Shown here: piece after piece, positions 1 through 34,438 of the stretch
How positions within the stretch are numbered: position 1 is the first letter of the stretch
How the letters are laid out: the number at the start of each line of letters is the position of its first letter
Program-made: the position numbers and the translations under genes
Notes under the pieces: generated by a model
What the model was told of the DNA's origin: nothing
Databases searched by the model: none
What the model saw: the letters and a program-made list of their open reading frames with translations, nothing else
Source: Thiomicrospira cyclica
GTDB taxonomy: Bacteria; Pseudomonadota; Gammaproteobacteria; Thiomicrospirales; Thiomicrospiraceae
Reading direction: 5' to 3'
DNA length: 34,438 nucleotides
NCBI GenBank assembly: GCA_020726325.1
Contig: DYST01000008.1
Coordinates: 1-34,438, forward strand

Positions 1-581
1 TAAGACTCCTTAACCGTACGTGAAATGGTGTAATCACGTCCTTGTTTTACTTTTTCATAATTACCAAATGACTCATTAAAGGTGCGTTTCATGTAGTCAC
101 GTAAGCCGTTAATGGTCACGACCACAAATTGCCCACCTGGTTCGAGGTGTTGCTTAATATCGTGTAAAAAAATACTCAGCATTTCCTTGCCCACTTTAGC
201 AGGAATATTTGACACCACTGTGTCAAATTTACGATCAGTGGGAATTTGTGCCAATCCATTCGATAACATGGCTTGTGCATTGCCTAAGTGGTTAAGCTCG
301 ATATTACGACGCGCATAATCGACAGCGACAAAATCCTTATCGACCATCAGTACACTGCCATTTTTGGCTTCTTTAGCCAGCGTAATACCAATGGGACCAT
401 AGCCACAGCCTAAGTCTAAAATATGGTCATTTTCTGTAATCTCAATATACTTAAGTAATAAGTCCGTGCCAGAGTCAATTTCTCGTGGCGAAAAAAGACC
501 CCACGTACTACTGAATTTCATGGTTTTTTCGCGTAATTGGGTTTCGAAGACAATGTCTTTTTTTAATGCGTCTATGTTCAT
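1..581 (-). CDS. Class I SAM-dependent methyltransferase (RsmC/YbxB-like), 3' end at window edge
   Basis: Absent from the ORF track because it runs off the window. Reading the minus strand from ATG at 581 gives 193 codons without a stop. The protein has a SAM-binding motif I near residue 60 (ILDLGCGYGPIG), an acidic motif II residue (MVDKD) and a motif IV VSNIP that matches the NPP-type motif of N-methyltransferases acting on RNA bases. Length and motif order match the small RsmC-like family of about 195-200 residues that methylates rRNA or other nucleic acids; the exact target cannot be told. The last two bases in the window make codon 194 start with TA, so it is either a stop or Tyr and the gene is complete or nearly so. 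AGGA lies 5 nt before the start. It is divergent from rep, with overlapping promoters between them. Confidence 0.85.
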   Translation of the reverse strand, partial: MNIDALKKDIVFETQLREKTMKFSSTWGLFSPREIDSGTDLLLKYIEITENDHILDLGCGYGPIGITLAKEAKNGSVLMVDKDFVAVDYARRNIELNHLGNAQAMLSNGLAQIPTDRKFDTVVSNIPAKVGKEMLSIFLHDIKQHLEPGGQFVVVTINGLRDYMKRTFNESFGNYEKVKQGRDYTISRTVKES

Positions 582-607
582 AGTGTTCCTGATGCTGGGG
601 TTTGTCC

Positions 608-613
608 TATAAT
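608..613 (+). promoter_or_regulatory. -10 element upstream of rep
   Basis: A perfect TATAAT lies 32 nt before the GTG start of rep. No good -35 hexamer is found 16-18 nt upstream, so the promoter would be weak or activator-dependent. This is a prediction from the sequence only. Confidence 0.35.
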
Positions 614-640
614 AATGCCCATTTCTATCGGTTTGGTCAA
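612..640 (-). promoter_or_regulatory. Sigma-70 promoter for the methyltransferase gene
   Basis: On the minus strand TTGACC (635-640) is followed after exactly 17 nt by CATTAT (612-617), a near-consensus -35 and a 4/6 -10. The predicted start is near 605, leaving a leader of about 24 nt before the ATG at 581. It overlaps the TATAAT on the plus strand, so the two divergent genes probably compete for polymerase. Confidence 0.5.
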
Positions 641-645
641 TTCCT

Positions 646-2643
646 GTGCAACTTAATCCAGCTCAATTACAAGCGGTTCACCTCACTCAAGGTCAAGTAT
701 TGGTATTGGCGGGGGCAGGTTCTGGTAAAACACGGGTGATTACCGAAAAAATCGCCTACTTAATCGAAAAAGAAGGACATAACCCAAAAGGCATTTATGC
801 CGTTACTTTTACCAATAAAGCAGCGAAAGAAATGCAGCATCGTCTTAGTCAACGGCTAGGCGATTCAGGGCGGGGTGTTCAGGTATCGACTTTCCATACG
901 CTTGGGCTAGATATTTGCCGACGCGAATACAAAGCCTTAGGGATTAGGCATAGTTTTTCGTTATTTGATGATGCCGATAGCATGCAACTGTTACGTGAGT
1001 TGAGTCGTGACGATGAGGTAGATTCTGAGCGACTTAAGGTAGCTCGTCATGCCATTTCCTTAGCTAAAAATCGTTTACAGTCACCGCAGTTTTTGCTCGA
1101 AAGTGCCAGTAATGACGATGAAGCCTATATTGCCCGACTCTATGCCGCTTATCAGGAAAGTTTACAGGCTTATTCGGCACTCGATTTTGATGATTTAATC
1201 GCCCGTGTGGTGTGGTTATTTCAATCGCACCCCGATATTCACCAAAAATGGCGGCACAAGGTGCGTTATTTATTAGTCGATGAATATCAAGATACTAATC
1301 CCGTACAATTTGCCCTCATGAAGCTCTTAGCAGGCACACAAGGGCACTTTACCTGTGTCGGAGACGATGACCAGTCGATTTATGCGTGGCGTGGTGCAGC
1401 GCCTGAAATTCTCAGTCAGTTACAAAGTGATTATCCTGCACTAACCTTGGTAAAGCTTGAGCAAAACTACCGTTCTAGCGCACGCATCTTACAAGCTGCC
1501 AACCAACTGATTACCAATAATCCCCATTTGTTTGTTAAAACCTTATGGTGCGATCGTGGGCTAGGGGACAAGGTGCGTATTTTAGCCTGTCCCGATGAAA
1601 CCACCGAAGCCGAACGCATTGTCAGCGAGTTGCTGGTACATAAAATAAAAAACCAAACCCACTGGCGCGATTATGCCATTTTGTACCGTAGCAATCATCA
1701 GGCTCGATTAGTCGAGCGTGCCTTGCGTGAGCAAGAAATTCCCTACAGCATTTCGGGTGGACAGTCGTTTTTTGACCGCATCGAAATTAAAGATGTCTTG
1801 GCCTACCTGCGATTATTAGATAATCCCGATGATGACGCGGCTTTCTTACGCATTGCCAATACCCCTAAACGCGATTTAGGACCACAGACGCTCTCGAAAC
1901 TATCCGACTATGCCAAGGGTAGGGGGGTGAGTCTACTTGCTGCCTGTGGCGAGTTTGGCTTGACACAAGTGATGCCAGAACGTGCGATGATCCAACTCAT
2001 TCGTTTTACCGAATTTTTAGAGCGTTGGCGACCCGAATTCGGTGGCATGGAGCTACCCAATCAACTGATGCAATTTTTAACTGATTTGCAGTACGAAGTG
2101 TGGTTGATGGAATGTGCGGAAAACCCCAAAAAGGCAGTACGCCAGTGGGAAGCGGTACTCGACTTGCTCAAATGGATTGGCAGACTGGTCGAAAAACATG
2201 ATGGTGCTTGGGATTTATCCGAAATCGTCCGCCATTTAACGCTCATGAATACGCTCGAACGTCAAAGCGAGGACAAAGAAAAAGATGAAGCCTCGCTAAT
2301 GACTTTACATGCCGCCAAAGGACTTGAGTTTGGTCATGTCTTTTTGATGGGTATGGAAGAGGGGATATTACCGCATCAAAACAGCATTGACTCAGGCGAT
2401 GTCGAAGAAGAACGTCGTTTAGCATATGTCGGCATTACCCGTGCCGAGCGATCACTGACCATCAGTTATGCCCGTACTCGCAAACGCTATGGTGAGCAAA
2501 GCAGCACCACACCGAGTCGCTTTTTAGACGAGTTACCGCTCGATGATATTTATTGGGAAGGTAAAGATGAAGAAGCCGACACAGAGGTTAAGGCTCAGAC
2601 GGCAGCGAATCATTTGGCTGCCATGCGGGCGATGCTGGGATAA
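646..2643 (+). CDS. rep: ATP-dependent DNA helicase Rep (UvrD/PcrA superfamily 1)
   Basis: A 3'-5' superfamily 1A helicase that clears protein roadblocks ahead of the replisome. The protein is 665 residues against about 673 for E. coli Rep and aligns with it from the first residues (MQLNPAQLQAV). Visible motifs: Walker A AGAGSGKT at 22-29, motif Ia TFTNKAA, the Rep-type STFHTLGLDI, Walker B LLVDEYQDTN near 212, QSIYAWRGA, the motif IV stretch LEQNYRSS, and C-terminal LMTLHAAKGLEF and RRLAYVGITRA. Rep rather than UvrD is supported by the short C-terminus ending in HLAAMRAMLG and by SLFDDADS near 105. The start is GTG with little Shine-Dalgarno sequence. It converges on the 30-aa microprotein gene, with 4 nt between the stop codons. 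Confidence 0.95.
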   Translation: MQLNPAQLQAVHLTQGQVLVLAGAGSGKTRVITEKIAYLIEKEGHNPKGIYAVTFTNKAAKEMQHRLSQRLGDSGRGVQVSTFHTLGLDICRREYKALGIRHSFSLFDDADSMQLLRELSRDDEVDSERLKVARHAISLAKNRLQSPQFLLESASNDDEAYIARLYAAYQESLQAYSALDFDDLIARVVWLFQSHPDIHQKWRHKVRYLLVDEYQDTNPVQFALMKLLAGTQGHFTCVGDDDQSIYAWRGAAPEILSQLQSDYPALTLVKLEQNYRSSARILQAANQLITNNPHLFVKTLWCDRGLGDKVRILACPDETTEAERIVSELLVHKIKNQTHWRDYAILYRSNHQARLVERALREQEIPYSISGGQSFFDRIEIKDVLAYLRLLDNPDDDAAFLRIANTPKRDLGPQTLSKLSDYAKGRGVSLLAACGEFGLTQVMPERAMIQLIRFTEFLERWRPEFGGMELPNQLMQFLTDLQYEVWLMECAENPKKAVRQWEAVLDLLKWIGRLVEKHDGAWDLSEIVRHLTLMNTLERQSEDKEKDEASLMTLHAAKGLEFGHVFLMGMEEGILPHQNSIDSGDVEEERRLAYVGITRAERSLTISYARTRKRYGEQSSTTPSRFLDELPLDDIYWEGKDEEADTEVKAQTAANHLAAMRAMLG

Positions 2644-2647
2644 TCTG

Positions 2648-2740
2648 TTAGTGTTTGCGTGTCATGATATGAATTGCAGACACAATAATTGCAATCAGAA
2701 AAATAGTAACAGCTAATGTTTGAGCAGTCTCTAGTTCCAT
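2648..2740 (-). CDS. 30-aa single-pass membrane microprotein downstream of DUF475 gene
   Basis: Too short for the ORF track. The minus strand reads MELETAQTLAVTIFLIAII and then VSAIHIMTRKH, stop. One hydrophobic helix (residues about 8-24) is preceded by acidic residues and followed by a basic tail, suggesting N-out/C-in orientation. The start lies 2 nt after the DUF475 stop, and GGAG sits 5 nt before the ATG, so coupled translation is likely. I do not recognise a family. Comparable microproteins often bind and modulate a membrane partner, and the DUF475 transporter-like protein is the obvious candidate; that is inference. Confidence 0.6.
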   Translation of the reverse strand: MELETAQTLAVTIFLIAIIVSAIHIMTRKH

Positions 2741-2742
2741 TA

Positions 2743-3771
2743 TTACTCCGCCGCCAAAGCTTCTTTCTTGTTCCAGCGAATTGACGACCACATCCCTGCC
2801 GAAATAAAGACAATACCAATCAAGCCCGTAATAATCTCTGGTACTTCGGTGTGCATCGAAATAAACATAATGGTTGCTAAAGCACCGATGGCATAATGCG
2901 CACCATGATCGAGATAACGATATTCGTTCAGCACGCCATGATTAACCAGTGACATGGTAATAGAGCGAACAAACAAAGCACCAACCCCCAAACCCAGCAT
3001 GATAATTACCACATCTTTGGTAATGGCAAAAGCACCAATAACACCATCAAAACTAAACGATGCATCGAGTACTTCTAAATATAAAAATGATGCCAAGCCA
3101 GTGCGTGCAGCCGTACCCACCACGTCAATGCCAGTTTCCATATTGGCTTCCATCAATTTATTGATAGACTCTAAAAGAACAAACGTAATCACACCTGCAA
3201 TACCTGATATGAGTGCACCAGCTTGCTGTTCAGCTGGCAAAAAGCTCACGCTCAATAATAACAAGCCCAAAGCAAAAATGATCTCGAGTGATTCGAGTTG
3301 TCCCATTTTCGATAACCAGGCTTCGCCTTTACCCAGCCAATGCGCTTCTTTGTCATCATCAAAAATAAAACCTAAAAAGACCATGAGCAAGAAAATACCA
3401 CCAAAAGCAGCGACCTGAATGTGAGATGACTCTAAATGATGGGCGTAGGTTTCGCTGTCATAGAGTGCCATTTGCGCAACATCCCACATACTTAAACCTG
3501 CAATGAGCGCCACAATTACGAGCGGGAAGAGCACTCGCATACCAAAGACGGCAATGAGCATGCCCCAAGTCAAAAAGCGTTGCTGCCAAATGGGATCCAT
3601 TTTTTGCAAAATTTTGGCATTTACGACCGCATTATCAAAGGATAAACTAACCTCTAATACCATCAAAATGGCTGCGGCTGCCAAGCCTTCTAATCCAGCC
3701 CATACCCATGCTAAGTAGAGTGCGATCAGCATAAAGCCAATTGACCAGCGGAATTCTTTAATTAATATCAC
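2743..3771 (-). CDS. DUF475 / TerC-superfamily integral membrane protein
   Basis: The protein is 342 residues with about eight to nine hydrophobic segments. It carries acidic intramembrane motifs of the TerC/DUF475 group: EVSLSFDNAVVNA near residue 40 and the repeat-related EVLDASFSFDGVIGA near 235. In the TerC superfamily such Asp/Asn pairs are linked to metal-ion (often Mn2+) export or tellurite resistance; a specific substrate for DUF475 is not established. It starts with GTG, with AGGA about 9 nt upstream, giving an N-terminus (KEFRWSIGF) like relatives. It lies 50 nt downstream of the GGDEF/EAL gene on the same strand and is followed at once by the microprotein gene. Confidence 0.85.
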   Translation of the reverse strand: MILIKEFRWSIGFMLIALYLAWVWAGLEGLAAAAILMVLEVSLSFDNAVVNAKILQKMDPIWQQRFLTWGMLIAVFGMRVLFPLVIVALIAGLSMWDVAQMALYDSETYAHHLESSHIQVAAFGGIFLLMVFLGFIFDDDKEAHWLGKGEAWLSKMGQLESLEIIFALGLLLLSVSFLPAEQQAGALISGIAGVITFVLLESINKLMEANMETGIDVVGTAARTGLASFLYLEVLDASFSFDGVIGAFAITKDVVIIMLGLGVGALFVRSITMSLVNHGVLNEYRYLDHGAHYAIGALATIMFISMHTEVPEIITGLIGIVFISAGMWSSIRWNKKEALAAE

Positions 3772-3821
3772 CTGTTATTTTCCTATTATCATGTTTTCGT
3801 TTATTCTCTCATAAAATAAAC

Positions 3822-6536
3822 TTATTGCACAGTCCATTCTTCAGGAACATGAACGCCATAGCCCTGAGCTAAGTCAATGCCAATTTTTCTTAACTCTGAC
3901 AGAATAGCTTCATTTTCAACGTATTCAGCAATGGTTTTTAAACCAAACACCCCAGCCAGTTGATGCATATTGGCAACAATAGCGCGGTTAATCGCATCTT
4001 TATGGATATTATGCACAAAAGCACCATCAATTTTTAAATAATCAACAGGCATTTGACGCAAATAAGCAAAAGAAGATAAACCACTACCAAAATCATCCAA
4101 TGCTAATGATGAGCCTAAATCTTTAAGCAGCTTCATGCAGCGCAAAGCCTGTGTCAAATTCCCCATGGTCGCCGTTTCTGTGATTTCAAAACAGATACGC
4201 TCTGCGAGTTGTGGTTTTTGTGACAGTTCGTCATGGATAAACAATAAAAACTTCTCGTCTGTTAAAGATTGACCAGACAAATTAAGGCTATAAATGACAC
4301 CATCGTTACGTTTACTATCAATAATCTGTTCAATATTTTTCAGTGATTTTTGAATAATCCAACGATCTACTTTAGTCATGAGTCCATAACGTTCGGCAGC
4401 AGGAATAAATTGATTGGGCGATAGCAACTTACCCTGTTCATCTTTCATGCGTACAAGTACTTCTGCGTGTGGATGAATCCCTGTCAACGGTAGCATGTAC
4501 TGAATAAATAAAACAAGCCTATTTTCTTCAATTGCTCTAGGAATACGCTCAGTCCAAGCAAGTTCTTCTTGTCTTTGACGCATATCGATGTTGTCATTAT
4601 GTGCCGACTCAACACGATTCCGTCCTTTTTCTTTAGCAAGATAACAAGCGGTATCTGCTGAAATCAAACTTTGCTCAACCGAAAGACTCAGTTCATCAAT
4701 CATCACTAAGCCAATACTAACACCGATTTGAAAGCGTTTATCTTGCCAAATAAAAATAAAATGTTGAATGTCATGAATAATTTGCTTACAAATTTCAATA
4801 GACTTTTGCATGCTGGTATCAAACAGTAACAAACCAAATTCATCACCACCTAAACGTCCTAATATGGCATTTTCTGGAACGCTACGCAGAAAAATAGTGC
4901 CAGAAAGCTGACGTAATAGTTGATCTCCTGCCATATGCCCAGCAGTATCATTAACAATTTTAAATTGATCAAGATCGAGATAACAAAAAGCATGTTGTAT
5001 TTTATTTTTATGGGCATCAATAATTGCTTCGCGAATTTGATTTTCAAATTCGTAGCGATTAAACAATCCTGTTAAATGATCGCGTTTAGCCATATTTTCA
5101 ATTTGTAAACGCATCTCTTCTAAGTGTGTAACGTCATCTAATACTAAGGCAGCACCGTTAATTTTACCTTCAGAGTGACGCATGGGCGACAGAGTACAAT
5201 CAAGAAAAATGGGACTGCCGTCTTTACTCATTGTTTTGATGTTATGAATCTGGGTGATTTGATTATTTTCAATACAAGCAATCAAGCTATCCATTATTTT
5301 TTGTGCTTCTTTCCTAAATTGACTCGGATAAATATCAATTAATAGTCGTCCTTCTAATGGCTCAAAATCGTTATGATTTGTTAATATTTCTCGTGCTTTA
5401 GGATTCAGATATAACATACGCCCTAGGATATCTGTTGTAATCACACCTTCACCTAACGAGTTTAAGGTTGTTTCTGCTTGATCTCGTTCTTTTTTCAATG
5501 TTGCTTTTGCTAATACTCGTTCGTAGCGTTGAATATTTCTTTGTTTTAATAAGTAATAGAACAGGGTGGATAAGACTATTGCGGATAGGAGTAAACTAAA
5601 GGCAGCATACCAAGATAGTTTTTGCGCACCAGGCGTTGCTTGCATGCTAATAGTTATTGGTTTATCTAATAATGCTAAGGTTTGCGAGAAATGAATAATC
5701 GGTAACCAAGTTTTAGTAATTTCTTCTTTTTTATGACTAATATGCGTTACCATTACTTGTTTTGCAGCGCGATAAGTTTGAATACTCATATCATAAGCGA
5801 TATCTTCAATATCCATTTTTTTAATGGTATTTTTAAGCAAGTCATCTAAAAATATTTCTGTTGCAACCATTGCTTGAACATGTTCAGTACGTTTTTTTTC
5901 GGGAATATTATCAATAAAAGTTGTGTCATAAACAGGATGAAAGATCATTGTACCATGAGGGTTTTCAGCGGTGACATGTGACCAAGCTGCAATGGTTTTA
6001 TTTTTTTCAATCGCTTCATCAATGGCATCATGAAAATTAGGATAGCTATAAATATCACGTCCGAGATGTTTTAGCCCAGTCACTTTATTTTGTTTAACGG
6101 TTTCTGATGGAAAGTAAATGCTATTGCTGTTAAGCGGGTCTATTTCTGGATTACCAAAAACACGAAAATTTAAGTACCCATCTTCCTGTTTTTGCGCTTC
6201 ATATACTTTGAGTTGTTCACTTGTTATTTTAGGTAAAATAAAAAAACTAATATCTTCGCGATAATGACTTAAGGTTTGAATATAAAAGTTGATATCATTA
6301 TATTTTTGTAAACTATTTAGCGTTAAGGTATTGGCTACTAATCCATCTTCTAAGGCAATAATGGTAGCAAATTCACCACGGAAGCGTTCAGCAACACTGG
6401 TAAATATTTGTTCAAGTTCAGCGCGAGCATTTTGTTGTATCATAACAATAGATAACCACGATGCACTCACTAAGAGTAAAACGGTTACAATACTAAAAGT
6501 AAACCATGGAAAATTTTGATTATTCTCTGTTTTCAT
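3822..6536 (-). CDS. Membrane sensor with CHASE, PAS, GGDEF and EAL domains
   Basis: A dual-domain cyclic-di-GMP enzyme of 904 residues. Order: transmembrane helix at about 13-34; a periplasmic CHASE-like sensor (about 40-300, with the typical Y..H.GRDIYSYP segment); second helix at about 308-330; short coiled linker; PAS at about 350-470; GGDEF at about 480-640; EAL at about 660-900. The cyclase signature LGGDEF near 563 is intact, but the RxxD inhibitory I-site is not seen at its usual place (PENA instead). The phosphodiesterase domain keeps EVL in place of EAL, the Asn of LNLSGQSL, the Glu of CFEITE, DDFGSG and a final QGYG, so it may be active. ATGA overlaps the binding-protein gene upstream, so the two are almost certainly co-translated. 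Confidence 0.92.
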   Translation of the reverse strand: MKTENNQNFPWFTFSIVTVLLLVSASWLSIVMIQQNARAELEQIFTSVAERFRGEFATIIALEDGLVANTLTLNSLQKYNDINFYIQTLSHYREDISFFILPKITSEQLKVYEAQKQEDGYLNFRVFGNPEIDPLNSNSIYFPSETVKQNKVTGLKHLGRDIYSYPNFHDAIDEAIEKNKTIAAWSHVTAENPHGTMIFHPVYDTTFIDNIPEKKRTEHVQAMVATEIFLDDLLKNTIKKMDIEDIAYDMSIQTYRAAKQVMVTHISHKKEEITKTWLPIIHFSQTLALLDKPITISMQATPGAQKLSWYAAFSLLLSAIVLSTLFYYLLKQRNIQRYERVLAKATLKKERDQAETTLNSLGEGVITTDILGRMLYLNPKAREILTNHNDFEPLEGRLLIDIYPSQFRKEAQKIMDSLIACIENNQITQIHNIKTMSKDGSPIFLDCTLSPMRHSEGKINGAALVLDDVTHLEEMRLQIENMAKRDHLTGLFNRYEFENQIREAIIDAHKNKIQHAFCYLDLDQFKIVNDTAGHMAGDQLLRQLSGTIFLRSVPENAILGRLGGDEFGLLLFDTSMQKSIEICKQIIHDIQHFIFIWQDKRFQIGVSIGLVMIDELSLSVEQSLISADTACYLAKEKGRNRVESAHNDNIDMRQRQEELAWTERIPRAIEENRLVLFIQYMLPLTGIHPHAEVLVRMKDEQGKLLSPNQFIPAAERYGLMTKVDRWIIQKSLKNIEQIIDSKRNDGVIYSLNLSGQSLTDEKFLLFIHDELSQKPQLAERICFEITETATMGNLTQALRCMKLLKDLGSSLALDDFGSGLSSFAYLRQMPVDYLKIDGAFVHNIHKDAINRAIVANMHQLAGVFGLKTIAEYVENEAILSELRKIGIDLAQGYGVHVPEEWTVQ

Positions 6537-7501
6537 GGTTGACCTTCTTCTTTAAAAACAACAGATTGCCTAAGTATGGCATCGGGTAAGCGAAAATCTG
6601 TTGCGGATAATAAGGTTGGATTGTAGCGTGGAATAAAAATGCGATTAGGTATAATCGGAATTTGCCACGGCTGATCACCCTTAAATATGGTTTTACTTAA
6701 TTCAGCAGCCCAATGCCCAAACTCTTCTGGTGATTCAGATAAAGTAACCATACTATAAGGCAGCATAAAATCTTGGCTGGCAAAGGTAAAACGCTTATTG
6801 TTTGCCTTAATCCATGCTGTTGCCTCTTGTTTATCCCAATGATCAATACCTTGATCAGTTCCAAGTTCGATAACATCATATTTTTGAGCATCCGTAATGG
6901 CTGCTTTCCATTCATCGAAGTTTTTAACCAAATAACTGTGTAACTCGATTTTATTTTTTTTCATAATCCGTGCAATACCAGCAACATTATTCACTTCAAG
7001 TTCATTATTACTAGAAATAAATGCCACGTGATTAATATTGCCCACAATATTTTTCACCAGTCCAATACTTTGCTGTATTGGCCAAATCTCAGTCATGCCC
7101 GTTGCATTATCCATTGGATAGCCAAAGGGGCGAGGATCCCAATTAATTCCGACATAAACAACAGGTGTTCGTCCATTGCGTAAATAAGGACCAACGACAT
7201 ATTCACTGGCAGCATCATCAGCAGCAATAACAATATCAGGTTGAGAAAGCGAAATGAGACTGGCAATTTCCATGCCTTTATTTTTAAGTTGAGTGCTACT
7301 TTTAACGTTTTTTGCATTGAGATAATGATAAGAAATCTTACAGCTCTCTTTCATTTCGAGATTAAATTGTGCCTGAATACGATCACTCCATTCGTAGCCT
7401 TGATGATAGGAGTTAATATAAAAACAATTCATTGTTTGCGCTTGAGCCTGTACCATAAGCACAGTTAATGGATACAAAAAAGGAACTAACCACGGCTTCA
7501 T
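6533..7501 (-). CDS. Orphan ABC-type periplasmic substrate-binding protein
   Basis: A 322-residue protein with an N-terminal signal peptide (hydrophobic stretch then AQA, cleavage near residue 21). The rest resembles the ABC substrate-binding family PF04392 (TrpX-like): IVIAADDAASEYVV near 90, a TPVVYVGINWDP strand, and FISSNNELEVN at the start of the second lobe. No permease or ATPase gene is nearby. It starts immediately after the AI-2E stop (TAA then ATG, no gap) and overlaps the CHASE-GGDEF-EAL gene by 4 nt. This supports a role as ligand-sensing partner of that sensor rather than in transport; the ligand is unknown. Confidence 0.75.
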   Translation of the reverse strand: MKPWLVPFLYPLTVLMVQAQAQTMNCFYINSYHQGYEWSDRIQAQFNLEMKESCKISYHYLNAKNVKSSTQLKNKGMEIASLISLSQPDIVIAADDAASEYVVGPYLRNGRTPVVYVGINWDPRPFGYPMDNATGMTEIWPIQQSIGLVKNIVGNINHVAFISSNNELEVNNVAGIARIMKKNKIELHSYLVKNFDEWKAAITDAQKYDVIELGTDQGIDHWDKQEATAWIKANNKRFTFASQDFMLPYSMVTLSESPEEFGHWAAELSKTIFKGDQPWQIPIIPNRIFIPRYNPTLLSATDFRLPDAILRQSVVFKEEGQP

Positions 7502-8602
7502 TTAAGAATAATCCAATTGATGACGATGTTTGTGTTCGTACACATCGAACACAGTGATTGCCATGGCCGCCAACATAGGGCCAAAGACAAGTCCCATAAT
7601 ACCAAAATGCAGTAATCCAGCAAAGGTAGACAGTAAGGTTATCCATGTATGGTCAAGCACAGGATTACCATCACCATGTTGATTAAGTCCATTGAGCTTT
7701 TGAATCATTAAGGGTCGTAATAGGTTATCAATACCAAAACCAATTAATAACGCGCTGTAAGCAGCTGTGATGATCGCAAGCTCTGGGGCATCAAATGCCA
7801 TAAAATAAAGTGCGACAGAACCCCATACCAAAAAACCACCGACAATGGGTATAAAAGATGCAACCGCATATGCCAGCCCTAAAAATAACCAAGGCATACC
7901 CAATATAAACATCAAAAGCGCGAACACCATCCCTTGCAATAAAGCGATTCCTAAGACACTGATGGTTAGCACAGTCGATAAGTGAGCAAAACGATTCAGT
8001 AAAAAATAATCTAAATGATTTGTTAATGGTGATAGGGTAACAATGCGTCGAATGAATTGCTGACCATCACGATAAAAGAAAAATAAGCTAAATAGCGCGA
8101 TTGCCATAAATCCTGTAAAGCTGGCGATACCACTAAATAAGTTACTTGCAAGCCATAAACCTGCAGCTCTTGTTTTTTCAATCAGTGTTGGGAGTTGTTC
8201 CCTAATGCTATGTTCTAAATTTGTTTGCAAACTTTCTGTTAGCGGTAAGCTCGTAATGATATTGTGCTCTAATGCAGCCAAAGTTCCAGCAGGGCGTGTA
8301 TTAAGCCAGTGCTGACTTTGTGTTATTAGCTCCGCTCCCATGCGCCCACCTTCGGCTAATAGATAAGTAATGGGTAAGATAACTAATAAAAAAACTAAGG
8401 ATGTCATGATACCAGCTGCTGCATTCGCTGATAATTTAGCTTGTCGTTGTAAGCGTTGATAAAGTGAATAAGAAGATATTGCCAGCAGTAAGGCAAATAA
8501 TAAAGCAGGCAAAAACTGACCAAATAGCCATAATAATGAGGCTAATGATAATAAAAGCAAAGCCAATAAGAATGGCTCTTCGTAAGGGTGTTGTTTTTCC
8601 AT
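7502..8602 (-). CDS. AI-2E family (UPF0118/PerM-like) membrane transporter
   Basis: A 366-residue polytopic protein with paired helices at the N-terminus, a central soluble stretch (about 95-150) and several C-terminal helices. The GIDNLLRPLMI motif and the ending HFGIMGLVFGPMLAAMAI are hallmarks of the AI-2E transporter family. Members export small molecules or drive Na+/H+ exchange; the original link to autoinducer-2 rests on one member, so the substrate is open. It is the first gene of the run AI-2E, binding protein, GGDEF/EAL. Upstream is the repeat-containing gap; no clear Shine-Dalgarno is seen. Confidence 0.88.
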   Translation of the reverse strand: MEKQHPYEEPFLLALLLLSLASLLWLFGQFLPALLFALLLAISSYSLYQRLQRQAKLSANAAAGIMTSLVFLLVILPITYLLAEGGRMGAELITQSQHWLNTRPAGTLAALEHNIITSLPLTESLQTNLEHSIREQLPTLIEKTRAAGLWLASNLFSGIASFTGFMAIALFSLFFFYRDGQQFIRRIVTLSPLTNHLDYFLLNRFAHLSTVLTISVLGIALLQGMVFALLMFILGMPWLFLGLAYAVASFIPIVGGFLVWGSVALYFMAFDAPELAIITAAYSALLIGFGIDNLLRPLMIQKLNGLNQHGDGNPVLDHTWITLLSTFAGLLHFGIMGLVFGPMLAAMAITVFDVYEHKHRHQLDYS

Positions 8603-8649
8603 TAGCGTTTTGGTTATTCCATAGATGGCATAATACAGCGGATAATATG

Positions 8650-8820
8650 AATACTTAAGGAAGGTCTGAATAACGCGCTTTGCTTCTTATCCAGACTTCC
8701 TCGTTTAATTTTTTGTTTGGTGGCAGGGGTTAAATCAAGGGGTTGCTGCTCATATGGTGCAACCCTTCCCCCAAGCCCCCAACCCTTTCTTGTTTTTCAG
8801 ATCTGCCTTAATAAATACTT
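8650..8820. repeat. Inverted-repeat-bounded MITE- or REP-like element
   Basis: TTAAGGAAGGTCTGAATAA (8655-8673) recurs in inverted orientation as TTTTTCAGATCTGCCTTAA (8793-8811), about 16 of 19 positions matching. The left arm also forms its own hairpin with TTATCCAGACTTCC (8687-8700). The centre holds a third hairpin, GGGTTGC (8740-8746) with GCAACCC (8759-8765), beside a pyrimidine-rich CCC tract. About 165 bp, non-coding. This layout is typical of a small non-autonomous element, but no target-site duplication was identified. Confidence 0.45.
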
Positions 8821-8899
8821 ACGTTTCCTCTATTATCTCCTTGAATGAATAGAATAGCGAGTAGTTATTTTTTATACGTAGCAAGCTAAACAAACTATT

Positions 8900-8915
8900 G
8901 GGTTCACGTGAAACA
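8900..8915. promoter_or_regulatory. parS-like ParB-binding site (14/16)
   Basis: GGGTTCACGTGAAACA matches the near-universal parS consensus TGTTTCACGTGAAACA at 14 of 16 positions, with a perfect right half. It is intergenic, downstream of lysA, and the weakest of three such sites within 4.1 kb. Confidence 0.6.
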
Positions 8916-8977
8916 AATAGAATCATTTTCGCGCTCAAACCTAGGTAACGATAGCACAACTTAGTCAAAAACTTGAT

Positions 8978-10228
8978 CTAAATAAGTTGTTCAGCTCGCA
9001 TTAAATCATCCAGCGTTTCACGTTGGCGCACAATGTGGATAGTTGTATCATCAACCATAACTTCGGCAGCGCGAGGACGCGTATTATAGTTAGAGCTCAT
9101 CACAAAGCCATATGCACCCGCTGATAAGACAGCCAAATAATCACCCTCTTGTACTGCAAGCAGACGTTGCTTTCCTAAAAAGTCACCCGTTTCACAGACA
9201 GGACCAACAATATCAAATAACTGCTTTTCATCGTCTGTTTCTTGCACTTCACAAATATTTTGCCATGCACCATAAAGCGATGGACGAATTAAGTCATTCA
9301 TTGCCGCATCAACAACAGCAAAATGTTTGCCTTCGTTTTCTTTCAAATATTCAACTTTTGTGATGAGTACACCGTTATTACCCACAATGGCACGCCCAGG
9401 CTCTACCAATATTTCCATATCAGGTTGTGCAATCGCTTGCACAATCGCAGTAACATATTCCGCAGGGGAGGGGGCAGAATCGCTATCTTGATAGTTAATA
9501 CCCAAACCACCACCCATATCAATGTGCTGCAAATAAATGCCTTCAGCTGCAAGTTTCTGTTGAAAAGCAACGACGCGTTTCGCTGCTTCTTGTATGGGAC
9601 TTAAGTCTAAGAGTTGTGACCCAATATGGCAGTCGATTCCATGAACCACCAAATGAGCAGAAGCAGCGGCATAACGATAGAGCTCGAAAGCCTTGTCAAA
9701 AGAAACACCAAACTTGTTTTCTTTAAGTCCCGTCGAAATGTAAGCGTGGGTTTTAGGGTCAACATCAGGATTAACGCGAATCGAAATCGTCGCTGGCGTT
9801 GCTTCTTCTGCTGCAATTTTTTCAAGACGATACAGCTCTGCTTCAGATTCGATATTAAAGCATTTAATGCCGCTTTGTAGCGCGAAACGCATTTCGTTTG
9901 TTGTTTTACCAACTCCCGAAAAGACGACATTGGCAGCATTACCACCAGCACTTAAGACGCGGGCTAATTCACCACCAGAGACGATATCAAAGCCTGCACC
10001 TAGTTGTGCTAGGGTTTGTAATACAGCAAGATTGCTGTTTGTTTTAACCGCGTAGCAGACAAGATGCGGTTGTTGTGCAAAAGCAGCATCAAATGCTTGC
10101 CAGCGTTGGCGAATCCCATTACGGCTATAAACATAGCAAGGGGTATCTACCTGTTGGGCAATTTGAATTAAGTTGCAGTTTTCAATATGTAAAGTGCCAT
10201 TAATGCGCTGAATAGAATCGAGAGTCAT
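8978..10228 (-). CDS. lysA: Diaminopimelate decarboxylase
   Basis: A PLP enzyme that decarboxylates meso-diaminopimelate to L-lysine, the last step of lysine synthesis. The 416-residue protein has the PLP-lysine motif CYAVKTNSN near 62, the HIGSQ motif near 195, the glycine-rich phosphate-binding MGGGLGI, EPGRAIVGNNG near 280, the cysteine motif GPVCETGD from the partner subunit's active site, and GAYGFVMSSNYN near the end. It starts at ATG 20 nt after lptM, the usual lptM-lysA arrangement in gammaproteobacteria. dapF, often next, is not here: a non-coding gap follows instead. Confidence 0.96.
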   Translation of the reverse strand: MTLDSIQRINGTLHIENCNLIQIAQQVDTPCYVYSRNGIRQRWQAFDAAFAQQPHLVCYAVKTNSNLAVLQTLAQLGAGFDIVSGGELARVLSAGGNAANVVFSGVGKTTNEMRFALQSGIKCFNIESEAELYRLEKIAAEEATPATISIRVNPDVDPKTHAYISTGLKENKFGVSFDKAFELYRYAAASAHLVVHGIDCHIGSQLLDLSPIQEAAKRVVAFQQKLAAEGIYLQHIDMGGGLGINYQDSDSAPSPAEYVTAIVQAIAQPDMEILVEPGRAIVGNNGVLITKVEYLKENEGKHFAVVDAAMNDLIRPSLYGAWQNICEVQETDDEKQLFDIVGPVCETGDFLGKQRLLAVQEGDYLAVLSAGAYGFVMSSNYNTRPRAAEVMVDDTTIHIVRQRETLDDLMRAEQLI

Positions 10229-10248
10229 GATACTTGCTTCGCTGTATT

Positions 10249-10383
10249 TTATTGAGATGAATGAGGTTGGGATTGCGCTTGTACTGCTGTGCTTGTTGGA
10301 TTTGGTTGCGGTAGCAGATTTCCTTTTTTACCACAAGCCAATAAAAACACAGTGATACTGATAACAAACAGACCACGGTACAT
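10249..10383 (-). CDS. lptM: LptM-like small lipoprotein (44 aa)
   Basis: Missed by the ORF track because of its size. Minus-strand ATG at 10383 gives a short hydrophobic leader ending in the lipobox LLAC (Cys17), followed by GKKGNLLP and a Gln/Pro/Ser-rich tail. This matches the LptM (formerly YifL) family, whose members read C-G-x-K-G-x-L-x-x-P after the lipobox and sit just upstream of lysA. LptM binds the LptD/BamA assembly and promotes oxidative maturation of the LPS translocon. GGAA lies about 9 nt before the ATG. The lipobox, motif and position together make the call firm. Confidence 0.88.
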   Translation of the reverse strand: MYRGLFVISITVFLLACGKKGNLLPQPNPTSTAVQAQSQPHSSQ

Positions 10384-10451
10384 GAATTAAATTTCCAATT
10401 AAAAATGAATTAGACATAGTTTACTCGAATTATTGTTAATTGTTCGTTTAT

Positions 10452-10468
10452 TTGGCACTGGATTTGCT
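10452..10468 (+). promoter_or_regulatory. Sigma-54 (RpoN) -24/-12 promoter for the HugZ-like gene
   Basis: TTGGCACTGGATTTGCT matches the sigma-54 consensus YTGGCACG-N4-TTGCW at all core positions except the G after TGGCAC. GG and GC spacing is exact. Transcription would start near 10479, about 29 nt before the ATG at 10508. No enhancer-binding site was identified. Confidence 0.55.
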
Positions 10469-10507
10469 AAAATTACAGTAATAATAGCCTTGTCATTGGA
10501 ATTATTT

Positions 10508-11035
10508 ATGACTGAAACGATAACAAAGGTACAGGCTGATTTTAATCAGTTTATTTTAGGTTTTAATACGTTAACCTTAGCGACAGTTTCCGCTGATGGG
10601 ATTCCCGAAGCGAGTTATGCACCCTTTATTCGTGTTGCTGGTGTTTGGTATGTTTTTGTTAGTGAACTGGCGCAGCACACGCAAAATTTAATGGTGATGC
10701 CTCAAGCTTCTGTGTTGTTAATTGAGGCAGAGCAAAATACGGTGAATCTATTTGCTCGTAAGCGAGCTTCTTTTCAAATGCGTGTGCATGAAGTTTCACG
10801 TGAAACATCAGAATGGCATGATATTATCGATGCTTTTGAGGTGCGATTTGGTGATATTGTTAGTATGATTCGTGGCTTGAGCGATTTTCATTTAATGGCA
10901 TTAACCCCAATTTCGGGAAGTTTTGTTCGTGGTTTTGCACAGGCATTTGTTTTAGGTGGCGAAGACATGCTATTAGTAGCCAATCGTCGTGAGCGTGAGG
11001 CTAGGGCTTCTTCTGCAGGTGGAAATCGTGCGTAA
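10508..11035 (+). CDS. HugZ-like heme-utilisation protein (pyridoxamine-phosphate-oxidase fold)
   Basis: The ORF track begins upstream at 10433, but the homologous part starts at MTETITKV, where ATG 10508 has GGA 7 nt before it and follows a predicted sigma-54 promoter; this gives 175 residues. The N-terminal split barrel (LATVSADGIPEASYAPFI, WYVFVSEL, HTQNLMVMPQASVLLIE) is the PNPOx-like fold. The C-terminal RFGDIVSMIRGLSDFHLMALTP then GSFVRGFAQAF is typical of the HugZ heme-degradation group. I infer a heme- or flavin-binding role, likely in iron acquisition. A 15/16 parS palindrome lies inside it (10792-10807). Its 3' end overlaps the start of the PilZ gene. Confidence 0.82.
   Translation: MTETITKVQADFNQFILGFNTLTLATVSADGIPEASYAPFIRVAGVWYVFVSELAQHTQNLMVMPQASVLLIEAEQNTVNLFARKRASFQMRVHEVSRETSEWHDIIDAFEVRFGDIVSMIRGLSDFHLMALTPISGSFVRGFAQAFVLGGEDMLLVANRREREARASSAGGNRA
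10792..10807. promoter_or_regulatory. parS site (15/16) inside the HugZ-like gene
   Basis: AGTTTCACGTGAAACA differs from the parS consensus only at the first base. It is read in the gene as VSRET, the same peptide as at the second intragenic site in cysM. Confidence 0.8.
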
Positions 11036-11960
11036 TGTGAGACGTTATTTTAGGCTTGACGTACAGGTTCCTGCTGTTGTCAAGCTTGCTGATAAGGACG
11101 AAGTCATTCGTATGGTTTTGCCCGAGTTAGCAGGTGGTGTATGGCATCATAGCGAGTTAGTTTTAGATAAAAAAACGGAACAACTTGTTGATCGGGTCGG
11201 TAAGGATAATGAAACTGCTGGTAAGATTTTACGTGATTTACAGCAACGTTCTGTCATGCTTGCAGAAGCTATTTTATGGTTGGTGCAAGGTGAACAGCCG
11301 CAGGATAAAATTACAAATTATGTTCATCGTCGTAATATTGCCGCACTGGTTACGCACTTAAAAGCGGGTAGCTATACGGTCGACATGTTTCGTGCTTTTA
11401 ATGAAAAAATAGAGTTTTATTTTTCGGTTGTTGATGCGGCGGCAAATAAAAACTATCTCGCTTTTTTAGATATGATGAAGGCTGTTGAGTTTTCTTTTGC
11501 TGTTTTTGTGCCTGATTTAATCAAGAAAGCAGATACTAATCTTGTGCTGGCGCAAGCGATATTATCACTACATAATAAACTTGAACGTCATGTAGACTTT
11601 TTAAATAAGTTTCGTCAAGAAGCCTCATACATGGTGAATAAAGATTCTTGGCCGATTCGTAAAGTTAATTTGAGTGCGGGTGGTTTTGGTTTTTTGAGTA
11701 CCCATCCTTATCCTAAGTTTGCACGTTTGGTTATTAATTTTCGTATCGGAGAGAAACAAGAAGCCTTTCATATGACAGGCAACATTGTGAGTAGTCGAAC
11801 GCTATCTGATGGTGAGCATCATATTGCGATTGAATTTACCAATGCTACTGAAGAAATCCAAAATCGATTGATTATTTTATTGCAGAATGAAGAGTTAAAT
11901 CAGGTGATGGAATATGTTGCCCGCTCTGAAAAACCAAAAATTGTGGAAGAAGATTGGTAA
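11028..11960 (+). CDS. PilZ-domain protein (predicted c-di-GMP effector)
   Basis: The protein shows the two PilZ signatures, but far apart: an Arg-rich RNVRRYFRLDV at the very N-terminus (RxxxR-like) and NLSAGGFGF (N/D-x-S-x-x-G) near residue 219, with about 200 residues of predicted helix between. This split or extended layout resembles longer PilZ proteins that carry a helical insert. The ORF track starts at GTG 10989; I prefer GTG 11028 because AGGTGG lies 5 nt before it and the motif follows immediately, giving 310 residues. The start overlaps the HugZ-like stop by 8 nt, so the two are probably co-translated. The downstream target is unknown. Confidence 0.78.
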   Translation: MRNVRRYFRLDVQVPAVVKLADKDEVIRMVLPELAGGVWHHSELVLDKKTEQLVDRVGKDNETAGKILRDLQQRSVMLAEAILWLVQGEQPQDKITNYVHRRNIAALVTHLKAGSYTVDMFRAFNEKIEFYFSVVDAAANKNYLAFLDMMKAVEFSFAVFVPDLIKKADTNLVLAQAILSLHNKLERHVDFLNKFRQEASYMVNKDSWPIRKVNLSAGGFGFLSTHPYPKFARLVINFRIGEKQEAFHMTGNIVSSRTLSDGEHHIAIEFTNATEEIQNRLIILLQNEELNQVMEYVARSEKPKIVEEDW

Positions 11961-11995
11961 GTTTATAACAGCACAAACAAAGATAATAGAAGCAA

Positions 11996-12412
11996 ATGGC
12001 AATATTACATGACTATGAAGATCGACTGATTCGATTATTACCGCCTAATGCGCAGCACGTTGCAGAAATGTTGCTTGCGCGTTTATCCTTGGCACAAATG
12101 TTAGAAATGCGTGACAACGAGGAAATAGATATACGCTTATTGTCTGAGCATAATGTGCATCAGGAGTTTTGGCCAAAAATTTTACGTGCCGTTATTTTAG
12201 CCAAGGTGACTTATTTTGATCCGTCTGAGTTTTTAGATCAGTCAAAAGTGTTATTTTTAGTTAAATTGGCTGTAGAGGCGGCAGGTTTTAGTTTGTCTAC
12301 GCCTTTACCGCAGGTTGTCGCTGCGGTAAAGACAGACTATCTTCGCCTCACCAAATGGTTAATTATGATGGCACAACTATTAGGTAAGTTACGTGCAGCT
12401 AATACTAAATAA
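11996..12412 (+). CDS. Hypothetical protein, helical, 138 aa
   Basis: I do not recognise this protein. It is predicted to be mostly helical, without signal peptide or clear membrane segment, with Leu-rich stretches (LLPPNAQHVAEMLLARLSLAQML) and basic C-terminal residues. It lies 35 nt downstream of the PilZ gene on the same strand and is probably its operon partner. Its last 24 nt overlap the 3' end of cysM on the opposite strand, so the two converge with no space for a terminator outside coding sequence. A role in the same signalling pathway as the PilZ protein is only a guess from position. Confidence 0.6.
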   Translation: MAILHDYEDRLIRLLPPNAQHVAEMLLARLSLAQMLEMRDNEEIDIRLLSEHNVHQEFWPKILRAVILAKVTYFDPSEFLDQSKVLFLVKLAVEAAGFSLSTPLPQVVAAVKTDYLRLTKWLIMMAQLLGKLRAANTK

Positions 12413-13297
12413 TCCGCTAGATAAGTAACGATCACCACGATCACAGACAATCGTAACAATGGTGGCATTGTTGAGTTCTTGCGCCAGCGTAATTGCTGCT
12501 GCCATCGCACCACCAGAAGAAACACCAGAAAAAATACCTTCTTGCTGGGCAAGTTGACGCATGGTTTCTTCGGCTTGATGTTGAGCAATATCGATAATAC
12601 GATCGACACGAGCAGGATCGAATATTTTAGGAAGATATTCCTTAGACCAGCGACGAATACCGGGAATTTGCGCCCCTTCGCTTGGTTGTACACCAATAAT
12701 CTGTACTTTGGGGTTCTGTTCTTTTAAAAACATACTTGTACCCATAATCGTTCCCGTTGTCCCCATTGCTGATACAAAGTGAGTAACCTTGCCTGCTGTT
12801 TGTTGCCAAATTTCGGGACCTGTGCTCTGATAATGTGCTAAATAATTATCAGGATTAGAAAACTGATCGAGCAAAAATCCTTCGCCGTTAAGTGCCATTC
12901 TCTGTGCGAGATCACGAGCACCTTCCATTCCTGTTTCACGTGAAACACAAATAAGTTCTGCGCCATATGCCAGCATGGCATCTTTGCGCTCCTGCGTCAT
13001 ATTGTTGGGCATAATCAGCTTCATTTTATAACCACGCATGGCAGCAACCATCGCTAAGGCAATGCCTGTATTGCCGCTGGTTGCTTCGATCAGCGTATCA
13101 CCGATACGAATATCACCTCGCTTTTCGGCTTGCAAAATCATATTAAAAGCGGGTCGGTCTTTGACCGAGCCAGCAGGGTTATTGCCTTCTAATTTAGAAA
13201 GAATGGTGTTTCCTCTACTGTCTTGGTAAAGGCGTTGAATCGCGACTAAGGGTGTATTGCCGACAGTATCAGCGAGAGTAGGGGAGTTGTGCGTCAT
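12389..13297 (-). CDS. cysM: Cysteine synthase B (O-acetylserine sulfhydrylase)
   Basis: A PLP enzyme making L-cysteine from O-acetylserine and sulfide or thiosulfate. The protein is 302 residues against 303 for E. coli CysM and aligns throughout. Signatures: PLP-lysine NPAGSVKDRPA near 47, substrate loop EATSGNTGIALA near 70, phosphate-binding GTTGTIMG near 175, and GVSSGGAMAA near 255. The stretch GMEGARDLAQRMA and the ending CDRGDRYLSSG favour CysM over CysK. The C-terminal tail after that motif is short. A perfect parS palindrome is embedded at 12932-12947, encoding CVSRET just before GMEGARD. Its start lies 6 nt after the trmB stop, so the two are probably co-transcribed. Confidence 0.93.
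   Translation of the reverse strand: MTHNSPTLADTVGNTPLVAIQRLYQDSRGNTILSKLEGNNPAGSVKDRPAFNMILQAEKRGDIRIGDTLIEATSGNTGIALAMVAAMRGYKMKLIMPNNMTQERKDAMLAYGAELICVSRETGMEGARDLAQRMALNGEGFLLDQFSNPDNYLAHYQSTGPEIWQQTAGKVTHFVSAMGTTGTIMGTSMFLKEQNPKVQIIGVQPSEGAQIPGIRRWSKEYLPKIFDPARVDRIIDIAQHQAEETMRQLAQQEGIFSGVSSGGAMAAAITLAQELNNATIVTIVCDRGDRYLSSGLFSISCT
12932..12947. promoter_or_regulatory. parS site, perfect 16/16, inside cysM
   Basis: TGTTTCACGTGAAACA is identical to the consensus ParB-binding palindrome. A specific 16-mer is expected by chance about once in four billion bases, so with two near-copies within 4 kb this is very unlikely to be coincidence. Confidence 0.92.
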
Positions 13298-13303
13298 GTT
13301 GTA

Positions 13304-14026
13304 TTACCTTTTTAAGTAAATCAAATCCCAAACACCATGCCCAAGTCGTTGACCACGACGCTCAAACTTGGTTTCTGGGCGATAGTCTGGTTTAATTGCG
13401 AAGCTTCCTGCTCCTGCTGGGTTATGATAGTCTGTGTGTGCTTCTAGCACTTCCATCATCCACTGTGCATATGGCTCCCAATCAGTTGCCGCATGAAAAG
13501 CACCATCTGTAGACAGTCTGCTAGCGATCAGCGACATAAACTCGGGTTGAACAATACGACGTTTGTGGTGACGTGTTTTGTGCCACGGATCAGGAAAAAA
13601 CAAAAGCAGGCGAGCAAGGCTGTTTTCTGGAATCATATTTTTAAGCACTTCAACGGCATCATGACTCATGACGCGAATGTTCGTGAGGTTTTTTTCTTGT
13701 ACTGCATTGAGTAAACTGCCAACCCCTGGACGATGTACCTCGATACCGAGAAAGTTAATCTGTGGCATCATCTCTGCCATTGTGGCTAAGCTGTGTCCCA
13801 TGCCAAAGCCAATTTCTAACCACACGGGATTATTGTTGCCAAAAATGTGTGCTAGGTCGAGTTGTTGTTCTTGGCAATAGTCGATACCATAGATGGGCAG
13901 TAGTGAATTTAAGGCACGCTCTTGTGCTGGGGTTGTTCTGCCTTCACGGCGAACAAAACTTTTAATTTCTCGACGGTGAATCGGGTTTGTTTCATCGTCT
14001 AAGATAGGGGCTTCTATTGTCGTCAT
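13304..14026 (-). CDS. trmB: tRNA (guanine-N7-)-methyltransferase
   Basis: Forms m7G46 in the tRNA variable loop using SAM. The 240-residue protein has the TrmB signatures: SAM-binding LEIGFGMGHSLATMA near 73, IEVHRPGVGSLL near 97, and the diagnostic FFPDPWHKTRHHKRRIVQ near 145. The C-terminal KFERRGQRLGHGVWDL is also conserved in the family. Its ATG at 14026 lies inside the start region of mutY on the other strand, so the two 5' ends overlap by 10 bp. cysM follows after 6 nt. Confidence 0.96.
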   Translation of the reverse strand: MTTIEAPILDDETNPIHRREIKSFVRREGRTTPAQERALNSLLPIYGIDYCQEQQLDLAHIFGNNNPVWLEIGFGMGHSLATMAEMMPQINFLGIEVHRPGVGSLLNAVQEKNLTNIRVMSHDAVEVLKNMIPENSLARLLLFFPDPWHKTRHHKRRIVQPEFMSLIASRLSTDGAFHAATDWEPYAQWMMEVLEAHTDYHNPAGAGSFAIKPDYRPETKFERRGQRLGHGVWDLIYLKR

Positions 14027-15075
14027 CTGTTGTTTTATCCTTTAGTGAGCGTTTATTGGCTTGGTTTGATCTTTATGGTCGTCACGATTTACCCTGGCAA
14101 CATCCTGCAACACCTTACCGTGTTTGGGTATCAGAGGTTATGCTACAGCAAACACAGGTTATTACGGTGATTCCTTATTTTGAGCGTTTTATACAATCCT
14201 TTACGACGCTGGAGCAGTTAGCTGCTGCTTCCGTTGATGAGGTATTGGCGCATTGGAGTGGGTTGGGCTATTATGCCAGAGGGCGTAATTTGCATAAAGC
14301 AGCACAGCGTATTATGTCTGATTATGGTGGTATTTTCCCAAGCGATGCACAAGCGTTAACAAATTTACCTGGTATTGGTTTATCAACAGCACATGCTATC
14401 TTATCTTTAGCTTATCAACAGCCCACTGCGATTTGTGATGGCAATGTCCGTCGTGTGTTATCACGCTGGTCTGCATTAGATATGCCAATAGAAACAAGGA
14501 TTGCAAAAGAAAAACTGTGGATGCTGGCACAATCGCTACAAAGTACAACTGATCCAAGCCGTTATACACAAGCAATTATGGATTTGGGTGCAACAGTTTG
14601 CACGAGGACACGTCCTCACTGTGATCAGTGTCCTGTCGTTATGGATTGTTGTGCAAAAGCTTCTGGACAAGTGGTAACGCAATGGCCTATTAGATTGAAA
14701 AAAGCAGAAAAACCGATACGAGAAGCTGTTATGTTTATGATTGTGCGTGAAGATGGTGCTGTTTGGTTAGATGCACCGATAAAGCAGGATGGTTTGTGGG
14801 GAGGCTTGTATCAGTTGCCACAAACTGTACCAATTGCATTTGCTCATTTCCCTCGCACCGAATTGCCTAAAATAAAGCATATTTTTACACATTTTGTCTT
14901 GTGGATAAGCGGGTTCGTCATTAATATAAAGAATATTGATTCAAAACAGTTAACTGTAAATGGCGTATGGTACAATTGCGAAGTTGATATTTATTCTGTT
15001 GCACGTCCTGCTGTGATTGATAAATTAATCATGCTCAGCTCGATTGTTCAGAAAAATAAGGAAAAAGCATTATGA
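14017..15075 (+). CDS. mutY: Adenine DNA glycosylase
   Basis: Removes adenine mispaired with 8-oxoguanine. The 352-residue protein carries SEVMLQQTQ with the catalytic Glu near 40, helix-hairpin-helix LPGIGLSTAHAIL near 116, the catalytic Asp in CDGNVRRVLSRW near 140, and a 4Fe-4S cluster motif C-x6-C-x2-C-x5-C near 194-210. A C-terminal NUDIX-like 8-oxoG reader follows (WGGLYQLP, HIFTHF). The start is TTG, supported by AGGGG 6 nt upstream, in phase with E. coli MutY. Its 5' end overlaps divergent trmB, so each promoter lies in the other's coding region. ATGA overlaps yggX, as in many gammaproteobacteria. Confidence 0.95.
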   Translation: MSSSVVLSFSERLLAWFDLYGRHDLPWQHPATPYRVWVSEVMLQQTQVITVIPYFERFIQSFTTLEQLAAASVDEVLAHWSGLGYYARGRNLHKAAQRIMSDYGGIFPSDAQALTNLPGIGLSTAHAILSLAYQQPTAICDGNVRRVLSRWSALDMPIETRIAKEKLWMLAQSLQSTTDPSRYTQAIMDLGATVCTRTRPHCDQCPVVMDCCAKASGQVVTQWPIRLKKAEKPIREAVMFMIVREDGAVWLDAPIKQDGLWGGLYQLPQTVPIAFAHFPRTELPKIKHIFTHFVLWISGFVINIKNIDSKQLTVNGVWYNCEVDIYSVARPAVIDKLIMLSSIVQKNKEKAL

Positions 15076-15344
15076 GTCGAAAAGTATATTGTGCAAAATT
15101 AAAGAAAGAGGGCGAAGGATTGGCATTTGCGCCCTATCCTGGTGAGTTTGGTGTACGTATTCTAAATGAAATTTCTGCGGAAGCTTGGAAGCAGTGGTTG
15201 GCACAGCAAACGATTTTAATTAATGAGTATCGCTTGTCATCGATGGATCCCAAAGCGAAACTGTTTTTGCGTGAACAGATGGAAGAGTTTTTATTTGCTG
15301 GTGCTAGTGTGATGATGCCAGACGCTTATCAACCCAAAGCTTAA
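15072..15344 (+). CDS. yggX: Probable Fe(2+)-trafficking / oxidative-damage protection protein YggX
   Basis: A 90-residue protein with typical YggX features: an N-terminal Cys (VYCAKLKKEGEGL), the PYPGEFGVRI segment, WKQWLAQQTILINEYRL, and the MEEFLF C-terminal stretch. YggX protects Fe-S enzymes from oxidative damage and may carry Fe2+. It overlaps mutY by 4 nt (ATGA), the usual gammaproteobacterial pairing, which couples an Fe-S glycosylase with iron handling. Confidence 0.95.
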   Translation: MSRKVYCAKLKKEGEGLAFAPYPGEFGVRILNEISAEAWKQWLAQQTILINEYRLSSMDPKAKLFLREQMEEFLFAGASVMMPDAYQPKA

Positions 15345-15365
15345 GATCCGAGGAGTAATCATATT

Positions 15366-16586
15366 ATGAGTACCTTGTTAGATGTTTTTGTTGCTCGTCA
15401 ACCTATCTTCAATAAAGATTTAGGTGTGTATGCGTATGAATTGTTGTTCCGTAGTGGTGATCAAGCAAATCATGCGGTAATTTTGGGTGGTGATTCGGCA
15501 ACGGCACAGGTTGTACTTAATGCCTTTATGGAAATTGGCTTAACCAATCTTGTTGGTGAGCATAAAGCATTTTTAAACTTTACCGAAGGCTTTTTATTAC
15601 GCGAAAATATTCCATTATTTCCGCGAGCGCAATTGGTTATTGAAGTTTTGGAAACTGTTAAGCCAACACCTGCAGTCGTTAAAGCTGTGGAGCATTTACG
15701 TGGATTGGGTTATACCATTGCATTAGATGATTTCTTTTACACGGATGAGTACAAGCCGCTGGTTGCGTTAGCTGATATCATTAAAATCGATATCTTGGAT
15801 GTTGGGGCTAAAAATCTGGCGAATCATATTCGTTCGATTCGTGCAACCAATGAGCGTGTACGCCTGCTTGCTGAAAAAGTTGAAACCCGCGAGCAGTTTG
15901 AATATTGCAAGGGTTTGGGCATGGATTATTTCCAAGGTTATTTCTTTGCTAAACCGCAAATTATTAAGGGTCAACGCTTACCTTCTAATAAAATGGCAAT
16001 TTTAAATTTATTAGCGAGTGTTTATGACCCTAATATTGATATGGGCGATTTAGCCGCAATTGTGGGGCGAGATGTTGGTTTGTCACATAAGTTATTAAGC
16101 TTTGTAAAAACCTATCCTGGTAATCAGGATATTCAGATTAATTCAATTAAAGATGCCGTGCTTCGTTTTGGCTTACAAAAACTTCAAAGCTGGGTTAGTG
16201 TGTTGGTGTTATCTGGTATGGATGATAAGCCGAGTGAGCTTTTCAATACTGCCCTGTTGCGGGCAAGATTTATGGAGCTATTGGCAGAAAAAGGTAAGTG
16301 CGCAATGCGTGATACCTTCTTTATGGTTGGTTTATTTTCGTGTTTAGATGCGTTAATGGATACCGAGATGGTAGATGCTTTAGGTGCGATTACCATTTCT
16401 GATGAGGCTAAAGTTGCGTTAACACGCAATGAAGGCGTTATGGGAGAGGCATTAACCTGTGCACTCGCGATTGAGCGTGGTGATACAGCGAAAACCGTTT
16501 TCTTAGATATTAACTCGGGTGATATTTCGTCGATTTACATGCAAGCAATGGTATGGGCAACAGCAACAACAGCAACGATGCGTTAG
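15366..16586 (+). CDS. EAL-HDOD (YuxH-type) signalling protein with degenerate EAL
   Basis: A 406-residue protein, EAL-like at about 5-200 followed by HDOD at about 210-400. It opens with VARQPIFNKDLGVYAYELLFR, the hallmark of the YuxH family. The EAL motif is ELL, and the phosphodiesterase loop DDFGxG is replaced by DDFFYTDEY, so hydrolysis of c-di-GMP is unlikely and a binding or scaffold role is more probable. QGYFFAKP closes the EAL part. In the HDOD half, GLSHKLLSFVK and the helix around DAVLRFGLQKLQSW are typical, with no HD phosphohydrolase pair. AGGAG sits about 10 nt before the ATG. It follows yggX by 21 nt and may share that transcript. Confidence 0.88.
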   Translation: MSTLLDVFVARQPIFNKDLGVYAYELLFRSGDQANHAVILGGDSATAQVVLNAFMEIGLTNLVGEHKAFLNFTEGFLLRENIPLFPRAQLVIEVLETVKPTPAVVKAVEHLRGLGYTIALDDFFYTDEYKPLVALADIIKIDILDVGAKNLANHIRSIRATNERVRLLAEKVETREQFEYCKGLGMDYFQGYFFAKPQIIKGQRLPSNKMAILNLLASVYDPNIDMGDLAAIVGRDVGLSHKLLSFVKTYPGNQDIQINSIKDAVLRFGLQKLQSWVSVLVLSGMDDKPSELFNTALLRARFMELLAEKGKCAMRDTFFMVGLFSCLDALMDTEMVDALGAITISDEAKVALTRNEGVMGEALTCALAIERGDTAKTVFLDINSGDISSIYMQAMVWATATTATMR

Positions 16587-16633
16587 TTTGTGTCGTCAGG
16601 GTAGTTTTTGTGGCAAATAATGCGTAATCGTCA

Positions 16634-16662
16634 TTGCAAAATCAGCAAGTTATCGGTATAAT
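16634..16662 (+). promoter_or_regulatory. Sigma-70 promoter of rpmE2
   Basis: TTGCAA (16634-16639), 17 nt, then a perfect TATAAT (16657-16662). Transcription should start near 16669, with a leader of about 33 nt and AGGA 7 nt before the rpmE2 ATG. Confidence 0.75.
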
Positions 16663-16701
16663 GATCGTTTATTTTTCAAGATACCAAAGCAGGAATTTGC
16701 C

Positions 16702-16941
16702 ATGAAAGAAGGCATTCACCCAAAATATAACCCAGTTGTATTTCAAGACATTACAACGGGCGAAATGTTCATCACACGCTCTACCATGCGCACAACTCAA
16801 AAAATCGAGTTAGAAGGTAAAGAGTATGGGTTGGTTCGTCTAGAGGTTTCTAGTGCTTCTCATCCTTTCTATACAGGTCAGCAAACGCTGGTCGATACAG
16901 AAGGTCGTATCGAGAAGTTCCGCAATCGCTACAAGCGTTAA
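16702..16941 (+). CDS. rpmE2: 50S ribosomal protein L31, type B (zinc-independent)
   Basis: A 79-residue protein matching type B L31: [16 protein letters not shown], then [22 protein letters not shown] and a basic FRNRYKR tail. It lacks the CxxC zinc-ribbon cysteines of the type A form, so it does not bind zinc. In many bacteria this paralogue is derepressed by Zur during zinc starvation; I see no obvious Zur palindrome, and a strong sigma-70 promoter precedes it. A predicted terminator lies 35 nt after the stop, inside the next gene. Confidence 0.93.
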
Positions 16942-16955
16942 TTGTGGTAGCCTGC

Positions 16956-17783
16956 GTGAACGCAAGGCACTTGTTAAAAAGCCTAGCACTGGTTGCTGGG
17001 CTTTTTGCATTGGGGCAAGCCCATTCCAATGATGATTGTTTGCCTACTAAAATAGATGTCGAAGCAAAAGTTGCCATTGTTTATGATGGTGATACTTTTC
17101 TAATCGGTAATCAGTATGTGCGGTTAACAGGCGTACATGTGCCATCGTCATCGCAGCATTTGGTACCTCCTGAACCCTTAGGTAAGGCAGTTGCCCAAGC
17201 TGTGGGTGAGTTAATTTCGCGTAGTCACAGTAATCTCAAAATTGAATATGATCAGCTTAAAAGTGAAGAGGGTAAATTGTTTGTTCATGCTTATTTAGAG
17301 GATGGACGCAATTTAGCTCAGGTTTTGCTCGAAAATGGGTTCGCTTTGGTTGAGACTAGATTACCGAATTTACGTCATGTTCAGTGTTATCGTGAAGCAG
17401 AAACTAAGGCGCGAGAGTCTAAAAAAGGACTTTGGCAATATGCCGATAAGGGTGTGCCCTTAATTGAATCAAAAGATTTGACGGGTGAACGTGCAGGTTT
17501 TCAGATTGTGCGTGGCAAAGTTGTCTTGGCAAAACAAGGCGAAAACTACTTTATTCTGAATATGGATACCATCGGTTTTCGTATTAGTAAAGAAGCAATG
17601 GCGTTGTTTAATGAGCGTGACCTGTTGATGTTACAAGGAAAAACGCTTGAGGTTAGAGATAATCTAACTTATTACAAGGGTACCATGTTTTCATTGTTGG
17701 AACATCCAGGTCAAATTAATGTGCTTGCTGATAAATTTTATGCGGAGCAAGCAAAGCTTGCCGCAAAACAGCTTAGAAAATAA
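16956..17783 (+). CDS. Exported SNase-like (thermonuclease fold) protein, probably inactive
   Basis: A secreted or periplasmic protein; the signal peptide is [20 protein letters not shown]. The SNase-like fold is shown by [19 protein letters not shown] and LLENGFALV. Relative to staphylococcal nuclease the metal/catalytic positions look changed: the RLLLVDTPE block reads RLTGVHVPS, so Asp40 and Glu43 are absent, and the Arg87 position appears to be Lys. Catalysis is therefore doubtful. The last third (about 165-275) is an extra domain I do not recognise. The ORF track starts at GTG 16944; GTG 16956 gives a cleaner signal peptide, and neither has a good ribosome site. The rpmE2 terminator overlaps this signal sequence. 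Confidence 0.75.
16976..17006 (+). terminator. Intrinsic terminator of rpmE2, inside the SNase-like coding region
   Basis: AAAAAGCCTAGCA pairs with TGCTGGGCTTTTT: a 13-bp stem with one G-T wobble and a 5-nt loop CTGGT. The descending arm ends in TTTTT, so it fits a Rho-independent terminator. It falls on the codons of the downstream signal peptide. Confidence 0.75.
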
Positions 17784-17812
17784 TTTTTTATATCGTAATT
17801 AGGAAAGTCATA

Positions 17813-18886
17813 ATGTCTGTTGAATTGAAAAATGATCGTTTTTTGCGCGCGTTATTGCGTCAGCCTGTTGATACTACGCCAGTGTGGATGATGCGTCAGG
17901 CGGGGCGTTATTTGCCAGAGTATCGCGCAACGCGGGCGAAAGCGGGCAGTTTTATGGCGTTGTGTACCAATCCTGAGTTGGCATGTGAAGTGACTTTGCA
18001 GCCACTTGAGCGTTACGATTTAGATGCCGCAATTTTGTTTTCGGACATTTTGACGATTCCTGATGCCATGGGCTTGGGCTTGAGTTTTGCACAAGGCGAA
18101 GGTCCGCAGTTTGCACGTCCAATTACCTGTAAAGCGGATGTTAATAAAATCGGGGTTCCAGATCCAGAAGGTGAATTGAAGTATGTGATGGATGCTGTAC
18201 GCACCATTCGTCGTGAATTGAATGGTCGCGTGCCATTAATCGGCTTTTCGGGTAGTCCTTGGACGCTGGCAACTTATATGGTTGAGGGTGGTAGCAGTAA
18301 GACTTTTTCTAAAATCAAGGCGATGATGTATAACGAGCCAGCAACGGTGCATGTATTGTTAGATAAGTTAGCTCAATCTGTAACAAGTTACTTGAATGCA
18401 CAAATTGCTGCGGGTGCGCAGGTCGTACAAATTTTTGATACCTGGGGTGGGGCGTTATCGACACCAGCTTTTCGTGAGTTTTCATTACGCTATATGCAGC
18501 AAATCGTGTCGGGTCTAACGCGTGAAGCCGATGGTCGAGTTGTACCTGTCATTCTATTCACCAAGGGCGGTGGTCAGTGGGTCGAAGAAATTGCAGCTAC
18601 GGGTGCGGATTGTGTCGGGTTAGATTGGACGGTTGAGTTGGGTGATATTCGTGCCCGTGTTAAAGATGGTGTGTCTTTACAGGGGAATATGGATCCTGGT
18701 TTGCTTTATGCGCGTCCTGAAGTGATTGATGCTGAAGTGGCACGCATTTTAGCGAGTTTTGGTCAACATAGCGCGACGAGTGGGCATGTGTTTAACCTTG
18801 GGCATGGTATTCATCCTGAGATCAATCCAGAGCACGTTAAGGCATACATTGATGCAGTGCATAAACATGGTAAGCAGTTTCATTAA
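17813..18886 (+). CDS. hemE: Uroporphyrinogen decarboxylase
   Basis: Converts uroporphyrinogen III to coproporphyrinogen III in heme synthesis, without cofactor. The 357-residue length is standard. Family signatures: the N-terminal [16 protein letters not shown] near 23-38, the substrate-binding [15 protein letters not shown] near 76, [13 protein letters not shown] near 145, and C-terminal [16 protein letters not shown] near 330. AGGAAAG lies before the ATG. The rsuA-like gene begins within the hemE stop (TAATG), so they are translationally coupled. Confidence 0.97.
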
Positions 18887-19581
18887 TGACACTTCTACAA
18901 GCATTACAAAGCCAAGGCATTGGTAGTCGAAAGCTGTGCTTAGCCATTATCGATGCAGGTGAAGCCTTAGTTGACGGTGTTCCTTGTACCAGTGCAAAAC
19001 AGAAAGTAGATGGCGATCAGGTCAGCTTTTTTTTCGATGGCGAGCTTTGTTGTTGTGTCGATCGCATCGTTATTATGCTCAATAAGCCATTAGGCTATGA
19101 GTGTTCGGCAAGACCAAACTACCATCCTAGCATTTTGGATTTATTGCCGCCTTTTTTTAGAGCCAGAAATGTGCAGCCTGTTGGACGCTTAGATGTCGAT
19201 ACCAGTGGGCTGTTGATTTTGACCGATGATGGACAGCTCATTCATCGTTTGACGCATCCTAAAAAACACATCGAAAAAGTGTATCAGGTCACAACGGTTG
19301 CTCCGATTAACGATCAGCAAATTGCCTGTTTATGGGAGGAGATTCATCTTAACGATGAGCCAAAACCAGTGAAAGCATTAAGGGTGACGCAAACAAGCGA
19401 GCATAGTTTGGAGTTGGTGATTGATGAGGGGCGTTATCATCAAGTGCGGCGTATGTTGGCGGCTGTGGGTAATCGTGTGGATCAGTTGACACGCACCCAA
19501 GTTGGTAATTTGATTCTGCCAGCTGATTTGATCGCTGGACAGTGGGTTGGCGTCGATGAGAATATGATCGGGATTGACTAG
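18886..19581 (+). CDS. rsuA: Pseudouridine synthase, RsuA family
   Basis: The 231-residue protein has an N-terminal S4-like RNA-binding domain (GIGSRKLCLAIIDAGEALVDG) and a C-terminal pseudouridine synthase domain. The catalytic Asp sits in PVGRLDVDTSGLLILT near 105, and GRYHQVRRMLAAVGN is the conserved RNA-binding segment. MLNKPLGYECS near 65 resembles RsuA, which makes pseudouridine 516 in 16S rRNA; RluE/RluF-like specificity cannot be excluded. Its start overlaps the hemE stop by 1 nt. Confidence 0.88.
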   Translation: MTLLQALQSQGIGSRKLCLAIIDAGEALVDGVPCTSAKQKVDGDQVSFFFDGELCCCVDRIVIMLNKPLGYECSARPNYHPSILDLLPPFFRARNVQPVGRLDVDTSGLLILTDDGQLIHRLTHPKKHIEKVYQVTTVAPINDQQIACLWEEIHLNDEPKPVKALRVTQTSEHSLELVIDEGRYHQVRRMLAAVGNRVDQLTRTQVGNLILPADLIAGQWVGVDENMIGID

Positions 19582-19628
19582 AGTAGCGTTGAGCACTCAA
19601 TCATCATTAAGAAGTTGTGTGCTTCTCG

Positions 19629-19637
19629 TGGTATGAT
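19629..19637 (+). promoter_or_regulatory. Extended -10 promoter for the mutarotase gene
   Basis: TGGTATGAT fits an extended -10 (TGn plus TATGAT, 5/6). No good -35 hexamer was found at standard spacing, which is normal for this promoter type. The predicted start is near 19644, 34 nt before the ATG. Confidence 0.4.
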
Positions 19638-19677
19638 TTGCCCTTAACCTATTCTGTGCCATTTTAAGGAGTCTCAT

Positions 19678-20562
19678 ATGTCTGATCTTCAATCGTTTGC
19701 TATCGAAAACCACCTTTCTTTTGTGCAGCAAGGTGACTTGACCTTAGCCGTATTACATGCAGATGTAGGGCATGTGCGTGTCGCTTTACAAGGTGCGCAG
19801 GTATTAGATTGGACGCCAACAAATGAAGCAACATCTGTTATCTGGGTTAGTGATGCGGCTGTTTATCAGACAGGTAAGGGCGTTCGTGGTGGTGTTCCTG
19901 TCTGTTGGCCTTGGTTTGGTGCTGGGGATGCTGGTAAGCCTGCTCATGGTTTTGTTCGTACTAAATTGTGGTCTGTCGAGGCAAGCGGTGTTAGTGATGC
20001 GGGTGTATGGTTACGCCTAACAACCAGCGATGATGAAGCTTCGCGTGCCTTGTGGCATCACGCGTTTAAGTTGTCTTTAACCCTAACCTTAGGGGCTTCT
20101 TTGGCTATCGAGTTAACGACAGAAAATACAGGTAATGCCGATTTTACAATTGCTGAAGCCTTGCATACTTATTTTGCCATTGGTGATGTGGATGCGGTAA
20201 AGGTTACAGGTTTGGATGGTGTGAGCTATCTTGATAAAGTCTTAGATATGACACAGCACGTGCAAGCGGGTGATGTCGCTATTGTTGGTGAAGTTGATCG
20301 CGTTTACGTGAACACAACGAGTGAAACGGCGATTGTCGATGCCAGTTTAGGGCGAGATATTGTTATTAGTAAAGCCAATAGCAGTGCAACCGTGGTCTGG
20401 AATCCTGGTAGTGAAAAAGAGAAGGGTTTTGCTGACATGAATACTGGCGATTATCGCAAGATGTTATGTGTTGAGTCTGGAACGGCTGGTGGCGACGTTA
20501 TTACCGTTGCGGCAGGCACAAGTCATACCCTAAGCGTTGACTATGCGGTGCGTCGTGGCTAA
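19678..20562 (+). CDS. D-hexose-6-phosphate mutarotase (YeaD-like aldose 1-epimerase)
   Basis: Interconverts alpha and beta anomers of glucose-6-phosphate and related sugars. The 294-residue protein shows the family motifs GVRGGVPVCWPWFG near 76, PAHGFVRTKLW near 95 with the catalytic His, EALHTYFAIGD near 163, and VVWNPGSEKEKGFADM near 240. AAGGAG lies 6 nt before the ATG, a strong ribosome site. It is preceded by its own extended -10 promoter and overlaps the next small gene. Confidence 0.93.
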   Translation: MSDLQSFAIENHLSFVQQGDLTLAVLHADVGHVRVALQGAQVLDWTPTNEATSVIWVSDAAVYQTGKGVRGGVPVCWPWFGAGDAGKPAHGFVRTKLWSVEASGVSDAGVWLRLTTSDDEASRALWHHAFKLSLTLTLGASLAIELTTENTGNADFTIAEALHTYFAIGDVDAVKVTGLDGVSYLDKVLDMTQHVQAGDVAIVGEVDRVYVNTTSETAIVDASLGRDIVISKANSSATVVWNPGSEKEKGFADMNTGDYRKMLCVESGTAGGDVITVAAGTSHTLSVDYAVRRG

Positions 20563-20872
20563 TATCGATATCGATCAGCTGACACAAGCGGAGCTGATGG
20601 CATTAAACGAGCGCGTTGTCGCTCGTTTACGCCTGTTACAGCAAATGAATGCGCATCAGCAGATGCTTGATTTTACGGTCGGCGAGCGTGTACAGTTTCA
20701 AACCGATCGTGGTTGGGTGCGTGGCACTTTAACGAAGTACAATCGGAAAACGGTCACTGTCTTATCTGAAGATGGGACGCGTTGGAATGTATCGCCATTT
20801 TTGCTTAAGCGCGTTGCACCAAAGCCTGTTAATCCCAATGAACCGCAAGGATGGGTGGTATTAGAGGGCTAA
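20555..20872 (+). CDS. Hypothetical protein with SH3/KOW-like C-terminus
   Basis: I do not recognise a named family. An N-terminal amphipathic helix (LTQAELMALNERVVARLRLLQQM) precedes a beta-rich part (FTVGERVQFQTDRGWVRGTLTKYN, TVTVLSEDG, WNVSPFLLKRV) that resembles a small SH3-like or KOW-like barrel, a fold common in nucleic-acid-binding proteins. The ORF track begins at TTG 20537; GTG 20555 or ATG 20543 are more natural, and both overlap the mutarotase stop. Positional coupling to the mutarotase suggests co-transcription but no shared function. It converges on the HDOD gene, 4 nt apart. Confidence 0.65.
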   Translation: MANIDIDQLTQAELMALNERVVARLRLLQQMNAHQQMLDFTVGERVQFQTDRGWVRGTLTKYNRKTVTVLSEDGTRWNVSPFLLKRVAPKPVNPNEPQGWVVLEG

Positions 20873-20876
20873 TTTG

Positions 20877-21863
20877 CTAGTCCTCTTCATGCTTCCCAGC
20901 AATCATCCAGTCATGGCTTAGGTTGCGACGAATATTGCTCATTGCCTCGTCTGACAAGCCCAAAATTTTTGCTGATTTTTTACCTTGATCCAATATTTCT
21001 TGCGACTGGTAAGCACTGCTTGCCAGTTCACCAACGATACTCTGTGCTAACAAGCCCATGCCAATAAGCAAACGTACACGTAATTGACTAATGCAGCCAT
21101 AGTGTGGGTGATGGTGGTTTGCGATAGCGAGTAATAAATCAAGATCATGGTTGTTATCAGGGTTGAGACCCCATTTTTGCGCAGTCAAAACACCCAGCGC
21201 GGCATGACAGGCAGCCTTTTCTAGTTCAAACTGGTGTGCTTTTTCGGGTAAACTCAGGCTTTGCTCAAAGACTTTGGCATAATTATTGGGATAACGAGCG
21301 GATAAGGATAGCATGCCACCGTGTAAATAAAGTCCAAATAAATAAGCACTTTCTTGGCTGATATGAGGGTCGTGTGGTGGCAGATAACCAGCGATTTCTG
21401 CACAGGCATATGCTGTTTTGGCAGCATGATCGAGTACGCGTTCGGTTAGTTCGTTATCGGTTGCCATTTGTTTAATGGCGACAGCAAGGGCAAGTTGATA
21501 AGTGCGAGAAACGCCAATAAGGGCAACACACTGCGTCAGGTTATGAATTTCTATTTTTCGTACTAATTGGCGTTGAAAAGTAGGTTGACTCACGGTACCG
21601 ATAATTTCGCCACTGATGGCAGGATTGGTTTCGATGAGTTTAATCATGCGATTTAAATTAGGATGCATTTGACGCATTTCATATTCAATGGCGATAATTT
21701 CTTTGGGCATATCGGGTAAGAGTAAGTCGCCACCAATTTTTTTTAATGCTTGCTGACTTAAATTAAGGTTGAGCTTAACGTGTAATGGGGTGCAATCCGC
21801 TGCCAACGGCGGCACACTGCGTGCTGCGAAGTGGACGTGACCAGAATGAATATGTTTGCTCAT
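20877..21863 (-). CDS. HDOD-domain protein
   Basis: A 328-residue protein built mainly of an HDOD domain (about 45-260): LPDMPKEIIAIEYEMRQ, the helix around NPAISGEIIGTVSQPTF, and LTQCVALIGVSRTYQLAL match the family. No catalytic HD metal pair is evident, as usual for HDOD proteins, which act as regulatory or scaffold domains in signalling. A His-rich stretch (ANHHHPHYG) near 245 is notable. It has no EAL half, unlike the other HDOD protein here. It lies 21 nt downstream of the AsmA-like gene and may be in the same operon. Confidence 0.8.
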   Translation of the reverse strand: MSKHIHSGHVHFAARSVPPLAADCTPLHVKLNLNLSQQALKKIGGDLLLPDMPKEIIAIEYEMRQMHPNLNRMIKLIETNPAISGEIIGTVSQPTFQRQLVRKIEIHNLTQCVALIGVSRTYQLALAVAIKQMATDNELTERVLDHAAKTAYACAEIAGYLPPHDPHISQESAYLFGLYLHGGMLSLSARYPNNYAKVFEQSLSLPEKAHQFELEKAACHAALGVLTAQKWGLNPDNNHDLDLLLAIANHHHPHYGCISQLRVRLLIGMGLLAQSIVGELASSAYQSQEILDQGKKSAKILGLSDEAMSNIRRNLSHDWMIAGKHEED

Positions 21864-21884
21864 TTACTATGTTATCGCTTAATG

Positions 21885-23411
21885 TTAGTGCCCAAAACTG
21901 GGTAAGGTTAACTGTTTTTTGATCTTATCAACAAGTGTTTGTTTTTCTTTATTGATCTCTTCATTAATTGCAGTTTCTGCTTGTTTTTTTAGCAATACCC
22001 CCAAATCAACACTCACATTTGGTTGTGTTAAGGTGCCTTGAATCGCTGTCGGTATATTAAGTCCTTTCACTTGCGTAATCAAGGTAGCATTGATCTGTTG
22101 CTGCTTCAAATCAACGATTGCATTCTGAGTACTGACGTGTGTTAATTGACTTTGCATATCCATATTGGTTGTGATAACGCCAGCACTGAATTTACCATCG
22201 GCATGTACTTGTCGATAAACTTCACGTGTCATATCAAACTTTGCCGCATTGTTGAGTAGGATGCTAAAGGTGTTTGGTAAAATCTGACCATCATAAAGAT
22301 TAGCATCAAACTTGCCTTGTTCTGTCCTTAAGTCGTAGGCAAGATCACCCGTTAGACTCGACTTAAAAACGACTGGCATGGCAAGCATGGTAGCAAGTTC
22401 GGTTGTTTGTAGTTCGTGTAAATTGGCACTGAATTGCTCACCATTAAGTTTTGCTGTGATTTTACCCCCCAGTATCTGACTGCTTGCATCTAAAATGAGA
22501 TGCTGCGTTGGCAAAGTATAAGTAAAAGAACCATTAACTTGTATGCGTCCATATAAAGGTGTTTTTGTGAGAAAACTGAGCTTGCTTAAGTCATGAATAA
22601 GCGTTTGATGTTCACCTACAACACCATCCTCGCCCAGGTTATAGTGCAGGTTCGTTAGGTCTAAAATGGCAAGCGGACTATTGAGTAAAACTTGACTGAG
22701 CGTTTTACCATTAAGTACATCTGTATTGGTATTTAGCGTAAAAGGGGTGTTACTGGGTAAGGCGATCCCTGTTTTTTCTTGTACGGCTTGCGCTTTGAGT
22801 GTGCCATCATTGATGTGGCTGATAATCGTACCATTTAGGGTGTTTTTATCATCAAGATCATCGAGTTTTAGCTGTGCGCTGAGGTGCAGATTGCCACTGG
22901 CAAGGTTTGGTTGTTGCAGTAGTTGCGTAATTTCAGATAAAAGCAATTTGCCTTGCGTGTCCACTGTAAGTGTATTATCTTGGTGATGACTAAGCGTAAA
23001 GTCGATTTGACTTAACGTAAGCGATAGTTTTCCAATTGCTTTTTGTTCGTTTAGAGATAATTCAAAACTACCTGTACTACTGGCAGCACCTGCAAGCGGC
23101 ATGGGGGTGATGCTTTGCAATTGCGTTAAGTCTTTAGCGACAAGCTGCCATGTTCCTGTCAGCTGTTCGCTGAGTAGGTCAGTTTTGGCATTGAGTGTTG
23201 CTTGTGTGTCTTGACTGAGTTGAATAGCCAAGTTTGCATGGTCAAGACGAATATCGAGCAGGGTTATTTTAGCCTGTGGCAGTTTGTATTGCAGGGCGTT
23301 TTCTGCTAAAGGCTGTAATAAGCCATTACCTGTTTGTGTGAAGAGTAAAAAAGCAGTGACGGTGAGTGTGCCTAGTGTGATACCAATGAGCCAACCGAGT
23401 AGTCGAAACAT
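21885..23411 (-). CDS. AsmA-like protein (predicted inner-membrane-anchored lipid-transport family)
   Basis: A 508-residue protein with one N-terminal transmembrane segment (about 7-27) followed by a long periplasmic beta-rich region with repeated short strands (TLNAKTDLL, ILDASSQILGGKITAKLNG). The final stretch, VSVDLGVLLKKQAETAINEEINKEKQTLVDKIK, is typical of AsmA C-termini. AsmA-like proteins are thought to form bridges that move phospholipids between membranes; the exact paralogue (AsmA, YhjG or other) cannot be assigned. It is divergent from gltB across about 210 bp. Confidence 0.75.
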   Translation of the reverse strand: MFRLLGWLIGITLGTLTVTAFLLFTQTGNGLLQPLAENALQYKLPQAKITLLDIRLDHANLAIQLSQDTQATLNAKTDLLSEQLTGTWQLVAKDLTQLQSITPMPLAGAASSTGSFELSLNEQKAIGKLSLTLSQIDFTLSHHQDNTLTVDTQGKLLLSEITQLLQQPNLASGNLHLSAQLKLDDLDDKNTLNGTIISHINDGTLKAQAVQEKTGIALPSNTPFTLNTNTDVLNGKTLSQVLLNSPLAILDLTNLHYNLGEDGVVGEHQTLIHDLSKLSFLTKTPLYGRIQVNGSFTYTLPTQHLILDASSQILGGKITAKLNGEQFSANLHELQTTELATMLAMPVVFKSSLTGDLAYDLRTEQGKFDANLYDGQILPNTFSILLNNAAKFDMTREVYRQVHADGKFSAGVITTNMDMQSQLTHVSTQNAIVDLKQQQINATLITQVKGLNIPTAIQGTLTQPNVSVDLGVLLKKQAETAINEEINKEKQTLVDKIKKQLTLPSFGH

Positions 23412-23527
23412 AATGATCTTCTCTCTTTTTTGATAACAATGTGCTTAGTTTAGCGCATGATGGATATTACTTTCGATTTTTTATTGCCATGGGATTGTTT
23501 TTTTAGTGCTTGTTATTGCTTGATACC

Positions 23528-23556
23528 TTGACCAGATTGCGATTATTCGCTATTAT
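23528..23556 (+). promoter_or_regulatory. Sigma-70 promoter of gltBD
   Basis: TTGACC (23528-23533), exactly 17 nt, TATTAT (23551-23556). Both hexamers are 5/6. Transcription should begin near 23563, leaving a leader of about 59 nt before the gltB ATG. No regulator site was recognised. Confidence 0.75.
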
Positions 23557-23621
23557 TTTTAACCATTTTGCCCAAATTTTTATTGCCAACCACTGGGGTC
23601 GGCTAATGCTAGGAAAGACGC

Positions 23622-26600
23622 ATGAACGAACTGCACCGTTTACAAGGACTTTATGATCCTTCGTTTGAGAAGGAAAACTGTGGTTTTGGTTTGATTGCCC
23701 AGATGGACGATCAACCCAGTCATTGGTTGGTTCAGACAGCCATTCAATCACTGTCTCGCATGACGCACCGTGGTGGTGTGGCTGCCGATTGTTGTACAGG
23801 CGATGGGTGTGGTTTGTTGCTGAAAAAGCCAGATGCGTTTTTCCAATCAGAAGCGCAGGCGTTTGGTTTTGTATTGAACGCTGTCTATGCTGTCGGTATG
23901 GTGTTTTTAAATAAAGATGTAGCTAAACGCGCGGCTGGTATTGCAGCGCTTGAGTTTGCATTAACCACAAACGGCGTTTCGGTTGCAGGTTGGCGTAAAG
24001 TACCTGTTAATTCGTCGTGTTTGGGCGAACAAGCAACTGCTTCTGAGCCTGACATCGAGCAGGTATTTGTTAATGCACCAGAGAGCATGTCGGAAGCTAA
24101 CTTTAACCGAGCTTTGTTTGTGGCGCGTCGTACTGCTGAAATGGCAGTAGAGGCTAATGACGGTGTTTTCTATATCCCGTCGATGCACAGTCAGCTTATG
24201 GCGTACAAAGGCTTGGTCATGCCGCGTGAGTTGCCAATTTATTACACCGACTTAAACGACGAGCGTTTTGCATCATCGAGCTGTTCTTACCATCAGCGTT
24301 TTAGTACCAATACTTTGCCTCAGTGGCGTTTGGCGCAGCCATTCCGTTTCTTGGCGCACAACGGTGAATTGAACACCATTCGCGGTAACCGTAACTGGGC
24401 GTTAGCGCGTACCAATAAATTCCAAACCGAGTTGATGCCACAGTTGCAAACGCTCAACCCGATTGTGTCGCAAACAGGGTCTGACTCGAACAGCTTGGAT
24501 AACATGCTCGAAGTGTTGATGATGGGCGATATGGATGCCTTCCGTGCCTTACGTTTAATGGTGCCGCCTGCTTGGCAGAATGTGCCGCATATGGATCCAG
24601 ACTTGCGTGCGTTTTTCGAGTTTAACTCGATGCATATGGAAGCGTGGGATGGTCCTGCTGGTATCGTTATTAACACTGGAAAACATGCGATTTGTGCGGT
24701 TGACCGCAACGGGCTGCGTCCAACGCGCTATGTCATTACCAAAGATCGTCATATTACCTTTGCTTCTGAGATCGGCGTGTACGATTACGAGCCTGCGTCG
24801 GTGGTCGAAAAAGGTCACCTCAAACCAGGTCAGGTGATGGCGGTTGATTTGGCAACGGGCGAATTATTGCGCCCGACAGAATTAGATGATCGCTTAAAGG
24901 TTCGTCAGCCTTACCGTCAGTGGCTCGATGCTGGCTATCTGCGTTTAGAGGGCAATCCTGATGGTGAAGCGGATTTGCTGACGCTGGACACGGATAACGC
25001 ACTAACTTACCAAAAGTATTTCCAAGTGTCTTTTGAAGAGCGCGACCAGATTATTCGTGTCTTGGCGGAAGATGGTCAGGAAGCGATTGGTTCGATGGGT
25101 GACGATGCGCCGTTTGCTGTCTTGTCGGAAAAGATTCGTCCGTTGTACGATTATTTCCGTCAGGTATTTGCGCAGGTAACTAACCCACCAATCGACCCCT
25201 TGCGTGAAGCGATTGTGATGTCGTTGAATGTCAGTTTCGGTAAAGAAATGAATGTGTTTGAAGAAACACAGGCGCATGCACGTCGTTTAGAAGCAACTTC
25301 ACCGATTTTGTCGCCAAGTCAGTTCGATAAGTTGCTGGCGATCTGTGAGCCTGGCTATGGTCATGCCATTGTGAGTTTGCACTACGAGCCAAATATTGGT
25401 TTAGAAGCGGCTGTGCGTGCGGTGACAGCTCAGGCGGTTGCAGCAGTGCAAGCAGGCAAAACCTTGGTGGTGTTATCGGATAATGGTATCAAGCAAGGTC
25501 AGCTAACGGTTCATGCTTTATTAGCGACAGGTGCAGTGCATCATGCGTTAATTAAAGCGGGTTTACGTTGCGATGCCAATATCATTGTCGATACGGCAAC
25601 AGCACGTGACCCACACCATTTTGCGGTATTGTTCGGCTATGGTGCGACAGCGGTTTACCCTTACCTTGCTTATGAAGCCATTGCTGACTTATACCGCACC
25701 AAAGAATTAGATAACGGCAAGTCATTATCGAAGTACCTGTACAACTTCCGTAAGGGTATCGACAAAGGCATCTTAAAAATCATGTCGAAGATGGGGATTT
25801 CAACCATCGCTTCTTATCGTGGTGCGCAATTATTTGAAGCCATCGGCTTGAGCAACGATATTGTCGATTTGTGTTTTGTGGGCACCATGACGCGCATCGA
25901 AGGCACACGTTTTGATGACTTGCAAGCCGATCAAGCAAGCCTTGCAAAAGATGCGTTTAACCCACGTAAAAGTATTAGCCAAGGTGGCGTACTTAAGTAT
26001 GTCTTTAATGGCGAAGCGCATGCCTTTAACCCCGAGGTGGTGAATGCGTTGCGTGATGCGTGTCAGCAAAATGACCGTGCTGCCTACGATCGTTTTGCAA
26101 GTTTGGTCAATAACCGTCGTCCGATGGTGTTGCGTGATATGTGGCGTGTTAAAGCCAATGGCGCGGCATTAAGTGTCGATGCGGTCGAGCCATTAGAAGC
26201 GATTTTGAAGCGTTTCGATTCGGCAGGTATTTCCTTGGGTGCCTTGTCGCCAGAAGCGCATGAAGGCTTGGCAGAAGCGATGAACCGTTTGGGTGGTCGT
26301 TCTAACTCAGGTGAGGGCGGTGAAGATCCTGCGCGTTTTGGCACGGTCAAAATGTCGAAAATCAAGCAGATTGCCTCGGGTCGCTTTGGTGTGACACCCC
26401 ACTACTTGGTCAATGCCGAAGTGTTACAGATTAAAGTCGCGCAGGGTGCAAAACCGGGTGAGGGTGGTCAACTACCGGGTGCGAAGGTCGATGCGACCAT
26501 TGGTCGTTTACGTCATGCTGTACCAGGTGTGACGCTGATTTCTCCGCCACCGCATCACGATATTTACTCGATTGAAGATTTGGCACAGCTGATTTATGAC

Positions 26601-28088
26601 CTAAAACAGGTCAACCCTGATGCCTTGGTATCGGTGAAATTGGTTGCCGAGCCTGGTGTGGGCACGATTGCAGCAGGTGTGGCTAAGGCTTACGCTGACT
26701 TAATCACCATTTCGGGTTACGACGGTGGTACAGGTGCATCCCCCTTAACCTCGGTGAAATATGCGGGTAACCCATTCGAGATGGGTGTTGCTGAAGCGCA
26801 TCAAGTGTTGCGTGCCAACGACTTGCGTGACAAGATTATTCTGCAAGCTGACGGTGGCTTAAAGACGGGCTTAGACGTGATTAAAGCGGCCATTTTAGGT
26901 GCGGAAAGTTTCGGTTTTGGTACTGCCCCTATGATTGCTTTGGGTTGTAAATACTTGCGCATTTGTCACCTCAACACCTGTGCGGTGGGTATCGCGACGC
27001 AAAATGAGCGTCTGCGTAAAGAACATTACATCGGCTTGCCAGAAATGGTCATGCACTACTTCCAGTTTGTGGCGCAAGAAACACGCGAATTGATGGCGAG
27101 TTTGGGCGTGGCACGCATGGAAGATCTGATTGGTCGTCTGGACTTGTTAGAAGTGATCGAAGGCGTGACTAAGCGTCAACGTCAGCTCGACTTTAGCAAG
27201 ATGCTCTCGGATGGCGGTATCAGCAAAGACAAACCACATATGAACAATGGTAGCCGTAACCCGTCATGGGATAAGGGCGAGCAAGCCGAAGAAATGGTGG
27301 TGCAAATTCTGCCAACTATCGGGGCTAAAACAGGCGGTACTTTCCATTTCCACCTGAAAAACACAGGGCGTTCGATTGGCGCGCGTTTGTCGGGTCAAAT
27401 TGCCAAGCGTTATGGTAATCACGGCATGAGCGATTCACCCATTACCCTAAAGCTCACAGGCGTTGCGGGTCAGAGTTTTGGTGTCTGGAATGCGGGCGGT
27501 TTGAACCTGCATCTCGAAGGCGATGCCAACGACTATGTCGGTAAAGGCATGGCGGGCGGCGAGATTGTCATCGTGCCGCCGAAAGGTTCTGCTTTTGATG
27601 CACACACGACGCCAATTGTGGGTAACACCTGCTTGTATGGTGCAACTGGTGGTAAGTTATTTGCAAATGGCACGGGCGGCGAGCGTTTCGGTGTACGAAA
27701 TTCTGGCGCGACAGCGGTGCTCGAAGGCATCGGAGACCATGGTTGTGAATACATGACGGGTGGTACTGTGGTGGTGCTGGGTAAAACTGGGGTCAACTTC
27801 GGTGCGGGTATGTCGGGTGGTATGGCGTTCTTGTTCGATGAGCATAATGAAGCGGTTGATAAGGTCAATACCGAAATGGTTGAGTTCTGCCGTATCGACA
27901 CGGAAGAAACAGAATCTTATCGCCATTACTTAAAAACGCTATTGAAAGAGTATCACGCACAAACAGGCTCTGCGACGGCAGAGGCGTTGTTAGCGAACTT
28001 TAGTCGTGACATTGGCAAGTTCTGGTTAGTGAAGTCGCGTGCGATTGGGTTAGATCGCTTGCTTGAACTATTTAGTAAGTCGCACTAA
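23622..28088 (+). CDS. gltB: Glutamate synthase (NADPH) large subunit
   Basis: Makes glutamate from glutamine and 2-oxoglutarate. The 1488-residue length is standard. The N-terminal glutaminase needs Cys20 (KENCGFG), exposed after removal of a 19-residue propeptide. The central and FMN-binding domains follow (LGGRSNSGEGGEDPARFG near 890; SVKLVAEPGVGTIAAGVAKA near 1010; DGGTGASPL near 1035). The 3Fe-4S cluster lies in CKYLRICHLNTCAVGIATQ near 1108. The C-terminal GXGXG repeats (GGEIVIVPP, GATGGKLFANG, GMSGGMAFLFD) are clear. AGGA lies 7 nt after which the ATG follows. It is the first gene of gltBD, behind a good sigma-70 promoter. Confidence 0.98.
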   Translation: MNELHRLQGLYDPSFEKENCGFGLIAQMDDQPSHWLVQTAIQSLSRMTHRGGVAADCCTGDGCGLLLKKPDAFFQSEAQAFGFVLNAVYAVGMVFLNKDVAKRAAGIAALEFALTTNGVSVAGWRKVPVNSSCLGEQATASEPDIEQVFVNAPESMSEANFNRALFVARRTAEMAVEANDGVFYIPSMHSQLMAYKGLVMPRELPIYYTDLNDERFASSSCSYHQRFSTNTLPQWRLAQPFRFLAHNGELNTIRGNRNWALARTNKFQTELMPQLQTLNPIVSQTGSDSNSLDNMLEVLMMGDMDAFRALRLMVPPAWQNVPHMDPDLRAFFEFNSMHMEAWDGPAGIVINTGKHAICAVDRNGLRPTRYVITKDRHITFASEIGVYDYEPASVVEKGHLKPGQVMAVDLATGELLRPTELDDRLKVRQPYRQWLDAGYLRLEGNPDGEADLLTLDTDNALTYQKYFQVSFEERDQIIRVLAEDGQEAIGSMGDDAPFAVLSEKIRPLYDYFRQVFAQVTNPPIDPLREAIVMSLNVSFGKEMNVFEETQAHARRLEATSPILSPSQFDKLLAICEPGYGHAIVSLHYEPNIGLEAAVRAVTAQAVAAVQAGKTLVVLSDNGIKQGQLTVHALLATGAVHHALIKAGLRCDANIIVDTATARDPHHFAVLFGYGATAVYPYLAYEAIADLYRTKELDNGKSLSKYLYNFRKGIDKGILKIMSKMGISTIASYRGAQLFEAIGLSNDIVDLCFVGTMTRIEGTRFDDLQADQASLAKDAFNPRKSISQGGVLKYVFNGEAHAFNPEVVNALRDACQQNDRAAYDRFASLVNNRRPMVLRDMWRVKANGAALSVDAVEPLEAILKRFDSAGISLGALSPEAHEGLAEAMNRLGGRSNSGEGGEDPARFGTVKMSKIKQIASGRFGVTPHYLVNAEVLQIKVAQGAKPGEGGQLPGAKVDATIGRLRHAVPGVTLISPPPHHDIYSIEDLAQLIYDLKQVNPDALVSVKLVAEPGVGTIAAGVAKAYADLITISGYDGGTGASPLTSVKYAGNPFEMGVAEAHQVLRANDLRDKIILQADGGLKTGLDVIKAAILGAESFGFGTAPMIALGCKYLRICHLNTCAVGIATQNERLRKEHYIGLPEMVMHYFQFVAQETRELMASLGVARMEDLIGRLDLLEVIEGVTKRQRQLDFSKMLSDGGISKDKPHMNNGSRNPSWDKGEQAEEMVVQILPTIGAKTGGTFHFHLKNTGRSIGARLSGQIAKRYGNHGMSDSPITLKLTGVAGQSFGVWNAGGLNLHLEGDANDYVGKGMAGGEIVIVPPKGSAFDAHTTPIVGNTCLYGATGGKLFANGTGGERFGVRNSGATAVLEGIGDHGCEYMTGGTVVVLGKTGVNFGAGMSGGMAFLFDEHNEAVDKVNTEMVEFCRIDTEETESYRHYLKTLLKEYHAQTGSATAEALLANFSRDIGKFWLVKSRAIGLDRLLELFSKSH

Positions 28089-28105
28089 ACGCAAAATCCC
28101 CCTAA

Positions 28106-29558
<1,453 letters not shown>

Positions 29559-29561
29559 CTC

Positions 29562-29792
29562 GTGAGTAAGTTGGATGCAGTAAAGGAAACGTTGAATACC
29601 TTGCGTGCGATTTTGGCAATTGTTGCAGCATTTTTGATTGCGTTTGGTGGTGTTGCTGGTTCTTTGTATGATAAAGGCAATATGGGACTACTGTTTTGGT
29701 TGTCGATTGGTTTAATTGTTGTTTTTGTTTCAATGGGCTTTTTAGCAATGCAAAAAATTGCGCAGAAAACAAAAGAAATTGAGGAGCTTTAG
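29562..29792 (+). CDS. Small two-helix membrane protein (76 aa)
   Basis: Two predicted transmembrane helices (about 16-36 and 42-64) joined by a short YDKGNMG turn, with charged, helical ends (MSKLDAVKETLNTLR and QKIAQKTKEIEEL). I do not recognise a family. It starts with GTG 3 nt after the gltD stop, so it is part of the glt operon, and its end carries the GAGGAG ribosome site for the next microprotein gene. A role linked to glutamate synthase is inferred only from position. Confidence 0.7.
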   Translation: MSKLDAVKETLNTLRAILAIVAAFLIAFGGVAGSLYDKGNMGLLFWLSIGLIVVFVSMGFLAMQKIAQKTKEIEEL

Positions 29793-29794
29793 TC

Positions 29795-29869
29795 ATGGAA
29801 AGTATTGCTTTAATTGTTGCAGCAGTTGCGGTTGTATCCTTATTTTATTTTATGATTAGATCGGCATAG
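29795..29869 (+). CDS. 24-aa membrane microprotein
   Basis: Too short for the ORF track. Reads MESIALIVAAVAVVSLFYFM then IRSA, stop: one hydrophobic helix with a Glu at the N-terminus and Arg near the C-terminus. GAGGAG lies 8 nt upstream and the start is 2 nt after the 76-aa gene's stop. It is the last ORF before the operon terminator. I do not recognise a family; it may partner the 76-aa protein. Confidence 0.55.
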   Translation: MESIALIVAAVAVVSLFYFMIRSA

Positions 29870-29878
29870 TAGAGAATG

Positions 29879-29903
29879 AAAGGGAGTCGAAAGACTCCTT
29901 TTT
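29879..29903 (+). terminator. Intrinsic terminator of the gltBD operon
   Basis: AAAGGGAGTC, loop GAAA, GACTCCTTTTT: a stem of about 10 bp (one G-T wobble) capped by a GNRA tetraloop, with a TTTTT run. It lies inside the track's 29876 ORF, so the Mrr start must be downstream. Confidence 0.85.
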
Positions 29904-29932
29904 CGTTAGAAATACTTGAAAAGAGATTAATG

Positions 29933-30847
29933 ATGGCGATTCCTGATTTTCAAAGTTGTATGATTCCTATTTTGCGAACTATTGCTGATGGTGCTGAGTA
30001 CAGTATGAAGCAAGTGGCAGATATGTTAGCCATTCAATTTGATTTGTCTGAACAAGAAAAGACACAAATGTTGCCAAGCGGACGACAAGAATTGTTTTAC
30101 AATCGCGTTGCGTGGGCTAAGTTCTATTTAAGTAAAGCGGAACTGATTCTTTCTCCTAAAAGAGGTTCTATTAAGATAAGTGAAGCTGGTATTAAGCTAC
30201 TATCCGAAAAAGTAGACTATATAAACTTAAAGTATCTGAAGAGATTTCCTGCATATGTTACTTTTAAGGAGCTAACTAAGTCTGAATCGGAAAATGATTT
30301 AGGTGTTGACGAACAGGACGGTGCCAGTCAAACTCCAGAAGAGTTGTTAGAATCCGCGCATCAAAAAATTAAGAAGGAGTTAGCGCAGGAGTTACTAGCA
30401 AATATTCTTTCATGCTCGCCAGTATTTTTCGAAAACCTAGTCGTGGAGCTGCTTGTTAAAATGGGTTATGGCGGCTCAAGAAAAGATGCAGGTCAGCGTG
30501 TAGGTCAAACCAGCGATGGCGGTATTGATGGTATTATCAAAGAGGATCGCCTTGGATTAGATACTATTTACATACAAGCGAAACGTTGGCAAGGCGGTGT
30601 TGGTCGTCCAGAAATTCAAAAGTTTGTCGGTGCTTTACAAGGTCAGCGTGCGAAAAAAGGGGTATTTATCACGACTTCTTATTACACTCAAGAAGCCAAA
30701 GAATACGTCAGTTTTGTGGATACAAAAGTTGTTTTGATTGATGGGCAATTACTTGCAGAACTCATGATTGATTTTGATGTTGGCGTATCGCCAGCAGCAA
30801 CTTACGTAGTTAAAAAGATAAACACAGACTATTTTGAAGAGGTGTAA
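29933..30847 (+). CDS. Mrr-type restriction endonuclease
   Basis: A modification-dependent (type IV-like) endonuclease. The N-terminal Mrr winged-helix domain (MAIPDFQS, LLPSGRQ-like segment, NRVAWAKFYLSKAEL near 53) matches the family from its first residue. After a variable linker comes the PD-(D/E)XK domain: FFENLVVELLVKMGYGG near 170, TSDGGIDGII near 200 with the catalytic Asp, and the IYIQAKRW (QxK) motif near 218. The track's start at 29876 runs through a terminator; ATG 29933 has AAGAG 7 nt upstream and matches the family start, giving 304 residues. No dedicated methylase is seen, as expected for Mrr. Confidence 0.9.
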   Translation: MAIPDFQSCMIPILRTIADGAEYSMKQVADMLAIQFDLSEQEKTQMLPSGRQELFYNRVAWAKFYLSKAELILSPKRGSIKISEAGIKLLSEKVDYINLKYLKRFPAYVTFKELTKSESENDLGVDEQDGASQTPEELLESAHQKIKKELAQELLANILSCSPVFFENLVVELLVKMGYGGSRKDAGQRVGQTSDGGIDGIIKEDRLGLDTIYIQAKRWQGGVGRPEIQKFVGALQGQRAKKGVFITTSYYTQEAKEYVSFVDTKVVLIDGQLLAELMIDFDVGVSPAATYVVKKINTDYFEEV

Positions 30848-30849
30848 TG

Positions 30850-31062
30850 ATGCAGATTACCATTGATGTTCCCGATAACCTAGCGCAAGAAGTCATCGAT
30901 TTTGTTGATTTTTTGAAGGCGAAATATACGCAAACATTGCCACATTCTTCATTGCCTAACGAGGTTGTAAGTGGCTTGGCGTTAAGCGAACAAACCTTAG
31001 CGAAAGATTGGTTAAATGATGAAGAGGATATAGCTTGGGCACATATTCAACACGTCAGGTGA
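30850..31062 (+). CDS. DUF2281-like antitoxin-type protein, partner missing
   Basis: A 70-residue protein with an N-terminal strand (ITIDVPDNLAQEVIDFVDFLKAKY) and a C-terminal acidic LSEQTLAKDWLNDEEDIAWAH that resembles DUF2281-type antitoxins, which are often paired with MazF/PemK or similar toxins. Start: TAATGATG overlaps the mrr stop; the second ATG has AAGAGG 7 nt upstream and is preferred. No toxin gene follows; the next ORF is an MGMT, preceded in frame by SGDIFAVEPF, which may be the remnant of a toxin N-terminus. Coupling to mrr suggests the pair moves or is expressed together. Confidence 0.6.
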   Translation: MQITIDVPDNLAQEVIDFVDFLKAKYTQTLPHSSLPNEVVSGLALSEQTLAKDWLNDEEDIAWAHIQHVR

Positions 31063-31084
31063 TATTTTTGCTGTTGAGCCTTTC

Positions 31085-31534
31085 ATGCGAATAGCTAAAG
31101 AAGTCCCCACCCCCTTCCAACAAGCCTGCTACGACTTGCTCAAACAAATCCCAACTGGCAAAGTCACTACCTATGCCGATATTGCGCATGCACTTGGCGC
31201 TAAAGCTTATCGAGCCGTCGGCACAGCGATGAACAAAAATCCTAACCCGATAATTGTCCCCTGTCATCGGGTGGTGAATGCGGATGGACGACTCGGCAAC
31301 TATGCCTTTGGCTGTGAACGCAAGCAGCAGTTGTTGGAAAGTGAAGGCGTGCGTGTCGTTGATGGCAAGGTGCAAGATTTTGAGCAGATAAGGTTTCTGT
31401 TTGAATCAGTCAACTCGATGATACAAGATGAGGGATTAGATTTGTTCGACCACCACGCCCTGTACGCTTTCGGTAGCCGCATTCAAGGCACTGCGAATCA
31501 GTCGTTATTTGTGTGTGCTGTGAGTAAAGAATAA
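31085..31534 (+). CDS. MGMT-family DNA methyltransferase fused to a broken nucleotidyltransferase remnant
   Basis: The first about 105 residues form a single-domain O6-alkylguanine methyltransferase-like protein: TGKVTTYADIA near 24, YRAVGTAMNKNP near 42, and the active-site PCHRV with Cys60 intact, so it is not an ATL protein (those have Trp there). Such proteins normally end near residue 105. Here the frame continues through about 40 residues containing ALYAFGSRIQGTANQS (about 125-140), the core motif of MNT-type nucleotidyltransferases, but the following DxD is missing and the frame ends in LFVCAVSKE. I read this as a fused, truncated MNT fragment. It starts 23 nt after the antitoxin gene; no clear Shine-Dalgarno. 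Confidence 0.8.
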   Translation: MRIAKEVPTPFQQACYDLLKQIPTGKVTTYADIAHALGAKAYRAVGTAMNKNPNPIIVPCHRVVNADGRLGNYAFGCERKQQLLESEGVRVVDGKVQDFEQIRFLFESVNSMIQDEGLDLFDHHALYAFGSRIQGTANQSLFVCAVSKE

Positions 31535-31536
31535 CT

Positions 31537-34254
31537 ATGAATCCTAATATGCTCACCTTAACTGCCAATAAACGCCTCGCGCAAACGATTTTGAGCCAGC
31601 ATGCTGCACAGCAATTAGCGGCAGGACAACGTGCGTGGGAAGCTCCAGAGGTACTCACGTTTGCTACGTGGCAGCGTCAGTTGTGGGATCGCTGGGTAAT
31701 TGAGCAATGCGAAACAGGCAATGAGCCGCCTATTTTGCTCAATAGCATGCAAACAAAACAGTTATGGCAACAAGTCATCGAAGCGCAGGCACAGAGTTTA
31801 TCTCACTTGCTGCATCCTGCCTTATTAGCAACGCAAGCTATGAATGCGTGGAAACTGATTCAGGCATGGCAAATCGATTTAAGCGACGCTGCTTTTAATG
31901 ATGGTACACCTGAACATCGTCAGTTCGCCAATTGGGCGCAGGTGTTTATGGCACTTTGTGCACAAGAAAATTGGTTGGACGAAGCGCGTTTACTGCCAAC
32001 ATTAATCGCCCATCTGGAAACACAATTAACCTCATCTTTGCCTAAGCAGATTCGTTTGCTTGGTTTTGTACAAATGACAGGGATTGAGCGTGCATTTTGG
32101 CACGCATTGCAGGCAATGGGTATTGATGTCGAAGGCTTAACCGAAGCTCAGGTTGCTTTTGCGCCGATTCAGTCCGCTTTATCTTTTGCCAGTATCGACG
32201 CTGAACAACACGCCATTGCCGAGTGGGTTGCTCAAAACTTAGAAAGACAGCCAGAAATGCGTTTGGTCGTCGCCTTGCCACGCATGGCAGAATGGCGCGA
32301 TGCCTTACTCGAAAAAATGATGTTGCGCTGTGCCAGCAAAAGCCTATTACCGCAACAACTCGATGCACCACCACCGATTAACCTCTCTTTGGGTGATCCC
32401 TTAGGACATCAACCGATTGTTGCCGTTGCTCGCTTGTTATTAGGCTTGCGCTACGATGGACTAGATCATGCTGATTTAATGACGCTGCTACAATCGCCTT
32501 TTACAGCTGGAACGGCAGATGCTTTGCGCTTAGGACAATGGTTAACCGAGGCACAAACAGCACGCTGGCAGTGGAAACATTTGTTTTCGCGCCTAAAGCA
32601 TGTCGAAGAAGCCCTTACGCAACGACAACTCGAACAAAGCGAGCTATCGGATAAAGAACAGCACAAACTCGCTGCTGTACAGTATGGGCTTACACGTTGG
32701 AAGCAATGGCAACTGCCCACAGACAGTAGCAATCAGCGATTACCTTCGGCTTGGGGCGACTGGATGCGGACGCGTTTGATGCAAGTCGGTATGGGAGCAA
32801 AAGGGCTAGGGAGTTTAGCTTATCAAGCATGGACTGCATTGGATGAAGCTTTTGACCAGCTCGCGCCTTTGGATTTGGTTAGTGGGCAAGTGTCGCGTGA
32901 AAAAGCCTTATCCTTGCTCGATGGTTTGTTGCTCACGCCGTGGCAAGCGCGGCAGGGCAAAACACAAGTACAATTGCTCGGCATGATGGAAGCCGCAGGC
33001 TTGGCTTGCGATGCCCTCTGGGTGGCTGATATGGGATTCGAGCAGTGGCCACCAAAGGCAACACCCAACGCGCTCATTCCATTGCGTCTACAAAAACAAG
33101 CGGGAGTACGTGATGCCGATCCCAGTAAACAAGCCGATTATGCGCGTCATTTATTAGCGGCGGTTATGGAAAAAGGACAAAATATTACCGTCAGTTATGC
33201 CCAAAGTGATGGCAGTCGGGTTGATTTATTACCATCGGGCTTATTGGATGTGGCGTGGGAAAGCACTTCCCACCCGATCATACCCCTCACGTCTCACGCC
33301 TTACCGCTTCTATGGCAAGACTGGCAAGCCCCGCCCTTAGCAAGGGATGAAATTGCTAAAGGTGGTACAAGCCTGTTTAAGTATCAGTCGCAGTGTCCGT
33401 TTCGGGCTTTTGCACAGTTCAGACTCGATGCGAAAGACATTAAATCAGCCAGCGAAGGTCCCGATGCTGCACTACGCGGTACATTGGTGCATGATGGTTT
33501 AGAGGCTGTGTGGAAAGCGATTGCTAACAGTGACAGGCTGCTCGCTTTAGAGGAATCTCAACGCCTCGCGCTGGTATCGGAAAAGGTAGCACAGACCTTA
33601 GCTAAAGCGCGGGAAGATGCGCCAGAATTATTGGGCGAGCGTTATGTTGCCCTTGAGCAAGAACGTATTACGGCATTAATTTTGAATGTGCTGACGAATG
33701 ATACTCAGCTTGCTTTATCTGACTTACCTGCATTTAACGTCGAAAGTGAAGCCAGTTTAGAGCGCGATGTGTGTGGGGTGGCGGTCAATTTGCGCATCGA
33801 CCGTTTGCAGCAGTTTAACAGCACAGAGCAAAAAGCAGTGTGGATTGTTGATTATAAAACGGGGACAGTTTCTAAAGACTGGCTGGGAGAACGTCCATGG
33901 GAGCCACAATTACCTGTGTATGCCATCGCGCTACAAGCGCGGAAAGATGTCGCAGGAATCGCCTTCTATGCCCTTAAAGATAACGACAATCCGACCCTAC
34001 AAGGATTAGCGCGTGATGATGTGCCATTACCTAAAAAAGAGAAGTCTATCACGAGTGCTGACTGGCAGATTCAGCTCGCACAATGGCAAGCCACCTTGCA
34101 AACCCTTGCCGATGACTTTAGAGCAGGGATTGCCGTTGCTGAACCGCTCATAAGTACAGGAAAAAATGCCTGTGGTTATTGTCATTTAAGCCTATTGTGT
34201 CGCAAAAGCGAGTGGTCGGGGATGGAAGAAGAGGACACGAGCGAAGCGTCTTAA
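31537..34254 (+). CDS. PD-(D/E)XK nuclease-family DNA repair protein (AddB-like, Fe-S)
   Basis: A 905-residue protein resembling the 'probable DNA repair protein' family (TIGR03623). The N-terminal two thirds is an inactivated helicase-like region (TANKRLAQTILSQHAAQQ at the start; no Walker A). The nuclease is at the C-terminus: FKYQSQCPFRAFAQF near 614, RGTLVHDGLEAVW near 648, and the catalytic IVDYKTG near 770, then EPQLPVYAIAL. Four cysteines, one in QSQCPF and three in CGYCHLSLLC near 880, would bind a 4Fe-4S cluster as in AddB. It usually pairs with a UvrD-like partner, which I do not see here. It starts 2 nt after the MGMT stop. Confidence 0.85.
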   Translation: MNPNMLTLTANKRLAQTILSQHAAQQLAAGQRAWEAPEVLTFATWQRQLWDRWVIEQCETGNEPPILLNSMQTKQLWQQVIEAQAQSLSHLLHPALLATQAMNAWKLIQAWQIDLSDAAFNDGTPEHRQFANWAQVFMALCAQENWLDEARLLPTLIAHLETQLTSSLPKQIRLLGFVQMTGIERAFWHALQAMGIDVEGLTEAQVAFAPIQSALSFASIDAEQHAIAEWVAQNLERQPEMRLVVALPRMAEWRDALLEKMMLRCASKSLLPQQLDAPPPINLSLGDPLGHQPIVAVARLLLGLRYDGLDHADLMTLLQSPFTAGTADALRLGQWLTEAQTARWQWKHLFSRLKHVEEALTQRQLEQSELSDKEQHKLAAVQYGLTRWKQWQLPTDSSNQRLPSAWGDWMRTRLMQVGMGAKGLGSLAYQAWTALDEAFDQLAPLDLVSGQVSREKALSLLDGLLLTPWQARQGKTQVQLLGMMEAAGLACDALWVADMGFEQWPPKATPNALIPLRLQKQAGVRDADPSKQADYARHLLAAVMEKGQNITVSYAQSDGSRVDLLPSGLLDVAWESTSHPIIPLTSHALPLLWQDWQAPPLARDEIAKGGTSLFKYQSQCPFRAFAQFRLDAKDIKSASEGPDAALRGTLVHDGLEAVWKAIANSDRLLALEESQRLALVSEKVAQTLAKAREDAPELLGERYVALEQERITALILNVLTNDTQLALSDLPAFNVESEASLERDVCGVAVNLRIDRLQQFNSTEQKAVWIVDYKTGTVSKDWLGERPWEPQLPVYAIALQARKDVAGIAFYALKDNDNPTLQGLARDDVPLPKKEKSITSADWQIQLAQWQATLQTLADDFRAGIAVAEPLISTGKNACGYCHLSLLCRKSEWSGMEEEDTSEAS

Positions 34255-34377
34255 GTCTCGTTTTATTGGTGCGAATATGTTATCTTTGCAACATCATTAA
34301 ACACTGCCCTATCTCGATGTGTTGTGATCATAATGGCTTATGATTCGCATGACAGCTAGGCGACAAGGAGTTGTTGC

Positions 34378-34438
34378 GTGTCTTCCGAATCCGATACCCG
34401 TGCTAATTATATCGACCCTGCGTTAGTCGCGGCGGGGT
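34378..34438 (+). CDS. HsdR-like type I restriction subunit, first 20 codons (truncated by window)
   Basis: GTG 34378 with AAGGAG 7 nt upstream opens a frame reading MSSESDTRANYIDPALVAAG. This matches the start of type I restriction endonuclease R subunits (ADTxxxYIxPALxxAGW). Only 61 nt are in the window, so the identification rests on a short N-terminus. A 123-bp gap separates it from the upstream repair gene, leaving room for its own promoter. Confidence 0.55.
   Translation, partial: MSSESDTRANYIDPALVAAG

Follow-up and report, generated by a model that had tools for sequence, protein, structure and literature searches.

The window, meaning the whole 34,438-nucleotide stretch that was analyzed, is contig C80 of draft genome G000 (1,846,858 bases in 110 contigs; 81% complete). 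It carries three palindromes resembling the chromosomal centromere site parS, in the following setting:

1 to 645, no strand assigned: left contig end, with a truncated methyltransferase gene and the region upstream of rep (tblastn match of 74% between the truncated gene and its counterpart on the left side of rep in the congener G017)
8900 to 8915, no strand assigned: parS-like site A, GGGTTCACGTGAAACA, 14/16 matching positions, in the intergenic region between the AI-2E-transporter gene and lysA
10433 to 11035, plus strand: hutZ-like heme utilization gene, host of site B (NCBIfam TIGR04110, E 2e-43, under the curated cut-off)
10792 to 10807, no strand assigned: putative parS site B, AGTTTCACGTGAAACA, 15/16, within hutZ
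12389 to 13297, minus strand: cysM (cysteine synthase B), host of site C (NCBIfam PRK11761 / TIGR01138, above cut-off)
12932 to 12947, no strand assigned: putative parS site C, perfect TGTTTCACGTGAAACA, 16/16, within cysM

A recount in the window reproduced the coordinates and match counts (14/16, 15/16, and 16/16) of the original prediction, which had read these palindromes as a chromosome partition locus. Both mismatches of site A fall in one arm, the second arm being perfect and the CACGTG core intact. Site C forms the codons V-S-R-E-T of cysM on the minus strand, and site B encodes the same five residues, so that two of the three sites are in coding sequence. Such a cluster is indeed far beyond chance, as had been claimed: 100 dinucleotide-preserving shuffles of the window gave a mean of 0.30 matches at up to 3 mismatches, and none of them reached three. 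A scan of the draft genome at up to two mismatches to TGTTTCACGTGAAACA found sites A, B, and C only, all within 4.05 kb and with no extra sites spread evenly over the genome, and a reversed control pattern gave 0 matches in the draft genome at the same threshold. The probability of three random places falling within 4 kb of 1.85 Mb is ~1.4e-5. With three mismatches allowed, 11 further scattered matches appeared versus 7 for the control pattern, and this level is therefore background. Given the 81% completeness of the draft, more parS sites may be missing from it. Outside the window, the analysis covered the draft by searches and by chosen pieces of sequence.

LysA from the window shares 73 to 76% identity with the MAGs "Thiotrichales bacterium 35-46-9," "Gammaproteobacteria bacterium JN10.006," and "Thiotrichales bacterium 2016_B01_C_3," and 57 to 60% with Thiomicrorhabdus, Thiomicrospira, and Hydrogenovibrio. 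The source of the window is a Thiotrichales MAG of a genus near Thiomicrorhabdus/Thiomicrospira, not Pseudomonas. As originally noted, no parA or parB gene lies within the window; the pair belongs to a gidB-parA-parB operon on contig C66, with one clear full chromosomal ParB gene. A chromosomal ParB, whose absence would have counted against a partition locus, is thus present. The ParB protein has the Pfam domains ParB_N, HTH_ParB, and ParB_C, and ParA has AAA_31. Alignment with Noc structures showed that this ParB has R/L/K/G where Noc has its specificity residues Q/K/K/R. The absolutely conserved parS-specific state is R173 with G201 (Caulobacter numbering), while the Noc type has Q173/R201 (PMC7383237). 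Since the G000 protein carries the parS-type R173/G201 residues rather than the Noc-type pair, it should recognize parS and not the Noc site.

We compared the locus with three congeners (G001, G008, and G017), which share the gene order rep-TM-GGDEF/EAL-ABCsub-AI2E-lysA-(hutZ)-PilZ-orf138-cysM-trmB-mutY. Used as a query against genome contigs, the PilZ protein retrieved no relative. A parS sequence occupies the positions of both site B and site C in all three congeners, the G017 copy of site B having 3 mismatches. In cysM, which is 69 to 73% identical in nucleotide sequence between divergent members (94.5% between G001 and G008), the site C codons GTT TCA CGT GAA ACA are identical across the four genomes (5/5); outside the site, 39/196 codons for invariant residues are. 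The longest identical cysM block in all four genomes is a 17-bp stretch at site C, followed by one of 9 bp. At site B, hutZ has been lost in G001 and G008, yet the site is kept in their lysA-PilZ intergenic region (in G001, locus L037 on contig C19, near 21540 to 21869), while G000 and G017 have hutZ with the site inside it. Frozen cysM codons and a site B that outlives hutZ argue that the DNA site, and not the peptide, has been kept; judged from these alignments, sites B and C are conserved as DNA, independently of the coding needs of their host genes.

The same observations bear on the idea that the palindromes are sites for an unrelated CACGTG-recognizing regulator, or are simply coding coincidences in cysM and hutZ. 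Two of the sites do read V-S-R-E-T in frame, as a coding coincidence would, but site B persists outside genes in two congeners, synonymous positions of cysM are frozen at site C, and the same 16-mer recurs in unrelated genes of sister genera at similar distances from the origin. We regard this explanation as extremely improbable.

Site A fared differently, and the reading of all three palindromes as parS stands for sites B and C, which are conserved in the congeners, but not as firmly for the site at 8900. No counterpart was found in the same intergenic region of the three congeners, where the best match had 7 to 8 mismatches, and it is the only site collected in the family with an altered third base. 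Site A is the weakest of the three and genome specific, and its lack of conservation in congeners makes it less secure than B and C. It might accordingly be a chance or decayed near-match, B and C alone being real parS, and reversed-pattern controls suggest that roughly 0 to 3 random matches per genome would be expected at up to two mismatches. However, it is unlikely that a chance match in a genome of 1.85 Mb would fall within 2 kb of two real sites, and site A keeps one perfect arm and the CACGTG core, a configuration bound in vitro by Pseudomonas aeruginosa ParB, which binds two-mismatch sites with one perfect arm (PMC4368675). Dismissing site A therefore seems to us rather unlikely to be right.

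The original prediction placed the cluster near oriC. We found an oriC-like element, a DnaA-box cluster with an AT-rich stretch, on contig C77 of the same genome (positions 6155 to 6380), between nitroreductase and transporter genes; mnmG is also on C77. In G008 (contig C78), a nitroreductase gene and a membrane-transporter gene flank a DnaA-box cluster and its AT-rich sequence, the same flanked cluster occurs at a contig end in G001 (C76), and in G017 (C8) the cluster is upstream of the same transporter gene. DnaA boxes also occur next to a nitroreductase gene of this type in the single-contig genomes of two other genera, G005 (at 1,903,842) and G024 (at 54,641), with a GC-skew sign change at the homologous spot in both. 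Two other placements were rejected: the dnaA and parAB contigs of G000 (C9 and C66) have no box cluster, and on G017 contig C4 the skew stays below zero for the most part and the cumulative curve falls through both parB and dnaA.

Contig C77 ends just beyond a lipoprotein gene, and the window starts within the methyltransferase gene preceding rep. In G017 and G008 one extra gene separates the lipoprotein and methyltransferase genes, which implies an assembly gap of ~0.9 to 1.1 kb between C77 and C80. With the contigs joined in this way, synteny would put oriC about 5.6 to 5.8 kb past the left edge of the window. By congener gene order and the same inferred join, sites A, B, and C would be about 14.6, 16.5, and 18.6 kb from the predicted oriC (range, 14.6 to 18.7 kb), all on one side, in agreement with the proximity that had been proposed. 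Distances from the sites to the element on single contigs of congeners are 16.0 and 18.1 kb in G017 and 19.9 and 22.1 kb in G008. In other genera of the family, parS is likewise found on this side of the element, at 15.3 and 17.4 kb (G005), 6.8 to 13.8 kb (G007), and 13.4 to 43 kb and beyond (G024), the family-wide distance to that spot being 7 to 43 kb. The origin arm bearing the sites also carries rep, lysA, cysM, trmB-mutY, hemE, and gltBD. The suggestion that lysA is origin proximal is right for this genus but fails for the family as a whole, since lysA is ~150 to 575 kb from dnaA in sister genomes. Farther along the window, an Mrr-type restriction endonuclease gene (Mrr_N and Mrr_cat; 29876 to 30847) is found downstream of gltBD.

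Two additional sequences were observed in congeners. A two-mismatch parS-like sequence, TGTTTCACGTGAATCC, lies at 4872 to 4887 of G001 contig C76 (locus L049), on the arm opposite to the sites and ~4.7 kb from oriC, within a gene for a glycolate-oxidase-type iron-sulfur subunit. A 4,537-base contig of G017 (C111; locus L048) with a G+C content of 38% carries a perfect parS together with part of a second dnaA gene and is probably a contaminant in the G017 MAG.

GC skew in the window could be taken to mean that the origin is in the window itself, at the skew switch near 9 to 10 kb, with the parS sites around it. The cumulative skew has its minimum at ~10.0 kb, third-position skew is mostly positive from lysA rightwards regardless of gene strand, and this sign flip at ~9 to 10 kb, instead of at the predicted oriC, is evidence counter to our placement. 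However, no DnaA-box cluster was found in the window, where the best score was 3 versus 7 to 9 at the C77 and congener elements, and the skew minimum was rejected as an origin on that ground. The C77-type element, in contrast, is conserved across genera, matches the position of the skew switch in G005 and G024, which belong to two other genera, and marks the passage from strongly negative to neutral skew on C77 and in G017. We thus consider an origin within the window very improbable. Skew is near neutral from the predicted oriC to the parS sites (window positions 1 to 10000, C77 positions 7000 to 10860, and G017 contig C8 positions 17500 to 32500), becoming positive only near site A, and the genes at 2743 to 10228 are head-on to the expected fork. 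Since the window has no DnaA-box cluster, its skew would represent a plateau and not a second origin, perhaps arising from a rearranged head-on lysA block.

The arrangement has close parallels. P. aeruginosa has four parS sites less than 16 kb from the origin, one of which suffices (PMC4368675). Like the G000 sites, its parS1 to parS4 are perfect and near-perfect 16-bp palindromes clustered less than ~20 kb from oriC, and its parAB genes lie elsewhere in the origin region (PMC4368675). Strain PAO1 differs in having ten TGTTCCACGTGGAACA-type sites, including origin-distal ones, whereas the G000 draft has three of the TGTTTCACGTGAAACA type, and its parAB genes are ~7 kb from oriC, while those of G000 are on the separate contig C66 (PMC4368675). 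Closer by, the Thiomicrorhabdus/Thiomicrospira relatives G005, G007, and G024 share with G000 both the consensus and the side of the oriC-like element, but carry parS in other genes (DUF58/MoxR-type in G005), and some sister genomes have more sites. The G005 pair is 2.1 kb apart, like the G000 pair, and was suspected to occupy the same genes; its host genes proved unrelated.

The Spo0J/parS system of Bacillus subtilis has the same core consensus, TGTTTCACGTGAAACA, but includes more sites and is coupled to SMC, whereas a canonical SMC gene was not detected in the present genus. No match to TIGR02168 above cut-off was found in G000, G001, G008, or G017, though ParB is present, nor in the genomes sampled from genera g2, g3, and g6 (the list of genomes without a match includes G002, G003, G006, G015, G024, and G030); canonical SMC is present in the sister genera g5 (G005) and g7 (G007). 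Four weak SMC hits were scanned as MksB/SMC-like candidates; three were chemotaxis receptors, and one was a weak, subthreshold SMC_N match. An origin-proximal parS cluster without canonical SMC condensin might mean that ParABS acts here without the ParB-dependent SMC loading of model species, with parS retained solely for segregation by ParA or to serve a different condensin, an idea we put forward tentatively and at somewhat less than even odds. The absence of SMC is only a mildly unusual point.

Altogether, the sites, unique in the draft genome, the ParA/ParB pair, and the nearby predicted oriC support the chromosome partition reading. We put at roughly 95% the probability that the three palindromes serve a ParABS system as its chromosomal parS sites, grouped to one side of oriC, with ParB binding predicted from sequence. 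In the general ParABS model, ParB loads at parS and spreads in the form of a CTP clamp, while ParA separates the replicated origin regions (reviewed in PMC7333895). By extension from this established system, ParB dimers would load at the sites described here, close as CTP clamps, and spread, and the ParB-DNA complex would stimulate ParA, which would move the duplicated origin regions away from each other. Nucleation would probably occur mainly at sites C and B, with A serving as an accessory site of lower affinity. The mechanism is textbook, and the locus adds another example of the well-known ParABS type. For a Thiotrichales genus represented by draft genomes, the result locates the chromosome centromere and thereby points to the likely replication origin. 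Synonymous cysM codons frozen at site C and a site B that has outlived hutZ also make it a clean natural case of parS kept by selection.

Follow-up and report, generated by a model that had tools for sequence, protein, structure and literature searches.

A predicted rpmE terminator that also reads as the signal-peptide code of the adjoining SNase-like gene in many gammaproteobacterial families

In Escherichia coli, the terminator of the frd operon is also the attenuator of ampC: The terminator of one operon attenuates the next gene, as would happen at the locus described here. In frd/ampC, however, the hairpin is located upstream of the coding sequence. The pyrBI attenuator of E. coli has an intrinsic terminator in a translated open reading frame, and a ribosome can block its hairpin (PMC5021804). 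The translated frame, pyrL, codes for a leader peptide and not for a structural gene, and coupling is controlled there by pausing. The genes arfA of E. coli and brfA of B. subtilis likewise contain a terminator or hairpin in their coding sequence, which gives rise to a non-stop mRNA (PMC8012679), but in these genes the hairpin is placed towards the 3' end of the open reading frame and the short product is active. In the pil1 pilus operon of Streptococcus gallolyticus, translation across the leader destabilises a stem-loop terminator (PMC3894217); this operon differs in having a separate leader peptide with phase-variable repeats. Finally, the W48 construct of Li et al. has a terminator 30 bp past the start of a second open reading frame, after a translated gene (PMC4824070). 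This layout is similar to the one we describe, but the construct is artificial, and translation lowered its termination by only about 10%.

The locus formed by rpmE and the SNase gene which follows it is unlike pyrBI: The same hairpin would code for the signal peptide of the exported protein itself and would also terminate the upstream gene. We have found no report of a terminator used as signal-peptide code, or of an overlap between rpmE and a SNase gene, in the openly accessible literature (most subscription journals lie outside it). The main text of a paper on the 3' ends of P. aeruginosa does not mention rpmE, and a search of Rfam with the element gave no match. From the comparison of sequences, we consider it very probable that this is an old element with a dual use, and that the nuclease owes its expression entirely to leakage through the terminator of rpmE.

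All features of the locus are on the forward strand of the window, the whole stretch of 34,438 nt that we have analyzed. A promoter-like site, TTGCAA-17-TATAAT (16634 to 16662), has 10 of the 12 consensus matches; the four congeners share TTGCAAAATCAG and part of the -10 region. It belongs to rpmE2 (16702 to 16941), which codes for ribosomal protein L31 (PF01197, E 2.3e-28). After a gap of 14 nt from the rpmE2 stop, the SNase-like gene has its predicted start at GTG 16956 and extends to 17783; its product matches PF00565 with an E value of 2.2e-11 and 44.6 bits, the cut-off being 21. All four genomes of the genus share this start, and an alternative in-frame GTG at 16944 is missing from two of the four congeners. 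It is preceded by a weak Shine-Dalgarno-like sequence, GGTAG (16946 to 16950), and the alignment has GGAG or GGGG at this position in the congeners. The downstream neighbour is hemE (17813 to 18886; PF01208, E 3.7e-144), which is kept in the family: The order rpmE2-SNase-hemE is found in all 30 family loci first examined. Directly upstream of rpmE2 (15366 to 16586) we find an EAL-HDOD protein, whose match to the EAL profile is confined to the second half of the profile.

The preliminary description had placed a 13-bp stem on codons 7 to 17 of the SNase-like gene, and had proposed that the terminator overlaps a signal peptide. Both claims hold. The hairpin is found at 16976 to 17006, with the codons counted from GTG 16956: The 5' arm is AAAAAGCCTAGCA (16976 to 16988), the loop is CTGGT (16989 to 16993), and the 3' arm, which includes the U-tract, is TGCTGGGCTTTTT (16994 to 17006). 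One of the 13 pairs is U-G, and the five outer pairs are A-U pairs made by the U-tract itself. The hairpin appears in the predicted minimum-energy structure of 16920 to 17030 (z = -3.6; 1 of 200 shuffles is equally stable) and is located where the rpmE2 terminator is expected. Its GC-rich stem is followed immediately by a U-run, as in intrinsic terminators, and it overlaps an open reading frame with a conserved start and predicted translation, as in attenuators. The sites listed by a consensus terminator scan do not include this hairpin, probably because the U-run is inside the stem. We also looked for a conserved antiterminator or pause structure, as an attenuator of the pyrBI or trp kind would have: A small hairpin around GTG 16956 is present in the window; judged by eye, it is not evident in G001 and G002.

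The first 24 codons of the SNase-like gene (16956 to 17027) code for the predicted signal peptide, and ten of its residues are encoded by the hairpin. The signal peptide was judged by its composition and the cleavage site by eye. It shows the features of Sec signal peptides: a basic n-region, a hydrophobic core, and small residues at -3 and -1. The predicted ends in the genus are, for example, AHS, AQA, AFA and ALA. In 29 loci, the net charge of the signal peptide is +1.9, and the segment encoded by the hairpin has a mean hydropathy of 1.72 when read in the real frame; the other two frames give 0.54 and 0.04. A single sequence of 31 nt would have two functions to serve: as RNA, the intrinsic terminator of rpmE, and as codons, the charged end and the hydrophobic core of a signal peptide. 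Its A-rich 5' side would be read as Lys/Arg, and the 3' arm with the U-tract as Ala-Leu-Phe.

The freezing of synonymous sites and the covariation of the stem indicate that the hairpin is not due to chance, and that a constraint beyond the amino acids acts on it. All 7 stem codons with an invariant residue use the same synonymous bases throughout the four genomes of the genus; elsewhere in the gene, this holds for 25 of 123 (Fisher P 3e-5; the product over degeneracy classes is about 6e-7). The frozen codons include two rare ones, CTA (7.6% of Leu codons) and GGG (11.6% of Gly codons). The loop tolerates changes in the four congeners, as well as an in-frame insertion of 3 nt. Protein identity between the congeners and the SNase-like protein of the window is about 57–71%; the named congeners are metagenome-assembled genomes, labelled as Thiotrichales or Gammaproteobacteria. 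In an independent and distant family, f160, sampled with 11 genomes of 50–90% protein identity, freezing affects 7 of the 8 codons of the stem, compared with 2 of 72 in the remainder of the gene (P 9e-8).

Covariation was analyzed in 20 gapless, in-frame homologous hairpins from 12 families. Standard pairs are found in 96% of the pair cells, against 80% in shuffled and 29–68% in slid alignments. Changes on both sides of the stem occupy 28 cells, against 7.3 after shuffling. Covariation scores 0.511, against 0.202 (0 of 500 shuffles as high). The slid control keeps relatedness and the shuffled one does not: Both agree. The peptide encoded by the stem differs between loci (RAL, RVP, RAT, RAS, KSL), so the pairing is under stricter conservation than the amino acids. 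The U-tract begins with three invariant U.

Many families of Gammaproteobacteria have rpmE adjoining a SNase gene, and the terminator is embedded in most of the pairs we have read; MPTAVLLKRALFTSALFLLWISIPAWP, MPRWRWLPRALLVGALFSFGAAHA and MPVTLSGFAQKALLGSAFCFLALAFASAWG are examples. Terminators inside the signal-peptide codons at these loci are found in about 19 families, if a locus counts when a start codon precedes the hairpin and no later start is clearly better. An additional family, f22, is ambiguous: A TTG follows the terminator. A further search found the terminator embedded in all 11 loci of f160 (LKKASLVGAFFV) and in both loci of f188 (LKKRPVYLALFLFL), and separate in f86. The two f188 loci, L128 and L129, have a different peptide, perhaps of separate origin. 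Outside the class, none of the 5 SNase matches fetched has rpmE adjacent upstream.

In the embedded loci, all GC cores of 21 nt are in one reading phase, and shorter or longer cores are in the equivalent phase. The median distance from start to GC core is 25 nt (interquartile range 22–25, mostly 22–28 nt). The median distance from the rpmE stop to the SNase start is 8 nt: Most loci have the start at no more than about 25 nt from the stop, some of them as TAATG. Several loci are less clear. Four of them (L084, L085, L088 and L071) are ambiguous, with TTG starts only or possible later starts, the usual start is absent upstream of the hairpin in L089 and L103, and a later GTG is possible in L101 (f128). 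Six were judged by eye: L001, L002, L070 and L101, which were missed by the hairpin finder, and L079 and L083, in which its calls were spurious.

The situation is different in the other genera of the window's family. Their terminator is intergenic, usually 20–50 nt past the rpmE stop, and the SNase start comes after it. Of 33 separated loci, 16 have a TANAAT-like box shortly upstream of the start, mostly 12–14 nt from the ATG. Some other families also have a separate terminator, so the overlap is not obligatory. In one locus, L018 (G035), the rpmE terminator is separated from the SNase gene by about 0.9 kb with an apparent membrane-protein gene. The SNase tree places the window's genus as the sister group of the remaining genera in its family (99/91); the deep forks are weak. 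Because phase, spacing and core length are shared with other families, we favour the view that the genus has retained an old overlap, which was lost once in the rest of the family. A possible alternative is that the genus gained the overlap anew from a separated state. We have rejected the idea of a recent oddity of this genus: The same element is present in the 19 or so families mentioned above.

The separated terminators of the sister genera, which do not code for protein, suggest where such signal peptides may come from. When they are read in three frames, the charge before the loop is +2.0, against +0.7 at random positions, and the hydropathy after the loop is 0.73, against -0.01. A-tracts would give Lys, and U-tracts would give Phe and Leu; the choice of frame and selection would then raise the hydropathy to the 1.72 of the embedded loci. 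Judging from these compositions, a terminator is a ready-made coding sequence for a signal peptide. Reading Lys/Arg and then Ala-Leu-Phe, terminators suggest a simple route for the origin of export signals.

The preliminary description had also stated that expression of the SNase-like gene would need read-through. Our analysis agrees: Every transcript with the start codon also carries the hairpin and, with the start codon upstream of the hairpin, the gene would be expressed only by read-through. An independent promoter between 16941 and 16976 had been named as evidence to the contrary; at the threshold of our scan, there is no promoter-like site on the forward strand from 16727 to 17008. In any case, with a promoter at 16941 to 16976 the nuclease gene would no longer depend on rpmE2, but its transcripts would still have to pass the hairpin. 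The gene would be transcribed only by those polymerases which read through, probably a small fraction, and the nuclease would be a low-level by-product of rpmE transcription. Termination in vivo, the level of read-through and the export of the protein are inferred, while the overlap, its conservation and the constraint on the hairpin are seen directly in the comparisons.

Translation of the nuclease would proceed by coupled re-initiation or by weak initiation just past the rpmE stop. The anti-Shine-Dalgarno energy is -2.8 at GTG 16956 and about -4.5 at rpmE2, hemE and further genes of the window; embedded starts average -2.4 kcal/mol, against -4.5 for the other genes of the window. Such weak pairing fits both low output and re-initiation. 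In the window, the A-tract lies 34 nt and the GC core 39 nt past the rpmE2 stop, and the hairpin lies 20–25 nt past the GTG. In E. coli, tR2 gave full termination when the distance from stop to hairpin was above 27–30 nt, and a terminator 30 bp past a used start codon lost about 10% of its efficiency (PMC4824070). Because of these measurements, read-through is expected to be mostly constant and low, with a modest increase by translation, and not to behave as a strong switch. Since terminated transcripts would have a start but no stop, a degree of tmRNA rescue is likely.

Part of these data would also be compatible with a passive overlap, in which the terminator serves rpmE alone, the nuclease gene came to overlie it, and leakage has no regulatory meaning. 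Such a state is easy to reach: Terminators read signal-like in any frame, and the sister genera manage without overlap. On the other hand, about 19 families keep one phase and a start upstream of the hairpin, though separation is possible. We see a passive overlap as a real possibility, but we lean away from it.

Control by ribosomes is a rival explanation. In the translation-dependent switch proposed in the preliminary description, which would be of the pyrBI type, the ribosome which ends rpmE would re-initiate at once on the nuclease start, enter the hairpin, block its folding and let the polymerase pass, and the nuclease would report the coupling of ribosome and polymerase. The start near the rpmE stop in most embedded loci and the narrow spacing from start to core point in this direction, and leader translation does block terminators in pyrL (PMC5021804) and pil1 (PMC3894217). 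However, the n-region of a signal peptide needs the same spacing, and Shine-Dalgarno pairing is weak. Furthermore, translation cost the E. coli terminator 30 bp past a start only about 10% of its efficiency, and termination is not disturbed by a ribosome that sits on a stop codon more than 27 nt before the hairpin (PMC4824070). A switch is possible, but seems rather unlikely.

Another form of control would act on non-stop mRNA: Ribosomes would reach the 3' end of terminated transcripts, and tmRNA rescue would destabilise the rpmE mRNA or make the nuclease sensitive to rescue. This follows from the anatomy, a terminated transcript with the nuclease start and without its stop. A matching construct in E. 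coli halved the expression of the upstream gene (PMC4824070), and arfA and brfA employ terminators inside their open reading frames in this way (PMC8012679). But the tag would land on a truncated signal peptide without function, apparently a cost rather than a purpose, and weak start sites may limit rescue: We find this form of control quite improbable. It is very improbable that the hairpin is not a terminator, but codons alone or a hairpin for translation control, since, although its U-run is short (5) and paired inside the stem, its position after the rpmE stop matches the ordinary terminators of sister genera, and pairing is kept while amino acids change, with the first three U invariant.

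Going beyond dual use with leakage, control might extend to the whole class, with read-through at the rpmE terminator and signal peptide set by how near the ribosomes that complete L31 stay to the polymerase, and with terminators as a recurrent raw material for signal peptides. This combined proposal is speculative and we consider it unlikely; if true, export of the nuclease would follow the state of translation in the cell. In itself, the element shows clearly how a single short sequence can be constrained both as an RNA terminator and as a protein code, and this is kept in about 19 families. It also offers a natural test bed for the degree to which a terminator near a gene start is disturbed by translation. 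Annotation rules that allow no terminators within genes will put starts or transcript ends in the wrong place at these loci.

A tie of the overlap to expression of type B L31, as suggested in the preliminary description, is contradicted by the other families. The rpmE2 product is indeed a type B L31, in which the four cysteines are absent (it has no cysteines at all), but L31 has four cysteines in all 26 other embedded loci examined, and rpmE2 is the sole L31 match in the genome of the window. We have therefore rejected this link. The genus of the window has a cysteine-free L31 where other families have a four-cysteine L31, and the SNase neighbour is kept: It looks like a replacement in place.

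The SNase-like protein of the window has lost the catalytic Asp40 and Glu43, with HVPS where SNase has DTPE. The variants in the genus are HVPS, HVPA, HVPI or HVPT, and most other families keep (D/N)(T/A)PE. From these residues, nuclease activity of the window's protein is doubtful: It is SNase-like and may be inactive. In another part of the window (29876 to 30847), the translation of an open reading frame resembles, by eye, a Mrr-type restriction endonuclease.
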